64,000 nt of DNA from Streptomyces sp. 6-11-2 (GTDB taxonomy: Bacteria; Actinomycetota; Actinomycetes; Streptomycetales; Streptomycetaceae): the NCBI RefSeq assembly GCF_006540305.1, contig NZ_BJOR01000001.1, positions 6,696,001 through 6,760,000 of the forward strand. The letters run 5' to 3'. A program made the translations under genes and the position numbers. Positions 1 to 64,000 of this stretch are shown piece after piece; the stretch's first letter is position 1, and the number at the start of each line of letters is the position of its first letter. The notes beneath the pieces are model-generated. The model was not told the DNA's origin. It was given only the letters and a program-made list of their open reading frames with translations, and made no database searches.

Positions 1-297
1 GCCGCCACGATCGCCGCCGCCGTCGTCGTGCCGACCGCTCACGGTGCCATCAACGTCGGCGGCGGATCGAACGCATCGCTGCTGGACGTGATCAACATCG
101 CCACCAGCCTCACCGGCCGCGACATCCAGCTCCACCAGGACCACGCGCGCAACGGTGACGTCCTCCTCACCCGCGCCGACCCCAGCCGCGCCCGAGAAGT
201 CCTCGGCTGGCAGCCGCGAGTCGACCTCCACAGCGGACTGCGCGCCCACATGCAGGCGCTGGCTGCCCAGGTTCCGGACTACAGCCGGGCCGCGTAG
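1..297 (+). CDS. NAD-dependent epimerase/dehydratase, C-terminal part (gene starts upstream of the window)
   Basis: The reading frame is open from the first base and stops at 297, so only the last 98 residues are visible. They hold GAINVGGGSNASLLDVI followed by RADPSRAREVLGWQPRVDL. This is the C-terminal signature of extended short-chain dehydrogenases that act on nucleotide sugars (GalE/RmlB-like), where the D-x-S/T-x-A-x-x-x-L-G-W-x-P motif closes the substrate domain. The Rossmann half and catalytic YxxxK are outside the window. It is followed 31 bp later by the AdoHcy-hydrolase-like gene and probably begins or continues an operon with the NUDIX and KdsB-like genes. The exact sugar substrate cannot be told. 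Confidence 0.8.
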   Translation, partial: AATIAAAVVVPTAHGAINVGGGSNASLLDVINIATSLTGRDIQLHQDHARNGDVLLTRADPSRAREVLGWQPRVDLHSGLRAHMQALAAQVPDYSRAA

Positions 298-328
298 CCC
301 TACGCCTCGGAGCCCGAGAGGAGTGGTA

Positions 329-1450
329 ATGGAAACTCCCGAGCGAGCGCGACTGGACGCCTTCTTCCGGCAGATCACCGCGCAGTTCCCCGCTGGCGAG
401 ACGATCACGACGCTGGTCATCACGCACCTGCTCCCGGAAAGACCAGCGTTCCTGCGCGCCATGACCGCGGTGTCCACGGTCGGCGCCGTACTGCCCAAGC
501 CCCGGTCGATCCACCAGTTGACCCTCGACGCCGTCCGCCGTGCCCTGCCGGTCCACGACCTGACCCGGGAGCGGTTCACCGACGAGACACAGGCCCTGGA
601 CTACCTGGAGGACACGGCCGGCGGCCAGGACGTCGTCCTGGTGGACATCGGTGGGTACTTCGCGGCGAGCCTCGACACCCTCGTGAGCAAGTTCTCCGGC
701 CGCATCCTCGGCGTCGTCGAGGACACCGAGAACGGTCACCAACGCTACGCGGCCCTCGACTCCCTACCGTGCCCGGTCGTGTCCGTGGCCCGTTCCCCGC
801 TCAAGGACTGCGAGGACCACCTCGTCGGCCGGTCGATCGTGTTCTCCACCGACGCCCTCGTCCGCGCCCGCGGGGACATCCTGACCAGCCGCAACGCCTG
901 CGTCATCGGCTTCGGCAAGATCGGCCGCGCCATCGCCCAGACCCTGCGCGCCCAAGACCTGCGCGTCACGGTGTACGACAGCGATCCGGTCAAGCGGGTG
1001 CAGGCGCACTCCCTCGGCTTCCGCACCAGCGCGTCCACCACCGAGGCCGTCCGCGACGCGGAACTCGTCCTGTGCGCCACCGGCAATCACGCCCTGCGGC
1101 ATGAGGACTTCGCCGCCCTACGGAACGGCGCGTACCTCGGATCGGTGACCTCTTCCGAGGACGAACTCGAACTCAGCAGCCTTCACGACCTGTACGAACG
1201 CATCTCAGTCGGCACCCAGTTGACGCGATACGAGGTCACCGGCCACTACTTCTACGTACTCGCCGACGGCGGTGCCGTCAACTTCGTGCACGGCGCCGCC
1301 GTCGGCGCGTACATCCACCTCGTCCAGGCCGAGATACTCGCCGCCACCGCCGCACTCAGCCACGCCCGCTTCCCGCCCGGACTGCACGAGATGCCGGCGG
1401 CCGACCGCGACACCATCGCCAGAACCTGGCTCCGCCACTTCGAAAGGTGA
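329..1450 (+). CDS. S-adenosylhomocysteine-hydrolase-like NAD-binding protein
   Basis: This is a 373-residue protein from an ATG at 329, chosen because an AGAGGAG site (316-322) sits six bases upstream. An in-frame GTG at 323 is too close to that site, and the longer open frame upstream overlaps the epimerase. The middle holds a dinucleotide fold (GFGKIGRAIAQTL, then VYDSDPVKR) as in the NAD domain of AdoHcy hydrolase. VLCATGNHAL and NGAYLGSVTSSEDEL resemble the segment after it. It is clearly shorter than genuine SAHH (about 430-490 aa), and the N-terminal substrate residues of that enzyme are not recognisable, so the family fold is secure but the reaction is not. The stop overlaps the NUDIX start (GTGA), which implies translational coupling. 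Confidence 0.7.
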   Translation: METPERARLDAFFRQITAQFPAGETITTLVITHLLPERPAFLRAMTAVSTVGAVLPKPRSIHQLTLDAVRRALPVHDLTRERFTDETQALDYLEDTAGGQDVVLVDIGGYFAASLDTLVSKFSGRILGVVEDTENGHQRYAALDSLPCPVVSVARSPLKDCEDHLVGRSIVFSTDALVRARGDILTSRNACVIGFGKIGRAIAQTLRAQDLRVTVYDSDPVKRVQAHSLGFRTSASTTEAVRDAELVLCATGNHALRHEDFAALRNGAYLGSVTSSEDELELSSLHDLYERISVGTQLTRYEVTGHYFYVLADGGAVNFVHGAAVGAYIHLVQAEILAATAALSHARFPPGLHEMPAADRDTIARTWLRHFER

Positions 1451-2007
1451 CTCCGGTGCCTCCCTCCACCGACCACGTCCGCTCTGTCACCGAGGCTTAC
1501 CTCGCCCGCCACCCGGACGAACGTGAGTCCCTCACCCTGCTGTTCGCCGCACTCGCCGGCACGGACCACCCCACCAGCCGCAAGACCTTCCCCGCCCATG
1601 TGACCTGCAGCGCCATCCTCATCAACGGCGAACGGCTCGTGCTGCACATCGCGCACAAGGCATCCGGGAAACTGCTGGCGCCCGGCGGGCACAACGAACC
1701 TGCTGACCGGAACCTGCGCGACGCCGCCCTGCGTGAACTGCACGAGGAGGCCGGCATCCCGCCCAGCGCCGTCGTCCCCCTCGTCGGCTACGAGGACGTC
1801 CCCCTCGACATCGACGTGCACACCATCGAGGCAAACCCGTCGAAGAACGAGCCCGCCCACCACCACGTGGACTTCCGCTGGGCCTTCCACCTCGGTGCAG
1901 AACACGCGGTGACGCTTCAAGAAGAGGAGGTCGACGGCTACGAGTGGCGGCCGTTCGCAAGCGCTGCTTCACCCACCGTCCGCGCCAAGCTCGCCCTGCT
2001 CACCTGA
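1447..2007 (+). CDS. NUDIX hydrolase
   Basis: A 186-residue protein starts at a GTG that overlaps the previous stop by four bases. Residues around 77-101 (GGHNEPADRN, then REL, then HEEAGI) fit the Nudix box G-x5-E-x7-R-E-U-x-E-E-x-G-U, with the REL and HEEAG Glu residues available for Mg binding. NUDIX enzymes cleave nucleoside diphosphates linked to another moiety. Next to an epimerase and a CMP-sugar-type cytidylyltransferase, a nucleotide-sugar or phosphoribosyl-type substrate is plausible, but the substrate is not readable from sequence. The protein has no signal peptide and should be cytoplasmic. It is followed 34 bp later by the cytidylyltransferase. Confidence 0.85.
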   Translation: MTPVPPSTDHVRSVTEAYLARHPDERESLTLLFAALAGTDHPTSRKTFPAHVTCSAILINGERLVLHIAHKASGKLLAPGGHNEPADRNLRDAALRELHEEAGIPPSAVVPLVGYEDVPLDIDVHTIEANPSKNEPAHHHVDFRWAFHLGAEHAVTLQEEEVDGYEWRPFASAASPTVRAKLALLT

Positions 2008-2041
2008 ACTGCCCACTCCACCCCGACCCCAGGAGGACGCC

Positions 2042-2983
2042 GTGGCCGCCACCACAGCCCAACCGACCGGCGCCAAACCGCGCCGGCACATCGCCGTCAT
2101 ACCCTGCCGATGGGGTGCTTCGCGTTTCCCCGGCAAACCACTGGCTGTCCTCGGCGACAAGCCGCTGTTCTGGCACGTCCACCAGCGCTGCCTGGAGGCG
2201 AAACGTCTCGACGGAGCCATCGTTGCGACCGATGACGAGCGCATCGAAGCAGCGTGCCGACAACTGGGCATCGAGTGCATACGCACCGGGGAGCACCTCA
2301 CCGGCACCGATCGCGTCGCGGAGGTCGCCGAGCGCCTGCCGGCGGAGGCGTACATCAACGTCCAGGGCGACGAGCCGTTCATCTCGCCGACCGCCATCGA
2401 CGACGTCTCCGAGGCCCTGGAGTACACGCCGCCGGGCACTCTCGCCGTGAATGCGTACACCGAGCTGGTCGACGTCGGTGCCGTCCTGGACCACAACGTC
2501 GTCAAGGTCGTCGTCACGGCCCGCGGCGAGGCCCTGATGTTCTCGCGCCAGCCCATCCCCTACCCGAGGGGCGACCGCCCGAAGTACCTCCGCCAACTGG
2601 GCCTCTACGGCTTCACCGGCTCAGCTCTCCAACGCTTCCGCCAGCTCCAGCAGGGGCCCCTGGAGCGAGCCGAAGGAGTGGAGATGCTGCGCTTCGTCGA
2701 ACACGGCCACGCCGTGCACATGGTTCCTGTCCTGGACGACGGTGTAGCGGTGGACACCCCGGAGGATCTGGCGCGAGCCGAGCGCCTCCTCGATCAGTAC
2801 GACGGAGCGGTCAGTACGCGTGGGACCGCAGGGCGTTCTGCACGGTGTGACGGAAGCACCTCACCCGCGACTCGTGACCAATCTCTGGAAAGCCCCCGCT
2901 CTCACTCCCAGCGAACAGCAGCTCCTGGGCCAGGGCTTCGGCGTAGTCGGACGGTGTCCGGTTCGTGCTGCTCTGGCTGCTGA
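2042..2983 (+). CDS. KdsB-like CMP-sugar synthetase (3-deoxy-manno-octulosonate cytidylyltransferase family), altered C terminus
   Basis: A GTG start at 2042 follows AGGAGGAC. The protein opens with HIAVIPCRWGASRFPGKPL, the nucleotide-binding signature of CMP-Kdo synthetase. It continues with VATDDERI, a TGTDRVAE segment, YINVQGDEPFI (metal and CTP site) and VDTPEDLARAE near residue 240, where KdsB proteins normally end. The last 55-60 residues are low-complexity Ser/Arg/Thr-rich and overlap a sequence shared with the 7.4-kb region. They look like run-on translation into foreign DNA rather than a real domain. Lipopolysaccharide Kdo is absent in Streptomyces, so this copy most likely activates a different octulosonate-like or other acid sugar for a glycan or natural product. 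It ends the short sugar operon, and whether its product is fully active is uncertain. Confidence 0.75.
   Translation: MAATTAQPTGAKPRRHIAVIPCRWGASRFPGKPLAVLGDKPLFWHVHQRCLEAKRLDGAIVATDDERIEAACRQLGIECIRTGEHLTGTDRVAEVAERLPAEAYINVQGDEPFISPTAIDDVSEALEYTPPGTLAVNAYTELVDVGAVLDHNVVKVVVTARGEALMFSRQPIPYPRGDRPKYLRQLGLYGFTGSALQRFRQLQQGPLERAEGVEMLRFVEHGHAVHMVPVLDDGVAVDTPEDLARAERLLDQYDGAVSTRGTAGRSARCDGSTSPATRDQSLESPRSHSQRTAAPGPGLRRSRTVSGSCCSGC
2930..2948 (-). repeat. 19-bp sequence shared (inverted) with 7447-7465
   Basis: The minus strand here reads gactacgccgaagccctgg, identical to plus-strand 7447-7465, within a longer and weaker match of roughly 85 bp on the upstream side. The copy at 7.4 kb ends exactly where the ISAzo13-type element begins. 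The copy here lies inside the abnormal 3' tail of the KdsB-like gene, just left of the ISAs1-type transposase. Both are probably remnants of the same short gene or non-coding element; its identity is unknown. Confidence 0.6.
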
Positions 2984-3061
2984 GCTGGCTCCGCGAACGT
3001 GACAGGCACGGGTTTCCAAGATCATGGAGTTCTCTACGCCCCGTGATCCCAGTGGAAGACC

Positions 3062-3986
3062 GTGCCTGCCGACGAACCATCGCCGATCCTGCCTGTCCTT
3101 GACCAGCTCCGCGAGCACCCCCAGCTTGTACCCGAGGAGGTTTTGGGCCTGCTGGAGCGGCTGGCCGAGGTCCCAGACCCGCGGGATCCGCGCGGCGTGC
3201 GCCACGCCTTGGCCGTGGTGCTCGCGCTGACCGCCTGCGCGGTGCTGGCTGGCGCGACGTCGTTACTGGCGGTCGGCGAATGGATCGCCGACGCGCCGGC
3301 CCACGTGCTGGAACACCTCGGGGTTCGCCCCGATCCACTGCTGCCGCGCCGCCTTGTGCCCTCGGAGCCCGCGGTACGTCGGCTGCTTGCTCGCGTTGAC
3401 GGCGATGCGTTGGACCGGGCGGTCGGCCGCTGGCTGGCCGACCGCCGCCCTGATACAACCCCGAGTGCCGGACTTCGGGGCCTGGCCGTGGATGGCAAGA
3501 GCTTGCGGGGCGCGGCCAAGGCCCAGGGCCGGAAGATCCACCTGCTCGCCGCACTGGAACACACCACCAGCTTGGTCCTGGCGCAACTGGATGTCGGCGA
3601 GAAGACGAACGAGATCACCCGCTTCGAGCCCCTGCTGGATGCGATCGCCGACCTGGCCGGCGTGGTCGCCACCGTCAACGATCTGCTCTTCCCCGCAGCC
3701 CGCCAGGCCATCCAGGTCAGGCGGCGCCGCACCGACCGCAAGACCGGCAAGACCACCGTCAAGACGGTGTACGCGGTCACCAGCCTTACCGCTGAACAGG
3801 CCGACCCCGCCCAACTCGCCCGACTGATCCGCGGCCACTGGCAGGTCGAGGCCCTGCATCACGTCCGCGACACCACCTTCGCCGAGGACGCCTCCCAGCT
3901 ACGGACCGGCAACGCACCCCGTGCGATGGCCACCTGGCGCAACCTCGCCATCGGCGCCCTGAAACTGGCCGGGACCACCAACATTG
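3062..3986 (+). pseudogene. ISAs1-family transposase, 5' part; disrupted and internally deleted
   Basis: The frame opens with an H-repeat-type N terminus ([19 protein letters not shown]) and [11 protein letters not shown], the first catalytic Asp region of ISAs1 transposases. It resumes with [20 protein letters not shown], the final catalytic Glu region. Between them, [18 protein letters not shown] joins directly what is normally separated by about 80-90 residues that include the second Asp, so the catalytic core is deleted. At 3986 the gene is cut by a 2110-bp element. Its last codons reappear at 6102-6241, and removing the element plus one CATTG copy restores the frame GTTNIAADLRRNARDPRRPL. 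This copy cannot transpose. The open frame 3062-4003 ends with a few residues read from the inserted element. Confidence 0.85.
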
Positions 3987-4102
3987 AAGCTCCGCCATCT
4001 TGAAGTGGCTGGTCAGCGGGGTGGCGTGTCCTCGTTTCGGGGTGCTCGTGCTGGTCGTGGGCGGCAGTCTGTGTTGTAGATCGTCCGGCGGGGTGGTTTT
4101 GC
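3987..4102 (+). repeat. Left 116-bp terminal inverted repeat
   Basis: This is inverted relative to 5981-6096 with roughly 88 % identity by eye. The first 30 outer bases differ at one position, and a fully conserved run centres on tcggggtgctcgtgctggtc. It lies 62 bp before the VOC gene start. Such long ends suggest several transposase binding sites or a promoter inside the repeat. Confidence 0.85.
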
Positions 4103-4164
4103 CGATGAGTTCACCGTCCTCGAACGGTCTATCCAGCGACACGACCGTTCTCGACAGGAGTGCC

Positions 4165-4533
4165 ATGTCCACCATCCAGCCAGTGATCGTGACTGCCGAC
4201 CAGGACGTTCTGCTCGGCTTCTATACGAAATTGTTCGGCGCTGAGGAGATCTTCCGGGTACCGGCGGAAGGCCCGGCCTTCTACCTCGGCTTGCGCATCG
4301 GCGACAGCGACCTCGGGCTGGTGGCCAAGGCGAACCCGGGGACCGGGGCGGCGCCGCGGATCCTGCTCAGCATCGGTGTCGACGATGTCGACGAGACGCT
4401 CGGCCGGGTGGCGGCGCTGGGCGGCTCGGTCCGCGGCGGCCCCAACGACATGCCGTGGGGACAGCGCGTCGCCCACATCCAGGATCCCGACGGCAACCCG
4501 GTGAACCTCACTCAGCCGATCCCGGCCCGGTGA
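4165..4533 (+). CDS. VOC-family (glyoxalase/PhnB-like) protein
   Basis: The start is the ATG at 4165 behind ACAGGAG. A longer open frame exists but begins inside the terminal repeat. The 122-residue protein has the VOC pattern: an opening strand (IQPVIVTADQDVLLGFYTKLFGAEE) and a second betaalphabetabetabeta module with ISIGVDDVDETLGRVAALGG. It ends with MPWGQRVAHIQDPDGNPVNLTQ, which carries the conserved DPDGN turn. VOC proteins include metal-dependent lyases and dioxygenases, and drug-sequestering resistance proteins. Carriage on a mobile element makes a protective or resistance role attractive, but no substrate can be assigned. It is a passenger gene of the 3987-6096 element. Confidence 0.8.
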   Translation: MSTIQPVIVTADQDVLLGFYTKLFGAEEIFRVPAEGPAFYLGLRIGDSDLGLVAKANPGTGAAPRILLSIGVDDVDETLGRVAALGGSVRGGPNDMPWGQRVAHIQDPDGNPVNLTQPIPAR

Positions 4534-4560
4534 CGCTGTTCCGGGGGATGTGCTGATCGT

Positions 4561-5457
4561 GGGCTAACTGCGGTAGAGATCAATTGTCGGTAGTGGCCTC
4601 GATGTTCGTCAGGACGAGCAGCGCGTGAAGCAGGTGGGTGGCGCGGGCGGGGTCGGTGCGGAGCTTGGTGAGGATCCTCCAGTTCTTCAGGTGGGCGAAG
4701 CCGTGCTCGACGGGGGCGCGTCCGGCGGCGAGGACTCGGTTGGCTTCCTTCTCGGCGGGGGTGAGCTTGCGGGCGCGGGTGGCTTTGAAGCCGGTGACGA
4801 CCACGGGGTCGTCCGGTTCGTCGTCCAGGCCGAGGAAGCCGAGGTCGGCCAGGGCGCCGAGGCCGACGGTGCGCAGGTGGGCGAGGATGTGGTCGCGGCG
4901 GGCGGCGGTGATGTCGTGGGTGCGGCCGGGGCGGGCGGCGGAGATCCAGATCAGGCGGCCCTTGTCGTCGGTGAGGGCGAGGACGTGCAGGCCGTGGCGG
5001 TGGTGTTTGCCAGAGCAGTTCGGTCGGTTCGCCTTCCCGGTACGGCGCTGGGTGGGGATGAGGGTGCCGTCGATCAGGACGACCTCACCGCCCCGTTTGG
5101 CGATCTTCTTCAGGGTGCGGTCCAGCCGCGGCGCCCGGGCGGCCAGCAGGGCGATCAGCTCGTCGCGTCAGCGCCGGATGGTGGTGGCGGAGACGTCGTT
5201 GCGACCGGCCATGTCGGCCAGGCGCTGGTCGTGCCGCAGCACGGCCAGGACGATCACCGCGATCTTCCCCGGTGGCAGCGCCCGCCACCGGGACCGTATC
5301 GCCTTCAGATGGCGTCGCAGCAGGTCGGCGAGGTGGTTGACGGTGTGCGTGGACAGCGGCAGGCGGCACTGGTAGACCAGGGACACGGTGTCCCCGGCAT
5401 GGTCGTTGGTTTTCGTCACACAATCCCAACGGCCGCCGGAGGCATCGCAGTTACGCT
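4561..5457. mobile_element. Degenerate IS5-family insertion nested in the larger element
   Basis: The transposase pseudogene is flanked by imperfect inverted ends: gggctaactgcggtag at 4561 and, on the other strand from about 5457, gagcgtaactgcgatgc. They share the core TAACTGCG. No target duplication could be fixed, so the boundaries are approximate. It separates the VOC gene from the winged-helix gene and is the third level of nesting at this site. Confidence 0.55.
4580..5419 (-). pseudogene. IS5-family DDE transposase with an internal stop
   Basis: The frame starts MTKTNDHAGDTVSLVYQCRL (start 5419) and has a helix-turn-helix region ending DVSATTIRR. It meets TGA at 5167-5169, where related proteins have Trp (RRWRDELI). 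It then continues in the same frame to 4580 with IDGTLIPTQRR, a Ser-Gly-Lys-His-His segment, ALTDDKGRLIWISAARPGRTHD and VEHGFAHLKNWRILTKLR, the DDE-endonuclease landmarks of the IS5/IS1647-like group. A single TGG-to-TGA change explains the break, so inactivation looks recent. The length without the stop, about 280 residues, is normal. Confidence 0.8.
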
Positions 5458-5479
5458 CCTGGCCGCTCCACTTGCCCGG

Positions 5480-5935
5480 TCACGGGCGGGCGGTGAACTT
5501 TCCGTCGGGCCGTTTGTGCAGCCAGCCGCGGTCGGCCAGCTTCGTCAGCTTCCCGCGCAGCGGTTCCAGCTTGCCCCGCACCCCGGTATCGAGCCCCAGA
5601 ACCTCGCCGATCTGCCGGGTGGCGACCGGACCGGCGGCCTGTCGCACGGCGGCCAGGATGCGCTGGTACTCCGCCGGCAGCACACCGTCCTCCACACCGG
5701 GCGCGCGGTCTGGGACCAGCCGCACCGCCCGCCCCGCCACCTGGACGATCGGCGACCCGGCCTCCGCGCGCTCGTCGGCGATCTGCTCGGTCATCCGCTG
5801 CAGTACCCGCTCGGCCACGGCGAGTTCGTCCCGCTCGGCCCGCACCTCCGCCAGCTGCTTGGCCAGTTGCTCTTCGAGCCCGTCCAGCTCCGCGCGTCGC
5901 GCGGCGATCCGCTCCAGCACCTCGGGGTCCGTCAT
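5480..5935 (-). CDS. Coiled-coil plus winged-helix protein carried by the element
   Basis: This is a 151-residue protein. Residues 1-60 (ERIAARRAELDGLEEQLAKQ and onward) are a charged heptad-like coiled coil. Residues 85-150 (YQRILAAVRQAAGPVATRQI, a GKLEPLRGKLTKLADRGWL helix pair, then a basic hairpin) have the shape of a winged helix-turn-helix. No named family is recognised. The start codon lies 46 bp inside the right terminal repeat, so its promoter is probably in the repeat. It could regulate the element, or be an accessory protein that helps a transposase supplied in trans. There is no catalytic motif that would make it the transposase itself. Confidence 0.65.
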   Translation of the reverse strand: MTDPEVLERIAARRAELDGLEEQLAKQLAEVRAERDELAVAERVLQRMTEQIADERAEAGSPIVQVAGRAVRLVPDRAPGVEDGVLPAEYQRILAAVRQAAGPVATRQIGEVLGLDTGVRGKLEPLRGKLTKLADRGWLHKRPDGKFTARP

Positions 5936-5980
5936 GCGCCGGATCGTAGGAGCGGCACCGGCGACCGCGGATGGGAATCC

Positions 5981-6096
5981 GCAAAACCGCCCCGCCAGAC
6001 GATCTACCCCGCAGACTGCCGCCCACGACCAGCACGAGCACCCCGAGACGGAGTCACACCAGACCCCTGACCAGCCACTTCAAGATGGCGGGGCTT
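5981..6096 (-). repeat. Right 116-bp terminal inverted repeat
   Basis: Partner of 3987-4102. Its inner end lies just upstream of the winged-helix gene, and its outer end abuts the second CATTG copy at 6097-6101. Confidence 0.85.
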
Positions 6097-6101
6097 CATT
6101 G

Positions 6102-6241
6102 CAGCCGACCTGCGCCGCAACGCCCGCGATCCACGCCGCCCGCTCGCAATCCTCGGCCTCATGAGACGGCAAAACGGGCGTCACGCGGGCACGCCGCAAC
6201 CTGCCGCCTTGGCTATGCCCCCCAATGTCGGTGGTGTCTGA
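6102..6241 (+). pseudogene. ISAs1-family transposase, 3' part
   Basis: In frame with 3062-3986 once the inserted element is removed, this stretch encodes AADLRRNARDPRRPLAILGL, the standard C terminus of ISAs1 transposases. It then runs about 27 residues further (MRRQNGRHAGTP) to a TGA at 6239-6241. Most relatives stop at LGL(T/I), so the extra tail suggests a lost stop codon. The right end of the ISAs1 element could not be located. Confidence 0.8.
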
Positions 6242-6253
6242 TGGGATGCCTGC

Positions 6254-7186
6254 GTGCCAGATCACTACCTGTTTGCCGAGATCAACGTGGAGTGGCCCGA
6301 TCCCACGACCTACGAGGAGATGGCGCGCGCGTGGCTGGATGGGGGCTTTGCCGCGCTGGCAGGCAGCCATCGACAGGCACTGGAGGAGGGACCGAAGCTG
6401 CCTATGGAAGCAATGCGGCGCAGCATGCCATGCGGACCGCCGCACGCTGCCTGGGGCTTCGTCTCGATCGCCCGCCACGACGGGCGGCAGCTGCGCCGTT
6501 CCAGCCGCGTGATCTCGGCGCGAAGCATGTCGTGGTTCCTGCGCCAGTTGGCCGATCCCCCGCGCACCGCGACGATCGGGCTCTCGGTCCTCGACGAACG
6601 CGGCTACCCAGGTAGAAGCCCTCTGCGAATCACGGTCGACCGCCCCGAGGCCCGGGATTGGCCGGAGGCGATCGATTGGGCGGTACTGTCCTGCAGAATT
6701 CCCGAGGGGGACTTGCTCGACCCCACACAGCAGGAGGTAGTGCTCCGCTTCCTGCGCGGCATCAGTGAAGGTATGGACTCGTCCTTCGCAAATATCACCT
6801 ACGACGACGGGCTGGGCAAAACGGGTCTCGAACGCACGCTGGGTCCTCCATGGAAGTTCCCCTACGAGACAATCCCGATGAGCCGTCAGGCACTGCGTGG
6901 ATACGAGTGGTGGACGATCTGCCCAAAGGAACTGGCCGGACCCCTCGGCGGTGCAGGTGCCCTGCGCGCCACCGGCGCGTTCCATGAGGTGGTCCGCCTG
7001 CCGTCGGGCGCGTTGTGGCTACAGGCGACGAAGCACTACCGGGACTACGGCCCCGACGCGTACGCAGCGGTGTTCCACGCGCTGGCCCCGGCCCTCCCTG
7101 CTGGCATACCGAAGCGCTTCGATCGACGTGACGACGAACCGGCAGAGCGCATCGTCTACCTCGACGCGTCAGCCGTCAGACCGTGA
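6254..7186 (+). CDS. Hypothetical protein, possibly an immunity-like (DUF3396-type) protein
   Basis: This is a 310-residue cytoplasmic protein with a GTG start, no signal peptide and no membrane segment. Visible blocks are WLDGGFAALAGSHRQALEEG (residues 27-50) and IGLSVLDERGYPGRSPLRIT (near 100). A strongly patterned C-terminal part has ALRGYEWWTICPKELAGPLG, ALRATGAFHEVVRLPSGALW and LQATKHYRDYG. The RGYxWxTICPxELAxxLGG / LRxTGAFxEV arrangement recalls small Streptomyces proteins of the DUF3396 (type VI immunity-like) group, but this is from memory and not firm. It sits between two IS clusters, and no partner toxin is visible beside it. Confidence 0.55.
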   Translation: MPDHYLFAEINVEWPDPTTYEEMARAWLDGGFAALAGSHRQALEEGPKLPMEAMRRSMPCGPPHAAWGFVSIARHDGRQLRRSSRVISARSMSWFLRQLADPPRTATIGLSVLDERGYPGRSPLRITVDRPEARDWPEAIDWAVLSCRIPEGDLLDPTQQEVVLRFLRGISEGMDSSFANITYDDGLGKTGLERTLGPPWKFPYETIPMSRQALRGYEWWTICPKELAGPLGGAGALRATGAFHEVVRLPSGALWLQATKHYRDYGPDAYAAVFHALAPALPAGIPKRFDRRDDEPAERIVYLDASAVRP

Positions 7187-7465
7187 CGACACACACAGGC
7201 GACCGAACAAAAATGACGTCAGTAACGGCCGGATGCCGTCGCCAGCCAGGCGGCGCCCCCCTCGGGGATGCTGTTCTCAGCCGCGGACACGACACCGTTC
7301 GCTCTGTGGTCCGCCACAAGGGACCTGGACGAACTGCCCGAAGAGCTGTGACACGGTCGCGTCCAGAACGCCTGGACCATGGAAGCCGTGTCTGTCGAGG
7401 TGCCCTGCGGCTGAGCTCGCAGACCATTACGAACCAGACGTCGCGAGACTACGCCGAAGCCCTGG
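7183..7465 (+). other. Target region of the ISAzo13 insertion, gene content unclear
   Basis: About 280 bp between the hypothetical gene and the element, with an open frame but no convincing protein. Its last 19 bases match 2930-2948 on the other strand. Whatever was here resumes at 9216 after the element. The rejoined sequence gives a short frame (DYAEALAVGTSRLSACLASL) that does not resemble a known family. It is probably a remnant of a small gene. Confidence 0.4.
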
Positions 7466-9215
7466 GAGTCGCCGAAAAATAACTTCTCGATCTTGATGGG
7501 TTACGGGGGTGTGAGGTCGTGTCCGGCGATGGCGGCGAGTTGTTCGGCCGTGGTCACGGTGAGAGGGCCGGTGGGCACGGTTTCCCCCAGCGCGGTAAGG
7601 ACTGAGGCGGCGTCCCGGATGGTGGAGCCGATCCTTGTCTTGGTCAGGCCGGTCGTTTCGGCGAGTAGTGCGTGGGTCATGGACCAGCGCTTTTTGAGGA
7701 GGAGGACGACGATGTGGTCGGCGGCGGACAGGCGTCGGCCGCCTGCGCCGGGACCGCCGTCGGGGCGTTTGCCGGGAAGCAGGATCGGGGGGTGTTCGGC
7801 GAGGTAGCCGCGGTAGCGGGTGACGAGGTCGTCGAAAGCCGGGGTTTCCAGGCCGGTGAGGCTGGGGTGCCGGAGCCAGGCAGGGGTCTTGTCCCCAGGT
7901 GGGAACCGGCCGAAGGACGGGTCGCGGGGCGGCGGCGGAGCCGGTGGGGCGAGGGGTTCGGGACGCAGCGTGTAGTTCCAGGTGCCGTGCCACTCGTGGG
8001 GGGTGAGCGGGAGGCGCTCCATGACCTCGTCGGGGACGGTGACGCCGGTGGGGTACTGGCCGGGGTCGAGCTCGGCGTGGACAGTGAGGCCCGTGCTCGT
8101 GGTGACCGCGCCGATGGTGTTGACGACGACCTCATGGCTGGTCAGCGGGCGTCCGCGCCAGTTCGTGCTGATGCGTGAGAAGAGCCGGTGCTCTATTTTG
8201 TTCCACTTCGACGTGCCCGGAGGGAAGTGGCAGACCGTTACGGTCAGGCCCGCCGAGAGGGCGAAGTCCGCGAGTTCCTTCTTCCACGCTTTCACCCGGT
8301 AGCCGTTCGAGCCGCCGGCGTCGGCGGTGATCAGCAGACGGGTCGCGTGCGGGTATCGGTGCCGGCCTTCGCCGTCCCACCAGCGTCGGAGCGTGGCCAC
8401 CGCGAACGCGGAGGTGTCGCCGTCGCAGCCCACCGACACCCAGCCGGTGTCCGCGGACAGGTCGTAGATTCCGTACGGGACTGCCTTCTGCGCGTTCTTC
8501 TCGGGGTAGTCGTGGGCCCGCACCCTCACCGGCTCACCGCTGCGATGCCACTCCCGCCCGATAACCGCGTAGTCGCCCAGTACTTCCTTCTTCTTGGCGT
8601 CCACGCTGATCACCGGCTCACCGGCTCCGGTGAACTCCTGGACCTGGCCGTTGATGTAATGGAACTGGGCGTCCCGGTCCGGATGACGGGCTCCCTCGGT
8701 CGTCCGGCTGGTGCCCTGCAGGGAGAAGCCCTCCTCCTTCAGCAGGGCCGCAACCGTGTCGGACCCCACCCGGAATCCCTGGGCGGTCAACTCACCCGCC
8801 AGCTTCCGTGTCGACTTCGTCGTCCACAGCAGCGGCGACTCCGGATCACCCCGCTGGTCGGGTTCCACCAGCGCCAGCAGGGCCGGCAACAGACCGGGGT
8901 GCTTCTCGCGCAGACGTCTCCGGCCCCCGCCCTCCCGCCTCACCCGGCCCGAGGGCCCCGGCCCGCCGACCAGTTCCGCCACCCCGCGCGAGACCGTCTC
9001 CTCCGACACCCGGGCAGCACGAGCGACCAATCGGACACCGCCATACCCCAGAGCCCGCGCGTCCGCTCCCAGCACCAGCCGGCGCCGTCGTTCGTCCAGA
9101 TGCGGCAACAACCGGGCGAACTTCTCCGCCAGCACCGCCTCGATCCCCTCCACCACAGCAGCACCCTAAGGCCCCAACAGCCCTACAAGACACCGAAGTT
9201 ATTTTTCGGCGACTC
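7466..9215. mobile_element. Intact ISAzo13-type insertion sequence, 1750 bp
   Basis: The ends are a perfect 21-bp inverted repeat (7466-7486 and 9195-9215, beginning gagtcgccgaaaaataactt). CCTGG stands directly outside both ends (7461-7465 and 9216-9220) as a 5-bp target duplication. The only gene is a full-length transposase on the minus strand. Intact ends, intact gene and an exact duplication point to recent insertion. Confidence 0.92.
7501..9156 (-). CDS. ISAzo13-family transposase with C-terminal helix-turn-helix extension
   Basis: A 551-residue protein starts at a GTG at 9156. Its N-terminal half has the Rhodopirellula-type transposase layout: LGYGGVRLVARAARVSEETV (helix-turn-helix), REKHPGLLPALLALVEPDQR, and PLLWTTKSTRKLAGELTAQG. 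The catalytic landmarks are PVISVDAKKKEVLGDY (first Asp), RLLITADAGGSNGYR (second Asp) and KWNKIEHRLFSRI (Glu). After about residue 390 a Pro-rich linker leads to FDDLVTRYRGYLAEHPPILL and SAADHIVVLLLKKRWSMTHA, a second DNA-binding-like domain. This extension is common in actinobacterial members. All catalytic residues are present, so the element should be active. Confidence 0.92.
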   Translation of the reverse strand: MVEGIEAVLAEKFARLLPHLDERRRRLVLGADARALGYGGVRLVARAARVSEETVSRGVAELVGGPGPSGRVRREGGGRRRLREKHPGLLPALLALVEPDQRGDPESPLLWTTKSTRKLAGELTAQGFRVGSDTVAALLKEEGFSLQGTSRTTEGARHPDRDAQFHYINGQVQEFTGAGEPVISVDAKKKEVLGDYAVIGREWHRSGEPVRVRAHDYPEKNAQKAVPYGIYDLSADTGWVSVGCDGDTSAFAVATLRRWWDGEGRHRYPHATRLLITADAGGSNGYRVKAWKKELADFALSAGLTVTVCHFPPGTSKWNKIEHRLFSRISTNWRGRPLTSHEVVVNTIGAVTTSTGLTVHAELDPGQYPTGVTVPDEVMERLPLTPHEWHGTWNYTLRPEPLAPPAPPPPRDPSFGRFPPGDKTPAWLRHPSLTGLETPAFDDLVTRYRGYLAEHPPILLPGKRPDGGPGAGGRRLSAADHIVVLLLKKRWSMTHALLAETTGLTKTRIGSTIRDAASVLTALGETVPTGPLTVTTAEQLAAIAGHDLTPP

Positions 9216-9647
9216 CCTGGCCGTAGGTACATCCCGGCTTTCGGCTTGCCTTGCCTCACTAACACGCCCCCGCTGATCCATGAATCCACCAGATCGTTCA
9301 CCTGCCCCATGAGTCACATAGGGCAGCCCCTGCGTACTTTGACATATGGCCAATCTGGCGATCGAGTGAACTGCCAAGTAACACAGAGTGGCTTTGATCA
9401 CGTTATGTACGCACCGAAGGCGGCTGGTTGCCATACCTGCCCCGACTTTGCGCGGCGGTACCGCTGGGGTCACACTCACGCGAGTGCTGCCTGCGAGCTC
9501 GGCGAGGGAGTGGTTGAAGCGAAGGCGGGCCAGGGTCGTCAGCGCCTGGCGGCTGTGGGTCAGCCGCCGTTGGGTGCTTATCTGTCGTCGTCGAGCGGCC
9601 AACCCCCGTCGCGCCAGTTGCAGGTGATCCAGCTCAAGGGCGCGAGG
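9216..9647. other. Intergenic stretch right of the ISAzo13 element
   Basis: About 430 bp with no convincing gene on either strand. The open frames present have biased composition and no recognisable domain. It contains the second target copy CCTGG (9216-9220). Confidence 0.5.
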
Positions 9648-9725
9648 CATGATGCAGCCATAGAGCCTGCCCTGCGCCAGGTCGTAGGCGGCGAAGAGGT
9701 AGTGGGCCCCGTGAGGTTGGGTTCG
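9648..9725 (-). pseudogene. IS630-type transposase fragment
   Basis: The minus strand encodes RTQPHGAHYLFAAYDLAQGR then LYGCI, close to the R-T-x-G-x-x-HLFAxxxxxxDxLYGHI segment before the second catalytic Asp of actinobacterial IS630 transposases. Similarity stops on both sides, so only about 26 codons survive. It directly abuts the ligase-like tail of the exonuclease gene, which suggests an old insertion or deletion junction. Confidence 0.45.
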
Positions 9726-9748
9726 AGATGCCGAGCGCGTCGCGGAAG

Positions 9749-10894
9749 TCAGCTCTGAAGGGAGCGATGTGCCTTCTCAAGTGCACGCCTCTCAAGTACG
9801 AGTTGATCGAACGCCGCGTCACTGATTACAGGTGCATCCTTGACGTGATAGCGGAACCGGTGGTCGTCGATCTCTGTACAGAGGTTCGCGTGTCGTGTGA
9901 CTGCCTCCGCAGGAGACAGTTCCTCTGCTCGCTGCGGGGTATCTGGGGCTACGGGACTGGCGGCGGAGAGAGAAAGCAATTCCAGAAGATCGGTCTCGGA
10001 GATGACCTCGATGTCGTGCCCGGCGTCGAGGAGTTGCTGCGCCTTCTGGTGCTTCCCGCTGAGCGTCATGCCGGGGGCAAAGCGCGTAGGGTCGGCAGTA
10101 CCAACGACCAATATGTCCGTCTTGCGGCTCACCCCGGTCGTGGCTTGTGCGCCGACGTCTGCCAGGCGTTGTTGCGCTTCAGTGCGGGTCAGGGAGCTCA
10201 ACGTGCCGGTGATACAGACATGACGCCCGTACAAAGCACCTTCGGGATCGGCGTCAGGATTCGCTGTCGGGACGGGCGGGCGCTTCTCCTGAACGCGTCG
10301 ACGGCAGTTCGACCATGATCCGGAATCCGGGTAAAGCCGGCCGTAGCGAATCTGGAGCTTCCGCATGAGGTCGTCGAGTCCGTCTGCCCCGTGCTCAGCC
10401 AAGGCGGCGAGCATGACGCGAGCTGCGGTGTCGGCGTCCGCCTGAGCGTCGTGATGAGGCCCCTCCATGGATACGCCCGCGGCCTCCGCGACGAACGGAA
10501 GCCGATAGGCGAGCAGTCTCCACGTGTGGCGAGCGACAACTAGCGAACAGGCATACCGAAGTTCCGGCCACTGCAGGCCCGTCTCTGTACAGGCCGCGCG
10601 CAACGCTCCGAGGTCGAACGCGGCATTGTGCGCGACCAAGGGACGTCCGTCGGCGAAGTCGAGGATTTGCCCCAGAGTCGCTGGCCAGGCAGGCGCGCTC
10701 TCGACCATCGACGCAGTGATGCGATGGATGGATGTGTTGTACGCCGCGAAGCCGCCGCCACCGGGAGGGCTCACCAGGGTGGTGAACCGCTCCGTGATCT
10801 CGCCACCCACGACAGCTGTCATGCCGACTGAACAGATACTCCCAGGCCAGTAGTTGGCCGTCTCGAAGTCGATCGAAACCCAGGCGTCACTCAT
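9749..10894 (-). CDS. DEDDh 3'-5' exonuclease with BRCT domain and a DNA-ligase (LigA) N-terminal segment
   Basis: This is a 381-residue protein with an ATG start. Residues 1-180 are a DnaQ-type exonuclease: VSIDFETANY (Asp/Glu of ExoI), LVAHNAAFDLGAL (ExoII Asp), and HHDAQADADTAARV (ExoIII His/Asp). Residues about 222-300 are a BRCT domain (YGRHVCITGTLSSLTRTEAQ, TGVSRKTDILVVG). After a short linker, residues 330-381 read AEAVTRHANLCTEIDDHRF and YHVKDAPVISDAAFDQL. This matches subdomain Ia of NAD-dependent DNA ligase, with its Tyr-His, Asp and Phe/Tyr-Asp NMN-binding residues. It stops just where LigA continues with TPDSPTQKVG. It is either a genuine three-part architecture or a deletion that welded an exonuclease-BRCT gene to a ligase fragment. 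The abutting IS630 remnant favours the second. Confidence 0.8.
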   Translation of the reverse strand: MSDAWVSIDFETANYWPGSICSVGMTAVVGGEITERFTTLVSPPGGGGFAAYNTSIHRITASMVESAPAWPATLGQILDFADGRPLVAHNAAFDLGALRAACTETGLQWPELRYACSLVVARHTWRLLAYRLPFVAEAAGVSMEGPHHDAQADADTAARVMLAALAEHGADGLDDLMRKLQIRYGRLYPDSGSWSNCRRRVQEKRPPVPTANPDADPEGALYGRHVCITGTLSSLTRTEAQQRLADVGAQATTGVSRKTDILVVGTADPTRFAPGMTLSGKHQKAQQLLDAGHDIEVISETDLLELLSLSAASPVAPDTPQRAEELSPAEAVTRHANLCTEIDDHRFRYHVKDAPVISDAAFDQLVLERRALEKAHRSLQS

Positions 10895-11090
10895 GATTCC
10901 TCCCCGAAGTCCTTGAAATCTTCACACACTCGGTGAGGTTCGGGGAGTTGGTCCAGAAGTGGGCCATGGAACGCGGTCAGGATGTGCACGCCACCTGCAG
11001 TCTGCCGTCATGAGGCTGCCTGGGTGTTGAAGGAGGAGCGGGCGAAGTGTTGAAGGAACCGGCCGGCGACGCCGTGCAGGCCGGGAGACG
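10895..11090. other. Intergenic region between divergent genes
   Basis: About 200 bp holding the promoters of the exonuclease gene (minus) and the hypothetical gene (plus). No clear palindrome or sigma-70 box was seen. Confidence 0.4.
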
Positions 11091-11096
11091 TTGTCA

Positions 11097-11789
11097 GTGC
11101 CGTCTGCCACCATCCCGGCCATGCCCATCAGCCGGGAGTACGCACGCTCCCTCTTCGCGGACCTGACGCAGAACGCCACGGTCCCGCTGGACCCTGACGA
11201 GCTCCTTCACATGCCTGGCCTGCGGCAGCACGGCCACGTCTTCTTCGGCGACATAGGGGTGCGCTGCTACAAGTACAAAGCCCGCTGGACGTATGACGAA
11301 TGCGACATCCGCGCCGCCGGCCGCGCGTTCGCGGACATGGAGGTGCGCCTGGATGACGTCGTCGACGTGCAGCTGCCCATCTACCGCGACATCCCGGAGC
11401 GCGACCCGGAGGAGTGGCACTGGCCCAACTGGCGGCGCCGCCTGGTGTCGTGGATGTTCGACAGGGCCCGCGGCCAGCTGGGCGAGCAGGGGCGGCACTG
11501 CGACGGGTGGGGCTCCTGGCGGAACATCGGCGCGAACGGGCTGCCCGGCGAGCTGACGTGGGAGGAGTTCGTCGCGTCCAGCAGCAGCCACCGGCACGCC
11601 GGGCCCGTCAGACGTCGGGTCAGAGGACCGGGACCCTGTTCCAGGGCCGGACGGCCTCGATCGCCGCCGCGGCGCGGAACACCGTGGTGTCGTCGTAGGT
11701 GCGCCCGACGACCTGCACCCCCGTCGGCACTCCGGTCGAGGCGAAACCGGACGGCACGCTCAGCACCGGGCAGCGGCTGGCGATGTTGA
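11097..11789 (+). CDS. Hypothetical protein; 3' end overlaps the convergent amidase gene
   Basis: A GGGAG site at 11082-11086 supports the GTG at 11097 (a TTG at 11091 and an ATG at 11121 are alternatives). The first 165 residues look like a soluble domain: EYARSLFADLTQNATVPLDP, HGHVFFGDIGVRCYKYKARW, then WPNWRRRLVSWMFDRARGQ. Beyond about 11600 the frame turns into Arg/Pro/Ser-rich run-on antisense to the amidase. The true gene has therefore probably lost its native stop or been cut by a rearrangement. No family is recognised. Confidence 0.5.
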   Translation: MPSATIPAMPISREYARSLFADLTQNATVPLDPDELLHMPGLRQHGHVFFGDIGVRCYKYKARWTYDECDIRAAGRAFADMEVRLDDVVDVQLPIYRDIPERDPEEWHWPNWRRRLVSWMFDRARGQLGEQGRHCDGWGSWRNIGANGLPGELTWEEFVASSSSHRHAGPVRRRVRGPGPCSRAGRPRSPPRRGTPWCRRRCARRPAPPSALRSRRNRTARSAPGSGWRC

Positions 11790-13047
11790 ACACCGTGGTC
11801 ATCGCGGCTTCCAGGTAGAAGTCCAGCTCGACTCCGTTGATCACGACCTTGGTCGAGAGGTAGTCGTCGTCCGCCTTGAGCGCCGGGACGGCTGTGGTCG
11901 GGCACAGCAGGACGTCGTAGCCCTCCAGCAGGGCGCCGAGCGTCGTCTGCACCGCGGCCTCGATCTCAAGGCCCTGCAGGAAGCTGCCGGGTTCGCGGAC
12001 GGCCTCGGCGGCCCGCCGGGCGAAGTCGAGGGCGTACGTGGTGAGCCGGTCACCGTGCTCGGCGGCGACCGACCCTATGTAGGGGCCGAAGACGGAACCG
12101 AAGTGGATCATCGCTGCCCGCATCACGTCCGCCCGCATGATGGGGACCTCGACTTCCTCGACGACGGCCCCGGCCGCGCGCAGTGCCTGGGCGACCGCGC
12201 GGGTGTTGGCCTCGACCTCGGGATCGACTGGCCAGTCACCGAGGGTGACCGAGAGCGCCACCCGCAGGCCCTCGGCGCTCTCGAACCGCTCGGGCAGCAC
12301 GAGTTCGGGCCGCAGCGAGACCGCGTCCAGGGGGTGGGGTCCTGCGATGACGTTCTGCAGCAGGGCGCAGTCGGCGACGGTGCGCGCCATCGGACCGTCG
12401 TGGCAGTACGTGTCGAGGTTGAACGGCGTCATCGCGGGCACGCGCCCGTACGGCGGTTTGAAGCCGACCGTGCCTGTGTACGAGGCGGGGATGCGGATGG
12501 AGCCGCCGATGTCGGAGCCGGTCGCGAGCGTCGTCTCACCCGCCGCGAGCGCGGCACCCGCGCCGCCGGAGGAGCCGCCCGGGGTGTATTCCAGGTTCCA
12601 CGGGTTGCGGGTGACTCCCCACAGCCGTGACTGCGTGTACCCCGCACAGCTGAACTCCGGGGTCGTGGTCCGCGCGTGCACGATGCCGCCGGCAGCCTGG
12701 ACCCGCTCGATGACCGGGTGCGTCTGCTCGGCGATCTCGTCCTGGAATGCCAGGGAGCCGTCCGAACTGCGGCGGCCCGCGATCGGCTGCTCCTCCTTCG
12801 TCGCGACGGCGAGACCCTCGAGCGCGCGGGGCGCGCCGCCCTTGCCCATGTACCGTGCCTCGGCCTCGCAGGCGGCGGCGAGGGCCTCCTCGAAGATCCG
12901 CTCGGCGAGTGCGTTGACCTTTGGTTCGACGGCTTCGGCGCGCGCGATGACCGCGGTCATCAGCTCCACCGGTGACAGGGAGCGGTCGCGGAACCGACGC
13001 AGGGCCTCGGTGGCCGGCAGATGGGCGAGGTCGGTGAGATCGGTCAT
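11620..13047 (-). CDS. Amidase-signature hydrolase
   Basis: This is a 475-residue protein of the amidase signature family. The Ser-cisSer-Lys triad is visible: Lys in LEGLAVATKEEQPIAG, and the Gly/Ser-rich signature TPGGSSGGAGAALAAG followed by GSDIGGSIRIPASYTG. The C-terminal PVLSVPSGFASTGVPTGVQV is also typical. The start is the ATG at 13047. These cytoplasmic enzymes hydrolyse linear or cyclic amides and aryl acylamides. It is the last gene of a block with a complete oligopeptide-type ABC importer (13078-18368), so the likely role is hydrolysis of an imported amide or peptide-like compound. It is closer to substrate-catabolic amidases than to GatA, because no GatB/GatC lies nearby. Confidence 0.88.
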   Translation of the reverse strand: MTDLTDLAHLPATEALRRFRDRSLSPVELMTAVIARAEAVEPKVNALAERIFEEALAAACEAEARYMGKGGAPRALEGLAVATKEEQPIAGRRSSDGSLAFQDEIAEQTHPVIERVQAAGGIVHARTTTPEFSCAGYTQSRLWGVTRNPWNLEYTPGGSSGGAGAALAAGETTLATGSDIGGSIRIPASYTGTVGFKPPYGRVPAMTPFNLDTYCHDGPMARTVADCALLQNVIAGPHPLDAVSLRPELVLPERFESAEGLRVALSVTLGDWPVDPEVEANTRAVAQALRAAGAVVEEVEVPIMRADVMRAAMIHFGSVFGPYIGSVAAEHGDRLTTYALDFARRAAEAVREPGSFLQGLEIEAAVQTTLGALLEGYDVLLCPTTAVPALKADDDYLSTKVVINGVELDFYLEAAMTTVFNIASRCPVLSVPSGFASTGVPTGVQVVGRTYDDTTVFRAAAAIEAVRPWNRVPVL

Positions 13048-13077
13048 GTGATGTTCCTCCGTGATGAGTTGGAAGGG

Positions 13078-13914
13078 TCAGGCAAGCGCGCGGCGGCCTG
13101 CGGAGATGCGGTCCGGATCCCATCCGGGCCGCGGTACGGAGTCGAGCAGGAGGCGGGTGTAGGGATGCTCGGGGGTGGTCAGGACAGTTGTCGTGGGGCC
13201 GGATTCGACGATCTTTCCGGCCCTGAGCACGACCACCTCGTCGGTGATGTGCCGGACGACCGCGAGGTCGTGGCTGACGAAGAGGAAGCCGATGCCCTCG
13301 TCGCGGCGGATGCCGGCGAGCAGGTCGAGGATCTGCGCCTGGATGGAGACGTCGAGGGCGGCGACCGCCTCGTCGAGGATGAGCACCTGCGGTCGGGCCG
13401 CCAACGCCCGGGCGATCGCCACGCGTTGACGCTGCCCTCCGGACAACCGGCGGGGCAGGGCCATGGCCTCGCGCTCTCCCAGCCCCACCTGGTCGAGGAG
13501 TTCGGCGACCCGCCTGCGCCGCGCCGGCGCGTCCAGCGGGAAGTACAGGCGCAGGACCTCTTCGACGCACGCGCTCACGCTGATGCGGGGGTCGAGGGAG
13601 AGGTACGGGTCCTGGAACACCATCTGGATCTCGCGGGCGCGGGCCAGCCGTTCGGCCCGGCCGCGGGTGCGTGCCGAACGGTCGCGTCCGCCCAGGTGGA
13701 CCGTGCCGGCATCGGGTGTCTCGAGGCCGACGAGTATGCGTGCCGTGGTGGTCTTGCCGCAGCCGGACTCGCCGACGATGCCCAGTGAGCCTCCCGGCCG
13801 CAGAGTGAAGGAGACGCCGTCGACCGCCGCGTGGCCGCCGAACTCCTTGCGCAGTCCGTCCACCACGAGACCGGACGCGCCGGTGCTCCCTGTCACGGCA
13901 GTCACAGCAGTCAC
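13078..13914 (-). CDS. Oligopeptide-type ABC transporter ATP-binding protein (DppF/OppF-like)
   Basis: The start is taken as the GTG whose GTGA overlaps the upstream stop (13911-13914). A longer open frame upstream is inside the preceding gene. Walker A is GESGCGKTTTAR, the Q-loop VFQDPYLSLDPR, the signature RLSGGQRQRVAIARAL, Walker B VLILDEAVAALD and the H-loop FVSHDLAVV. The C-terminal EHPYTRLLLDSVP is the OppF/DppF hallmark. Together with 13911-14891 it makes the ATPase pair of a peptide/nickel-class importer. Near the start the DNA repeats a gtcacagca/gtcacggca motif, encoding VTAVTAVT. Confidence 0.92.
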   Translation of the reverse strand: MTAVTAVTGSTGASGLVVDGLRKEFGGHAAVDGVSFTLRPGGSLGIVGESGCGKTTTARILVGLETPDAGTVHLGGRDRSARTRGRAERLARAREIQMVFQDPYLSLDPRISVSACVEEVLRLYFPLDAPARRRRVAELLDQVGLGEREAMALPRRLSGGQRQRVAIARALAARPQVLILDEAVAALDVSIQAQILDLLAGIRRDEGIGFLFVSHDLAVVRHITDEVVVLRAGKIVESGPTTTVLTTPEHPYTRLLLDSVPRPGWDPDRISAGRRALA

Positions 13915-14891
13915 AGCAGGATCCCTTCTTCGGCGCGCAGGCAGGCGACCAGACCCTGGCCGTCGTACTGCCGCAGGGCGGGCTTCTCGACCGGGCAACG
14001 CTCCTGCGCATGCGCGCAGCGCGCGGCGAACGCGCACCCGGCCGGCGACTCGGCGAGCGAGACCGGGCGGCCGGGGATGGGCCGTGGCGGCGCCGCGTCG
14101 GGTTCGACGCGGGGTGTGCAGGCGAGGAGTCCGGCCGTGTACGGGTGGCGCGGGCGCTCGAACAGGTCGCCTGCGGCCTGCGTCTCGACGATCCGTCCCG
14201 CGTACATGACGTAGACGCGGTCGCAGATGGCCGAGGCCAGTTCCAGGTCGTGGGTGACGAAGAGCATCCCCGTGCCGCGCTCGGCCTGCAGGCGGGTGAG
14301 GATGGAGATGACCTCGGCCTGGGTCGTGACGTCCAGTGCGGTCGTCGGCTCGTCGGCGACGAGCAGTGAGGGCCGGTTCGCGAGTGCCGCCGCGATGACG
14401 ACCCGCTGGAGCATGCCGCCGGAGAACTGGTGCGGGTGGCGTCGCAGCGCGCCTCGCGGGTCGCGGATGCCCACCGCGTCGAGGAGTTCCTCGGCACGGT
14501 CCGTCGCCGCCGCCGCAGGTACGCCGGCGGCACGCATTCCCTCGGTGAGGAAGTCGCCCACGCGCCGCATCGGATTGACCGAGGCACGCGGGTCCTGGAA
14601 GATCATCGAGACCTGACGGGTCCTCAGCTCATTCAACTCCTTGCGGTCCAGCGTCAGTACGTCGCGACCCGCCACACGGACCTCGCCCTCCGTCCGCGCC
14701 TTTTCGGGCAGCAGTCCGAGCACGCTGCGGCACGCGACCGACTTGCCCGAACCGGATTCGCCGACCAGGCCGACGGTCTCGCCCGCCGCGACGCGCAGGG
14801 ACACACCGTCCAGGATCGGCCGGGCCGCGAGCCCCTCGGGCAGCCGCACGGTGAGGTTGTCGATCTCAAGAAGAGTCCGCTGCACAGTCAT
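13911..14891 (-). CDS. Oligopeptide-type ABC transporter ATP-binding protein (DppD/OppD-like)
   Basis: The start is the ATG at 14891 (MTVQRTLLEID), five bases after the permease stop and behind GTGAGGCG. Walker A is GESGSGKSVAC, the Q-loop IFQDPRASVNP, the signature QFSGGMLQRVVIAAAL, Walker B LLVADEPTTALD, and the H-loop FVTHDLELA. The C-terminal block GCAFAARCAHAQERC holds the three Cys found in the OppD/DppD subfamily (an iron-sulfur-like motif). It pairs with the DppF-like subunit that overlaps its stop. Confidence 0.92.
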   Translation of the reverse strand: MTVQRTLLEIDNLTVRLPEGLAARPILDGVSLRVAAGETVGLVGESGSGKSVACRSVLGLLPEKARTEGEVRVAGRDVLTLDRKELNELRTRQVSMIFQDPRASVNPMRRVGDFLTEGMRAAGVPAAAATDRAEELLDAVGIRDPRGALRRHPHQFSGGMLQRVVIAAALANRPSLLVADEPTTALDVTTQAEVISILTRLQAERGTGMLFVTHDLELASAICDRVYVMYAGRIVETQAAGDLFERPRHPYTAGLLACTPRVEPDAAPPRPIPGRPVSLAESPAGCAFAARCAHAQERCPVEKPALRQYDGQGLVACLRAEEGILL

Positions 14892-14896
14892 TCGCC

Positions 14897-15769
14897 TCAC
14901 CGTTCCCGCTTCGCGACCCGGTCGGCGATGCCCTCGCCGACGATGCTGAACGCCACGACGGCGAGCACGATGCACACGGACGGCGCGAGCGCGGGAAGCA
15001 TCGCGCCCTGCAACAGCGCGCCCTCACCCTCGTTGATCATCGCGCCCCAGTCGGCGGTCGGCGGCTGTACCCCGAAGCCGAGGAAGGAGAGAGCCGCGAG
15101 GTCCATCAGGGCGTACCCGAAGTTGATCGCCGACTGGGCGAGCACCGTCGGCGTGATGTTGGGCAACAGGTGCCGGACGCAGATCGTCCAGCCCGACCAG
15201 CCCTGGACGAGGTACGACTCGATGTACGGACGGGCCTTCTCCTGCCGGGCGATGCTGCGCACCAGGCGGCCCACGTACGGCGTGTACGCGACCGCCATGG
15301 CGATGACCGGCGCGGTCATGCCCGGTCCGGTGACAGCCACGAACATGATCGCCACAAGCAGGCCGGGGAAGGAGAACACCAGGTCCATCGACCGGGAGAG
15401 GACCGCGTCCACCCAGCCGCCGCGCCAGGCGGCGACGACGCCCACCAGGATGCCCAGCAGGGTCGACAACGCGACGACCACGAGCGGTCCGAGCAGCCCG
15501 GAGCGCGCGCCGTACAGCAGCCGCGACAGCACGTCGCGGCCCGACTGGTCGGCTCCCAGGAGGTGGTCGGTGCTGCTCCCGGCCAGGGTGGCCTGCAGAT
15601 CGAGGGCGTCGGGGTCGTACGGCGCGAGCAGCGGTGCGCACACGGCGACGGCCACCAGCACGGCCAGCAGCAGGACGGCCGCGGTGAACAGCGGCCCCTG
15701 GCCGAACACGCGCAGGCGGCGCAGACCGGGACGTCGGCGCAGCTCGGTGACGTCGACTGCGGTGGTCAT
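14897..15769 (-). CDS. ABC transporter permease (DppC/OppC-like)
   Basis: A 290-residue protein starts at ATG 15769, inside an ATGA overlap with the DppB-like gene. An N-terminal membrane anchor (TAAVLLLAVLVAVAVCAPLL) precedes HLLGADQSGRDVLSRLLYGA, the conserved DppC entry sequence. Several transmembrane helices follow, then the EAA loop region YIESYLVQGWSGWTICVRHL and the typical end (LSFLGFGVQPPTADWGAMI). It forms the membrane channel with the next permease. Confidence 0.92.
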   Translation of the reverse strand: MTTAVDVTELRRRPGLRRLRVFGQGPLFTAAVLLLAVLVAVAVCAPLLAPYDPDALDLQATLAGSSTDHLLGADQSGRDVLSRLLYGARSGLLGPLVVVALSTLLGILVGVVAAWRGGWVDAVLSRSMDLVFSFPGLLVAIMFVAVTGPGMTAPVIAMAVAYTPYVGRLVRSIARQEKARPYIESYLVQGWSGWTICVRHLLPNITPTVLAQSAINFGYALMDLAALSFLGFGVQPPTADWGAMINEGEGALLQGAMLPALAPSVCIVLAVVAFSIVGEGIADRVAKRER

Positions 15770-16719
15770 GAGGCACCTCGCCGGGTGAGGGTCAGCCGGG
15801 GGTCGATGAGCGGCGCGAGGAGGTCCACGACCAGGTTCACCAGCACGAACGCCGCCACGGTGATCAGCGTGATCGCCTGCACCACGGGGAAGTCCTTGAC
15901 CGTCACCGACTGCACGAGCAGTGAGCCGACCCCGGACACATTGAAGGCGGTCTCCACGATCGAGGTGCTCACCAGGAGTCCGGCGAGCATCGTGCCGCCG
16001 ACGGTGACGATCGGGCCGAGCGCGTTGCGCAGCACGTGCCGGCGCACCACGTCGCCCTCGGCGACCCCGCGGGAACGCGCCACCTCCACGTGCTCCCGCC
16101 CCAGTTGGTCGAGCATCGAGGAGCGGGTCACCCGGGCCAGCAGCCCGGCGAGGGTGACCGCGAGGGCGAAAGCGGGCAGCGTCAGGTGGTAGAGCCGGTC
16201 CGCGAAACCGGTGCCGCCGTCGCCGGGCCCGGGGAACCAGCCCAGCTGCACGGAGAACAGCGAGACCAGCACGATGGCGCTGACGAACGGCGGGGTCGCC
16301 GTGGCCACGCCGGTGCACAGGAGCACCACGCGGTCGATCGCCCCGGGGCGCAGCGCGGCGAGGATGCCCGCGAGCACGCCGCAGAGACAGACCAGCACCG
16401 CCGAGTACCCGACGAGCAGGGCCGTGCTCGGCAGACGCGAGCCGATCAGGGACCCGACGTCGTGCCGGAACTGGACGGAGCGCCCGAAGTCGCCGTGCAG
16501 CACATCGCCGACCCACTTCAGGTACTGGGTGAAGAACGGGTCGTCGAGGTGGTACTGGGCGCGGATCGCGGCCTTGGTCTCCGGCGACACCGGGTGGCCC
16601 TTGAGAAGGAAGGACACCGGATCCCCCGGGGCCAGGTGCACCGCGCTGAAGACCAGGAACGAGGTGATCAGCAGCACGGTCACCAGCCCCAGGAGCCGGC
16701 CGAGGAGGTAACGGGTCAT
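15766..16719 (-). CDS. ABC transporter permease (DppB/OppB-like)
   Basis: This is a 317-residue, six-helix protein. The N terminus MTRYLLGRLLGLVTVLLITS and the block HLAPGDPVSFLLKGHPVSPE are diagnostic of DppB. The EAA loop lies around VARSRGVAEGDVVRRHVLRN, and the end VDLLAPLIDPRLTLT is standard. The ATG start shares one base with the TGA of the binding-protein gene (TGATG), so the operon is translationally coupled throughout. Confidence 0.92.
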   Translation of the reverse strand: MTRYLLGRLLGLVTVLLITSFLVFSAVHLAPGDPVSFLLKGHPVSPETKAAIRAQYHLDDPFFTQYLKWVGDVLHGDFGRSVQFRHDVGSLIGSRLPSTALLVGYSAVLVCLCGVLAGILAALRPGAIDRVVLLCTGVATATPPFVSAIVLVSLFSVQLGWFPGPGDGGTGFADRLYHLTLPAFALAVTLAGLLARVTRSSMLDQLGREHVEVARSRGVAEGDVVRRHVLRNALGPIVTVGGTMLAGLLVSTSIVETAFNVSGVGSLLVQSVTVKDFPVVQAITLITVAAFVLVNLVVDLLAPLIDPRLTLTRRGAS

Positions 16720-18368
16720 CAGTTCGCCGAGCCGATCTTCGCGGCCCAGGGGTAGTACAGCTGGGCGATGCCGGCCGGGGCACCGGTGATCCGGCTGCCC
16801 AGGAACACCGAGTGGGGAGCCTCGTACAGCGGGATGGCGGGCAGGTCGCGCAGCGCGATCTTCTGCAGCTCGGCGGTCAGGTCGGCACGTGCGGCCGGGT
16901 CGGCGACCGCCGTCGCCCGGTCGTAGAGCGCATCGAACTCAGGGTTCGAGTACTTGCCGTAGTTGCCGAAGTCGCCGGTGCGGAACGACTGGTAGAACTC
17001 GAGCGGGTCGGGTGAGTTGATGTAGCCGTTGGTGAACACCAGGTCGATGCCGGCGCTGGCGTGCGGGTCGGTGAAGAGCGCGGTGTACGCGTCGGGCGCG
17101 ATCGGCTTGATCTGCACGTCGAGGCCGATCTGCTTGCCGGCCGCCTGCACGGCGTTGGCGACGACGGTTATCTCCGGGGTGAGCGTGCTGCTCGCGATGA
17201 CGACCTTCTTGCCGGTCGCACCTGCCTCCTTGATCAGCTTCTTGGCGTCGTCGATGTCGTACACCAGGTCGGGAAGGTCGGAGAAGTAGCGTTCCGTTCG
17301 GTCCGGGGCGGTTTGCCAGGCGCCCCGCGCGGCCGGGGCCTTGGCCGGGACGGCCACTCCCGCGACGGCGGCCTTGATGATGCTCTGCCGGTCCAGCGCC
17401 ATGGACAGGGCCTTACGGACCTTCAGATCGCCGAGTGTGCCCTTGAGGTTGAAGACGGCGAGGTCGGAGGCGGCGGTGTTCGGGCCGAAGTACAGCTTGC
17501 CCCGCGAGGTCGACTTGAGCTGCCCGATCGAGGTGGCCGGCACCAGGTACCCGCCGTCGACCGATCCGGAGAGCCAGGCGTTGGTGCGCGCGGCCGGGTC
17601 CTGGATGAAGACGAACTTGACGCTTTCCGCCTTGGGGGTCAGCGTGCTGTCCCAGTACGTGGGGTTCTTCTTCAGGGTGATGCTGTCGCCCTGGGCCCAG
17701 GTGCCGAGCGTGTAGGGGCCGGTGCAGTCGACGCCGGCTTTCGGGTTGCCGTAGTCCCGTCCGGTCCTGGCGAGGAACGCGGCGCTCTCGATGGTGCCGG
17801 GGGAGGCCGCCATCAGTTCGTCGAGCAGGACGTCGGGCTTGTTGAGCTTGATCGTCACTTCGAGCGGGCCGGTCTTGGTGACCGAGGCGACGTTCTTGAA
17901 CGCGCTGCCCCACGCCGAGCCCACGGCCGGGTCGAGATGGCGCTTCAGTGAGGCGACGACGTCGTCCGCGGTCATGGTCGAACCGGAATGGAACTTCACG
18001 CCGCTGCGCAGGGTGTACACCCAGGTCAGCGGGTCGGGATTGGCCGACTTCACGGCCAGGCCCGGCGCGATTTTCATGTCCGGCGTGATGCGGAACAGCT
18101 GCTCGCAGACGTTCGCCAGGACGGTGTTGGGCGGGTAGTCCCAGGCCTGCGTGTAGTCGAGGGAGTACGGCTCGGCGTACAGCGACCAGGAGAACGACGA
18201 GATCGAGCCCTTGGCCGCGGGTGTGTCCGCTGAGACCTGATAGGTGGTGCCGCCCTTGGCGGATCCGGCGCTGGTGGACGAGGCGCCGGAGCAGCCGGAG
18301 ACGGTCGCAGCCAGCGCTACGGCTCCGGCGAGCAGGGCGGTGGATCTGGAGGTACGCAAGGCACGCAA
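16719..18368 (-). CDS. Extracellular solute-binding lipoprotein, family 5 (peptide/nickel type)
   Basis: This is a 549-residue lipoprotein. It has a signal peptide with positively charged start MRALRTSRS, a hydrophobic core and lipobox VSGC at residues 23-26. The mature part has SLDYTQAWDYPPNTVLANVC, VYTLRSGVKFHSGSTMTADD (family 5 signature) and CTGPYTLGTWAQGDS. The C-terminal lobe ends LRDLPAIPLYEAPHSVFLGS. It is the first gene of the importer-amidase operon, and its promoter faces the LacI operator at 18423-18462. The ligand is unknown, but the terminal amidase suggests an amide- or peptide-like compound. Confidence 0.93.
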   Translation of the reverse strand: MRALRTSRSTALLAGAVALAATVSGCSGASSTSAGSAKGGTTYQVSADTPAAKGSISSFSWSLYAEPYSLDYTQAWDYPPNTVLANVCEQLFRITPDMKIAPGLAVKSANPDPLTWVYTLRSGVKFHSGSTMTADDVVASLKRHLDPAVGSAWGSAFKNVASVTKTGPLEVTIKLNKPDVLLDELMAASPGTIESAAFLARTGRDYGNPKAGVDCTGPYTLGTWAQGDSITLKKNPTYWDSTLTPKAESVKFVFIQDPAARTNAWLSGSVDGGYLVPATSIGQLKSTSRGKLYFGPNTAASDLAVFNLKGTLGDLKVRKALSMALDRQSIIKAAVAGVAVPAKAPAARGAWQTAPDRTERYFSDLPDLVYDIDDAKKLIKEAGATGKKVVIASSTLTPEITVVANAVQAAGKQIGLDVQIKPIAPDAYTALFTDPHASAGIDLVFTNGYINSPDPLEFYQSFRTGDFGNYGKYSNPEFDALYDRATAVADPAARADLTAELQKIALRDLPAIPLYEAPHSVFLGSRITGAPAGIAQLYYPWAAKIGSAN

Positions 18369-18422
18369 GGAACCGGCCCCTTTCCGGGGGGTCGAGGGTT
18401 CTGGAGGTTGCAGCGAGTATTG

Positions 18423-18462
18423 GTGCGGGAACGTTCCCGCACAAGGGTTTGCGGGAACGGTT
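18423..18462. promoter_or_regulatory. LacI-type operator between the importer operon and lacI-like gene
   Basis: 18423-18442 is the perfect 20-bp palindrome GTGCGGGAACGTTCCCGCAC, with the central CG typical of LacI-family operators. A second half-like copy, TTGCGGGAACGGTT, follows at 18449-18462. The site lies 55 bp upstream of the binding-protein start (18368) and about 75 bp before the regulator start (18518). It can therefore control both divergent units. Confidence 0.85.
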
Positions 18463-18517
18463 TTTTAAAGGTCAGAGACGCGTGGACGGTGGCGCGCGGG
18501 ACTGGCAGCATCAGCGC

Positions 18518-19579
18518 ATGACCGAAACTCCGCGCCGCACTGGCCACGGCGTCCCGGCCGCCGTCCCCCGGGTGCGCCTCGTCGACGTCGCCCGCGAGGC
18601 GGGCCTGTCCAAGACCACCGTCTCCGCGGCGCTCAACGGCACCGGGCGCCTCTCGCCGGCCGTGCGCGAGCACGCCCGCGAGGTCGCACGCCGCCTCGGC
18701 TACCGGCCCAACCCGACGGCACGGCTGCTGCGCGCCGGGCACGCCAGGCTCATCGGCTACGCCGTGGGGGAGTACCCCACGGGCCCCGGGTCCTACATGG
18801 ACTCCTCCTACTTCACCAAACTGACCAGCGCCGTCGCGACCGCGGCCCTGCGCCACGGCTACGGCCTGGTGCTGCTGCCCACCGGCTCCTCGCCCGACGA
18901 GTGGGCCGACCTGCCGCTCGACGCCGCGATCGTCGCCGACCCGCTCGTGGACGATCCCCTGGTGGAGGACTTCATCGCCGCCCGCATCCTGCTGTCCACC
19001 GACCGCTCGGTGGAGGGCCGTCCCGGCACGCACTGGGTGGACGTCGACGCCGACGCCGCCGTACGCGAGGTGCTGGACCATCTGCACGCACAGGGCGCAC
19101 GGCGCATCGCGGTCGTGGCGCCCGACACCCCGACCCGCTTCTACACGGCGGCCCTGGACGCCTACCGGCGCTGGTGCGCCGAGCAGCGCGCCACGCCTCG
19201 TGTCACCCATTCGGCCCGGCCGGGGAACGGCCCTGCCATCGAGGCGGTCGAACGGTCCCTCACCACGCCCGACCGGCCGGACGCCCTGTTCGTGCTGACC
19301 GAGGCCAACCCGCCGCTGGTGCTCGACGCCGCACGCCGCCTGGGCCTGTCGGTCCCCGGCGACCTGATGCTGGTGTGCGCGAGCGAGGACACCTCGGCCG
19401 CCCACGCCGACCCGCCCGTCACGACCCTGAGCCTCCAGCCGGTGAGCGTGGCCGAGAAGGGCGTCGAGCTGCTCGTCGCGGCCTTGGAGAGCGGGAGCCA
19501 GGAGCCGACGGGCGCGCTGGTGCGGACGAAACTGGAGATCAGGACGTCGTCGGGGCGCGGGGGCGATTCCACCTCCTGA
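18518..19579 (+). CDS. LacI-family transcriptional regulator
   Basis: The start is the ATG at 18518 (MTETPRR); the open frame extends further upstream but would include the operator. Residues about 20-70 are the LacI helix-turn-helix and hinge: RLVDVAREAGLSKTTVSAAL, then NGTGRLSPAVREH and LGYRPNPTARLLRAG. The rest (353 residues in all) is a periplasmic-binding-protein-like effector domain, with WVDVDADAAVREVLDHLHAQ and ARRIAVVAPDTP. It lies divergent from the importer-amidase operon across a palindromic operator and is most likely its autoregulated repressor, released by the imported compound. Confidence 0.92.
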   Translation: MTETPRRTGHGVPAAVPRVRLVDVAREAGLSKTTVSAALNGTGRLSPAVREHAREVARRLGYRPNPTARLLRAGHARLIGYAVGEYPTGPGSYMDSSYFTKLTSAVATAALRHGYGLVLLPTGSSPDEWADLPLDAAIVADPLVDDPLVEDFIAARILLSTDRSVEGRPGTHWVDVDADAAVREVLDHLHAQGARRIAVVAPDTPTRFYTAALDAYRRWCAEQRATPRVTHSARPGNGPAIEAVERSLTTPDRPDALFVLTEANPPLVLDAARRLGLSVPGDLMLVCASEDTSAAHADPPVTTLSLQPVSVAEKGVELLVAALESGSQEPTGALVRTKLEIRTSSGRGGDSTS

Positions 19580-19604
19580 CGGTCGCGCTCCGACGGTGCG
19601 GCCG

Positions 19605-21242
19605 TCAGGAGGCGGAGTGCACCAGTGCTCCCCCCACGTAGGTCCGCAGAACCCGGGCCGTGTGGATCTCCTCGGCCGGGGCGGTGAAGATGTCCCGGTC
19701 GAGGACCACCAGATCGGCGAGGTGGCCCGGCCGCAGGGTGCCGGTGTCGTCCAGGCCGTTGACGTGGGCCGAACCCGCTGTGTAGGCCGCGACCGCGGTG
19801 GCGAGGTCGAGGCGCTGTTCGGGCAGGAAGACCCGGCCGTCGGTCGCCCCGGGCTCCATCCGGTTGACGGCGACATGGATACCGGCGAGCGGGTCGGGGC
19901 TGCTCACGGACCAGTCGCTGCCCGCCGCGAGGGTCGCGCCGGCCCGCAGCAGGGAGCCGAAGGGGTACTGCCGGGCGGCGCGTTCGGGACCCAGGAAGGG
20001 GATGGTCAGTTCGTCCATCTGCGGCTCGTGGGCGGCCCACAGCGGCTGGATGTTGGCGATCGCGCCGAGCCGCGCGAAGCGCGGGATGTCGTCGGGATGG
20101 ACCACCTGCAAGTGGGCGAGGTGGTGCCGGGTGGCGCGGCGGCCGTTGGCGGTGCGGGCCGCCTCGATCGAGTCCAGCGCCTCGCGCACCGCGCGGTCGC
20201 CGAGGGCGTGGAAGTGCACCTGGAAGTCGAGCGCGTCGAGTTCGGTGACGTACGAACGCAGCGCGACCGGGTCGACGAAGCTCAGGCCGCTGTTGGCGGT
20301 GGCGCAGCCGCAGCCGTCCAGGTAGGGGCTGGTCATCGCGGCGGTGAAGTTCTCCGCGATGCCGTCCTGCATGATCTTCACCGAGCCGGCCCGGAACCTG
20401 CCGTGGCTCAGTTCCGCGCGGCGGGAGACCAGCTCCGGGATCTGGTCCGAACCTCGGCCGCGGTCCCACCAGAGCGCGCCGTTGACCCGGGCGGTGAGGG
20501 TTCCCTCGCGGGCGGCGGTGAGGTAGGCGTCGGAGGGGTCGGGCTGGCCGTTGAACTCGCCGAGCAGGGCGTCCTGCCAGCCGGTGATGCCGAGCGAGTG
20601 CAGCAGCCGCTGAGCGCGCAGCAGGCCGTCGAGGCGGTCGGCGGCGGTCTTCGCGGGCACCAGCCGGGCCACCAGGCCGGTGGCTCCCTCCTGGAGGACG
20701 CCGCTCGGTGCGCCGTCGCCCTCTCGTTCGATCCGGCCGTCGTCGGGGTCCGGGGTGTCCCGGGTGACGCCGGCGAGTTCGAGCGCGCGGGTGTTGGCCC
20801 AGGCGCCGTGGTGGTCCCGGTTGACCAGGTACACCGGCCGGTCCGGCACCACGGAGTCGAGCAGCTGCCGGGTCGGAAGGCCGCCCTCGAAGCTCTCCAT
20901 GGACCAGCCGCCGCCTGTGATCCAGCCGCTGCCGGGGTGGGTGTCGGCGAACTCACGGATGCGGCGCAGGTATTCGTCGACTCCCACGGTGCCGCTGAGG
21001 TCGCACTCGGCGAGCTCCATGCCGCCGTAGACGGCGTGGATGTGGGAGTCCTGGAAGCCGGAAAGCAGCAGCTTGCCGCTGAGGTCGACGACTTCGGTCC
21101 TCGGGCCGATCAGCTCCCGTACCTCGTCGTGGCCGACGGCCGTGATCCGGTCCCCGGTGACGGCGAGGCTGCTCGCCCGGGTGCGGGCGGGGTCCCCGGT
21201 GTGCACGGGGCCTTGGGTGAAGACCAGATCGGCCTTGGTCAT
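19605..21242 (-). CDS. YtcJ-like amidohydrolase family 3 protein
   Basis: This is a 545-residue protein from an ATG at 21242, after an AGGAGCACCTCCCATG-type leader on the minus strand. The metal-site landmarks of the amidohydrolase_3 group are present: LLSGFQDSHIHAVYGGMELA (HxH near residue 72), YLVNRDHHGAWANTRALELA, the metal-ligand-bearing VKIMQDGIAENFTAAM, VHFHALGDRAVREALDSIEA, and AAGSDWSVSSPDPLAGIHVA (Asp). The C-terminal LGTLRPGHLADLVVLDRDIF-type beta sandwich is also present. Substrates of this group are unknown apart from a few N-substituted amides. It sits between the LacI-amidase block and the APC permease, with 92 bp separating it from the permease stop. Confidence 0.88.
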   Translation of the reverse strand: MTKADLVFTQGPVHTGDPARTRASSLAVTGDRITAVGHDEVRELIGPRTEVVDLSGKLLLSGFQDSHIHAVYGGMELAECDLSGTVGVDEYLRRIREFADTHPGSGWITGGGWSMESFEGGLPTRQLLDSVVPDRPVYLVNRDHHGAWANTRALELAGVTRDTPDPDDGRIEREGDGAPSGVLQEGATGLVARLVPAKTAADRLDGLLRAQRLLHSLGITGWQDALLGEFNGQPDPSDAYLTAAREGTLTARVNGALWWDRGRGSDQIPELVSRRAELSHGRFRAGSVKIMQDGIAENFTAAMTSPYLDGCGCATANSGLSFVDPVALRSYVTELDALDFQVHFHALGDRAVREALDSIEAARTANGRRATRHHLAHLQVVHPDDIPRFARLGAIANIQPLWAAHEPQMDELTIPFLGPERAARQYPFGSLLRAGATLAAGSDWSVSSPDPLAGIHVAVNRMEPGATDGRVFLPEQRLDLATAVAAYTAGSAHVNGLDDTGTLRPGHLADLVVLDRDIFTAPAEEIHTARVLRTYVGGALVHSAS

Positions 21243-21334
21243 GGGAGGTGCTCCTGGTGGTGGGCGGCCCGTTCGTGGGCCGTGGGAGAGAAATGAGGTG
21301 TCGCGGTCCGCGTCGTGCGTCCGCGGGGTGCTGG

Positions 21335-22852
21335 TCAGCCGGCGCCGGCCGAGGCGTCGCCGGAGGCGGTGTCGCGGGAACGTGAGAAGTAGGGCGACCG
21401 GCGGTGCCAGCGGGCCCACGCGGCGGCCAGCAGGCCGGAGCCGATCATCAGCACCGGGACGAGCAACGCGAACCAGCCGTTGTCGGCGGAGAGTTCGAAG
21501 TGATCGGTGGAGCGGTAGAAGGTCCAGGCGAGGTACCCACCGATGGTGAGCAGCGCGAGTGCGCCCAGTACCGGTCCGACGACCGCGCGCAGAGCCTCCG
21601 AGGGTGAGGCGCGCAGCAGGTGGCGGAAGCGCACGGCGGCGGCCGCGGCGGTGAGTGCGTAGTAGAGGGCGACGACGATGCCGATCGCGTTGACCGCGGC
21701 GAAGATCAAGTCGTTGACGGTGGGGATGATCAGCGCCAGCGCGGCGAGGGCGAGGGCGATCGCGGTGATCAGCAGGGTGCCGGCGGCGGGTGTCCCGTGC
21801 CTGGGGTGCAGGCGCGTCCAGACGGAGCCGAGGACGCCGTCGCGGCCCATCGCGAACATCCCGCGGGCGGTGGGGATGACCGCGGCCTGGAGTGACGCCA
21901 CCGCGGAGAACATGAGGGCGATGAGCGGCAGCGCGGCCAGCGGTTGGTGGGCGAGCTTCGTGCCGAAGTAGGCGAGCCCCTGCGCGCCGTTGTCGGCCAG
22001 TTCGCCCAGCGGCAGCACCCGCTGGAAGGCGGTGCCGGCGAGGAGGAACAGCAGCAGCATGACGGTCAGCGCGATGAACCCGCCCCGGGAGGCGTCCCGC
22101 GGGTCACCGACTTCCTCACCGACGCTGAAGACGGACTCGAAGCCCCAGTAGCAGAAGACCGCGAGGACCATGCCCTGGGCGAGGGCTTCGGCCGAGGGGA
22201 TGTCGAAGGGGTTGAACCACTGGAGCGAGAAGGGCTGGTCCCCGGCGAACAGGCCGTAGCCGCAGAAGACGAGCAGCACGCCGTATTCGAAGATCAGCAG
22301 GTACTTCTGGAGTCGCGCCGCGAGGTCGAGCCCGCGGACGGCGACCAGCGCGGCGGCGACCAGGACGGCCATGCCGAGGAGGGTGGACTGGAGGGTGGAG
22401 TCCGGATCGAGGGAGAGGCCGGCGATGCTGTGGACGGTGGCCTGGCCGAGGAGCTGGATGATCGCCGAGCCGGTCACCGTGGTGGTGTAGGCCATGAACA
22501 CGATCGTGCCGACGACGTTGACCCATCCGGTGAGGAAGCCCAGCCAGGGGCTCAGAACGCGGCCGACCCACTTGTAGCTGCTGCCCGCGTTGGGTTCGGC
22601 ACGGTTGAGGCGCCCGTATCCGCCGGCGATGCCGAGCACGGGCAGAAAGGCCAGCAGCATGATCGCCGGCAGGTGCAGGCCGACGATACTCGCCATCAGG
22701 CCGAGTCCGATGCCGATGCTGCTGGTGGCCGCGGTGCTCGACGCGGCGAGCACGATGCCGTCGACGACGCCTATGGACTTCCGCATCGCGGCCTCGGGGG
22801 CTGGGGCGCTTGTTCCCGGCGTGGTGCCCGCGCCCTTCACTGGTACTGCCAA
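21335..22852 (-). CDS. APC-family amino acid/polyamine permease
   Basis: A 505-residue protein with about twelve hydrophobic segments. The N-terminal RKSIGVVDGIVLAASSTAAT, the AEPNAGSSYKWVGRVLSPWL motif and the FESVFSVGEEVGDPRDASRG loop are features of APC transporters. The start is uncertain: a TTG at 22852 (after AAGGCGAAG) or the GTG four codons later. It lies divergent from a TetR gene across a 17-bp operator that reappears before the FAD oxidoreductase at 23873. Uptake of the amine or amino acid oxidised by that enzyme is therefore likely. Confidence 0.88.
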   Translation of the reverse strand: MAVPVKGAGTTPGTSAPAPEAAMRKSIGVVDGIVLAASSTAATSSIGIGLGLMASIVGLHLPAIMLLAFLPVLGIAGGYGRLNRAEPNAGSSYKWVGRVLSPWLGFLTGWVNVVGTIVFMAYTTTVTGSAIIQLLGQATVHSIAGLSLDPDSTLQSTLLGMAVLVAAALVAVRGLDLAARLQKYLLIFEYGVLLVFCGYGLFAGDQPFSLQWFNPFDIPSAEALAQGMVLAVFCYWGFESVFSVGEEVGDPRDASRGGFIALTVMLLLFLLAGTAFQRVLPLGELADNGAQGLAYFGTKLAHQPLAALPLIALMFSAVASLQAAVIPTARGMFAMGRDGVLGSVWTRLHPRHGTPAAGTLLITAIALALAALALIIPTVNDLIFAAVNAIGIVVALYYALTAAAAAVRFRHLLRASPSEALRAVVGPVLGALALLTIGGYLAWTFYRSTDHFELSADNGWFALLVPVLMIGSGLLAAAWARWHRRSPYFSRSRDTASGDASAGAG

Positions 22853-22928
22853 CGATCTTCGCCTTGCTGTAGGGGGAAGCGGCCTGAGGGGCCGGATGGC
22901 AGGTCATGAAATCCTCCTCCACTTCTCA

Positions 22929-22945
22929 CGTCAATGGTGTTGTCA
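22929..22945. promoter_or_regulatory. Putative TetR operator, copy 1
   Basis: CGTCAATGGTGTTGTCA matches the reverse complement of the 23786-23802 site at 14 of 17 positions. It lies between the divergent permease and tetR genes, 14 bp before the tetR start, so it could serve autoregulation and permease control. Confidence 0.65.
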
Positions 22946-22958
22946 TAAGCTCCGGCTC

Positions 22959-23675
22959 ATGGCTGAGCGTGTGGTTCCGGAGCCGCAGAGGCGGCGCAGA
23001 AGGCCGACGAAGCAGGGCACGGTGCTGTCCGAGCGGATCATCGTGGAGACGGCCCTGCGGCTGGTCGGCCAGCACGGCGCGGAGGCGTTGACGGTCCGGC
23101 GGCTGGGGGGTGCGCTGGGCGCCGATCCGAGCGCGCTCTACCGGTACTTCCGCAACACCGACGACTTGCTGCTGGTCATCGCCGACGAGCTCATCGGCCG
23201 TGCCCAGCACGGCTGGCAGCCCACCGGCGACTGGCGTACCGACCTGTGTGAGCTGGGCCTGCGCGTCCATGCCTCGTACCAGGCGCACCCACAGGCCGCA
23301 CTGCTGGCGGCGCACCGTACGACCGGGCGCGACAACGAGATGCGGGCCGTGGAGATGATCCTCGGCGTGCTGCGGTCGGCGGGCTTCCACGACCGGGAAG
23401 CCGTGCGGATCTACCACGCCTTCGTGGACCAGGCGCTCGCCTTCGCGGCCCTGGACGCGGCCGCGCTGGCCATGCCGGCTCCCGCGCAGGCGGCAGACCG
23501 CCAGGTGTGGCTGGTCCGCTACGGCAGCCTGGACGCGAGCACCCACCCCAACATCGCCGCCACCGTGCGCCTGCTGGCCGCCGACATGCCGCTCAGCGGC
23601 TATCCGTTCGCGCTGGAGCTGCTGCTCGAGGCCGTCGCCGCCCGGCTGCCCGCGGCGGCTGGGGGAGTGGGCTGA
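22959..23675 (+). CDS. TetR-family transcriptional regulator
   Basis: A 238-residue protein from ATG 22959. A basic N-terminal tail (PEPQRRRRRPTKQ) leads to the TetR domain: SERIIVETALRLVGQHGAEA, then LTVRRLGGALGADPSALYRY. The C-terminal helices (about 65-230) form the ligand and dimer domain, with no recognisable ligand motif. It lies divergent from the APC permease and 198 bp upstream of the FAD oxidoreductase. Two copies of a TGTCAAC-type inverted repeat in front of these genes indicate a local regulon. The start position is supported by the operator immediately upstream. Confidence 0.92.
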   Translation: MAERVVPEPQRRRRRPTKQGTVLSERIIVETALRLVGQHGAEALTVRRLGGALGADPSALYRYFRNTDDLLLVIADELIGRAQHGWQPTGDWRTDLCELGLRVHASYQAHPQAALLAAHRTTGRDNEMRAVEMILGVLRSAGFHDREAVRIYHAFVDQALAFAALDAAALAMPAPAQAADRQVWLVRYGSLDASTHPNIAATVRLLAADMPLSGYPFALELLLEAVAARLPAAAGGVG

Positions 23676-23785
23676 GAGCGGATCACTCACTCCCGCCACC
23701 TGCCCCGTCAGAGGTCCGGCCGGACCGGGCGAATGAGGCGGAGGACATGGATCGCGTGGGTCCGGGTCCGGGGTACGCAGGCTTA

Positions 23786-23802
23786 TGTCAACACCGTTGA
23801 CA
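23786..23802. promoter_or_regulatory. Putative TetR operator, copy 2 (with -35-like TTGACA)
   Basis: TGTCAACACCGTTGACA is an inverted repeat with 7-bp arms and 3-bp centre, 70 bp before the FAD oxidoreductase start. Its right arm contains TTGACA (23797-23802), a plausible -35 box, so repressor binding would block the promoter. A related copy lies at 22929-22945. Confidence 0.75.
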
Positions 23803-23872
23803 CTATTCTGGGGTCGGAGATCTGATGGAGGGACCCGGAGGCGAGTCCCTCCATGCACACAAGGAGTCCTCC

Positions 23873-25267
23873 ATGGATCCCGTCCGCGCCCTCCAGGACG
23901 CCAGCCCCACTCCGTTCTGGCTGGAGGACCCCGGCCGCCCGCAGGCCGTATCGGCCCTCGTCGCCGACACCCGCTGCGATCTGCTCGTGGTCGGCGGCGG
24001 CTACAGCGGCCTGTGGACCGCTCTGATCGCCAAGGAACGCGATCCCTCTCGCGACGTCGTCCTGATCGAGGGGGAGGAGATCGGCTGGGCCGCTTCCGGC
24101 CGCAACGGCGGCTTCTGCGAGTCCAGCCTCACCCACGGTCTGAGCAACGGCCTCGACCGCTGGCCCGACGAGCTCGCCGACCTGGAGCGGCTCGGCATGC
24201 GGAACCTCCAGGCGATCGAGGACACGATCACGAGGTACGGCATCGACTGCGACTGGCGGCGCACCGGCTCGCTCAACGTGGCGACCGAGCCGTACCAGGT
24301 CGACGACCTGCACGAGTTCGCCGCGCTCGCCGCCCGCCACGGCTCCGAGCAGACGGTGCTGGACGCCGACCAGGTCCGCGCCGAGATCGACTCACCGACC
24401 TTCCTGGGGGCGCTCTGGGACAAGGACGGCACGGCGATGGTCAACCCCGCCCGTCTCGCGTGGGGCCTCAAGCAGGCCTGTCTGGACCTCGGCGTACGCA
24501 TCCACGAGCACACCTGGGCCACTGCCATCGAGGAGGCCGGCTCGGGAATCGCGGTGCGGACCCCGTACGGCCGCGTCCTCGCGGACCGGGTCGCCCTCGC
24601 GACCAACGCCTTCCCCTCCCTGGTCAAGCGGCACCGCCTCTACACCGTCCCCGTGTACGACTACGCGCTGATGACCGAGCCGCTGACGGACGGACAACTC
24701 GCCTCCGTCGGCTGGCACAACCGCCAAGGATTCTCCGACGCCGCCAACCAGTTCCACTACGTGCGGCTGTCCGCCGACAACCGCATCCTGTGGGGCGGCT
24801 ACGACGCCGTCTACCACTACCGGGGGCGGGTGCGCGCCGAGCACGACACGCGGCCGGAGACGTTCGCCACCCTGGCCCGGCATTTCTTCCGGACCTTCCC
24901 GCAGTTGGAGGGGCTGAGCTTCACCCACGCCTGGGGCGGCGCGATCGACACCTGCACCCGCTTCTGCGCGTTCTTCGACACCACTCACCGGGGCCGGGTC
25001 GCCCATACGGCCGGATTCACGGGCCTCGGCGTGGGAGCGACCCGCTTCGCCGCCGAGGTGATGCTCGACCTGCTGGCCGGCGAGCGCACCGAGCTCACCC
25101 AACTGGAGATGGTGCGGCGCAAACCCCTTCCGTTCCCGCCGGAACCGGTCCGCTGGGCCGGGATCCAGGCCACCAGATGGTCCCTCGCCCGCGCGGACGA
25201 GAACTCCGGCCGACGCAACCTGTGGCTCAGGACCCTCGACCGGCTCGGCCTCGGCTTCGATTCCTGA
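23873..25267 (+). CDS. FAD-dependent amine/amino-acid oxidoreductase (DAO family, PuuB-like)
   Basis: A 464-residue protein from an ATG preceded by AAGGAG. LLVVGGGYSGLWTALIAKER is the FAD Rossmann motif, and IGWAASGRNGGFCESSLTHG is the GASGRNGG signature of the DAO/gamma-glutamylputrescine oxidase group. YDYALMTEPLTDGQLASVGW and a C-terminal HTAGFTGLGVGATRFAAEVM (second FAD contact) follow. It catalyses flavin-linked oxidation of an amine or amino acid. Its control by the same operator as the APC permease suggests an uptake-and-oxidation pair, for instance for polyamines or derivatives. No gamma-glutamylputrescine synthetase is present here, so the classical Puu pathway is not demonstrated. 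Confidence 0.88.
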   Translation: MDPVRALQDASPTPFWLEDPGRPQAVSALVADTRCDLLVVGGGYSGLWTALIAKERDPSRDVVLIEGEEIGWAASGRNGGFCESSLTHGLSNGLDRWPDELADLERLGMRNLQAIEDTITRYGIDCDWRRTGSLNVATEPYQVDDLHEFAALAARHGSEQTVLDADQVRAEIDSPTFLGALWDKDGTAMVNPARLAWGLKQACLDLGVRIHEHTWATAIEEAGSGIAVRTPYGRVLADRVALATNAFPSLVKRHRLYTVPVYDYALMTEPLTDGQLASVGWHNRQGFSDAANQFHYVRLSADNRILWGGYDAVYHYRGRVRAEHDTRPETFATLARHFFRTFPQLEGLSFTHAWGGAIDTCTRFCAFFDTTHRGRVAHTAGFTGLGVGATRFAAEVMLDLLAGERTELTQLEMVRRKPLPFPPEPVRWAGIQATRWSLARADENSGRRNLWLRTLDRLGLGFDS

Positions 25268-25292
25268 TGGTCCTGATGGGTACGTCTATCGG

Positions 25293-25364
25293 TCAGGCGG
25301 CCATGTCGCCACCGGTGGCGGCGAGGAACGCGGCGCCGAGCACGGGTCCGATGCCGGGCATGGT
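25293..25364 (-). pseudogene. IS110-family transposase fragment
   Basis: The minus strand encodes TMPGIGPVLGAAFLAATGGD, the strongly conserved Transposase_20 (IS116/IS110/IS902) segment. It ends at a stop after DMAA. The upstream transposase sequence appears in other frames only as scraps (around 25380-25450), so this is a small frameshifted relic. The rest of 25365-25775 shows nothing convincing. Confidence 0.65.
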
Positions 25365-25775
25365 GTTCCGGCCCTCGGCGGCTGGACGGCCGTGGCGGTG
25401 AGCTGGTCGGCTGGAACAGCTCGTGGTCAAGGCCCGTCTCCTCCGCCATCGCGCGATTGTCCGTGTGGGCTCGGGCCGGGGCCGACCGTCACTGGAAACC
25501 TCCGAGGACGCCCTCGGCTTCAGCCGGGGGATGAGTCGGACTCCTGCGGAGCAGGGCAGGGAACGGGGTTTCGCCCAAAAGGCGAAAGTCCGCCCAGATG
25601 GTTGGGTAGGCTGAGGGCCGTGCGTCGCGAGAGCCAAGCACGCGCAACTCCTTTGTCTTGATGGGCAACCGGGCAGGTTCCGTCCCGGCTGGTGCTGAGA
25701 GCGTCAGACTCGTTCGCTTGCTGAGCGAATGAGCTGCTTGAGCCAGGAATCCCCCTGCTTCGGCTGGGGGAGGGT

Positions 25776-26768
25776 TCAAAACCATCCGTTGCGCTGGGCC
25801 TGCAGAGCCAGCTGGAAGCGGTTCGCGGCGCCCAGCCGGGCCATCAGGACCTGCAGGCGGCGGAACAGCGTGCGGCGGCTGATTCCCAGTTCGCGGGCGA
25901 TGACGTCGTCGCTCGTGCCGCTGGCCAGGAGCCACAGCAGACGGCGGTCGGCGGGCGGCGGACCACCGGGGCGGGTCGTGCCGCCGTGGAAGGGGAGAGC
26001 CTGCTGCCACGACTGCTCGAACAGCGCGATGAGGGCGGAGAGCAGACCGCACGGCTGTACGACCAGCATGGTGTTGTGCACGTCGACCTCTTTGATCGAC
26101 AGTGACACCAGAGCGTACGCCTCGTCGATGATCAGGAGTTTGACGGGGACGGACGGCAGCACTCTGGCCTGCTCACCGGCGTTGATACACGGTTCGATGA
26201 CTTGTTTGAGGTGGTCCGGGCGTTCCAGCGACTCGCGGGAGTACACGACGCGTTGCGTGACCCCGCGGGCCAGCGTGGCCAGTGCGTCGTCGGTGGCATT
26301 GGCCACAGGGAAGTAGGGGGGCGACTCGAACTGCCGGATCTGGTGGCGGGCGCTGGCCCAGGCTTGGCGCATCCTGGGGCCGATGGCGTCGCCGGTGACG
26401 ATCTCGACGAGGTGGTCGTTGTGTGCCGCGAGCCGGTGGCGCCGGAACGAATCGAAGGCGCCCGCGACCGCGAGGCGGGATTTCTCGACCTCGGCCGCAC
26501 GGCGCCGGGCGAGGACCTCGAGACCGGCCGCCGGAACCACCGGCGCCACTACGTCCTCGTCCCTCTCGGCGGCACCGGCCAGACCGGCGTCGACGAGCTC
26601 GCCGTACGCCGTGGCCAGGCTCGGGCTGTCCAGACCGGCCGCGGCGGCGATCTCGCTCAGCGGCGCGGGGGCCAGCTCCAGCAGGGTGAGATAGACCCGG
26701 GCCGCCGTCTGGCCGATGCCCAGGAGCCGCAGTGCATCGCCGAGACTCGCGTTCGTCATGACTCGCAT
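25776..26768 (-). CDS. Transcriptional regulator with TrmB-like N terminus and LuxR-type C-terminal helix-turn-helix
   Basis: About 330 residues; the start is ATG 26768 (MRVMTNASLG) or ATG 26759. Residues about 10-65 (LRLLGIGQTAARVYLTLLEL, LSEIAAAAGLDSPSLATAYG) form a TrmB-like winged helix. The middle has a ligand-domain-like region with VVYSRESLERPDHLKQVIEP. The end (LASGTSDDVIARELGISRRT, then LFRRLQVLMARLGA) is a LuxR-type helix-turn-helix. It is divergent from the aminopeptidase P gene, and a second protein of the same design lies at 28587-29615. These regulators control neighbouring genes in Streptomyces, but the signal is unknown. Confidence 0.85.
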   Translation of the reverse strand: MRVMTNASLGDALRLLGIGQTAARVYLTLLELAPAPLSEIAAAAGLDSPSLATAYGELVDAGLAGAAERDEDVVAPVVPAAGLEVLARRRAAEVEKSRLAVAGAFDSFRRHRLAAHNDHLVEIVTGDAIGPRMRQAWASARHQIRQFESPPYFPVANATDDALATLARGVTQRVVYSRESLERPDHLKQVIEPCINAGEQARVLPSVPVKLLIIDEAYALVSLSIKEVDVHNTMLVVQPCGLLSALIALFEQSWQQALPFHGGTTRPGGPPPADRRLLWLLASGTSDDVIARELGISRRTLFRRLQVLMARLGAANRFQLALQAQRNGWF

Positions 26769-26804
26769 TATCGACGGCCGCGGCAGGCCCGGCGTGGCCG
26801 ATCT

Positions 26805-26817
26805 GTGCCAGTGGCAC
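26805..26817. promoter_or_regulatory. Palindrome in the regulator/pepP intergenic region
   Basis: GTGCCA-g-TGGCAC is a perfect 13-bp inverted repeat in the 136-bp gap between the divergent regulator and aminopeptidase P genes. A candidate operator by position only. Confidence 0.45.
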
Positions 26818-26904
26818 CACTGCGCACCATGCGCGGGCATCGCGGGATACCGTCGCCGAGCCGTCGGCATGTGGCGGCGCGCGACTCCCAGGAAGGCGGA
26901 CGCA

Positions 26905-28317
26905 GTGGCGAAAGGCCGCAAGAACGGTTTGTACTCAGAGATCTCCGAGGAACTGTCCGCGTTGATGCGGACGGGGTGGGCGGACACCGAACGACACGAA
27001 CTGACGCTCAACGAGCAGGCCCCGTACGCGGCCGCGCGCCGGGCCGCGCTCTCCGCGCGATTCCCGGGCGAACGGCTCGTGATCCCTTCGGGGAACCTCA
27101 AGGTCCGTTCGAACGACGACACCTACCCGTTCCGGCCGTACTCGGGCTACGTACACATGACCGGCGACCAGGCCCGGGACGGTGCCCTTGTCCTCGAACC
27201 CCGTGCGGACGGCGGCCACGACGTCTACTGCTACCAACTCCCGCGGGACAGCAGGGACGACAACGAGTTCTGGACCGGTGCCACAGCAGAGCTGTGGATG
27301 GGCCGGCGACGCTCCCTCGCCGAGGCGGAGCGCGTGCTCGGCCTGCCGTGCCGGGACGTCCGCACGGCGGCCGGCGACCTGGCAGCCGCCTCCGGCGCAC
27401 CGACGCGCATCGTCCGCGGTATCGACCCGTCCCTGGAGGCCGCCGTCGCCACCGAGGCGGAGCGCGACGAGGAGCTGGAAGAGGCCCTCAGCGATCTGCG
27501 TGTCGTGAAGGACGAGTGGGAGATCAAGGAGATCCGCTCGGCCGTGGACTCCACGGTGCGCGGATTCACGGACGTCGTCAGTGAGCTGTCGCGGGCGATC
27601 GCCTCGTCCGAGCGGTGGATCGAGGGCACCTTCTTCCGCCGCGCCCGCCTTGAGGGCAACGCCGTCGGCTACGGCACGATCTGCGCAGCGGGCGAGCACG
27701 CCACGATCATGCACTGGACCGACAACGACGGACCGGTGCGCCCCGGGGAGTTGCTCCTGCTCGACGCGGGCGTGGAGTCGCGCACCCTGTACACCGCCGA
27801 CGTCACGCGCACCCTGCCGATCGGCGGCACCTTCACCCCCGTCCAGCGCAGGGTCTACGACGCGGTGTACGAGGCCCAGGAGGCGGGCATGGCGGCCGTC
27901 AAGCCGGGCGCCGCGTATCGGGACTTTCATGAGGCGGCCCAGCGTTCCCTGGCGGCGCGGCTGGTCGAGTGGGGTTTCATCGAAGGGCCTGCCGACCGCG
28001 CGTACGAGCTGGGCCTCCAGCGCCGTTTCACGATGGCCGGCACCGGTCACATGCTCGGCCTGGACGTCCACGACTGCGCGCGGGCCCGGACCGAGGAGTA
28101 CGTCGACGGCGTACTGGAGCCGGGCATGGTGCTCACCGTCGAGCCCGGCCTGTACTTCCAGCCGGACGATCTGACCGTCCCTCAGGAGTGGCGCGGCATC
28201 GGCGTACGCATTGAGGACGACCTGCTCGTCACCGCCGATGGTCACGAGAACCTGTCGGCGGGCCTGCCGCGGTCTGCTGATGAGGTCGAGGCGTGGATGG
28301 CCCGTTTCGCGGGCTGA
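26905..28317 (+). CDS. pepP: Xaa-Pro aminopeptidase (aminopeptidase P, M24B)
   Basis: The start is the GTG at 26905 (MAKGRKNGLYSEISEELSAL) behind GGAAGGCGGA. It matches the usual N terminus of Streptomyces aminopeptidase P; an ATG 12 codons upstream is an alternative. The N-terminal domain (residues 1-225) is followed by the pita-bread fold. The five metal ligands are LLLLDAGVES (Asp), LYTADVTRTLP (Asp), GTGHMLGLDVHD (His), VLTVEPGLYF (Glu) and IGVRIEDDLLV (Glu). It is a cytoplasmic dimanganese enzyme that removes the N-terminal residue before proline. Its placement between two sister regulators and near a secreted subtilase suggests a peptide-utilisation theme. Confidence 0.93.
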   Translation: MAKGRKNGLYSEISEELSALMRTGWADTERHELTLNEQAPYAAARRAALSARFPGERLVIPSGNLKVRSNDDTYPFRPYSGYVHMTGDQARDGALVLEPRADGGHDVYCYQLPRDSRDDNEFWTGATAELWMGRRRSLAEAERVLGLPCRDVRTAAGDLAAASGAPTRIVRGIDPSLEAAVATEAERDEELEEALSDLRVVKDEWEIKEIRSAVDSTVRGFTDVVSELSRAIASSERWIEGTFFRRARLEGNAVGYGTICAAGEHATIMHWTDNDGPVRPGELLLLDAGVESRTLYTADVTRTLPIGGTFTPVQRRVYDAVYEAQEAGMAAVKPGAAYRDFHEAAQRSLAARLVEWGFIEGPADRAYELGLQRRFTMAGTGHMLGLDVHDCARARTEEYVDGVLEPGMVLTVEPGLYFQPDDLTVPQEWRGIGVRIEDDLLVTADGHENLSAGLPRSADEVEAWMARFAG

Positions 28318-28586
28318 GCACATCGAGAACCGGGCCCAAGGCCGGGCCGCCCTCCGGCGAGCCTGGTGAGGGTGAACACCACGGGACGCCGGCGTCCAGC
28401 TCCTGGCTGAGGAAGTAGAGGGTGCGGGCGAGGTTCGCGGCGTCGGTTGTCCCGGGTGGGGTGAAGGCATGGCAAACAGCCGATGGCGACATCCTGACAG
28501 CGGGATAGGGTTCGGCCGACAAGGATCCGCTCGGTCAGCGCGAGCTGAGCCAGGGCCTGACACCTGGCTGCCCGGGGAGGAGTTGC
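28318..28586. other. Intergenic region upstream of the second TrmB/LuxR-type regulator
   Basis: About 270 bp of non-coding sequence. The GGGGAGGAG ribosome binding site of the downstream gene lies at 28574-28582. No clear terminator or operator was recognised. Confidence 0.4.
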
Positions 28587-29615
28587 ATGCTGCAGGCGCT
28601 GGGATTGGGCCCGGCTGAAGAGGCCATCTACACGACACTGCTGGCCCGCCCGACAGCCTCCGCGCGGGAACTCGCCGGACAGACCGGAATCGAGGAGGGT
28701 GAGGCCGCCCGCATCCTGCTCGACCTGGCGACACGTGGCCTGGTGGCGGTCGCCACCGAGGCCGGGGGCGGGACGCCTGAGTCGGCCGGCTGCGGGGCCG
28801 GCCTCCAGACCGCCCGCTATCGGCTCACACCACCCTCGGTGGCCCTGGCCCCGTTCCTCGTCGAGCAGCGCAACGCGCTGCACCGGGCCGAGACCGCGTT
28901 CTCGATGCTGACCGAGCAGTACCGCAGTACCGCCGCACACCCTGCGGGCAGCGTCGTGGAGGTGGTCGTCGGCGTGGAGCAGGTCGCACACCGGTTCCAC
29001 CAACTGCAGCGCGGCGCCCAGCGGGAGCTGCTTGTCTTCCTCGTCGGCGTACCCATCGCGGTGCCGCGCGAGGACGCCGACATGTCGGAGAACTCCGCAC
29101 TGGACCGCGGAGTCGACTTCCGGGTCGTGGCTGCCAGGAACTATCTCGACGGTCACGACGTGGCACGGGACATGCGGGCGGCCATCCTGGCGGGCCTGGA
29201 GCTTCGCCTGGCCGACTCGCTGCCGCTGAAGATGGTCGTCTCCGACCGAGAGCGTGCCATGGTGCCACTGGACATGGCGGACTCCGGCGGCGAGCCGAGC
29301 GCAATCGTGGTGCACCGCAGCGGCTTGCTGACGGCCCTGGTCCACCTCTTCGAGAGGGAATGGGCCCAGGCCAGGCCGCTGTACACCACCACCACGGGTG
29401 TGCGCGCGGAGTCGGCAGCCGATCAGCAGCCGACCGAGGGGGAACTGGAAGTCCTCGCTCTGCTGCTGGCAGGGTTCTCCGACCGGCGAGCGGCCTCCCA
29501 ACTCGGCGTTTCCATACGCACCGTGGAGCGGCGGACACGCCGTCTGATGGACCTTGCCGGTGCGGATTCGCGCCTGCAACTCGGGTGGCACGCCGCACGA
29601 GCGGGCTGGCTTTGA
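28587..29615 (+). CDS. Transcriptional regulator, paralogue of 25776-26768 (TrmB-like plus LuxR-type helix-turn-helix)
   Basis: A 342-residue protein from an ATG behind GGGGAGGAG. The N terminus MLQALGLGPAEEAIYTTLLA and SARELAGQTGIEEGEAARIL mirror the TrmB-like part of the other regulator. The middle has VVEVVVGVEQVAHRFHQLQR and a PLDMADSGGEPSAIVVHRSG stretch. The C terminus (LAGFSDRRAASQLGVSIRTV, then ERRTRRLMDLAGADSR) is a LuxR-type helix-turn-helix. It lies 435 bp upstream of the subtilase gene in the same orientation. The domain order is the same as its paralogue, but identity is modest, so this is an old duplication or two related acquisitions. Confidence 0.85.
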   Translation: MLQALGLGPAEEAIYTTLLARPTASARELAGQTGIEEGEAARILLDLATRGLVAVATEAGGGTPESAGCGAGLQTARYRLTPPSVALAPFLVEQRNALHRAETAFSMLTEQYRSTAAHPAGSVVEVVVGVEQVAHRFHQLQRGAQRELLVFLVGVPIAVPREDADMSENSALDRGVDFRVVAARNYLDGHDVARDMRAAILAGLELRLADSLPLKMVVSDRERAMVPLDMADSGGEPSAIVVHRSGLLTALVHLFEREWAQARPLYTTTTGVRAESAADQQPTEGELEVLALLLAGFSDRRAASQLGVSIRTVERRTRRLMDLAGADSRLQLGWHAARAGWL

Positions 29616-30050
29616 CCTACTCCTCGGCCTGAGGGCCGGGGAGTTGCCGTCTGCTGGTGATCCGCCTGCGAGGGTGGCTGCCAACTCCTGGCGGGTTCCT
29701 GCTCCACCGCCGACGGATCCGCGATCCAGGTTGAAGGCATCTACCGGATGCGGCGGCGCGCGCACCCACGCGACAGGTACCTGACCGCATTGCGCAGCTC
29801 GCTCATGAGCGGCCGGGTCGGTTCCCGGGTCCCCCCTCGGCGAGATCATCTCGGTGAGCGTCAGTCCGCAGAGGCATTCCCCACCTGCCGGACCCGAAGC
29901 CCCATCAAGCCGACGAACCAGTCGACGTGACCGCATGACGGAAAACCGACACGCGGGAAACCCGTCACGCGCGGCATGCCTACGCGATCCGTATGTCTGC
30001 CAGGCTGCACCCGCAGCATGGCATGTTCACGGCGTCAAGTAGGGAGACTC
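29616..30050. other. Non-coding region before the subtilase gene
   Basis: 435 bp without a supported gene. It presumably contains the subtilase promoter, but no clear -35/-10 pair was seen. The ribosome binding site AGGGA lies at 30041-30045. Confidence 0.4.
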
Positions 30051-33000
30051 ATGCCCCCCAAAACGCGTATAGCCTTGGGCGCGGCAATCGCCGCCGTCCT
30101 GGCCGTCACCGCGGTAGCGCCTTCCGGGGCGGCGGATGCGCCGCCTGACGGTGCCTCGGGGAAGAGGCCCGTCATCGGCAGCGAGACCGCAGCAACGGGC
30201 GGCAAGCAGGTGCCGGTCACACTCATCACCGGCGACAAGGTACTGGTGACCACGGACACGTCGGGCCACAGTTCGGCGGCCGTGCTGCCGCGCGACGACG
30301 GTACGCAGCCGATCGTCCAGACCTACCAGATGGGCAAGGACCTCTACGTCTACCCGGAGGAGGCCTCCCAGGCGATCGCCGAGGGCAAGGTCGACGAGCA
30401 GCTGTTCAACGTCACTGGGCTCATCCGCCAGGGATACGACGACACACACACCGACACGCTGCCGCTCATCGCCACCTACCGGAACGGTGTGAACGTTGCC
30501 GACAGCGCACCGGCGGCTCCTCGCGGGGCCGAGCGGGGCCTGAGCCTTCCGGCCGTGGACGGCGTCGCGCTCAAGGCCGGCAAGGCCACTGCCGTCACCT
30601 TCTGGCAGGACGTCACCAACGCCCGCTCACGTTCTGCCTCCACGCTGAAGAAGCTCTGGCTCGACGGCAAGGTCGAGACCACGCTGGACCGGTCCACCAC
30701 GCAGGTGCACGCGCCGGAGGCCTGGGCAGCCGGCTACGACGGCAAGGGCACCAAGGTCGCCGTGCTGGACACGGGCGTGGACGCCGAGCACCCCGACCTG
30801 GTGAGCCGGGTTGCCGCGTCCCGGAACTTCACGGACTCCAAGACCACCGACGACCGGGTGGGCCACGGCACCCACACCGCCTCCACGGTCGGAGGGTCCG
30901 GAGCGGCCAGTGACGGCCGCAAGAAGGGCGTCGCCCCCGGCACCTCCCTGCTCATCGGCAAGGTGCTCAACGACCAGGGCTACGGCCAGGACTCCTGGAT
31001 CATCGCGGGTATGCAGTGGGCCGTCGACCAGCAGGCCGACGTCGTTTCCATGAGCCTGGGCAACCCCACGATCGGCGACTGCACAGACCCGATGGCCCAG
31101 GCCACGAAGCAGCTCTCGCAGAACACCCACACCCTGTTCGTCGTCGCCGCCGGCAACTCCGGCCCGGGCGCCGAGACCGTCTCCTCGCCCGGGTGCGTGC
31201 CCGGCGTGCTGACCGTGGGCGCCGTCGACCGCGACGACACCACCGCGCAGTTCTCCAGCCGCGGTCCGGTGGCCGTCACCCACACCCTCAAGCCCGAGAT
31301 CGCCGCCCCCGGCGTCGACATCTCGGCGGCCAGTGCGGGCGGCCGCGGCGTCTATGCCTACCGGACGATGTCCGGCACCTCCATGGCCACCCCGCATGTC
31401 GCGGGCGCTGCGGCCATCGTCCGCCAGGCGCACCCGGACTGGACCGCGCAGCAGATCAAGGCAGCCCTGGTCTCCTCCGCCCGCACCGGCGGCAAGGTCG
31501 CCGGCGCCGACCAGACCGGCGGCGGGGTGCTCGACGTGTTCGGCGCGGTGAACCAGAAGGTGCTTTCCGCGCCCGCCGTCCAGGCCGGCAGCTACAACTG
31601 GCCGCAGGACGCGTCGGACCGCACCACCGTGCAGGTGCCCTTCACCAACACCAGCGACAGCGACCTGACGCTCCATCTGAAGCTCAGCGGTGTGCAGGGC
31701 AACGACGGCAGCGACGTCACCTCCGGAATCATCAAGCCGCAGGAGAACAAGGTGACGGTCCCGGCGGGGGCCACCGCTCAGGTGCCGCTGCAGATCGACC
31801 CCACCGCCCGTCTGAAGCCCGCCCAGTACGGTGCGGTCACCGGCCGGATCCTGGCCACCGGCGGCGATGTGCACGTCTCCGTGCCCGTCACCCTCTACGT
31901 CCAGCCGGAGACGGTCACTCTCCGGGTCAAGGTCGTCGACCGCAACGGCAAGCCCGCGACCGGCTCCTCCTCCCTGGACGTCGCCAGCATCGACTCCGAC
32001 GAGGGCGAGCGCCGCACCAACGCGGGTGCGCCCGAGCAGACCTACCGTGTGCGCCCGGGCGACTACGCCCTCAGCAGCTTTGTGACGACGCCCGACGCGA
32101 GCAACACGCCCGAATCGGTCAGCTACCTCGCGAACCCGCAGCTGCGGATCACCAAGGACACCACCGTTGTCCTCGACGCCCGCCAGGCCCACCGGCTGAG
32201 CCTGCACACCGACCGCCCCTCGACGCTGCGGGGCACCACGTTGAGCTACGCCCGCACGTGGGACGACACCTGGCTGCTCAGCGGAACACTCGCGGCCGAC
32301 GGCGCCGTGCAGAAGTTCTACGCGGACATCGACGGGCGCGCTCAGAAGGGCACCTTCGAGTTCCGGCCCACCTGGCGCGCGACCGGCTCCGAGGACGGCT
32401 CGTCCTACGTCTACAACCTGTCGTTCCCGACCCAGGGCCCGCTGCACTCCGACCAGGCCTACAAGCCGAATGACTCCCGGCTGGCCCAGGTCACCGAGAC
32501 GTGGCATGCCATGGGCAAGGAGGCCGACTACATCGACGCGCTGTTCCTCCGTCCCTCCGGGAGCAGCTCCACCCAGATCCCCGTGAGCCTGTACCAGACG
32601 GTCCACGTGCCTGGTACCCGCACCGCCTACTACACGACCGGCGACGACGCCTGGTACCACGGCGCGATGACCAGCTTCCCGTTCGCCGCGTTCATGAGCG
32701 ACCAGGACCGCACCTACAAGGCCGGACAGCGGAGCACCGAGGAATGGTACGGCGGCCCCCTGCGGCCGGGCGCGGCGCGCGATGCCGACGGCAACCTGAT
32801 GCTGGCCGCCGAGCGGCAGGGCAACCTGTTCGGCATCCAGAACGCGCTCTGGGTCGACGGCTCCGGCGACCACTGGACCTACGGTGGGTCGTTCGGCGAC
32901 ATCGGCAACCTGAAGCTGAAGCGAAACGGCGAAGAGATCGGCCGGCTCGCCTACCCGTACGGCGTGTTCGAGGTGCCGGACGAGGACTCCGCGTACGAGC

Positions 33001-33440
33001 TCACCCAGCACCTGGAGAAGATCTACACCGGGGACCGCAACTGGCTGCGTTCCACCGCTGCCGACACCACCTGGAGCTTCCGCTCCCAACTGGAGCCGGA
33101 CGTCTACTCCCGCGGCCTGCCGCTTCTCCACCCGGCGTACGACCTGCCGGTGGACGGCCTGAACACCCTTCCCGCGCGCAGCGGCATCAAGGTCGGGCTG
33201 TCGGTCGAGGGCCACGCCGGGTACATCCCGGGTGCGATCACGGCGGCCTCGCTGTCCTACTCCTACGACGGCGGCACCACCTGGACCCAGGCGCCGACCG
33301 AGCAGCACGACGGCAAGTGGACGGCCGTCCTCGACCACACCGGCGCCGTCGGTAAGCAGGTCACACTGAAGGTCACCCTCACCGACGCCAACGGCAACGC
33401 GGTCACCCAGACCATCGCCCGCGCCTACGACGTGCGGTAA
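30051..33440 (+). CDS. Secreted S8-family subtilisin-like protease
   Basis: This is a 1129-residue protein. A signal peptide (MPPKTRIALGAAIAAVLAVT, cleavage near APSGAADA) precedes a propeptide to about residue 215. The catalytic domain has the Asp motif AVLDTGVDAEHPDL, the His motif DRVGHGTHTASTVGG, the oxyanion Asn region FVVAAGNSGPG, and the Ser motif MSGTSMATPHVAGAAAIVRQ. About 600 residues of beta-rich C-terminal region follow, with a VPLQIDPTARLKPAQYGAVT segment. It ends near GYIPGAITAASLSYSYDGGT, where a Fn3/Ig-like fold is likely. There is no LPXTG motif, so it should be released. The ATG at 30051 is chosen for its ribosome binding site; the open frame reaches 25 codons further upstream. 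A strong hairpin terminator follows at 33452. Confidence 0.94.
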   Translation: MPPKTRIALGAAIAAVLAVTAVAPSGAADAPPDGASGKRPVIGSETAATGGKQVPVTLITGDKVLVTTDTSGHSSAAVLPRDDGTQPIVQTYQMGKDLYVYPEEASQAIAEGKVDEQLFNVTGLIRQGYDDTHTDTLPLIATYRNGVNVADSAPAAPRGAERGLSLPAVDGVALKAGKATAVTFWQDVTNARSRSASTLKKLWLDGKVETTLDRSTTQVHAPEAWAAGYDGKGTKVAVLDTGVDAEHPDLVSRVAASRNFTDSKTTDDRVGHGTHTASTVGGSGAASDGRKKGVAPGTSLLIGKVLNDQGYGQDSWIIAGMQWAVDQQADVVSMSLGNPTIGDCTDPMAQATKQLSQNTHTLFVVAAGNSGPGAETVSSPGCVPGVLTVGAVDRDDTTAQFSSRGPVAVTHTLKPEIAAPGVDISAASAGGRGVYAYRTMSGTSMATPHVAGAAAIVRQAHPDWTAQQIKAALVSSARTGGKVAGADQTGGGVLDVFGAVNQKVLSAPAVQAGSYNWPQDASDRTTVQVPFTNTSDSDLTLHLKLSGVQGNDGSDVTSGIIKPQENKVTVPAGATAQVPLQIDPTARLKPAQYGAVTGRILATGGDVHVSVPVTLYVQPETVTLRVKVVDRNGKPATGSSSLDVASIDSDEGERRTNAGAPEQTYRVRPGDYALSSFVTTPDASNTPESVSYLANPQLRITKDTTVVLDARQAHRLSLHTDRPSTLRGTTLSYARTWDDTWLLSGTLAADGAVQKFYADIDGRAQKGTFEFRPTWRATGSEDGSSYVYNLSFPTQGPLHSDQAYKPNDSRLAQVTETWHAMGKEADYIDALFLRPSGSSSTQIPVSLYQTVHVPGTRTAYYTTGDDAWYHGAMTSFPFAAFMSDQDRTYKAGQRSTEEWYGGPLRPGAARDADGNLMLAAERQGNLFGIQNALWVDGSGDHWTYGGSFGDIGNLKLKRNGEEIGRLAYPYGVFEVPDEDSAYELTQHLEKIYTGDRNWLRSTAADTTWSFRSQLEPDVYSRGLPLLHPAYDLPVDGLNTLPARSGIKVGLSVEGHAGYIPGAITAASLSYSYDGGTTWTQAPTEQHDGKWTAVLDHTGAVGKQVTLKVTLTDANGNAVTQTIARAYDVR

Positions 33441-33451
33441 CCACACAGTCC

Positions 33452-33489
33452 GGCCGGGCGGTCCCCCGCAACGGGCGGCCCGCCCGGCC
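33452..33489 (+). terminator. Hairpin terminator after the subtilase gene
   Basis: The arms ggccgggcgg (33452-33461) and ccgcccggcc (33480-33489) pair perfectly. The loop holds a further CCCG-CAA-CGGG stem. It starts 12 bp after the stop codon and has no T-run, as is usual in Streptomyces. Confidence 0.8.
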
Positions 33490-33747
33490 TGCCACCTGCT
33501 GCCCCCACCCGTGATCACCAGGGCGCAGTCGAGGTGCAGATCGCTGCAGGTCCGGCAAGCGACAACTTGCCGGCCTGCCCCTGGCCGGCTTCCAACACCC
33601 GGACCCGGTTCCCGGCTGCGCTACCTCTACCTCAGCGGGCAGACCCGCGAGCCCCGGGACGCCGGCCGGCTGCGAGATGAGGTTGGGAACCGTCGTGGGC
33701 AGGCGCCTACGCGTGAGGCCCGGACGGGGATCCGGATTGACGGCCCA

Positions 33748-34332
33748 TCAAAAACCTCGGGACGTCTCCGTCCAGACACAGACTGCCGGCACATCGCCAG
33801 GATTGCTGTAGCGGTGCGAGACGGAGGAGTCGAAACTGACGCAGTCGCCGGGCTGCAGGCGGTAGTGCACGCCATCGACCCAGTAATCCAGTTCCCCGCT
33901 CAGCAGTAGGCCGACCTCCTCTCCGCCATGGGTGTGTGGATTGCCCCCCGAGGATGCACCGGGGGCGACCTCGAGCATCATCATCTCGATCCTGCCTCCA
34001 TGCTTTGGGTTGAGGAGCGTGTAGGTCACCCCCTCCACGCCGGACCGGGTGAGCTCGAGGCGCTGATCGGGGCGCGTGAGTACACGGCGTTCGCGGTCCA
34101 CAGCGCGGAACAACTGGCTGAGTGTGGTTCCAAGGGCGTCGACGATCGTGCGAAGCGTATTGATCGTCGGGCTGTTCACATCCCGCTCGACGTTGCTGAG
34201 ATAGCTGCGTGACAGTCCCGTCTTCTCGGCGAGCTTCTCCAGCGTGAGGCCCTGGTCCAGTCGCTCGCGACGGAGGTACTGGCCGATCCTGTCGCTGCCG
34301 GAGGGCTCGGGGGAAGTGTGCGCGTTCTCCAT
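33748..34332 (-). CDS. XRE-family regulator with C-terminal cupin domain
   Basis: A 194-residue protein; the start MENAHTSPEPSG (ATG 34332) is preferred over upstream in-frame codons. Residues 16-70 are an XRE helix-turn-helix (QYLRRERLDQGLTLEKLAEK, TGLSRSYLSNVERDVNSPTI). Residues 120-190 are a cupin (NPHTHGGEEVGLLLSGELDY, then YRLQPGDCVSFDSSVSHRYS), keeping the HTH-E-H type metal ligands. This architecture normally senses a small metabolite and controls the neighbouring gene. It is divergent from the PLP enzyme at 34611, and a 14-bp palindrome lies between them. 33490-33747 on its 3' side holds nothing recognisable. Confidence 0.9.
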   Translation of the reverse strand: MENAHTSPEPSGSDRIGQYLRRERLDQGLTLEKLAEKTGLSRSYLSNVERDVNSPTINTLRTIVDALGTTLSQLFRAVDRERRVLTRPDQRLELTRSGVEGVTYTLLNPKHGGRIEMMMLEVAPGASSGGNPHTHGGEEVGLLLSGELDYWVDGVHYRLQPGDCVSFDSSVSHRYSNPGDVPAVCVWTETSRGF

Positions 34333-34421
34333 GGTCGACACGGACTGCTCCACCTCTAGTAAATGCGATGCGGCATCCAGCATAGTGTTTGCGGTGGGCG
34401 TCTTGAATAATCTACGCTTCG

Positions 34422-34435
34422 TCTCATATATGAGA
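34422..34435. promoter_or_regulatory. AT-rich perfect palindrome, putative operator
   Basis: TCTCATATATGAGA is self-complementary and lies in the 278-bp gap between the divergent XRE-cupin regulator and the PLP enzyme. It stands out against GC-rich surroundings. It is probably the regulator's binding site. Confidence 0.65.
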
Positions 34436-34610
34436 TGTCGCCCAGGGTGCCGGTCATCACGTGCATCGATGCCGGCCGGCTCAACATGGCGGGTGAGCCA
34501 TAGCAGGTTCCAGAACGGAGGGGCACCCGCGCCGTGTCGCCGATCGCTCCGCCGCCCCGGATCCGCAACACCCGGCTCCACCGGGTCGCTCAAGCATGCA
34601 CGGAGGACCA

Positions 34611-35768
34611 ATGGCTTACGACACGCCTTTCGGAGGATGCCGAACACGGCAACTACCAGAGCTGCGTCTCGATCTCTCTGCGTTGGAGCACAACGTCCAG
34701 CTCATGGCCGCATGGTGCGGCGACAGGAGGGTCGAACTGGCTCCACACATCAAGACCACCATGACGCGGCCGATCGTCGAGCGGCAGATGACCGAAGGGG
34801 CGTGGGGCGTCACCGTCGCCACCGTGACGCAGGCGAGCACAGCTCTGGACTGGGCAGTACGGCGTTTGATCATCGCGAACCAGGTGGTCCACCGAGCCGA
34901 CCTCGCCCTCATCCGACGGTGGCTGAACGAGATGCCGGAGCTGGAGATCTACTGCTTCGCCGACTCCCTGACCGGAGTGGACCTCGCCCGGGCAGCCATG
35001 GAAGGCGCCCCCAATCCCTTGCGCGTTCTCATCGACATCGGAACGGACGGAGGCCGTACGGGCGTGCGGGAGCCGGCCCAAGCGGTTGAACTTGCCGCAG
35101 CGGTCAAGGCGGCCCCCGGACTCCGCCTTGCTGGCGTCGCAGGCTATGAAGGAGTCAGGCCCAATCGCCGCGACGCCGAGACGCTGACACAGGTCGACGA
35201 GCACTGCCGACAGGCGATCGCTGTGTACCGCAGTCTCCTCCCGCTGTATGAGATCACACAGCCCGTCTTCACCATGGGCGGCTCCGCTTTCCCCGACCGC
35301 GTCATCCATGCCCTTGCGGAACTCGCGCAGAACCCGAGTGACCTGCCCATGGTGCCCGTTCTGCGATCCGGTTGCTACGTCACTCACGACCACGGCACAT
35401 ACGAGCACGTGTCACCTCTGCCGGGGTTGCGCGCAGCGCTGACGGTCCGCGCGGTCGTGCTGTCCACGCCGGAACCAGGGTGTGCCGTCGTCGGCGCCGG
35501 GAAACGTGAGTTGCCCTATGACGCCGGCCTGCCCGTGTTCCTGAGCGCACGTGACGCGGAAGGAGCGCGGCGAACGGCTGTCACGGCGACCGCTGCCCAG
35601 ATATACGACCACCACCTGGTCTTGACCGAGGTGCATGGGCTGAGCGTTGGCGACGAAGTCGACCTCGGCATTTCCCACCCGTGCTCCGCCTTTGACCGCT
35701 GGCCCGACATTGCTGTGGTCGACCAGAAGGGCCACACACGCGAGGTGTGGCACACGCAATTCCACTGA
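34611..35768 (+). CDS. PLP enzyme of the D-threonine aldolase / D-serine dehydratase-like (alanine racemase fold) family
   Basis: A 385-residue protein; ATG 34611 follows GGAGGA, while an ATG at 34596 lacks one. LRLDLSALEHNVQLMAAWCG and VELAPHIKTTMTRPIVERQM carry the PLP-lysine at the start of the alanine-racemase-like barrel. VLIDIGTDGGRTGVREPAQA follows. The C-terminal VGDEVDLGISHPCSAFDRWP has the His-x-Cys metal pair characteristic of D-serine dehydratase and metal-dependent D-threonine aldolase. It most likely breaks down a D-hydroxy-amino acid; the exact substrate is open. It is probably induced through the divergent XRE-cupin regulator. Confidence 0.87.
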   Translation: MAYDTPFGGCRTRQLPELRLDLSALEHNVQLMAAWCGDRRVELAPHIKTTMTRPIVERQMTEGAWGVTVATVTQASTALDWAVRRLIIANQVVHRADLALIRRWLNEMPELEIYCFADSLTGVDLARAAMEGAPNPLRVLIDIGTDGGRTGVREPAQAVELAAAVKAAPGLRLAGVAGYEGVRPNRRDAETLTQVDEHCRQAIAVYRSLLPLYEITQPVFTMGGSAFPDRVIHALAELAQNPSDLPMVPVLRSGCYVTHDHGTYEHVSPLPGLRAALTVRAVVLSTPEPGCAVVGAGKRELPYDAGLPVFLSARDAEGARRTAVTATAAQIYDHHLVLTEVHGLSVGDEVDLGISHPCSAFDRWPDIAVVDQKGHTREVWHTQFH

Positions 35769-35870
35769 CCGGACGAACGGGCCTTGATCCAAGGCCGAGT
35801 AGTCATCGTATTCGCCTTGGCGGCGATCGAGTTGGCGGAGTCTGGTGCCGGAGCGGAACATGGCAACGGA

Positions 35871-36062
35871 TGGCAGCACCGGCTGAGAGCGGTCCAGGTC
35901 CTGGATCTGCGGCTTCTCGTCCACGCAGAACACCAGCGCCCGTTCGGGCGGATCCAGATGCAAGCCGACGACGTCGTGCACCTTGTCCGCGAAGTACGGG
36001 TCCGTGGACAACTTGAAGTCTCGGTGCGGTGCGGTTGCAGGCCGAAGGTCTGCCAGATCCAA
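35871..36062 (-). pseudogene. IS630-family transposase fragment
   Basis: The minus strand reads DFKLSTDPYFADKVHDVVGL, LHLDPPERALVFCVDEKPQI and QDLDRSQPVLP. This is the conserved block around the first catalytic Asp (CVDEK) of actinobacterial IS630 transposases. Both ends are missing: the frame loses similarity below about 35871, and above 36062 it runs into the phosphatase gene. A relic. Confidence 0.82.
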
Positions 36063-36073
36063 GGCGTCACCGC

Positions 36074-37195
36074 TCAGCGGTACGGTGACCGCCGGACGGA
36101 CAGGACTGCCACGTCGTCGTGCTGGTCTCCCTCCCCGGCGAACGCGCGCGCGTCGTCGTAGAGGGCGCGCGGGAGGTCGGCGGGGGAGAGGGCTGCGCGC
36201 TTGGTGAGGCGTTCGGCGAGGGGATAGAACGTGCCGTCGGCGGCGCGGGTCTCGGTGATCCCGTCTGTCGTCAGCAGCAGCGTCGCGTCGGGCGGGAAGG
36301 CGAACCAGTCGACGGTCGCGGGTTCGGCGGCGAGTTCAGCGAGACCGAGAGGGACACCGGACGCGAGGGCCGGCGTGGTGACGGTGGCACCGTGCAGCAA
36401 CTTCGGCGGAACATGTCCGCAGTTGATGACTTGCACCTCTTCGTGAGCGTCAACGTTGACGATGAGCGCTGTGACGAACCGTTCGTCGTCGCCGGTCTGT
36501 GCGGCGTAGGAGTTGTGCCGTACGACAGAGGCATCGAGGATATCGACGAGCGCGGTCAGGGTGGGTTCTCGGTGGGCCGTGGCACGGAAGGTGCCGATGG
36601 CGGCGAACGCGGCACCGACCGCAGGCAGGCCCTTGCCCTGGACATCGCCGATCAGAATCCGGGTTCCCCACGGAGAGGCGACGACGTCGTAGATGTCGCC
36701 GCCGATGAGCCGGTCCTCCTGTACGGGCTCGTACACTCCGTCTACCAGGACGTCGTCGGTGAGGATGGGAAGAGGGCGCAGGATGTGGCGCTGCATCGCT
36801 GCTGCGGTGGAGCGCAGTCGCAGCATCTCGTGCTCGCGGCGGATCCGATGGCGGCAAGCGTAGACGGATGCCACGCCCAGGGCGAGGGTGAGCAGCATCA
36901 TGAGGATCCTGTCGAGCCACGGCCGCCCGTCACCGTGACGGACCAGCATGGTGACGATGACCACAAGTGCGGTCCATGCGGACACGAATTTCGTCTGGCG
37001 TACGGTGCACAGCGCTGACGCCGCCCCTGGCAGGAATACAAGGAGCCCCAGAAGCCACACCGGGGACTCGGACAGGGCACTGAGGACCATCACCAAAGCC
37101 GTGATCGACACCACACCGATCAATACTTCGGCGTCGCGCGGTGGTTCGATGGCCTCGAGGGGACCAGCGGAACCCTTCGGATGCTTACGGAGCAC
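36074..37195 (-). CDS. Membrane-anchored SpoIIE/RsbU-type PP2C serine phosphatase
   Basis: A 373-residue protein from a GTG at 37195 behind GGGAGGTCCT. About four hydrophobic segments occupy residues 25-120 (VSITALVMVLSALSESPVWL, LLGLLVFLPGAASALC and onward). A coiled linker AAAMQRHILRPLP leads to the SpoIIE domain: DRLIGGDIYDVVASPWGTRI and LIGDVQGKGLPAVGAAFAAI hold the two metal-binding Asp. TLLLTTDGITETRAADGTFY and GDQHDDVAVLSVRR complete it. Such proteins dephosphorylate anti-sigma-factor antagonists in Streptomyces stress and development switches. No anti-sigma or antagonist gene lies beside it, so it acts on partners encoded elsewhere. Confidence 0.9.
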   Translation of the reverse strand: MLRKHPKGSAGPLEAIEPPRDAEVLIGVVSITALVMVLSALSESPVWLLGLLVFLPGAASALCTVRQTKFVSAWTALVVIVTMLVRHGDGRPWLDRILMMLLTLALGVASVYACRHRIRREHEMLRLRSTAAAMQRHILRPLPILTDDVLVDGVYEPVQEDRLIGGDIYDVVASPWGTRILIGDVQGKGLPAVGAAFAAIGTFRATAHREPTLTALVDILDASVVRHNSYAAQTGDDERFVTALIVNVDAHEEVQVINCGHVPPKLLHGATVTTPALASGVPLGLAELAAEPATVDWFAFPPDATLLLTTDGITETRAADGTFYPLAERLTKRAALSPADLPRALYDDARAFAGEGDQHDDVAVLSVRRSPYR

Positions 37196-37742
37196 AGGAC
37201 CTCCCGGGCAGACAGTGCACTCCCCGTACGGTAAGCAGGCCCGGCCATGGACGAGCCGCGCCCTGCCGGACAAAGTCCCCGCGCCGTGACTAGCACTGCA
37301 TGCGGGGTGCGCGGCTCGTGTACTCCTCCGGTGGTTCCCGGTACTCCAGATGGCGGCCGTGGTCACGGTACGGGACCGGTGGTGGCCGTTGCGGACCAGG
37401 CGCCGCCCGCGTTGGTCCCGCTCGGCCGGCAACTCGGCTATGTGCTGGTCGACTTTCGCTTTCAAGGCAGCAGCGAGCATCCCCCTGACGTGGGCGGTGT
37501 CGTGGACGACGCGAGTGACATCGACCAGGCCGGTGTCGTCCAGCCGGTGCGGCACGGCCTCGTGCAAGCGCGGCCCCAAACCCCGGCCCGGGACCAGATC
37601 ATCGACGCTGACAGCCGCCTGCCCGGGACCGGCCGGCCGACACTGAAAAAAGGGGGCGAACACACAGGTCCGAGTCCCGTGGACCGAGGTAAGCCGGGTT
37701 CCGAGATGCACGTCCTGCCGGACGTGATCGGACTGCCCCCTC
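37196..37742. other. Non-coding stretch upstream of the phosphatase gene
   Basis: About 550 bp with no supportable gene. It presumably contains the phosphatase promoter near 37200-37300. Open frames here lack family resemblance. Confidence 0.4.
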
Positions 37743-38030
37743 CTCATCGGCGTCTCGGCCGGCAACACCCAGGACAGCGAGGGTCTGAAGCCGATGATCG
37801 AGGGTCACCGAACGAGACACGACCCTCACAATGTCCGGTACTTCAAGCCGCAGCGTCTCCACGCGGAGAAAGCCCACGACTGCGCCGACCTGCGCAGATG
37901 GCCGCGTTGGAAGCGCATCGGAGTGCTCTTCGCCCGTAAGGGAAGCGAGTCCAGTGAACGCTTAGGGCGGCGCCGCTGGGTCATCGAGCGGGCCATGTCG
38001 TGGTTGTCCGGCTGCCGGCGGCTTACTCCA
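37743..38030 (+). pseudogene. IS5-family transposase, C-terminal fragment
   Basis: The frame LIGVSAGNTQDSEGLKPMIE, HDPHNVRYFKPQRLHAEKAH, KGSESSERLGRRRWVIERAM and SWLSGCRRLTP is the C-terminal half of a Streptomyces IS5-type transposase. It includes the catalytic Glu (the E in RRRWVIERAMSWL). The N-terminal half is absent, and the end is cut by the convergent PPOX gene at 38023. A dead remnant. Confidence 0.85.
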
Positions 38031-38538
38031 GCTGTAGATCGTGATCCGAGAGAGGCGCGTCGGCGAGGGACGGCCGTTGTTCCAGCCACTTCCCGTCGCG
38101 CATGATGACTCTCCCGCGTAGTTCCGGCTCGCCGCGCCAAGCGCGCACAGTCCTCGGGACGACGCGTACATACAGAAAGGAACCCTCTTCCACGCGTGGA
38201 TCCCATCCGAACTTGCCGGCGAACGCCTCCGCCGCGCCTGCGGGCACCTCCTGGTCCGGGAAGCACTCCGCCTCACCCTGGAGGAGCACCACGTCGAAGG
38301 TGTCCGGTAGCGACAGGCGCACGCGCGGCTCTTCGCGGACGTTTCGCGCCGTCACGGAAGTGGCGCCGGTGCACATCCACACTGCTCGCCCATCCCACAA
38401 GAACCACAGCGGCACCTGGTGCGGCCCGTGATCAGGGTGAGCCGTCGACACCCATACATCCCGCTCGGTGACGAGCCGCGCCAGAGCGTCGCGCACACGC
38501 TCGGCCGTCTGGCGACGAACGATTCCGGTGGTCTCCAT
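38023..38538 (-). CDS. Pyridoxamine-5'-phosphate-oxidase-fold (PPOX class) flavin/F420-binding protein
   Basis: This is a 171-residue protein. ALARLVTERDVWVSTAHPDH, PHQVPLWFLWDGRAVWMCTG and a SVTARNVREEPRVRLSLPDT segment give the split-barrel pattern of PPOX-class proteins. In actinobacteria these bind FMN or F420 and reduce or detoxify small molecules. Near the end, FLYVRVVPRTVRAWRG is typical. It is a single-gene unit whose 3' end was invaded by the IS5 remnant, but its own stop is intact. F420 use cannot be decided from sequence. Confidence 0.83.
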   Translation of the reverse strand: METTGIVRRQTAERVRDALARLVTERDVWVSTAHPDHGPHQVPLWFLWDGRAVWMCTGATSVTARNVREEPRVRLSLPDTFDVVLLQGEAECFPDQEVPAGAAEAFAGKFGWDPRVEEGSFLYVRVVPRTVRAWRGEPELRGRVIMRDGKWLEQRPSLADAPLSDHDLQLE

Positions 38539-38804
38539 GAGGACCGACCCTAGCCAGGCAGGTGCGAAGCGCGCCTGAGGCGCAGGACCTACTCCCAGCG
38601 ACCGATGAACCCCTCGGCTTTTGGCTCGGGGCGACCGACTTCGGTGCTCAGGGCGGCCGGCGGAGGTACTCAGTCACACGTGTCTCCGGTAATGGCCGGA
38701 CCGTGATCGCGACTGGTGACTGCGTCGCCAGGCGGACCCGGTTCCACTTCGGCGAGGTCGATGACGGCCCAGACGTAGAACCGCTGTCCCTTCGCGCCGC
38801 GTCC

Positions 38805-38924
38805 GGCCGAATCGGCCTCGGACCGGCCATCGTCGACGCCATCGTCACCGTCCATGGGGACAGCGCACAGGCCCACAACCGCCCCGAAGGCGGCGCCGAC
38901 GTCTACCTGACTCTGCCTGCCGCC
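38805..38924 (+). pseudogene. Histidine kinase ATPase-domain fragment
   Basis: SGRIGLGPAIVDAIVTVHGD, then SAQAHNRPEGGADVYLTLPA matches the G2-box region of sensor kinases (G-L-G-L-A/S-I-V), with Pro in place of the second Leu. Only about 40 codons resemble the family. The upstream 80 codons of this open frame (from 38562) do not, and there is no receiver-domain gene. A relic of a two-component sensor. Confidence 0.6.
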
Positions 38925-39106
38925 GGCCGCTGCCCCATTCGCTGCACTCCGCCACGACCATTGCCTCCCGGCCGGCACCAACCCGACCAAGTTCTATCGG
39001 CTGTTGAGGGCAATTGGAAGTGACGGCCCGAGTCTCTCAGGAGCGGCGGCTCACCGTAGTTGCCCCTGTGACCTGCGTGGATGCCGGGACTGGTTGTCAT
39101 CATCTG

Positions 39107-39553
39107 TCAATGCCGGTTGGCCTCGGACGGCCCAGAGACGGCCCCGGGCGGTTGTTGAGAGCCACCGTGGATCCCCAGGGTGGGCAACGGCTGCTGCCAG
39201 GTACCGGCTAGTTCGGTGAGTGCCTCGCGTGCCAGCCGGCGCACCTTGAGCCACCCCGCGTCGGCCGTCAGCGCCTCATACGTCCACCTGGGAGCCTGCT
39301 CCGCCCCGCTCATCGCGTCGAGGGTCGCGTCAATGCGTGCGAGGCGCGACTCCATGGCGACATCGATACGACCAGCCTCGGCGAGGATCGCGATGGCGCT
39401 CCGCGCGTTCTCGTAGTCCAACGCCAAGTCGTCGGTTTCGAGTCGGTACTTGTCGAGCCATGTTGTCTGATCGCTCGCGTCCACGGCGAGCATCGTGAGT
39501 GTCTCGATCAGGTACTTCCACGCGCTTGCTTCGGACAGCCCCTGCTCACTCAT
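39107..39553 (-). CDS. Hypothetical helical protein
   Basis: A 148-residue protein from ATG 39553 (MSEQGLSEASAWKYLIETLT), directly preceded by GGGGGCGGA. The sequence is alpha-helical and acidic (SDQTTWLDKYRLETDDLALD, ILAEAGRIDVAMESRLARID). AREALTELAGTWQQ follows, then a Pro/Gly-rich tail. No signal peptide, membrane segment or known motif. It is isolated among IS relics. Function unknown. Confidence 0.6.
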   Translation of the reverse strand: MSEQGLSEASAWKYLIETLTMLAVDASDQTTWLDKYRLETDDLALDYENARSAIAILAEAGRIDVAMESRLARIDATLDAMSGAEQAPRWTYEALTADAGWLKVRRLAREALTELAGTWQQPLPTLGIHGGSQQPPGAVSGPSEANRH

Positions 39554-39737
39554 TCCGCCCCCTCGGCGCCCATTGGACCACGCGGTCGGTGGAGCGATTT
39601 TGACCGGGAGTCTCAATGACTGAGTCAAGCCGCCTGCGTGATCGGTGGGGTCGGGGTGAGCAATGCTCAGACGTAGTCAACGAGGACGGCACCACGCCAA
39701 GCGGCAGTTCGCCGTGGGGTGAGATCGTCCGGGAAGG

Positions 39738-39855
39738 CGTCCACGCTGATCACCGGCTGTCCGGCGCCCGTGTGCTGTCTGGCCAGCTCGTTGATGTACC
39801 GGAACGGGGTGTCCCCTTCGGGGTGTTGCTTGCCCTCGATGGTGTTGGCGCCGGC
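39738..39855 (-). pseudogene. ISAzo13-type transposase fragment (part 1)
   Basis: The minus strand encodes TIEGKQHPEGDTPFRYINEL, ARQHTGAGQPVISVDAFPD. This is collinear with TEGARHPDRDAQFHYINGQV and TGAGEPVISVDAKKKE of the intact transposase at 7501-9156. The preceding part of the same gene lies at 41803-42001, separated by the IS110 element. Confidence 0.8.
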
Positions 39856-39882
39856 CTGCAGACACCTCAGGCACTCAACATG

Positions 39883-41112
39883 TCAAGCAGCTGCGGCGAG
39901 AGCGGTTGGAAACGCCGTGTCTTCATCGAACAGCTTGCGGTTCTGGAGGCAGTGGTAGAGCTGGCCGAGCATGCGGTTGAAGAGGTTGCGCTGGGCGGCG
40001 GCGTGCCAGTCCCCATGGTCGTCGCGGCGGCGCCGGTAGTGGGCCTTGGCACCGGGTGAGGCGGTGATGGAGGCGAAGGCCCAGAGGTAGCCGGCGGCGT
40101 TGAGCCGGTCGTTCTTGACCCATCGGCGGGTGATGCTCGACTTCTTGCCGGAGGCCCGGGTGATGGGCGAGGCACCGGCGTATGCCTTCAGGCCGCGGGC
40201 GTCCGCGAAGCGGGCCTTGTCGTCTCCGGTCTGGGCGAGCACCCGGGCGCCGAGTTGGACGCCGAGGCCGGGGAAGCTGAGGATGATCTCAGCGTCCGGG
40301 TGCTGGGGGAAAGCCTCTTCGACTGCCTCGGCGAGGTCGTCGGTGGCGGTGCAGGCGGCCTCCAACTGGATCAGGAGCGCGAGCATTTGCCTGCCCAGGG
40401 CGTCCTCGATCAGCGGCGGCTGGTGAGTGTAGTCGGCGCGGAAGACGTCACGGAGCCGCTCAGCTTCGGCTGTGATGCCGCGCTTGCGGCCGGCCCGCTT
40501 GAGCGCGGCCTCCAGCTGGGTGCGGGTCAGCCGCGCGGCCCGGGTCGGTGTCGGGGCCGCCTTCAGAAGCTCCCGGGCCTCCGGCCGGCACAGTCCGTTG
40601 CGCCAGGGCTCGAAGGCCGCCAGGGCGACCGGATAGTACTCCCGCAGCAGCGAACGGAGCTGGTTGGACAGCTGCTGCCGGTTCCAGAGTGAGTCCTGCT
40701 GAGCACGGGCGAGGACGGCGACGGCCCGGCCGAGGGCGCTGTCGTTCGGCACCGGCCGGTGGGCGTGCATGTCGGTCCGTAGGATGTTTGCGAGCACCAG
40801 GGCATCGCCGGGGTCGGACTTCTTGCGGGAGACCGAGTGCCGGTCGCGGTAGCGGGCGGCGGCCATTGGGTTGATCGCGAACACCTGCCGCTTGCCGGCC
40901 CGCAGCACCGCGACAAGCAGGCCGCGGGAGGTTTCGATCGCGACCGGAATCGGGCTCTCCTCGCTGTCGCCGTACTCGACCAGCAGGTTCAGCAGGATCT
41001 TGTAGCCCGCAGCATCATCGGTGATGTGCCGCTTGGCCAGCAACTGGCCGCTGTCGTCGACCAGCGCGACGTCGTGAGTGCGCTCGGCCCAGTCGATGCC
41101 GCAGTAGATCAA
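39883..41112 (-). CDS. IS110-family transposase (DEDD type)
   Basis: A 409-residue protein; the start is a TTG at 41112 after GGGGAGGAAA. The N-terminal RuvC-like DEDD domain shows YCGIDWAERTHDVALVDDSG, PVAIETSRGLLVAVLRAG and SRKKSDPGDALVLANILR, giving the Asp-Glu-Asp-Asp residues. The C-terminal Transposase_20 domain has ILSFPGLGVQLGARVLAQTG and the serine-containing AYAGASPITRASGKKSSITR. Full length for IS110. Family members have no conventional inverted ends, and element boundaries were not defined here. It lies between two pieces of an ISAzo13-type relic. Confidence 0.93.
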   Translation of the reverse strand: MIYCGIDWAERTHDVALVDDSGQLLAKRHITDDAAGYKILLNLLVEYGDSEESPIPVAIETSRGLLVAVLRAGKRQVFAINPMAAARYRDRHSVSRKKSDPGDALVLANILRTDMHAHRPVPNDSALGRAVAVLARAQQDSLWNRQQLSNQLRSLLREYYPVALAAFEPWRNGLCRPEARELLKAAPTPTRAARLTRTQLEAALKRAGRKRGITAEAERLRDVFRADYTHQPPLIEDALGRQMLALLIQLEAACTATDDLAEAVEEAFPQHPDAEIILSFPGLGVQLGARVLAQTGDDKARFADARGLKAYAGASPITRASGKKSSITRRWVKNDRLNAAGYLWAFASITASPGAKAHYRRRRDDHGDWHAAAQRNLFNRMLGQLYHCLQNRKLFDEDTAFPTALAAAA

Positions 41113-41802
41113 GATTTCCTCCCCATAGCACGGTTTGTGTAGGTCACGAGCTCATGCGGAACCACGCAGCGACCTAATCCCAGGACTCAGCGCAAGGGCC
41201 GGTCCGCCACCTCAGTAGCCGTTCGTGGCACCATCTCGCTCCATGGGCCTCGGACTATCCGGGAGCTCAGACGGCTCGGGCTTCACAAGCGGTCACCATG
41301 GAGCGGGCTCGCACCACCAACATCAACGAATGATCAAAGGGCGAGTGTTGACGGTCGTGGTGTGCTGCGTGGACGCCGGACAGCGCGCAATCTACGAGTA
41401 GGCATCGGGGCCAGGCGATCGGGAGGCGTCTGCCCGGCGGCCACGAAGCACACCACGGACCACGATCTGGCTGGTCACCAATGCGTCGGACGCCGTGCTG
41501 TCTGGGCTGAGGCATCCGGTATCCGGCAGGCAAAGGACGTGTGTCCGGCGCCCGCATGACCCGCCAGATCGTGTTCTCGGCGGTGGCGGCGGGGGAGGCG
41601 TCGAGACCCGCGCGATCTCCGTAGAGGCATCTCATGCCCGGATTACGGAAGGCGTCGCCTCGACACCCACCCTGACCACCACCACGAGCACCGGGACGTT
41701 GCACCGCTCTGCAGGAAGGCATGGCCTGCCGGGCTGAAACAAGATGTCAACGGCCCAGTACTCGAACAGATCCGAAGAGCCGAAGCTTCACGAACCTGCT
41801 GC
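41113..41802. other. Non-coding stretch beside the IS110 transposase gene
   Basis: About 690 bp without a convincing gene. It probably includes the 5' non-coding end of the IS110 element, which in this family carries a guide-RNA-like region. I could not identify that structure by eye. Confidence 0.4.
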
Positions 41803-42001
41803 TACAAGGGGATTAGGCTGAAGTCCTCCTCACGCGGCAGGTCGTCGACTGTGTCCGCGCTCACCCTGTGCCCCTGACGGGTGAGCGCGGTCGCGAGGCT
41901 CCTGGTCGACTTCACCGTCCAACGCAGCGGCGACACCGGATCGCCCCGCTCGTCAGGTTCCACCAGGGTGAGCAGTGCGGGCCGCAGTCCCGTGGCGAGT
42001 T
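41803..42001 (-). pseudogene. ISAzo13-type transposase fragment (part 2)
   Basis: The minus strand reads LRPALLTLVEPDERGDPVSP, LRWTVKSTRSLATALTRQGH and RVSADTVDDLPREEDFSL. It matches LLPALLALVEPDQRGDPESP and the KSTRKLAGELTAQGF to KEEGFSL region of the intact copy. It should be followed directly by the 39738-39855 piece, so the IS110 element and its flank split this older relic. Confidence 0.82.
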
Positions 42002-42083
42002 GACCACGAACCTCACGAGAGACGCTCGAATCACAACAACGAGCTGCCTCACGCGAAGCAACACCTTGCTTCTCTACGAGCCC

Positions 42084-42962
42084 TTAGGGTGAGGTGGTTG
42101 CGGTGCGGTAGAACTCGGCTGCGGTGACGGTGGCGGGGACGCCGAGTTCAGCGGTGACCGCGGTGATCGCGGTGGCGCCGATGGCGAGGTCGGCTTGGCC
42201 GTCGGTGGTGAAATACGGGGCGATGAACGTCTCGTAGTGGGCTCGGGCTTCGTCTGCGGTGTGTCGGCCGAGGAACGTCTGGATGTGCCGCACCGTGGTG
42301 TCGGGTTCGTCGTGGATCACTTTCAGGGCGCGCCGGTGGGCTCGTACGACGGCCTGGACCGCGGGGTCGTCCGGCTGGATGTGGGTGGGGTCGACGGCCA
42401 CGCCCACGGTGGGGATCTGGAGGTGGTCGCCGACCCAGGCCGGCACCTGCCAGCCGTGCTCGGCGGCCACCGCCTCCGGTGCCATGGTGCTGCCGACCAG
42501 GGCGGCGTCGATCGTGCCGTCGTGCAGCCGGCGCAGGTCCATGCCGTAGTCGCCGGGCGGGCGGACGATGGTGTGGATGTCGCGGTCCGGGTCGAGGCCG
42601 ACCTGGCGCAGCACGATGCGGGCGAAGCACCCGGGTGCGGTATGGGGGGCGTGCACGGCCAGCCGTCGGCCGGCCAAATCGGCCAGGGAGGTCAGGCCGG
42701 GGCGGGCGAGGAACCAGAACAGCGGGCGGTGGGTGTTGACCGTGAGTGCGACCCAGGGGGTGTTCTGGGTCAGTCGGGACAGCAGTGCCCGGCCCAGCCC
42801 GATGGTGGCGCCGTGGCGGAGCCGCTCCTCGTCCCAGGAACAGCCGTCGCGCAGCGCGACGTGGACGCCCTCGTCGGCGTAGTAGTCATGCTGGTCGGCG
42901 ATGTAGGCGACCAGTTCCTCGTGCAGGCCCCGCCCGACGTAGGCGAGATCGATCGTGTACAT
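42084..42962 (-). CDS. NMT1/THI5-like (SsuA/TauA-type) ligand-binding protein lacking a signal peptide
   Basis: A 292-residue protein with the fold of aliphatic sulfonate/thiamine-precursor binding proteins: DLAYVGRGLHEELVAYIADQ, HDYYADEGVHVALRDGCSWD and SLADLAGRRLAVHAPHTAPG follow. IVLRQVGLDPDRDIHTIVRP and LHDGTIDAALVGSTMAPEAV (the hinge-2 region) complete it. It starts MYTIDLAYVG directly at the first beta strand, with no signal peptide or lipobox upstream in frame, and no permease or ATPase is adjacent. It may be a cytoplasmic sensor or enzyme of this fold, or a gene that lost its export signal. The SDR gene 157 bp upstream is on the same strand. Confidence 0.75.
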   Translation of the reverse strand: MYTIDLAYVGRGLHEELVAYIADQHDYYADEGVHVALRDGCSWDEERLRHGATIGLGRALLSRLTQNTPWVALTVNTHRPLFWFLARPGLTSLADLAGRRLAVHAPHTAPGCFARIVLRQVGLDPDRDIHTIVRPPGDYGMDLRRLHDGTIDAALVGSTMAPEAVAAEHGWQVPAWVGDHLQIPTVGVAVDPTHIQPDDPAVQAVVRAHRRALKVIHDEPDTTVRHIQTFLGRHTADEARAHYETFIAPYFTTDGQADLAIGATAITAVTAELGVPATVTAAEFYRTATTSP

Positions 42963-43118
42963 GAACGTCTTTTCCTTGATCGTGTCACCGCCATGCGCCT
43001 GCGTCTCCCGCGAGCGCGGTGCTGTGGCCCGTGGTGCTGAGGTGGCGTGTGCCGGACGCGGTCCGGTCTTCGGCCGGACGGGGACGGTATGGCCTGGTAC
43101 GGGGCGGGCAGCGGGGCG

Positions 43119-43874
43119 TCAGTCCATGGACATCCCGCCGTCGACCGCGGCCGTGGTGCCGGTCATGAAGGCGTTGTCCTCGCCGGCGTAGAAGGCGACT
43201 GCTTGGGCGACGTCGCCCGGGCGTGCCAGGCGGCCCAGGGGGGTGGCGGCCATCTGCCGCCGCTTGAGCTCCTCGTCGAGCGCCTCCGCCATGCGGGTGT
43301 CCTCCACCGGGCCGGGCTCGACCACGTTGACCGTGATGCCCCGCGGGCCCAGTTCCTGGGCGAGGTACCGGGCGAACTGCGCCAGTGCGGCCTTGGCCGT
43401 TCCCAGTGCGATCATGCCCGCCCTTGGTCGGCGGCTGAGACCAGTACCGAGATAGATGATGCGTCCCCAGCCCTGTTCGGTCATGGCGGGCAGGACGGCT
43501 TTGGTGACCGCGAACGCCGCACGCATCTCGCCGTCGACCTTGCCGCCCAGTTCTTCCCACGTCATGTCCTGGAACGGCTTGATCACATACGGGGTGAGCG
43601 CGTTGTGCACGAGCACGTCGATGCCGCCCCACGCCGTCTGGACCTGCTCGATCATGCTCGCGACCGCCGCTGCCTCGCGCACGTCGGCCTGCACGGCCAT
43701 GGCCTGGCCGCCTGCGGCCTCGATGCCGGCCACGACCTCCTCGGCTGCCGTGCCGCTGCGGAGGTAGTTGACCACCACGCGCATCCCTCGCGCGGCCAGC
43801 AGGCGTGCGGTGGCCGCACCGATTCCGCTGCTGGCCCCTGTCACCAACGCCACCCTGCCGGTCGCCCCGGTCAC
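43119..43874 (-). CDS. Short-chain dehydrogenase/reductase-like protein lacking the catalytic tyrosine
   Basis: A 251-residue protein; the GTG at 43874 overlaps the stop of the truncated Ku frame (GTGA) and is preceded by GCAGGAGGTGGG. The cofactor motif TGASSGIGAATARLLAARG is intact. IDVLVHNALTPYVIKPFQDM replaces the usual NNAG. In the active-site region, SRRPRAGMIALGTAKAALAQ keeps the Lys, but Leu stands where YxxxK requires Tyr, and no Ser is in the expected place. It ends FMTGTTAAVDGGMSMD, as in classical SDRs. It is probably a non-canonical or catalytically altered member. Confidence 0.8.
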   Translation of the reverse strand: MTGATGRVALVTGASSGIGAATARLLAARGMRVVVNYLRSGTAAEEVVAGIEAAGGQAMAVQADVREAAAVASMIEQVQTAWGGIDVLVHNALTPYVIKPFQDMTWEELGGKVDGEMRAAFAVTKAVLPAMTEQGWGRIIYLGTGLSRRPRAGMIALGTAKAALAQFARYLAQELGPRGITVNVVEPGPVEDTRMAEALDEELKRRQMAATPLGRLARPGDVAQAVAFYAGEDNAFMTGTTAAVDGGMSMD

Positions 43875-44299
43875 GAGCCCACCTCCTGCACGTGATCGAA
43901 CCGCTCCAGACCTCCTTGGGCGGCACGCTGCCCGGCCTGCTCGTGCGGTGCGGCGTAGTAGGCGCGCGAGAACAGGATCGGGTCCAGGCCGTCGACGGGG
44001 ACGAACCCGAGGACGTCGCTGACGCGCTTGCCGGGCAGCGGCAGGGCCTGGAGATCTGCTTCTTCGCGCACCACCGAGTGCCCGTCGGGGGTTTTGTGCC
44101 CTTTCGTGATCTCCCGGTTGTCGACCTCGCGCCCCTCGGCCTGGCATACGCGCCGGTGTTGGATGCGGGAGCCGTCCGCGACGTGCACCTCGTGCAGATC
44201 CACGCCGTGCCGTCGTGCGGCCGGGAACAACTGCACCGGCAGGCTGACCGGGCCGAACGTGATCCAGCCCCTCCACACCGCCCGCGTCGGCACATCCAT
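43871..44299 (-). pseudogene. Truncated Ku-type DNA end-binding protein
   Basis: A 142-codon frame from ATG 44299. AVWRGWITFGPVSLPVQLFP and RIQHRRVCQAEGREVDNREI form the bacterial Ku N terminus. DLQALPLPGKRVSDVLGFVP and DPILFSRAYYAA continue the beta barrel. Similarity stops near residue 120, and the last codons (RFDHVQEVGS) belong to the leader of the next gene. Bacterial Ku needs about 250-300 residues including the whole ring for DNA binding, so this fragment should not work. No LigD gene is adjacent in the window. Confidence 0.82.
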
Positions 44300-44687
44300 G
44301 TCTCCAGCCTCCGCCACGGCAGGCACCGGTGCACCTTGGAGCGGATCCACGCGTCGCCGGGCAAGGAAGGCGCACGTGAGGGGCACGAAAAGTGGCAGCA
44401 CCTCCCGGCAACACCTGGCTCCAGAACCACGGCGCGGGCCGGTCTCCACGACATCACCCGGACCCTGCCGCCCGTCTACTCCGACCGGCTGTCACCGCAC
44501 GGAATCAGGGCGCCACCGAACGCCGGCTTCAGCAGATCGCGGCCGAGGGCCTCGCGCAGATGTACTTCCGGGCGAACAACCGCCGCGCGCACGGTCTGGG
44601 TGTGGAGGTCACCGACAGGGAGTGCGTCGAGATCACGTTGCAGTCGAGGGCGGGGACCTCGAACGCCGTGGCCGGCCAGGGCGGGGC
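44300..44687. other. Intergenic region between the Ku fragment and the deacetylase
   Basis: About 390 bp. A weak open frame on the plus strand (44392-44715) overlaps the 3' end of the deacetylase gene and has no family match. The promoter for the Ku/SDR unit should lie near 44300-44400. Confidence 0.4.
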
Positions 44688-45461
44688 TCAGCGCACCGGG
44701 AAGCCGAAGGAGTAGCCCTGCTCCTTGAGCGAGGGGAGGATCCGGCGCAGGGCCTCGACGGTCTGGGAGCGGTCGCCGCCCGCGTCGTGGAAGAGGAGTG
44801 TCGGCCCGTTGGGCAGCTCCCGCTCGACGGTGGCGACGATGGCGTCCGTGCCCGGCCGCTCGAAGTCCTTGGAGTCCACGTTCCAGCCCAGCGGGCGCAT
44901 GCCCCGTGAGGCCGCCAGGTTGCGGCTGTAGGGGGTGAAGGCCCCGCCGGGTGCCCGGTAGTACATCGGCCGTACGCCCCCGGACGCCTCGGTGATCATG
45001 CGTTCGGCGTCGAGTAGCTGCTGCGACTGGTAGGCCTGGGACTTGGTGTCCATGGTGGTGTCGTGCGACACCGTGTGGTCGCACAGCCGGTGTCCGGCCG
45101 CGACCACCTTCTTCACGAGGTCCGGGTGGGCCCGCGCCTGCGTTCCCACCATGCAGAACGTGGCCTTCACGCCGTACTCCCGCAGTACGTCGAGCACCTG
45201 AGGGGTCCACACAGGGTCGGGGCCGTCGTCGATGGTGATGTTGACGCCGCGTTCCCCCTTGTCCGAGGCGTGCGCGATGGTCACATCGACTGGCTTGACG
45301 TCACTGCCCGGCGTGGCCGACGCGGCTGCCTGAGGCGACGAGCCGACCACGGAACCGGCCTGCGCGGTCCACACCGAGGCACCGGCGGCCAGTACCGTCA
45401 CTCCGAGGGCCGCCCCGGCCACCTTGCCGTACCAGCCCCGCCCGCCGCCGTGCCGTGCCAT
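44688..45461 (-). CDS. Polysaccharide deacetylase (NodB-type, CE4), secreted or membrane-anchored
   Basis: A 257-residue protein from ATG 45461. KVAGAALGVTVLAAGASVWT is a signal peptide or membrane anchor. The CE4 motifs are VNITIDDGPDPVWTPQVLDV (catalytic and metal Asp), GHRLCDHTVSHDTTMD (metal His pair), MYYRAPGGAFTPYS (Arg/Pro groove), LGWNVDSKDFERPG (Trp/Asp) and TLLFHDAGGDRSQTVEALRR (His). It deacetylates N-acetylated glycans such as peptidoglycan, chitin oligomers or a capsule at the cell surface. The open frame extends further upstream, but only this start places the signal sequence at the N terminus. Confidence 0.92.
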   Translation of the reverse strand: MARHGGGRGWYGKVAGAALGVTVLAAGASVWTAQAGSVVGSSPQAAASATPGSDVKPVDVTIAHASDKGERGVNITIDDGPDPVWTPQVLDVLREYGVKATFCMVGTQARAHPDLVKKVVAAGHRLCDHTVSHDTTMDTKSQAYQSQQLLDAERMITEASGGVRPMYYRAPGGAFTPYSRNLAASRGMRPLGWNVDSKDFERPGTDAIVATVERELPNGPTLLFHDAGGDRSQTVEALRRILPSLKEQGYSFGFPVR

Positions 45462-45686
45462 GTCCGCCCCGCTTTCCCGCAGTTCCTCGCCGATCCTTGG
45501 TCGCCTTCCGACCACTTGGCAGGACGAGGGGCAACGGCCACGGGATGCGTCCGTTACCGATCGCGGACACTTCCGGGGGAGTTCGCGGACAACTGGGCGA
45601 GCAGCGGCCGGAACCGGGTCGGTTGGCGCGATCCGCTCAGGGCTGGTCGGGCGGGGCGTCCTGCCGTCGATGAACAGCGAGAAGCC
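45462..45686. other. Intergenic region upstream of the deacetylase
   Basis: About 225 bp with no gene, presumably containing the deacetylase promoter. No distinct motif recognised. Confidence 0.4.
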
Positions 45687-45812
45687 TGGCTGTGGGCTGT
45701 GGGCCGGCGCACCGTCGACCGCCTCACCTTCGAGGCCCACATCATCGAAACCGACACCCAGTCCTTCCGCCTCACCAGCACCACCGCCAAGCGCAAGGCG
45801 GCAGCAGCCTGA
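45687..45812 (+). pseudogene. IS21 helper (IstB-like) C-terminal fragment
   Basis: WLWAVGRRTVDRLTFEAHII, then ETDTQSFRLTSTTAKRKA resembles the C terminus of IstB-type ATP-binding proteins (the A-x-x-DRL-x-x-x-A-x-x-I-x-x-x-G-x-SYRL pattern). The ATPase core is missing. A small relic. Confidence 0.5.
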
Positions 45813-45920
45813 TCCTCCGTCGGCCCGGGGCAAAGGCTCGCACTTCCCGGTCCCCGGGCCTCGACGGTCACAGGAGCTGAAGGCACATTGCCTGAACCGC
45901 GCACGGGCTAGGCTGACGCC

Positions 45921-46199
45921 ATGTCACCCTCAGGCTGGACAGGGTTCACCACAGTGCGGGGAGTGCGGCGCCGACTGGCGATCCTGTGCAGCCACGTCAT
46001 CAGGCGCCCGCTCCTGATCCTCGCCCTCGCGGGGCTGGCCTTCGTCATCACCAGGTTCGGCAAGGACTTTCCCATGCTCTATGGCATGACCCCCCTTGGA
46101 GCCGTTCTCATCTCCTGGAGCATGGGCCGCCACCGCTCGGTCAATCCCGCCGAAGAGATCGGCGATGAACCCCAAAACCGGGACGCAGAGACGACCTGA
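45921..46199 (+). CDS. Small membrane protein, hypothetical
   Basis: A 92-residue protein from an ATG. Residues 30-45 (LLILALAGLAFVITRF) and about 54-66 (MTPLGAVLISWSMG) are hydrophobic, with a basic N terminus and an acidic tail (PAEEIGDEPQNRDAE). Two short membrane helices are likely. No family recognised. It is convergent with the DUF4240 gene, with an 80-bp gap. Confidence 0.5.
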   Translation: MSPSGWTGFTTVRGVRRRLAILCSHVIRRPLLILALAGLAFVITRFGKDFPMLYGMTPLGAVLISWSMGRHRSVNPAEEIGDEPQNRDAETT

Positions 46200-46279
46200 C
46201 CGGCAGCGGCCCTGGACGCCGGCGCCCCGGCCGCCTTCGGCGCGGGCAGTATTCTCCTGACGCGGCGCCGCGTCACTGA

Positions 46280-46885
46280 CTAGGCGCGTGCCTTCACCGG
46301 GAAGAGGGCGTCGAGCCGGGGTGTCCCCGCCCCCGCAGCGAGCCCTGGTATCCCACCCCTCGTCGCGGTCCTCACGGACTCGTCACCCTCTTCACGCTCC
46401 GCCCGCGCCTCCTGGACAGCGTCCAGGGCTTCGTGGAACGCGCCCCCGCAGTCGTCCTCCTGGCGGGTCAGCTCATCGAAGACATCCTGCGCCACGTAGT
46501 CGAGCTCCTCCCATTCCGGCCACTCGTCGTCGTGCCACTCCCGCAGGTGCCGCCCGGCCAGGGCCCGCACCTCGGAAACGCCGGCGAGCGCGTCCGGATC
46601 AGCGAGCACCGCTTCGTACGTCCCTCGCCCCTGCGCCACCAGCCAGAGCGCGAAATAGTCGAAGCCGTCGTCGGAACACGAGCCGCCCTCGATCCGGCTC
46701 ACCGCCCGCCACAGCGCTTCTGTGGCGACGGCCTCGCACGCGGCCTCCAGATGCGCCTGGAACTCGACGCCCGCCGCGGCCGGCCAGCGCAGCAACTCCC
46801 CGCGCAGCCAATCCAGCCGCTCGTTCCGGTCACCGGGGCGGCGGCTCAATTCGTCCATGAGTGCCCAGAAGGTCTTCTCGTCCAT
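46280..46885 (-). CDS. DUF4240 domain protein
   Basis: A 201-residue protein; the start MDEKTFWALMDELSRRPGDR (ATG 46885) is the normal N terminus of DUF4240. GGSCSDDGFDYFALWLVAQG, RGTYEAVLADPDALAGVSEV and ELDYVAQDVFDELTRQ follow the family pattern (FDYFRxWLIxQG). The function of the family is unknown; some members are encoded near toxin-immunity loci. The last 25 residues are a Gly/Arg-rich tail. It stands alone here. Confidence 0.8.
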   Translation of the reverse strand: MDEKTFWALMDELSRRPGDRNERLDWLRGELLRWPAAAGVEFQAHLEAACEAVATEALWRAVSRIEGGSCSDDGFDYFALWLVAQGRGTYEAVLADPDALAGVSEVRALAGRHLREWHDDEWPEWEELDYVAQDVFDELTRQEDDCGGAFHEALDAVQEARAEREEGDESVRTATRGGIPGLAAGAGTPRLDALFPVKARA

Positions 46886-47235
46886 GCGGCACAGGATCAC
46901 AGCCGCCACTGACACTCCCGCGAGCTCCATGCGGAAACAGCAGCGGTGATGGTGCCCAGGGCCCGCAGGGTGTCCAGGGCAACACTGGCCGACAGGACGT
47001 CTCTGATGGACGAGGGCGTCGGGGACATGGGCCAGCGGCCCGGGCACGGTGGGCGACCGGCGGAATGCCGTCCATGGTGAGGCCGGCTCTGCTGCGGGAG
47101 GCGGGAGCACTCCGCGGGTTGAGTGGCCCAGGGGACGCTGCCGTGGACACCTGCAGCCGGTCCGGGGCCGGCCCCCTTCCGCAGCGCTTCGTCGCTTCTT
47201 CCAGCGTGCCGAGAATTTCGTCGTTGACAAGGTTG
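46886..47235. other. Intergenic region upstream of the hydrolase-tetR operon
   Basis: 350 bp between divergent units without a supported gene. The AT-rich operator region begins at 47236. Confidence 0.4.
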
Positions 47236-47273
47236 GCTAATGCTATTAGCTTTTAGCTAACGAGATTAGCTAA
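47236..47273. promoter_or_regulatory. AT-rich operator cluster before the hydrolase-tetR operon
   Basis: GCTAATGCTATTAGC (47236-47250, arms GCTAAT/ATTAGC) is followed by two TTAGCTAA boxes five bases apart (47253-47260 and 47266-47273). Each box is self-complementary, so the whole is a stack of inverted repeats 13 bp before the hydrolase start. It is most likely the binding site of the TetR protein at 48116. Confidence 0.75.
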
Positions 47274-47286
47274 GCTGGAGGATGCC

Positions 47287-48123
47287 ATGACCGAGTACCT
47301 TGCCGCCGACGGCGGCACGATCGCTTACGACGTGGCGGGGTCCGGCCCGCTGATCGTTCTCGCGCACGGCATGGGCGACAGCCGTGCCGCGTACGATCCC
47401 GTGATCCCGCAGCTGGTGGCGGCGGGCTATCGGGTCGCCGCGGTCGATCTGCGCGGCTGCGGCGAGTCCAGCGTCGGCTGGCCGGACTGGAGCCGCACCG
47501 CCATCGCCGACGACCTGCTCGCCGTGATCCGCCACCTGGGCGGCCCGGCCGTGCTCGTCGGACACTCGATCTCCGGCGGCGCCGCCACCATCGCCGCAGC
47601 GCAGGGGCCCTCGCTGATCACCGCGGTTGTCGAGTTGGCGCCGTTCACCCGCAAGCAGTCGATCCGCCTCGGCGACCTGCGGGTGAAGCGCTTCCGGCGG
47701 GGCATGCTGCGGCTGCTCGGCGCGGGCGTGTTCGGCAGCGTGCCGCTCTGGCGTTCGTACCTCGACGTGGCCCACCCCGGCGTGAAGCCGGTCGGCTGGG
47801 TCGAACGGCTCGACCGTATCGACTCCCTGCTGCGCGAGCCGGGCCGGATGAAGGCCCTGCAGGGCATGGGCCGCAGCGCCCCGACCGACGCCGGCGCGCA
47901 ACTCGGCAACGTCCGCTGCCCGGTCCTGGTCGTGATGGGCACGCTCGACCCCGACTGGGCCGACCCGCACGCCGAGGGTTCGGCGATCGTGGATGCCCTG
48001 CCGTCCGGCCTCGGCCGGCTTGAGATGATCGAGGGCGCCGGGCACTACCCGCACGACCAGTTCCCCGACCAGCTGGTTTCGCTCATGCTCTCCTTCCTCC
48101 GATCGGACGCCGCTCGTGCCTAG
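47287..48123 (+). CDS. Alpha/beta-fold hydrolase
   Basis: A 278-residue protein from an ATG behind GGAGG. The fold landmarks are LIVLAHGMGDSRAAYDPVIP (oxyanion region), VAAVDLRGCGESSVG, nucleophile elbow VLVGHSISGGAATIAAAQG (Ser in G-H-S-I-S), acid VVMGTLDPDWADP (Asp) and His in MIEGAGHYPHDQFPDQL. Substrate unknown; candidates are esters, epoxides or lactones. It is co-transcribed with the TetR gene, whose start overlaps its stop by eight bases. This suggests a detoxification or signal-degradation pair induced by the regulator's ligand. Confidence 0.9.
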   Translation: MTEYLAADGGTIAYDVAGSGPLIVLAHGMGDSRAAYDPVIPQLVAAGYRVAAVDLRGCGESSVGWPDWSRTAIADDLLAVIRHLGGPAVLVGHSISGGAATIAAAQGPSLITAVVELAPFTRKQSIRLGDLRVKRFRRGMLRLLGAGVFGSVPLWRSYLDVAHPGVKPVGWVERLDRIDSLLREPGRMKALQGMGRSAPTDAGAQLGNVRCPVLVVMGTLDPDWADPHAEGSAIVDALPSGLGRLEMIEGAGHYPHDQFPDQLVSLMLSFLRSDAARA

Positions 48124-48679
48124 GGCCGGCCTGGACCCGGCGGCCGTGGTCGCGGCCGGTGCCGCCCTCGCCGACGAGGTTGGCTTCGCCAACCTGACGA
48201 TGGGCTTGCTGGCCGAGCGGGTGGGCGTGCGCACCCCGTCCCTGTACAAGCACGTGGGCAGCCAGGAAGACCTCAACCGGCGCATCGCGGTCCTGGCATT
48301 GAACGAGGCCGCCGACGCCGTCGGCGGCGCGGTCCAGGGGTACGCGGGCCGCGACGCCCTGGCGGCCGCGGCGCGCGCCTTCCGCGCCTTCGTCCTGGAG
48401 CACCCAGGCCGGTACGGCGCGACGGTCGGCGCGGAACCGTCCGGCCCGGACGATCCGCTGGCCACCGCAGGTGAGCGGCTGCTCGGCGCGTTCATGGCGG
48501 TCCTGCGCGGCTACGAGATCGCAGAGTCCGACGTGGACCACGCCCTGCGCACGCTCCGCAGCCTCTGCCACGGCTTCGCCACGCTGCAGGCGGACAACGG
48601 CTTCCAGTGGAGCGCCGACATCGACGAGAGCTTCGAGTGGCTGATCGCCTTCGCCGACCGGGGCCTGCGCGCCATGTGA
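48116..48679 (+). CDS. TetR-family regulator with WHG-type C-terminal domain
   Basis: A 187-residue protein; the GTG at 48116 overlaps the hydrolase stop. LDPAAVVAAGAALADEVGFA, NLTMGLLAERVGVRTPSLYK and HVGSQEDLNRRIAVL form the helix-turn-helix. The C-terminal part, with LRTLRSLCHGFATLQADNGF and IDESFEWLIAFADRGL, fits the TetR_C_13/WHG group. It is likely to repress its own operon through the TTAGCTAA boxes at 47236-47273. Confidence 0.9.
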   Translation: MPRAGLDPAAVVAAGAALADEVGFANLTMGLLAERVGVRTPSLYKHVGSQEDLNRRIAVLALNEAADAVGGAVQGYAGRDALAAAARAFRAFVLEHPGRYGATVGAEPSGPDDPLATAGERLLGAFMAVLRGYEIAESDVDHALRTLRSLCHGFATLQADNGFQWSADIDESFEWLIAFADRGLRAM

Positions 48680-48713
48680 GAAATGGACGAGCGCCTGTGG
48701 CCAACTGATCGTT

Positions 48714-49025
48714 TCAGAATCGGAGACTTGAGAGAGCCTCCAAGGCATCCCGCAGGCGCAGTTGGCCCGCCGCGCGGTAGAGGTAGGGCAGGGCGCTGCC
48801 GTACAAGGCGGTGAAGCCACCGATCGTCGCCATGAGACCGGCCGCGGTGTCGTCGGCGGCCCAGCCGATCACGACCGGCACGCCCATGCACAGCCCCGCG
48901 CGTGCCGCGAACGGCCACCGCCGTCTCGCGTCACGCAGCGCGAACAGGGGGCGGATCCCGATCGGGCCCGGCCCGGCGCGGGCGGGATCGGCGCCGGGGC
49001 CGCCGGTCCTTGATGCATGCTTCCA
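48714..49025 (-). pseudogene. FUSC-type membrane protein, truncated N-terminal fragment
   Basis: The minus strand encodes RRWPFAARAGLCMGVPVVIG, WAADDTAAGLMATIGGFTAL and YGSALPYLYRA, the conserved opening of FUSC-family (aromatic acid exporter-like) proteins. The frame then ends within about 20 unrelated residues. A full protein has over 300 residues with several further helices, so this is a 3'-truncated relic. The upstream start is unclear; the open frame continues to 49124. Confidence 0.7.
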
Positions 49026-49124
49026 GAGCAGCACGGACAGCGTCCCGACGCTCGCCCTGCGCCCCGGGGCATGATGTCCTCCGCGAGAGCCACCGCCGGG
49101 GGCGACTGTCGCTCGTACTGCCAA

Positions 49125-49646
49125 GGCTGCCGGCCGGGGCGATGCAGGAGGGTTGTGGCGAGGTCACCAGGCATATCTGTGGGCCGTCGCTGGACCGTAC
49201 GAGGAGGACCAGGGGCAACTGGGTGGGGGCAGGCCGCCGTTCGGGCCGAGCGATGGGGTGTTTCCGGCGGTGTTGGCACCGTCTCCCGCGCGACGTCCTG
49301 CGTCGACTGCGGTTGCTTGTGCGCCCCCGGGACACGGCCTGGCATCGCGACCTGGTCGCGCGGCACCACGCGGCCCGTTCTCGGCCCGGCAGCCGCTTCT
49401 CGGCCCGGCTGTCGCCGGATCGGTCCCAGCATCGTCGGTCACCGGGACACGGTCGACCAGTGCCCGCCCGCCGGAGCCGAACTGCCCACGCTCGCTCTGG
49501 AGGGGCAATGAGGTGTCGACCTTCCTTGACCTCGCGGTCCCGGGACACCGGCTCGCCCCAGGCAACCCGGATGGCGTAGCGGGCCGGGCGCACATCGCGC
49601 GTGCCGTGACGGCGACGGAGCAGCGCACTGATCGATGGAGGCAGTG
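49125..49646. other. Intergenic region without recognisable gene
   Basis: About 520 bp. Open frames exist on both strands but are compositional shadows with no motif. The ribosome binding site GGAGG for the next gene lies at 49634-49638. Confidence 0.4.
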
Positions 49647-50102
49647 ATGACTGAGGGTCTGCGCAGTCGGCTGATCGGTGCGTGGAAGCTGGTGTCGTAC
49701 CGGGAGATCCCGGTCGACGGTGCCGAGCCGTTCGAGCCGCTCGGTCATGAACCGCAGGGCATCATCATGCACACCCCGGACGGGTACATGTCCGCGCAGC
49801 TGTCCAGGCCCGAGCGTCCCGGCTTCGCCTCCGGGGACTGGTTCGACGGGACGACGGAGGAGTACACGGCGGAAGCGACCTCCTACATCGCCTACTCGGG
49901 ACCGTTCCACGTGGATGAGGAGAAGCAGACCCTCACACACTCCATGTTCGTGTCCCTGTTTCCCAACTGGACCGGCCAGACGCAGCCGCGTGTGGTGAGA
50001 ATCGAGGGCGGCATGCTGCATCTGAGCACCGCATCACCCATCAGGTCGAGCGGCAGGACCGTCAACTCGGCCCTCACCTGGCGCCGGGCCGAACCCAACT
50101 GA
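49647..50102 (+). CDS. Lipocalin-like domain protein
   Basis: A 151-residue protein from ATG 49647, behind GGAGGCAGTG. SRLIGAWKLVSYREIPVDGA and LGHEPQGIIMHTPDGYMSAQ, then SYIAYSGPFHVDEEKQTLTH are the standard pattern of the lipocalin-like (Lipocalin_5) family: a GxWxLVS start, GxxxYxxxGYMSA, and YxGxF. Members bind small hydrophobic molecules or act in polyketide-like pathways; the role here is unknown. No signal peptide. It lies 76 bp upstream of an SDR in the same direction and may form an operon with it. Confidence 0.82.
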   Translation: MTEGLRSRLIGAWKLVSYREIPVDGAEPFEPLGHEPQGIIMHTPDGYMSAQLSRPERPGFASGDWFDGTTEEYTAEATSYIAYSGPFHVDEEKQTLTHSMFVSLFPNWTGQTQPRVVRIEGGMLHLSTASPIRSSGRTVNSALTWRRAEPN

Positions 50103-50178
50103 CCCCGCGCGAGCAGAGGTACGCAGCCGAGACCGCGGTGTCGGGCAGAGCGGTCGGCAGGAGTGGGAAGGGACCCGC

Positions 50179-50946
50179 ATGAACACCGGACGACGCGTCG
50201 TCGTGACGGCGGGTGCCGCCGGCATCGGACTCGCGACAGTCAAGGCGTTCGCGGCCAACGGCGACCGTGTGCACATCTGCGACATCGACGAACGGGCCCT
50301 CGAACAGGTCACCGAGGCCAATCCGATGATCACCGCGACCGTCTGCGACGTGTCCGACCGGCGCTCGGTCGAGGCCTTCGTCGCGGAAGCGGTCCACGCC
50401 CTCGGCGGTATCGACGTGCTGGTCAACAACGCGGGCATCTCCGGCCCCACCAGCCCGGTGGAGGAGATGGACCCCGACCAGTGGGAAGCCGTCCTGGCCG
50501 TCAACCTCACCGGCACGTTCAACGTCACCAGGCTCTCCATCCCCTTCTTGAAGAAGTCCGACGCCGGCGTCATCCTCATCATGACCTCCGTCGGCGGACG
50601 CTACGGCTACCCGAACCGCAGCCCCTACGCGACCACCAAGCGAGGGCTGATCGGCCTCACGGAGACCCTCGCCATCGAACTGGGAGACGACGGAATCCGC
50701 GTCATCGCCATCGCCCCCGGCGCCGTCGCCGGCGAGCGCATCCAGCGGGTCCTGCAGGGCCGGGCCGATGCCAGTGCACGCAGCCTGGCCGATGTCACCG
50801 CCGACGCCCTGAGCATCCAGTCCCTCAAATACTTCACCGCCCCCGAGGACATCGCCGCACTGGCCCTCTTCCTCGCCTCCGACAGCGCCAAGTCCATCAC
50901 CGGACAGACCATCCCCATCGACGGCGGCTCGAAGGCCGCGCAGTGA
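50179..50946 (+). CDS. Short-chain dehydrogenase/reductase
   Basis: A 255-residue protein from an ATG behind GGGAAGGGA. VVTAGAAGIGLATVKAFAAN is the NAD(P) motif (TAGxxGIG in place of TGGxxGIG), with Asp at ICDIDERAL suggesting NAD. NNAG occurs in IDVLVNNAGISG, and catalytic Ser and YxxxK in IMTSVGGRYGYPNRSPYATT and K. The C terminus SITGQTIPIDGGS is typical. A complete classical SDR. It precedes the F420/hydantoinase cluster by 640 bp; a link such as reduction of a semialdehyde product is possible but not shown. Confidence 0.9.
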   Translation: MNTGRRVVVTAGAAGIGLATVKAFAANGDRVHICDIDERALEQVTEANPMITATVCDVSDRRSVEAFVAEAVHALGGIDVLVNNAGISGPTSPVEEMDPDQWEAVLAVNLTGTFNVTRLSIPFLKKSDAGVILIMTSVGGRYGYPNRSPYATTKRGLIGLTETLAIELGDDGIRVIAIAPGAVAGERIQRVLQGRADASARSLADVTADALSIQSLKYFTAPEDIAALALFLASDSAKSITGQTIPIDGGSKAAQ

Positions 50947-51504
50947 CGCGCGACGAGGATCAGTGCTGCAGCAGTGCGGCGCGCCGCTGGTAGCGCCGGT
51001 CAATCCCAGCACCGGCCTTGTCGCGTTGGCTGAGGGATGATCGTCCGAGGCTGTGTCAGGGTGCGGGTGGGCCGGTGCCGTTTCGGGGTCAGGCACCGGC
51101 GGGCTGTGCGGCGGTGGGTGATGTGGTCCCGGATGGCGAAGCAGACGATCGTCTCGGTGCGGTGATCGGGAGCGGTTGTCCGGTGCCGTCGTGGCCGGAA
51201 GCGGGGTGAGATGCCGCTGAACGCGGCGCGGTGCCGCGGCCGGGGGGACGAACCGCCGCCGGTCGAACGGGGCAGGATCGCCGTCGAAGGCGAAGCTCCA
51301 ACCGGTGGCGGCCGGGCCGACCGCCGTGAGAGCCCTGTGGTCGCAGGACGAGCCCTTTCGCCGACCCGATACCGACTTTTGCCGACGCTCCGTCAGGCGT
51401 GATCGCGGCGACGACCTGCACCTCGTGCGTGGTGGAGGGTGCGTCCTCGGCGACCGTCGGAGAGCCGTCGAGCATCCGCGGGAAACGCACTCACTCACCA
51501 CCCC
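50947..51504. other. Intergenic region before the F420-linked cluster
   Basis: About 560 bp with no convincing gene on either strand. The sequence is GC-rich with biased open frames only. The promoter of the downstream operon begins at 51505. Confidence 0.45.
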
Positions 51505-51550
51505 TTGACACCCCAATCACCCCTCACGACTATATGAACCAACGGTTCGC
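51505..51550 (+). promoter_or_regulatory. Promoter with overlapping operator for the F420-linked catabolic operon
   Basis: TTGACA (51505-51510), a 17-bp spacer and GACTAT (51528-51533) form a good sigma-70-type promoter. Directly after it, 51534-51550 reads ATGAACCAACGGTTCGC, an inverted repeat (GAACC-AAC-GGTTC), with a second overlapping repeat GGTTCG-CTTAC-CGAACC (51544-51560). The 17-bp site matches 61240-61256 at 13 positions, and that copy also follows a TTGACG/TAGCGT promoter. Confidence 0.75.
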
Positions 51551-51587
51551 TTACCGAACCAGCGAGCCAGATCTCTGGAGGAGAGCC

Positions 51588-52151
51588 GTGCCCATTCGGG
51601 TCCGCAAGATCATCAAGCAGCTCGATGAGACGAGGCTGGAGAACGGCCGCGCCGTGGACCCGGTCCACCGGGTCGCGTTCGTCGGAGCCGTCATCGAGAA
51701 CCCGTATCCCAGCGAGTACGTCCAGGACCTCGTCACTCTCGCCGACGAGGTGGGCGAGGAGATCGGCAAGCTGGTCGGTCCCGCCTGCGTGGAGCTCCTG
51801 GGGTGCGAGGTCGAGGCGTTCGGCAAGGCCGCGCTCGTCGGCATCGGCGGAGAGGTCGAGCACGGCTCGGCGCTCATCCACAACCTGCGCTTCGGCAACG
51901 TCTTCCGCTCCGCCGCAGGCGGCACCGAGCTGCTGCCGGCCGCCGAGAAGGTCGGCCTCCCGGGCAGCCCGATCGACATCCCGCTCAAGCACAAGCTGGA
52001 CGCCAAGACGCGCTCGCACCACCAGACGGTCACCCTTCAGGTCGCCGATGTCCCCCGGCCGCGCGAGATCTTCGTCGTGTGCGCCGCTGCGAGCGCCGGC
52101 CGCCCGCTGGCCCGTCTCGCCGCCTTCGGTGCCGAGACCCGGAACCAGTGA
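51588..52151 (+). CDS. DUF1185 (amino acid synthesis family) protein
   Basis: A 187-residue protein from a GTG behind GGAGGAGA. MPIRVRKIIKQLDETRLENG, then VAFVGAVIENPYPSEYVQDL, GPACVELLGCEVEAFGKAAL, GIGGEVEHGSALIHNLRFGN and IDIPLKHKLDAKTRSHHQTV are the blocks of the DUF1185/AA_synth family. The biochemical role of the family is not established. As first gene of this operon, with a hydantoinase and a ureidopropionase-like enzyme downstream, it may be a small ring hydrolase, isomerase or accessory factor for the cyclic amide substrate. No signal peptide. Confidence 0.82.
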   Translation: MPIRVRKIIKQLDETRLENGRAVDPVHRVAFVGAVIENPYPSEYVQDLVTLADEVGEEIGKLVGPACVELLGCEVEAFGKAALVGIGGEVEHGSALIHNLRFGNVFRSAAGGTELLPAAEKVGLPGSPIDIPLKHKLDAKTRSHHQTVTLQVADVPRPREIFVVCAAASAGRPLARLAAFGAETRNQ

Positions 52152-52197
52152 CGAGGTCCGTACCGCAGCAGCCGACGAACGACGAGGAGGCAGTCCG

Positions 52198-53556
52198 TTG
52201 ACCATCACCGAGACCGATGCGTGGACCGGGCAGCGCGTCAAGGAAGCCGACAGCGAATACGTCATCCACTCCTGGTCCGTCCAGGGCGCGCTCAACCCCA
52301 TCCCGGTGGCCGGGGGTTCCGGGTCCTGGTTCTGGGACTACGAGGGGAACAGATACCTCGACTTCCAGTCCCAGCTCGTCAACCTCAACCTGGGCCACCA
52401 GCACCCCAAGTTGGTCGAGGCCATCCGCGAACAGGCCGACCGCCTCTGCTACATAGGCCCCGGCTTCGCCGAGCGCTCCCGCGCCGAACTGGCCGAGATG
52501 CTGGCCTCACTCACCCCCGGCGACCTGAAGATGAGCTTCTTCACCACCGGCGGAGCGGCGGCCAACGAGAACGCGATCCGGCTCGCCCGCCACGTGACCG
52601 GACGCCACAAGGTGATCGCCCGCTACCGCTCGTACCACGGCGCCACCAACGGGGCGATGTCGCTGACCGGCGACCCCCGTCGCTGGGCCGCGGAACCGGG
52701 CGGGATGCCAGGAGTGGTGCGGATGTTCGACCCGTACACCTACCGCTGCCCGGCCGGACATCCGGACCCCTGCCCCGTGTGCTCCGGGGGGCCGCACCTG
52801 GAGGAGATCCTCCAGTACGAGAACCCGGACACGGTCGCCGCGGTGATCGTCGAGCCCGTCACCGGCACCAACGGCCTGATCTACCCGCCCGACGGCTATC
52901 TGCGGTCGCTGCGCGAGGTCTGCGACCGGCACGGCATCCTGCTCATCTTCGACGAGGTCATGGCGGGCTTCGGCCGCACCGGTGAGTGGTTCGCCTGCAA
53001 TCACTGGGACGTCACCCCCGACATCCTCGTCACCGCCAAGGGCCTGAACTCGGGTTACGTCCCGCTGGGCGCGATGACCGTCTCGGCCCGCGTCTCCGAG
53101 TGGCTCGGGGACCACATGTTCTGGGGCGGCCTCACCTACGCCGGACACCCGCTGGCCTGCGCCTCCGGTGTCGCCTCACTCCGCATCATGCAGGAGGAGA
53201 ACATCGTGGAGAACGCGAGGTTGCGCGGCGAACGCCTCGGCGCCGGACTGGCCAAGCTCGCCGAGAGCCACCCGAGCATCGGTGAGATCCGCGGCCGCGG
53301 CCTGTTCCACGGCGTCGAACTGGTGAAGAACCGGGAGAGCCGCGAACCGCTGGTGCCGTTCAACGCCAAGGGGCCCGCCGCGGCACCGGTCACCCGGATC
53401 GTGAAGGAAGCCATGGCCCGCGGCCTGTACCTGACGGCCAACTTCAACGTGCTCCGGCTGACACCTCCGCTCGTCATCGAGGACTCCGAGATCGACCTCG
53501 CTCTCGACGTACTGGACGACGTCCTGAACCTCGCCGACGAGCAGTACGTAGGGTGA
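52198..53556 (+). CDS. Class III (omega-amino acid type) PLP aminotransferase
   Basis: A 452-residue protein; the TTG at 52198 is chosen for the GAGGAGG upstream. The frame before it overlaps the DUF1185 gene. Landmarks are SWFWDYEGNRYLDFQSQLVN, FFTTGGAAANENAIRLARHV (phosphate site), RSYHGATNGAMSL, LIFDEVMAGFGRTGEWFACN (Asp to PLP nitrogen) and ILVTAKGLNSGYVPLGAMTV (Schiff-base Lys). Close relatives act on beta-alanine, GABA and other omega-amino acids. In this operon it would take the amino acid released by the ureidopropionase-like hydrolase, for example beta-alanine to malonate semialdehyde. Confidence 0.9.
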   Translation: MTITETDAWTGQRVKEADSEYVIHSWSVQGALNPIPVAGGSGSWFWDYEGNRYLDFQSQLVNLNLGHQHPKLVEAIREQADRLCYIGPGFAERSRAELAEMLASLTPGDLKMSFFTTGGAAANENAIRLARHVTGRHKVIARYRSYHGATNGAMSLTGDPRRWAAEPGGMPGVVRMFDPYTYRCPAGHPDPCPVCSGGPHLEEILQYENPDTVAAVIVEPVTGTNGLIYPPDGYLRSLREVCDRHGILLIFDEVMAGFGRTGEWFACNHWDVTPDILVTAKGLNSGYVPLGAMTVSARVSEWLGDHMFWGGLTYAGHPLACASGVASLRIMQEENIVENARLRGERLGAGLAKLAESHPSIGEIRGRGLFHGVELVKNRESREPLVPFNAKGPAAAPVTRIVKEAMARGLYLTANFNVLRLTPPLVIEDSEIDLALDVLDDVLNLADEQYVG

Positions 53557-53606
53557 GGCGCAATGGCGGGCAAGGCGCGGGCGCGCCACATGAGAGAGGG
53601 TGCAGC

Positions 53607-55028
53607 ATGGCATCGACGTTGATCAGAGGCGGTACGGTCGTCAACGCCGATGCCGCCGTCAGGGCCGACGTACTGATACGCGACGGTGTGGTCGTGGCGC
53701 TCGGCGCCGGCACGGACGACTGGAGCGCCGACCACGTGGTCGACGCCGAGGGAATGCTCGTGATGCCCGGTGGCATCGACGCGCACACCCACCTCGAATA
53801 TCCCATCGACGGCTTCACCACCCGCACCGCGGACGACTTCCACAGTGGGACGGTGGCGGCCGCCCACGGCGGTACGACCACGGTCCTGGACTTCGTGAAG
53901 AAGGAGCCGGAGCGGAGCCTGCTCGACACCTACCGGTCCCGGCGCGACGTCGCGGCGGCCAAGTCGGTGATCGACTTCGGGCTGCACGCGATCGTCCCGC
54001 CCCGCGAGCAGCAGCCGGACGTCCTGGACGACCTGCGGCGGCTGGCCGGGGAGGGGGCCACGAGCTGGAAGTTCTTCATGGCCTACCCCGGCACGCAGAT
54101 GGTCGACGACGGGGAACTGCTGGAGGGCTTCGAGCTCGCCCTGGAGCACGGCGTCCTGCCGATGGTGCACGCCGAGAACGGCCACATGATCGCCCGGGAG
54201 ACCCAGCGACTGCTGGCCGACGGCCGGACGGCCGAGGTCTTCCACGCCAGCGCCCACGGGCACGACTCCGAGGCCGAGGCCGTGCACCGCGCCGTGGTCC
54301 TCGCCGAGTCCGTCGGCACCCCGCTCTACGTCGTGCACGTCTCCAGCGCCGCCGCGGCCGACGAGATCAGCAGGGCCAGGGCCGCCGGAGCGCGGGTGTG
54401 GGGCGAGACGTGTCCCCAGTACCTCGCCGTCGCCTACGAGGACTACGCCGACCTGGGGGAGAAGGCCGCCGCCTACCTGTGCTCGCCCCCTATCCGGGAG
54501 CGGGGCAACCAGGAGGGGCTGTGGCGGTCCCTGGTCACCGGGGCGATGTCCACGGTGGCCACCGACCACGCCGGTTTCTGCCTCCACCAGCCCGAGGATC
54601 TGCCGCCGCAGAAGCTGCGCAGCCCCGGATACTTCCCGAAGGTCCCCAACGGTGTCCCCGGTATCGAGGACAGGCTCATGGTGCTGTGGGAGACGGGGGT
54701 CGCGGGCGGCCGGTTCGACGCCTGCAGGTTCGTGGACCTGGTCTCCACCCGCCCGGCGAAACTGTTCGGGATGTTCCCGCACAAGGGCGCCGTCGCCGTG
54801 GGCGCGGACGCCGACCTGCTGGTGTGGGACCCGGCGGCCGACCATGTGATCAGCGCGGCCGGCAGCCACATGCGCACCGACTACAACCTCTACGAGGGGA
54901 TGCGCGTGACCGGCCGTCCGGTCCGCGTCTTCTCCCGGGGCGAGCAACTCGTCGGCCCTGACGGGGCCTTCGACGGGGCCGCGGGCCGAGGGCGTTTCCT
55001 CACCCGGGGCAAGCCCCAGCTGCACTGA
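53607..55028 (+). CDS. Dihydropyrimidinase/hydantoinase
   Basis: A 473-residue protein from an ATG behind GAGAGGG. It is a cyclic amidohydrolase with all dinuclear metal ligands: PGGIDAHTHLEYPIDGFTTR (HxH), ATSWKFFMAYPGTQ (carboxylated Lys), LPMVHAENGHMIARE (His), LYVVHVSSAAAADE (His) and MSTVATDHAGFCLHQ (Asp). The product-binding EYP region is typical of D-hydantoinase/dihydropyrimidinase rather than allantoinase. TDHAGF replaces the common DHCPF/DHCTF motif. It opens the ring of 5,6-dihydropyrimidines or hydantoins to N-carbamoyl amino acids, the substrate type of the nitrilase-fold gene downstream. Confidence 0.92.
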   Translation: MASTLIRGGTVVNADAAVRADVLIRDGVVVALGAGTDDWSADHVVDAEGMLVMPGGIDAHTHLEYPIDGFTTRTADDFHSGTVAAAHGGTTTVLDFVKKEPERSLLDTYRSRRDVAAAKSVIDFGLHAIVPPREQQPDVLDDLRRLAGEGATSWKFFMAYPGTQMVDDGELLEGFELALEHGVLPMVHAENGHMIARETQRLLADGRTAEVFHASAHGHDSEAEAVHRAVVLAESVGTPLYVVHVSSAAAADEISRARAAGARVWGETCPQYLAVAYEDYADLGEKAAAYLCSPPIRERGNQEGLWRSLVTGAMSTVATDHAGFCLHQPEDLPPQKLRSPGYFPKVPNGVPGIEDRLMVLWETGVAGGRFDACRFVDLVSTRPAKLFGMFPHKGAVAVGADADLLVWDPAADHVISAAGSHMRTDYNLYEGMRVTGRPVRVFSRGEQLVGPDGAFDGAAGRGRFLTRGKPQLH

Positions 55029-55079
55029 GATCCCCCCACGTCCTTGACGCGTCACACCAGCTGACACGTGTCCGTGGTG

Positions 55080-55100
55080 CGGAACCCCGGGTGGGTTCCG
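55080..55100. promoter_or_regulatory. Perfect 8-bp inverted repeat between hydantoinase and LLM genes
   Basis: CGGAACCC-cgggt-GGGTTCCG lies in the 117-bp gap, 45 bp before the LLM oxidoreductase start. It contains GAACC/GGTTC half-sites like the two operators at 51534 and 61240 but with a wider centre. It could be an attenuating hairpin, a processing site or a third operator. Confidence 0.55.
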
Positions 55101-55145
55101 TGCCACCGGGCCCGCGTCTCGCAACACGAACGGAGCGGTGTCTCG

Positions 55146-56153
55146 ATGAAACTCCCCCTGGGCATCCATGTCGGTGAACGGCTGAGCCTGGAGCAGACGT
55201 ACTGGCAGGCCGAGCTGGCCGACCAGAACGGGTTCGAATCCGTATGGGTCGCGGAGGGGCGGCTGGCGCGCGACGGCATCGTCCCGGCCGCCGTCATCGC
55301 GAGCAGGACCCGCAACGTCAAGATCGGCACGGGCGTCGTCAACAACAAGAGCCGGAACGCGGCCCTGATGGCCGTCACCTTCAAGACCCTGGACGAGCTG
55401 GCCCCCGGCCGGGCCATTCTCGGCATCGGCGCCTGGTGGGAGCCGCTGGCCACCAAGGTCGGCCAGCCGCTGCGCAAGCCCATCGCCTCGATGCGCGAGT
55501 ACATCACCGTGCTGCAGAGCTTCTTCCGCAACGAAGTCGTGTCCTTCGAGGGCGAGTTCGTGCAGATGCGCGACGTGCGCTTCGACAGCATGTACCGGGA
55601 GAACAAGCCGGTCGACATCCCCATCTACATCGGCGCCGTCGGCCCCCGGATGCTGGAGCTGGCCGGTGAGATCAGCGACGGCGTGCACATGGACTTCCTG
55701 CTCCCGCCCTCGTACCTGGTGGGCGCCAAGGAGGCGATCGCCCGGGGACTCGCCAAGCGGACCGACGGCAAGGACTCGATCGACCTCACCCAGATCGTCG
55801 CGTGCAGCGTCAACGACGACGATCCGCAGGAGGCCATCGACGCCTGCAAGGCGTTCCTCACCCTCTACCTGGCGCAGCAGCCGCACATCGCCGAGCACTG
55901 CGGTGTGGAACGCGAACTGGTGGACCGCATCCAGGAGCGGGCCGGCTGGCCCGCCACCCCCGAGGCGATCAAGAAGGCCATGCCGCTGGTCCCCAACAGC
56001 CTGGTGCAGAACGTCACCGCCTGCGGCTCCACCGACGAGGTGTTCGCCAAGCTGATGGAGTACCACGAGGCCGGGGTCCGCTGCCCGATCATCTCCACCC
56101 TGGGTGACAAGGAGCAGACGCTGACCCGCCTCGCCCAGGCCGCGAAGGGCTGA
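55146..56153 (+). CDS. LLM-class (luciferase-like) F420-type oxidoreductase
   Basis: A 335-residue TIM-barrel protein. LPLGIHVGERLSLEQTYWQA, AELADQNGFESVWVAEGRLA, IGTGVVNNKSRNAALMAVTF and ELAPGRAILGIGAWWEPLAT resemble the methylene-tetrahydromethanopterin reductase branch of the family, which binds F420 at the barrel mouth. IPIYIGAVGPRMLELAGEIS, DGVHMDFLLPPSYL is the usual C-terminal barrel half. Being encoded with FbiC, FbiD and an F420:NADP reductase strongly supports F420 as cofactor. Proposed role: reduction (or oxidation) of the cyclic substrate before hydrolysis by the hydantoinase, standing in for dihydropyrimidine dehydrogenase, which is absent here. Confidence 0.88.
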   Translation: MKLPLGIHVGERLSLEQTYWQAELADQNGFESVWVAEGRLARDGIVPAAVIASRTRNVKIGTGVVNNKSRNAALMAVTFKTLDELAPGRAILGIGAWWEPLATKVGQPLRKPIASMREYITVLQSFFRNEVVSFEGEFVQMRDVRFDSMYRENKPVDIPIYIGAVGPRMLELAGEISDGVHMDFLLPPSYLVGAKEAIARGLAKRTDGKDSIDLTQIVACSVNDDDPQEAIDACKAFLTLYLAQQPHIAEHCGVERELVDRIQERAGWPATPEAIKKAMPLVPNSLVQNVTACGSTDEVFAKLMEYHEAGVRCPIISTLGDKEQTLTRLAQAAKG

Positions 56154-56158
56154 CGGCG

Positions 56159-56860
56159 ATGAGCGACTTCCCGGCCGACCCGATCGCCGTGGTCGGCGGC
56201 ACCGGCCCCCAGGGCCGGGGCCTGGCCTACCGGCTCGCCCGTGCCGGCCACCTGGTGGTGCTCGGCTCACGCGACGCCGGCCGGGCCGCCGACGCGGCCG
56301 GGCAACTGCGCACGCTGCCGGGCGTGGCCGCGCCCGTCGACGGGGCCTCCAACGAGGACGCCGCCCGGTGCGCCGCGATCGTCCTGCTGGCCGTGCCCTA
56401 CCAGGGCCACGCCGAACTGGTGGCCTCGATGGCCGACGTTCTCGCGGGCAAGCTGATCATCTCCTGCGTCAACCCGCTGGGATTCGACAAGGGCGGCCCG
56501 TACGGTCTGTCCGTCGCGGCAGGGAGCGCCGCCGAGGAGGCGGCCGGGCTCGTGCCGTCCGCCGCGGTCGTCGGAGCCTTCCACCACCTGGCCGCCCCGC
56601 TGCTGCTCGACCCCGAGGCCGACCTGAGCCATGAGGACGTCCTCGTCTGCGGGGACGACGCAGAGGCCAAGGCCCGGGTCCTGGCCCTGGCCGCCGACGT
56701 CACCGGAGGCCGCGCGGTGGACGCGGGCCGGCTGCGGCTGGCCGCCCAGCTCGAGCCGCTCACCGCGGTGCTGATCTCCGTCAACAAGCGCTACAGGACC
56801 AGGTCCGGAGTGGCACTCACCGGCCTGTCCACCGCCGCCGCCAAGGAGGAAGTGGCATGA
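56159..56860 (+). CDS. npdG: F420H2:NADP+ oxidoreductase (NADPH-dependent F420 reductase)
   Basis: A 233-residue protein, six bases after the LLM stop. IAVVGGTGPQGRGLAYRLAR is the NADP motif of the family, followed by HLVVLGSRDAGRA (Ser-Arg for the NADP phosphate). AAIVLLAVPYQGHAELVASM and LIISCVNPLGFDKGGPYGLS come next, with AVVGAFHHLAAPLLLDPEAD and VLVCGDDAEAKARVLALAAD completing it. It transfers hydride between NADPH and F420, supplying F420H2 to the adjacent LLM enzyme. The stop overlaps the next start (ATGA). Confidence 0.9.
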   Translation: MSDFPADPIAVVGGTGPQGRGLAYRLARAGHLVVLGSRDAGRAADAAGQLRTLPGVAAPVDGASNEDAARCAAIVLLAVPYQGHAELVASMADVLAGKLIISCVNPLGFDKGGPYGLSVAAGSAAEEAAGLVPSAAVVGAFHHLAAPLLLDPEADLSHEDVLVCGDDAEAKARVLALAADVTGGRAVDAGRLRLAAQLEPLTAVLISVNKRYRTRSGVALTGLSTAAAKEEVA

Positions 56861-57690
56861 GACTCGCCGCGGTCCAGCTCCGGGCCACCGACGACCGGGC
56901 CGAGACCGTCGAACGCGCCGGCGACCTGGTGGACGCCGCCGCCGACCAGGGAGCCGGGATCGTCCTGCTGCCCGAGCTGTTCGCCGTCCCCTTCGTCCAG
57001 CCCGACCCCGACCCGGACTACTTCCGGCTCGCGGAGAGCCTCGACGGGCCCTCCAACACCATGGCGGCGGAACGATCCCGCAGGGCCGGCATCACGGTCG
57101 TCTCCTCCGTCTTCGAGGAGGGCGAGGTGCCCGGCGTCTACTACAACACCGCCTGCACCTACGTGCGCGGCGAACTGAAGTCGGTCTACCGCAAGTCCCA
57201 CCTGCCGTTCTCCAACGGCTTCCCCGAGAAGTTCTACTTCCGTCCCGGCGGTATCGAGCCCGAGGTCGTGGACACCGGCGAGACCGGTGTCGGAACGATC
57301 ATCTGCTACGAGCGGCACTTCCCGGAGCTGAGCCGGATCGTCGCCCTGCGCGGAGGCTCCGTGCTCTGCGTACCGGTGGCCTCGGCGAGCGCGCCGATGC
57401 GCGAGGTGTTCCAGCTGGAACTGCGCGCCCACGCCGTCTTCAACGGGATGTTCGTCATCTGCTCCAACCGCGTCGGCAGAGAAGGCGTCAAGGAGTACTT
57501 CGGGCTCAGCGCCGTCTACGGCCCCGACGGCGACATCCTCGCCCAGGCCGCCGACGACCGTGACGACGTCGCCGTCGCCGAGGTGGACCTGGAGCGCGTG
57601 GCCGCCACCCGGCGCAGCCGCCCGTTCCTGCGCGACCGCCGCCCGGAGCTGTACGACCGGCTCACTGGAAGAGGACCGGCGACGCCATGA
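56857..57690 (+). CDS. Nitrilase-superfamily amidohydrolase (beta-ureidopropionase / N-carbamoylase-like)
   Basis: A 277-residue protein; ATGA overlaps at both ends. The catalytic triad is complete: Glu in [14 protein letters not shown], Lys in [12 protein letters not shown] and Cys in [18 protein letters not shown]. The order of [20 protein letters not shown] and the ICYERHFPE elbow is that of beta-ureidopropionases and N-carbamoyl-amino-acid hydrolases. It would hydrolyse the N-carbamoyl product of the hydantoinase to an amino acid, CO2 and ammonia. The position in the operon fits this sequence of reactions. Confidence 0.9.
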
Positions 57691-58370
57691 CCACGCCGTG
57701 GATCGCGCTGGTACCGGCCAAGCCCCTCGCGCGGGCCAAGAGCCGGTGTGCCGGGCTCACGCCGGACGCCAGGCGCTCCCTGGCCAAGGCCATGCTGACC
57801 GATCTGGTGGGGCGGCTTCGAGACGTGCCCGCCGTCCACTCGGTCGTCGTGGTGACGACGGATCCCGAGGTGACGGGCCTGGCCCTCGCCTCGGGGGCCG
57901 CCGTCTCGGGCTCGGGGCGCACTCCCGGCCTCAACAGCGAGGTCGGGGAAGCCCTCGAGATGGTCGGCGGTGCCGCCCCCGCTGCCGCACTCGCCCTGAT
58001 CATGGGCGACCTCGCGGGGGCGGGCACCGCCGACTGTGCGACGGCGCTCGCCCTGGCCGCACGCCACCGGCGCGCGGTCGTCGGGGACGCCGACGGCACC
58101 GGGACCACCCTGCTCACCCTGCACGACGCGGCCGACTTCCGGCCGTTCCTCGGCCCCGGTTCCCTGAGGCGGTTCCACGCCGCCGGATACCACGATCTCG
58201 GCGTGGGGCCCTCGTCCCCGCTGCGCCGGGACGTCGACACCGTCGACCACCTGCTGTCACTGCCCTCGCACACGCTCGGTCCCGCCACCCGTCAGTGGCT
58301 CGCCGCCTTCCCGCCCGGTGGGCCCCGGTCAGACCCGAGCACGCACGAGAGAAGGGTCGGAGCACTGTGA
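57687..58370 (+). CDS. fbiD: 2-phospho-L-lactate/phosphoenolpyruvate guanylyltransferase (CofC/FbiD)
   Basis: A 227-residue protein of the CofC family. [20 protein letters not shown] is the nucleotide-binding entry, with [20 protein letters not shown] and [15 protein letters not shown] in the middle. [20 protein letters not shown] (metal-binding Asp region) and [15 protein letters not shown], then [17 protein letters not shown] are all characteristic. It activates phosphoenolpyruvate or 2-phospholactate with GTP for addition to FO in F420 synthesis. The ATG overlaps the previous stop, and its own stop overlaps the fbiC GTG start, so cofactor genes are translationally coupled to the catabolic genes. 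Confidence 0.9.
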
Positions 58371-60994
58371 ACGGCCTTACCCGCCCCACCCGCTCGGCCA
58401 TGAACCGGGCGCTGCACCGGGCCACCGACGCCAGGACACTCGACGCAGCCGAGGCCGAGGTCCTGCTGCACGCGCGCGGCGCCGACCTCGACCGGCTCTG
58501 CGAGGCGGCGGGCCGGGTCCGCGACGCCGGCCTCCGGGCCGCCGGGCGGCCCGGCGTGATCACCTACTCCCGCAAGGTGTTCATCCCGCTCACCCGGCTG
58601 TGCCGTGACCGCTGCCACTACTGCACCTTCGCCACCGTCCCGGGGCGGCTCCCCGCCCCCTACCTCAGCCCCGACGAGGTGCTGGACATCGCCCGCGCGG
58701 GAGCGGCGGCGGGATGCAAGGAGGCGCTGTTCACCCTGGGCGACCGGCCCGAGGAGCGCTGGCCCGCGGCCCGCGCCTGGCTGGACGCGCACGGCTACGA
58801 CGACACACTCAGCTATGTACGGGCCATGGCGATCCGGGTGCTGGAGGAGACCGGCCTGCTGCCTCACCTCAACCCCGGAGTGCTGTCCTGGACCGGCCTC
58901 CAGCGGCTGAAGCCCGTGGCACCGAGCATGGGCATGATGCTGGAGACCACAGCGAGGCGGCTGTGGTCCGAGCCCGGCGGCCCGCACTTCGGCTCACCCG
59001 ACAAGGAGCCCGCGGTGCGGCTGCGGGTGCTGGAGGACGCGGGCCGCAGCAACGTGCCGTTCACCACCGGGATCCTCATCGGCATCGGGGAGACGCCCGC
59101 CGAACGGATCGACGCCCTGCGGGAGATCCGCCGGATCTCCCGGGCGTACGGGGGGATCCAGGAGGTGATCGTGCAGAACTTCCGGGCCAAGCCGGACACG
59201 GCGATGCGTGCCGCGCCCGACGCCGGACCGGCCGAACTGGCCGCCACCATCGCGGTGGCGCGGCTGCTGCTCGGCCCCGGGGCCCGTGTCCAGGCCCCGC
59301 CCAACCTGGTCGGCGAGGAGTTCGCGCTGATGCTGCGGGCCGGCATCGACGACTGGGGCGGGGTGTCCCCGGTGACCGGCGACCATGTCAACCCCGAGCG
59401 GCCCTGGCCGGTGATCGAGGAACTGGCCGCGAACACCGCGGCCGCGGGCTTCACCCTCCGCGAGCGGCTGACGGTCTACCCCGAGCACCTGCGGCGCGGT
59501 GAGCCGTGGCTGGATCCCCGGCTGGCCTCCCATGTGGCGGCGCTCGCCGATCCCGTGACCGGCCTGGCGGCCGAGGGAGCGCGGCCCCGTGGCCTGCCCT
59601 GGCAGGAACCGGAGACGCCGCTCGCCGCCACCGGCCGCACCGACCTGTTCGCCGCCATCGACACCGACGGCCGCGCCACCGACCGGCGGGCGGACTTCGA
59701 CTCGGTGTACGGGGACTGGGCGGCGGTCGCTCAAGCGGTACCGGAGTCGGCACGCGCGTCCGGGCGGCGGAGCGAGGAGGAACCCGTGCCTCCCGGGGGC
59801 GCACGGCCGGAGCGGCTGCGACCCGAGTTCGCGGCAGCGCTGCGGGCGGCGGAGGCCGATCCCGCGCGGCTCGCATCCGCGTCCGCGCTGACGCTGCTGG
59901 GCGCCGCACCCGGGGCGGAGATCGAGGCGCTGGCCGCGCTCGCCGACAGCCTGCGCGCCGCAGCCGCCGGGGACGAGATCACCTACGTGGTCACCCGCAA
60001 CATCAACTTCACCAACGTCTGCTACACCGGCTGCCGCTTCTGCGCCTTCGCCCAGCGGCGTACCGACGCCGACGCCTACACCCTGTCGCTGGAGCAGATC
60101 GGCACGCGGGCCGAGGAGGCGTGGGGGGTGGGGGCGAGCGAGGTCTGCCTCCAGGGCGGGATCCACCCGGACCTGCCGGGCAGCGCGTACTTCGACATCG
60201 CCGCCGAGATCAAGCGGCGTACTCCGGACATGCACGTGCACGCCTTCTCGCCCATGGAGGTCGTCAACGGTGCGACCAGGATGGACCTGTCGGTACGGGA
60301 GTGGCTCCAGGGGGCCCGGGAGGCGGGCGTCGACTCGTTGCCCGGCACGGCCGCCGAGATCCTCGACGACGAGGTCCGCTGGGTCCTCACCAAGGGGAAA
60401 CTCCCCGCGGCCCAGTGGATCGACGTGGTCACCACCGCCCACTCGCTGGGCATTCCGACCACGGCGACCATGATGTACGGCCACGTGGACACCCCGCGCC
60501 ACTGGGTGGACCACATCAAGCTGATCGGACGCCTCCAGGAAGAGACGGGAGGCTTCACCGAGTTCGTCCTCCTGCCGTTCGTCCATACCAACTCCCCGGT
60601 CTACCTGGCCGGAATCGCCAGGTCCGGGCCGACCGTCCTGGAGAACCGGGCCGTACACGCCCTGGCGCGGATCCTGCTGCACGGCAGGATCCGCAACATC
60701 CAGACGAGCTGGGTGAAGCTGGCGCGGAGCAACGTCCTCGACGTCCTGCGAGGCGGTGTCAACGACATCGGCGGAACGCTGATGGAGGAGACCATCAGCA
60801 GGATGGCGGGCTCCGAGCAGGGCAGTCACAAGAGCGTGAGCGATCTGGAGGCGCTGGCCCACGACGCGGGCCGCCCGGCCCGCATGAGGACCACCACCTA
60901 CGGCACCGTCAGTGCGGAGCGGGAGGCCGTGGCCCGCCGGCACGGAGGAGTGTGGCGGCCGTCGAGGCCGTCGTTGACGATTCTCAATTCTTAG
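58367..60994 (+). CDS. fbiC: FO synthase, bifunctional CofG-CofH radical SAM enzyme
   Basis: An 875-residue protein from a GTG within a GTGA overlap. The N-terminal CofG half has [20 protein letters not shown] with the Cys-x3-Cys-x2-Cys iron-sulfur motif (residues about 80-90) and [20 protein letters not shown]. The C-terminal CofH half (from about residue 495) has [20 protein letters not shown] with the second radical SAM motif, [20 protein letters not shown] and [20 protein letters not shown]. Both halves are complete, so 5-amino-6-ribitylaminouracil and tyrosine can be converted to the F420 chromophore FO. FbiA and FbiB homologues are not in the window. Last gene of the first half of the cluster. 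Confidence 0.95.
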
Positions 60995-61211
60995 CGGAGC
61001 GGCCGTCACACCCGTCGCCCGGACAACCCTCCTCTTCGGGACGCGAGGGATATCGGGTGCCCCCTGGGAATTCCGCGTGGGTCGTTTGCCCATTCTCCGG
61101 CTCGGGCGGTTGAACCATATTGCCGTGCGGTGATTCGCCGCCGTTCCGGCCCTCTCCGAATCCGGGATTGAGGCGCCTCGCGGGATCGTGCCAAGCATTT
61201 CGGCCAAACCG
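60995..61211. other. Intergenic region after fbiC
   Basis: About 217 bp without a gene. No strong hairpin terminator was recognised, although the region is less GC-rich than its neighbours. Confidence 0.4.
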
Positions 61212-61256
61212 TTGACGAGAACTGAACCTCCCCTCTAGCGTGAACCACCAGTTCAC
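61212..61256 (+). promoter_or_regulatory. Promoter and operator of the ABC importer operon
   Basis: TTGACG (61212-61217), an 18-bp spacer and TAGCGT (61236-61241) form a promoter. 61240-61256 reads GTGAACCACCAGTTCAC, an inverted repeat with GTGAAC/GTTCAC arms, 13 of 17 identical to the site at 51534-51550. The placement relative to the promoter is the same at both sites, which argues for one regulator of catabolism and uptake. Confidence 0.75.
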
Positions 61257-61355
61257 TCAGCGATCCAGTTGCGCTGGGTGGCTCGACAGGCCGGCAGAGG
61301 CGACCAGATTCCCTCCCCGGACGACACATCCGAAGGATTCGGAGAGTGCCTGAGC

Positions 61356-62297
61356 ATGACCGCGACCAACATCTCTGCATCACCCCGACCGCCCGCGGCC
61401 CGTAAGGGACAGGCGGATCCCGCGCCCCGCGAGCCGGGCCGTGGCGGCGCCTTCCTCCGCCGGCTCACCGATCCGCTCGGCGCCCTCCTCGTCATGGTCG
61501 TCCTCGCCTGTCTGTGGGAGGGCTACAAGGCACTCGGCCAGGCCGTCGACGACCGGATCCTCGGGATCGGCCTGCCGGTCGCCACCGACGACCTGTCGAT
61601 GCCGCACCTGTGGACGATCGCCGGCTCGCTCACGGCGCCAGCACGCGCGGGCGACCCGACCTCACTGGCGGTGTACCTCGTCGGCGAGACCACCGTGACG
61701 CTCCGCGAAGCCCTCTACGGTCTGGCGGCCGGATCGCTGCTCGGTCTCGCACTGGCGGTGCTCTTCCTCCATGTGGCACCGGTGAGCAAGGGCCTGATGC
61801 CCTGGCTGGTCGCCTCCCAGACGGTGCCACTGGTCGCCATCGCCCCGATGATCGTGATCTGGGGCGGCAAGGCGGGTCTGCCGCCGTGGGCCGCGGTCAC
61901 GGGCATCGCCGCCTATCTCGCGTTCTTCCCCGTCACCATCAACTCCCTGCGCGGGCTGAAGTCCCCGCCCAAGGTGCAGCTCGACTTCATGCGCAGTGTC
62001 GGCGCCGGACGCGCCCGGGTGCTGTGGTCGCTGCGGTTCCCGGCGGCACTCCCGTACGTCTTCGCCGGACTGCGGCTCGCCGCCACCGCGAGTGTGGTGG
62101 GCGCCATCGTGGGCGAGTTGTCGGCCGGCACCGGCCGCGGCATCGGCCGCGCGATCCTCACCTCCGCCTACTACTACTCGAACGGGCCGGAGAAGCTGTA
62201 CGCCGCCGTCCTCGTCGCCGCGATCGCCGGAATCCTCTTCGTGCAGGTCCTCGCTCTGCTGGAGCGGTTCGCCCTCCGCCACCGGCACGCCCGTTAG
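61356..62297 (+). CDS. ABC transporter permease (SsuC/TauC/RibX-type)
   Basis: A 313-residue membrane protein from ATG 61356. After a Pro/Arg-rich cytoplasmic tail come about six helices. ALYGLAAGSLLGLALAVLFL, then MPWLVASQTVPLVAIAPMIV and the EAA loop with VQLDFMRSVGAGRARVLWSL fit the nitrate/sulfonate/pyrimidine-precursor (BPD_transp_1) family. The partner permease lies at 63118 and the ATPase between them. Two different permeases imply a heterodimeric channel. The solute-binding protein is probably encoded just beyond the window. Confidence 0.9.
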   Translation: MTATNISASPRPPAARKGQADPAPREPGRGGAFLRRLTDPLGALLVMVVLACLWEGYKALGQAVDDRILGIGLPVATDDLSMPHLWTIAGSLTAPARAGDPTSLAVYLVGETTVTLREALYGLAAGSLLGLALAVLFLHVAPVSKGLMPWLVASQTVPLVAIAPMIVIWGGKAGLPPWAAVTGIAAYLAFFPVTINSLRGLKSPPKVQLDFMRSVGAGRARVLWSLRFPAALPYVFAGLRLAATASVVGAIVGELSAGTGRGIGRAILTSAYYYSNGPEKLYAAVLVAAIAGILFVQVLALLERFALRHRHAR

Positions 62298-62326
62298 TCG
62301 AGAACCCACAACCCTTGGAGCCCCTG

Positions 62327-63121
62327 ATGGCCGAGCCCGCAATCATCTCCGTGCGCGGAGTCAACAAAGTCTTCAACGGCGGTTCCGACCGTGCGGTCAC
62401 CGCTCTGGAGGACATCGACCTGACCATCGGGCGGGGCGAGTTCATCTCCCTGCTCGGGCCCAGCGGCTGCGGCAAGTCCACCCTGCTGCGGGTGATGGCG
62501 GACCTCACCACACCCACGAGCGGCACCGTCATCGTCAACGGCAAGGCACCGGGTGCGGCACGCGCCGACCGCGACTACGGCATGGTCTTCCAGCAGGCCG
62601 GCCTGTTCGAGTGGCGCAGTGTCCTGCGCAACGTCGAACTCCCGCTCCAGGTGGCAGGGGCGAAGAAGGAGGTACACCGGGCCAAGGCCATGGAGATGCT
62701 GGAACTGGTCCGCCTCAGCGAGTTCGCCGGGCACTACCCCTGGCAGCTCTCCGGCGGCATGCAGCAGCGCGTGGCGATCGCCCGCGCTCTCTCCGCCGAT
62801 CCCGAGATCCTCTTCATGGACGAACCGCTGGGCGCCCTCGACGAGATGAACCGCGAACGGCTCCAGGGCGAGCTGTTGCGCATCTGGGGCGACACCCGCA
62901 CCACCGTCGTGTTCGTCACGCACAGCATCTCCGAGGCGGTGTTCCTCTCCTCGCGGGTGGTGGTGATGTCCGCGCGGCCCGGCCGCGTCGCGGCCTGCAT
63001 CGACGTGGACCTGCCCCATCCCAGGACCGCCGAGACGCGCACCACGCCGGAGTTCTTCGAGAAGGTCAAGGAAGTCCGCCAGGCCCTGCACGAGGCGCCC
63101 AGCGAGCGGGCGGCGGCATGA
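62327..63121 (+). CDS. ABC transporter ATP-binding protein (SsuB/TauB-type)
   Basis: A 264-residue protein. Walker A is LLGPSGCGKSTLLRVMADLT, the Q-loop GMVFQQAGLFEWRSVLRNVE, the signature WQLSGGMQQRVAIARALSAD, Walker B ILFMDEPLGALDEMNRERLQ and the H-loop VVFVTHSISEAVFLSSRVVV. These are the exact subfamily features of sulfonate/nitrate/hydroxymethylpyrimidine importers. The start is ATG 62327 behind TTGGAG. Stop and next start overlap (ATGA). Confidence 0.93.
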   Translation: MAEPAIISVRGVNKVFNGGSDRAVTALEDIDLTIGRGEFISLLGPSGCGKSTLLRVMADLTTPTSGTVIVNGKAPGAARADRDYGMVFQQAGLFEWRSVLRNVELPLQVAGAKKEVHRAKAMEMLELVRLSEFAGHYPWQLSGGMQQRVAIARALSADPEILFMDEPLGALDEMNRERLQGELLRIWGDTRTTVVFVTHSISEAVFLSSRVVVMSARPGRVAACIDVDLPHPRTAETRTTPEFFEKVKEVRQALHEAPSERAAA

Positions 63122-63936
63122 GCACCCTCCGGCTCTCCCGGCCCGCCGGTGCCTCCGCTCTCAAGGCACGCGCCCTGCGGTTCACGCCGGTCGCGCTGAC
63201 CGCCGTGATTCTGCTCGGCCTGTGGCAGTCGGCCGTGACCCTGTTCGACGTGCCCGTGTTCATCATGCCGACCCCGGTCATGATCGCGGAGGCGTTCCGG
63301 CACGATTTCGGGACGATCATGTCCGCGTCCCTGTCCACCGTCGAGCCCGTCCTGCTGGGCCTGGTCATGGGGTCGCTCGGGGGGATCTGCGTGGCCCTCG
63401 TCGTCAGCCGCTTCCCCCGGCTGTCGGGCCCGGTGCTCAACGCCGCCGTGCTGATCAACTGCGCGCCGATCGTCGCCCTGGCCCCGATCTTCAACAACTG
63501 GTTCGGTGTGACCAGCCTGCTCTCCAAGGCCGGCGTCGCCGCCGTCATGGTGTTCTTCCCGGTCTTCGTCAACACCACCCGGGGCCTGCTCCAGATCGAG
63601 CCCCTGCACCTGGAGATCATGGAGTCCCTCGCGGCCCGTCCGCGCCAGGTGGCCCTCCTGCTGCGGCTTCCCAACGCGCTCCCGTTCGTCTTCACCGCGC
63701 TGAAACTCGGCACCACCCTCGCCGTCATCGGCGTGATCGTCAGCGAGTACTTCGGTGGGAGCACCGAGGCGCTCGGCGTGTACATCGCCTATCAGGCGGC
63801 CCTTCCCCGATTCGACTACGCCTGGGCCGGAATTCTCGTATCCGGTGCGCTCGGACTCGGTCTGTTCGGAGCCGTGACTCTTCTGGAGAGATTCCTCATG
63901 CCCTGGCACGAGTCGCTGCACGAGGAAAGAGCCTGA
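63118..63936 (+). CDS. ABC transporter permease (SsuC/TauC/RibX-type), second subunit
   Basis: A 272-residue protein with about six helices. VFIMPTPVMIAEAFRHDFGT is the typical P-S/T-P entry after the first helix. INCAPIVALAPIFNNWFGVT and the EAA loop MESLAARPRQVALLLRLPNA, LPFVFTALKLGTTLAVIGVI, VSEYFGGSTEALGVYI follow. It resembles pyrimidine-precursor and riboflavin/thiamine-precursor importers of actinobacteria as much as sulfonate importers. A pyrimidine-type ligand is therefore plausible in this context. Confidence 0.92.
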   Translation: MSTLRLSRPAGASALKARALRFTPVALTAVILLGLWQSAVTLFDVPVFIMPTPVMIAEAFRHDFGTIMSASLSTVEPVLLGLVMGSLGGICVALVVSRFPRLSGPVLNAAVLINCAPIVALAPIFNNWFGVTSLLSKAGVAAVMVFFPVFVNTTRGLLQIEPLHLEIMESLAARPRQVALLLRLPNALPFVFTALKLGTTLAVIGVIVSEYFGGSTEALGVYIAYQAALPRFDYAWAGILVSGALGLGLFGAVTLLERFLMPWHESLHEERA

Positions 63937-64000
63937 CGGCAGCGGTCCGCCGGCCCGGCCTTTCCCGCATTGACTTCCCGCCTGCTTTCCGTCTTCCATT

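Follow-up and report, generated by a model that had tools for sequence, protein, structure and literature searches.

A co-directional block of genes on the + strand of Streptomyces sp. 6-11-2 (positions 51534-63936 of the window, the 64,000-nucleotide stretch of DNA analysed here) is probably an operon for breaking down a cyclic ureide of the pyrimidine type, within which an LLM-class protein would reduce the ring with F420H2. As judged from sequence, homologues and gene context, F420H2-driven ring reduction is the best reading of the role of the LLM protein and its candidate reaction.

Gene content and organisation of the block

Every gene named in the initial annotation was found, without interruption, and the gene calls were borne out by family models together with the co-directional order. 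The list itself was one member short, having left out the AA_synth (DUF1185) protein at 51534..52151 (PF06684, 176 bits). This gene is followed by a class-III transaminase (52198..53556; PF00202; PRK06062, 575 bits against a cut-off of 472), probably of the beta-alanine/omega-amino acid type with a probable PydD-like role, whose nearest solved chain is a taurine:2-oxoglutarate aminotransferase (390 bits versus 292 for the next). A dihydropyrimidinase/D-hydantoinase (53607..55028), predicted to take the PydB role, scored 509.7 bits against TIGR02033 (cut-off 393.25), a model that covers D-hydantoinases and dihydropyrimidinases alike and does not separate the two; its nearest solved chains likewise include both.

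The LLM-class protein, our candidate F420H2-dependent ring reductase (55146..56153; PF00296, 208.6 bits, cut-off 27.9), is followed by NpdG/Fno, an NADPH:F420 reductase (56159..56860; TIGR01915, 198.7 bits, cut-off 149.8), and by a carbon-nitrogen hydrolase (56857..57690; PF00795, 176.6 bits, cut-off 23.2). The last is a candidate beta-ureidopropionase in the PydC role on a superfamily-level match, and among the matches listed it fell under the cut-offs of TIGR03381 and every other specific model. As had been proposed, the block has gene families for opening the ring, for decarbamoylation and for transamination. Two F420 biosynthesis genes come next, encoding the side-chain nucleotidyltransferase CofC (57687..58370; TIGR03552, 110 bits, cut-off 105) and the FO synthase FbiC (CofGH; 58367..60994; PRK09234, 1450 bits, cut-off 1018). 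The remaining genes are parts of an ABC importer: two permeases (61356..62297 and 63118..63936; both PF00528) flanking an ATPase (62315..63121) that matches numerous NCBIfam models of ABC ATPases. The top 25 of these matches, general models possibly excepted, were all under cut-off, with SaoA (231.5, cut-off 360) and the taurine type (221.1, cut-off 357) scoring highest.

From the gene coordinates, 4-base overlaps join NpdG to the CN-hydrolase, the CN-hydrolase to CofC and CofC to FbiC. The LLM and NpdG genes are separated by 5 bases, the remaining gaps from AA_synth to FbiC do not exceed 117 bases, and the ABC genes start 361 bases beyond FbiC. Just beyond the window lies an NMT1/THI5 binding protein (PF09084, L017:14098-15213); an IclR regulator, an SSADH-like dehydrogenase, a second nitrilase and an NCS1 permease also follow outside it. 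No RNA element reached the gathering threshold between 44 and 64 kb, and promoter and terminator patterns between 50.9 and 61.4 kb were no more numerous than in shuffled sequence.

The LLM protein resembles F420-dependent enzymes

The closest solved structures to the LLM protein, both by sequence and by fold, are those of the F420-dependent Mer, with TM-scores to the query of 0.82-0.87 for the top eight fold matches. Among the NCBIfam LLM models listed, the protein fell under the cut-off of every one. Its assignment as a probable F420-type enzyme is supported by this likeness and by the recurrence of F420 genes next to its homologues (see below); homology and neighbouring genes together make F420 its probable cofactor.

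One could instead envisage oxygen-dependent ring opening in the manner of RutA, with the LLM protein as an FMN-dependent monooxygenase. Such enzymes share the PF00296 superfamily, and FMN luciferases and monooxygenases do match the fold, ranked under the F420 enzymes. However, Mer and other F420 enzymes are the closest relatives, NpdG and F420 genes adjoin the LLM gene, and oxygenolytic opening would make the dihydropyrimidinase superfluous. We regard this explanation as extremely unlikely.

Alternative pyrimidine routes in the host genome

A search for the DHO_dh domain revealed no PydA-like gene in the host genome (G000). Its only strong match (295 bits) sits in a neighbourhood that by eye comprises carAB, pyrD and pyrF, and reads as PyrD, leaving two weak matches of 26-28 bits over 47-50 positions. 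The earlier observation that a PydA-type first enzyme is missing, with the LLM protein and NpdG in its place, thus extends to the whole genome. Uracil use through a RutA-like enzyme or a barbiturase was also considered and neither gene was found: the best RutA (TIGR03612) score was 75.3 bits (cut-off 498.3), and the barbiturase family PF09663 had no match. A second host locus (L018) encodes another LLM protein (TIGR03842) together with a dihydropyrimidinase and may itself handle uracil, which weakens our reading of the window block. A third dihydropyrimidinase above cut-off is encoded at 6.25 Mb.

The block had also been described as a self-contained F420 system. This is wrong, since the single host match to CofD/FbiA lies outside the block (C1:4.27 Mb) and the block copy of FbiC is the second of two in the genome.

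The gene order is conserved among close homologues

The window LLM protein and 15 homologues (72-97% identity) form one clade of 16 rows with an SH-aLRT support of 99. Fifteen loci in other genomes repeat the block in whole or in part, indicating synteny beyond chance. A nitrilase is present in all 15, and the transaminase, AA_synth and a dihydropyrimidinase-like gene in 14 each, with AA_synth directly adjoining the transaminase in 13. The order AA_synth, transaminase, dihydropyrimidinase, LLM and CN-hydrolase recurs in nine loci from several families, counting loci both with and without NpdG ahead of the CN-hydrolase. F420 genes are more variable (NpdG 10/15, CofC 6/15, FbiC 3/15), and the Leucobacter chironomi locus additionally carries CofE and CofD. 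In four Nocardioides loci no dihydropyrimidinase adjoins the LLM gene, a hydantoinase-like gene (31-35% identity) being found at the far end instead; three of these lack a match to NpdG, and the fourth has one at 42%.

The sparse occurrence of FbiC and CofC would suit a co-inherited mixture in which a hydantoinase operon and a module supplying F420 have no joint function. The gene order kept in nine loci of several families argues against such a mixture, and we consider it very improbable.

Thirteen of 15 close-clade genomes searched have one strong DHO_dh match and two (G482 and G494) have two; RutA occurs in one. The second strong match of G482 and of G494 lies amid genes read by eye as de novo/orotate-type. 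Inspection of such neighbourhoods covered three of the genomes, G000, G482 and G494. G493, G497 and G501 possess no RutA, barbiturase or TIGR03842 match and one strong DHO_dh each; G497 and G501 keep CofD and gave no CofG match. The four Nocardioides loci and the missing CofG match of G497 and G501 count against the reading that we favour.

Distant homologues lie in purine-type clusters

An ssnA or xdhD homologue was present in 65 of 94 loci encoding distant LLM homologues (41-51% identity), where the probes matched at 23-40% identity and so identify the superfamily better than the exact enzyme, and in none of 18 control stretches. Among the distant loci of at least 10 kb, 16 of 69 lacked both ssnA and xdhD, which also counts against it. 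YgfK is the known ring reductase of the reductive uric-acid pathway; ygfK was found in 0/94 loci. NpdG occurred in 11 and CofC in seven, and one distant cluster that was read through contained NpdG, CofE, CofD and CofC. The distant homologues, from other bacteria and some archaea, seem from these neighbourhoods to serve purine breakdown. Ring reduction hence gains independent support, because these homologues lie in reductive uric-acid-type clusters in which YgfK was not found.

The distant homologues do not form one strict clade: L100 (50%) groups with the close clade, while the main group holds 87 rows and seven more branch elsewhere. In that main group a Tyr takes the place of H8 of the window LLM protein. 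The tree was built by a quick method, with long branches flagged (L002, L066, L083, L100 and others), and its deep placements are unsure.

Sharing the LLM family with these loci, the block might be a reduced form of their reductive uric-acid pathway. This we reject for the window clade: ssnA, xdhD, ygeW, ygeX and ygeY occur in 0/15 close loci, no SsnA or XdhD homologue was seen when the genes surrounding the window block were called (L017), and, conversely, AA_synth and the transaminase occur in 0/94 distant loci. We judge this derivation very improbable.

An alternative with more in its favour, though still unlikely, is that the substrate is some other cyclic ureide, for example an N-heterocyclic xenobiotic or a hydantoin with substituents, and that the target of the LLM protein is a side group or some later product, with no reduction of a pyrimidine ring. 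TIGR02033 includes D-hydantoinases, the closest solved chains bear that name, a 36% LLM homologue (L066) adjoins genes read by eye as hydantoin-utilisation, and AA_synth and the second nitrilase are unexplained. Against it, the purine-type clusters of the distant homologues argue for ring reduction, and the transaminase is closest to the taurine/omega-amino acid type.

Proposed pathway and wider meaning

In the pyrimidine-type pathway that we favour, the ABC importer would take up the ring and NpdG would generate F420H2 from NADPH. The LLM protein would then reduce the ring double bond with F420H2, the step performed elsewhere by PydA. The dihydropyrimidinase would open the reduced ring, the CN-hydrolase would split off the carbamoyl moiety, releasing CO2 and ammonia, the transaminase would convert the beta-amino acid to a semialdehyde and the adjacent dehydrogenase would oxidise it. 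Each reaction and its direction are predictions, as is the substrate, which would be uracil, thymine or something closely similar. AA_synth and the second nitrilase have no role in the textbook Pyd pathway, which counts against this reading.

More tentatively, the unnamed Mer-like LLM family could perform F420H2-dependent reductive dearomatisation of nucleobase rings, a generalisation to which we give a little less than even credence. Its purine branch (Chloroflexota, Acidimicrobiia, other Actinomycetota and some Nitrososphaerota, with oxopurines as substrate) would replace YgfK, and the window branch, acting on a pyrimidine-type ring, would replace PydA. An F420-dependent luciferase-family purine-ring reductase was proposed in Chloroflexota in 2025 (PMC12507026), and we infer that it belongs to the family of the window LLM protein; new here is the purine-type context of the distant homologues. 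In that paper the product of YgfK was detected only when SsnA was also there. Among the matches listed for literature pairing F420 with dihydropyrimidinase, hydantoin or pyrimidine pathways, drawn mostly from outside subscription journals, only that paper was pertinent. A published survey of PydA variants (PMC7332683) restricted candidates to the dihydroorotate dehydrogenase domain, so an LLM variant could not appear there.

If this family reading is true, nitrogen scavenging would be an ordinary task of F420 in both bacteria and archaea, the presence of F420 genes in catabolic operons would have a reason, and the Fe-S/flavin dihydropyrimidine dehydrogenase would have an alternative. An F420 review (PMC8498797) counts among its unanswered questions the large number of predicted F420 enzymes of this superfamily in mycobacteria and the reason for F420 production in Proteobacteria and Chloroflexi. 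On this reading, catabolism of nucleobases, by a single enzyme family that occurs with purine or with pyrimidine partners, would be one answer.

Comparison with known systems

Like the Pyd pathway, the block has gene families for three steps: ring opening, decarbamoylation (here by a candidate enzyme) and transamination (by a probable one). It differs in that PydA (the FMN/Fe-S dihydropyrimidine dehydrogenase) was not found in the host, which has the LLM protein and NpdG instead. Mer, the nearest relative in solved fold and sequence, is nevertheless distinct: the window LLM protein scored 162.7 bits against a cut-off of 348.7 for the Mer equivalog TIGR03555, and the signatures of its family, GAWW and QQPHI, are absent from the two Mer sequences aligned. 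The TIGR03842 family (F420_CPS_4043) also has a dihydropyrimidinase alongside in the host genome, and an NCS1-type permease within ~1.5 kb in 18 of 30 loci inspected, but the window protein scored only 85.8 against its cut-off of 295.45 and falls in another clade of the tree. Clusters of the type of the Chloroflexota reductive uric-acid variant, with its putative F420 luciferase-family reductase (PMC12507026), contain distant homologues of the window LLM protein, and the proposed logic of reducing the ring ahead of hydrolysis is common to both; the window clade, in contrast, has no ssnA, xdhD or ygeX nearby and carries dihydropyrimidinase, transaminase and AA_synth in their place.

Gene content of the window block

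The gene block described in the initial annotation was confirmed in the 8.73 Mb genome of Streptomyces sp. 6-11-2, of which the window covers C1:6696001-6760000. On the + strand it comprises AA_synth (51534-52151), a class-III transaminase (52198-53556), a dihydropyrimidinase (53607-55028), the LLM-class protein (55146-56153), NpdG (56159-56860), a CN-hydrolase (56857-57690), CofC (57687-58370) and FbiC (58367-60994), followed 3' of FbiC by an ABC permease, an ATPase and a further permease. In the translations the catalytic motifs of the hydrolases are readable, as are the lysine of the transaminase and the cysteines of the radical-SAM motif. The block's genes are 90 to 98% identical to those of a Streptomyces kebangsaanensis locus (L086). 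Past the window end lie an NMT1/THI5 binding protein, an IclR regulator, an SSADH-like aldehyde dehydrogenase (568.8 bits against a cut-off of 646), a second nitrilase and an NCS1 permease. The proposal that the system is self-contained was not borne out: CofD and the other of two FbiC copies are encoded elsewhere in the genome. AA_synth (PF06684) is linked to this type of operon, which may disclose its function.

Recurrence of the gene set and its probable link to F420

A scan of named genomes for the window LLM gave 555 confirmed stretches, the best 80 of which were retained; 14 of these encode homologues 72 to 97% identical to it, the other 66 at most 51%. Together with one further homologue (89% identity) from G482, a relative, they form a close set of 15 loci, some cut by contig ends. 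The window-type CN-hydrolase is present in all 15, AA_synth, the transaminase and a DHPase-like gene in 14 each, IclR in 13 and the binding protein in nine, while NpdG occurs in ten, CofC in six and FbiC in three. The order AA_synth-transaminase-DHPase-LLM-CN-hydrolase is retained in nine (L086-L090, L095-L097 and L053). Among the named hosts are Streptomyces, Micromonospora, Dactylosporangium, Nocardioides, Arthrobacter, Leucobacter and an Acidimicrobiia MAG. Across the phylum, 396 genomes were scanned at E 1e-50 and 30 gave an LLM match, all at most 49% identical except that of the window genome itself. In a scan of 100 relatives, three matched (the window genome, G482 at 89% and G475 at 46%). 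The window-type gene set is rare, and its horizontal spread is likely. In the Nocardioides variants (L092 and L093 read; L094 and L099 by probes only) no dihydropyrimidinase adjoins the LLM gene; the two loci that were read have a TPP enzyme in this position, with a divergent hydantoinase-like gene upstream.

The solved chains closest to the window LLM by sequence are six Mer sequences. A fold search with its AlphaFold model (mean pLDDT 91.2) placed Mer chains in the top eight positions (TM to query 0.82-0.87); other F420 enzymes come next, ahead of FMN luciferase-type enzymes. Sequence and model place the protein nearest to F420-dependent Mer, as a putative F420 enzyme. Searches of close-clade genomes detected CofG/FbiC in 11 of 13 and CofD in 9 of 9; G497 and G501 possess CofD with no CofG match. 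At the Leucobacter chironomi catabolic locus (L097, ~2300-16665) CofD, CofE and CofC are present, with no CofG/FbiC match in that genome, for which FO salvage or a draft gap is possible.

Other pyrimidine routes in the genome

PydA, which the initial annotation had reported missing, was not recovered: the only strong DHO_dh match in the genome reads as PyrD, with carAB and pyrF as neighbours. The suggested check for RutA returned nothing over the cut-off, and there was no barbiturase-family match. The main complication for a pyrimidine reading of the window LLM is a second locus (L018:6591-15681, at ~1.17 Mb) containing an NCS1 permease, a TIGR03842 LLM (574 bits against a cut-off of 295), a dihydropyrimidinase (575 against 393), a nitrilase, a PucR-like regulator, a transaminase and a further nitrilase. 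Uracil could be served by either LLM protein; the two may share out substrates between them. TIGR03842 was found in 62 of 296 genomes of the phylum; among 30 loci listed, an NCS1-type permease lies within ~1.5 kb in 18 and a dihydropyrimidinase in four. It is present in 8 of the 15 close-clade genomes. G493, G497 and G501 are without TIGR03842, RutA and barbiturase and have one strong DHO_dh each, so that among these four routes and the window-type LLM only the latter is a candidate there. A third dihydropyrimidinase, over the TIGR02033 cut-off (L019:7727-9232, at ~6.25 Mb), has an aldehyde dehydrogenase and further hydrolase-like genes as neighbours, and the genes called on either side include no LLM. 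One Acidimicrobiia locus (L098:8568-16703) carries both a window-type and a TIGR03842 LLM.

Distant homologues in reductive uric-acid-type clusters

The distant loci (41-51% identity; L066, 36%) are spread over Chloroflexota, Actinomycetota (Acidimicrobiia among them), Nitrososphaerota and a few further taxa. When 94 distinct loci were probed with E. coli K-12 genes (best match at E 1e-6 or better), 65 had an ssnA or xdhD homologue nearby (ssnA 43, xdhD 57), although at 23-40% identity these may include superfamily members of other function. Among loci of at least 10 kb, 53 of 69 had one or other gene and 16 neither. Matches to ygeW (14/94), ygeX (9/94) and ygeY (8/94) were fewer, and the ygfK probe gave none in the 94. 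NpdG was found in 11 and CofC in seven; neither AA_synth nor the window-type transaminase was found in any. Seven of these genomes also supplied 18 control stretches of 20 kb, which contained no ssnA, xdhD, ygfM, ygeW, ygeX or ygeY; they gave ABC ATPase (4), weak LLM matches of 23-27% (4), aldehyde dehydrogenase (1) and IclR (1).

One Anaerolineae locus (L115:4810-20327) is a reductive uric-acid-type cluster with F420 genes embedded beside the LLM gene, in the order ssnA, NpdG, CofE, a nitroreductase-like gene, CofD, CofC, LLM, then an xdhD homologue (14190) and a FAD/Fe-S subunit-like gene (18879); CofE, CofD and the two "-like" genes were named by eye. At L066:2821-12082, the genes adjoining the 36% LLM homologue are, by eye, hydantoinase A/B, an M20 amidase, a hydantoin racemase and an NCS1 permease.

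In an LLM tree built by a quick method, the 16 close rows form a single clade (SH-aLRT 99), separate from a main distant group of 87 rows (96); L100 groups with the close clade at SH-aLRT 100, and a further seven rows branch outside. Comparison of these 16 and 87 rows with ten TIGR03842 rows revealed residues common to the first two groups and not to TIGR03842, among them A36-E37, R39, R42, W97-W98 and Q244-I248, which may line the substrate pocket. At position 8 the window clade has His and the main distant group Tyr. L139, from a contig labelled as a Bifidobacterium breve MAG, clusters with Acidimicrobiales, and its label is probably a binning or naming error.

Comparison with known systems

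An F420-type LLM protein in place of PydA, acting on what would be a pyrimidine-type substrate, best explains the window block. In the literature searched (most subscription journals lay outside its coverage) we found no description of an F420 nucleobase reductase for pyrimidines. For purines, one has already been published as a proposal: in PMC12507026, YgfK is characterised as the purine-ring reductase, Chloroflexota are described as without YgfK and UacX, and a putative F420 luciferase-family dehydrogenase is suggested as their alternative reductase. That enzyme probably belongs among the distant LLM homologues. The reading of an F420 enzyme in place of PydA is strengthened by this purine-type branch.
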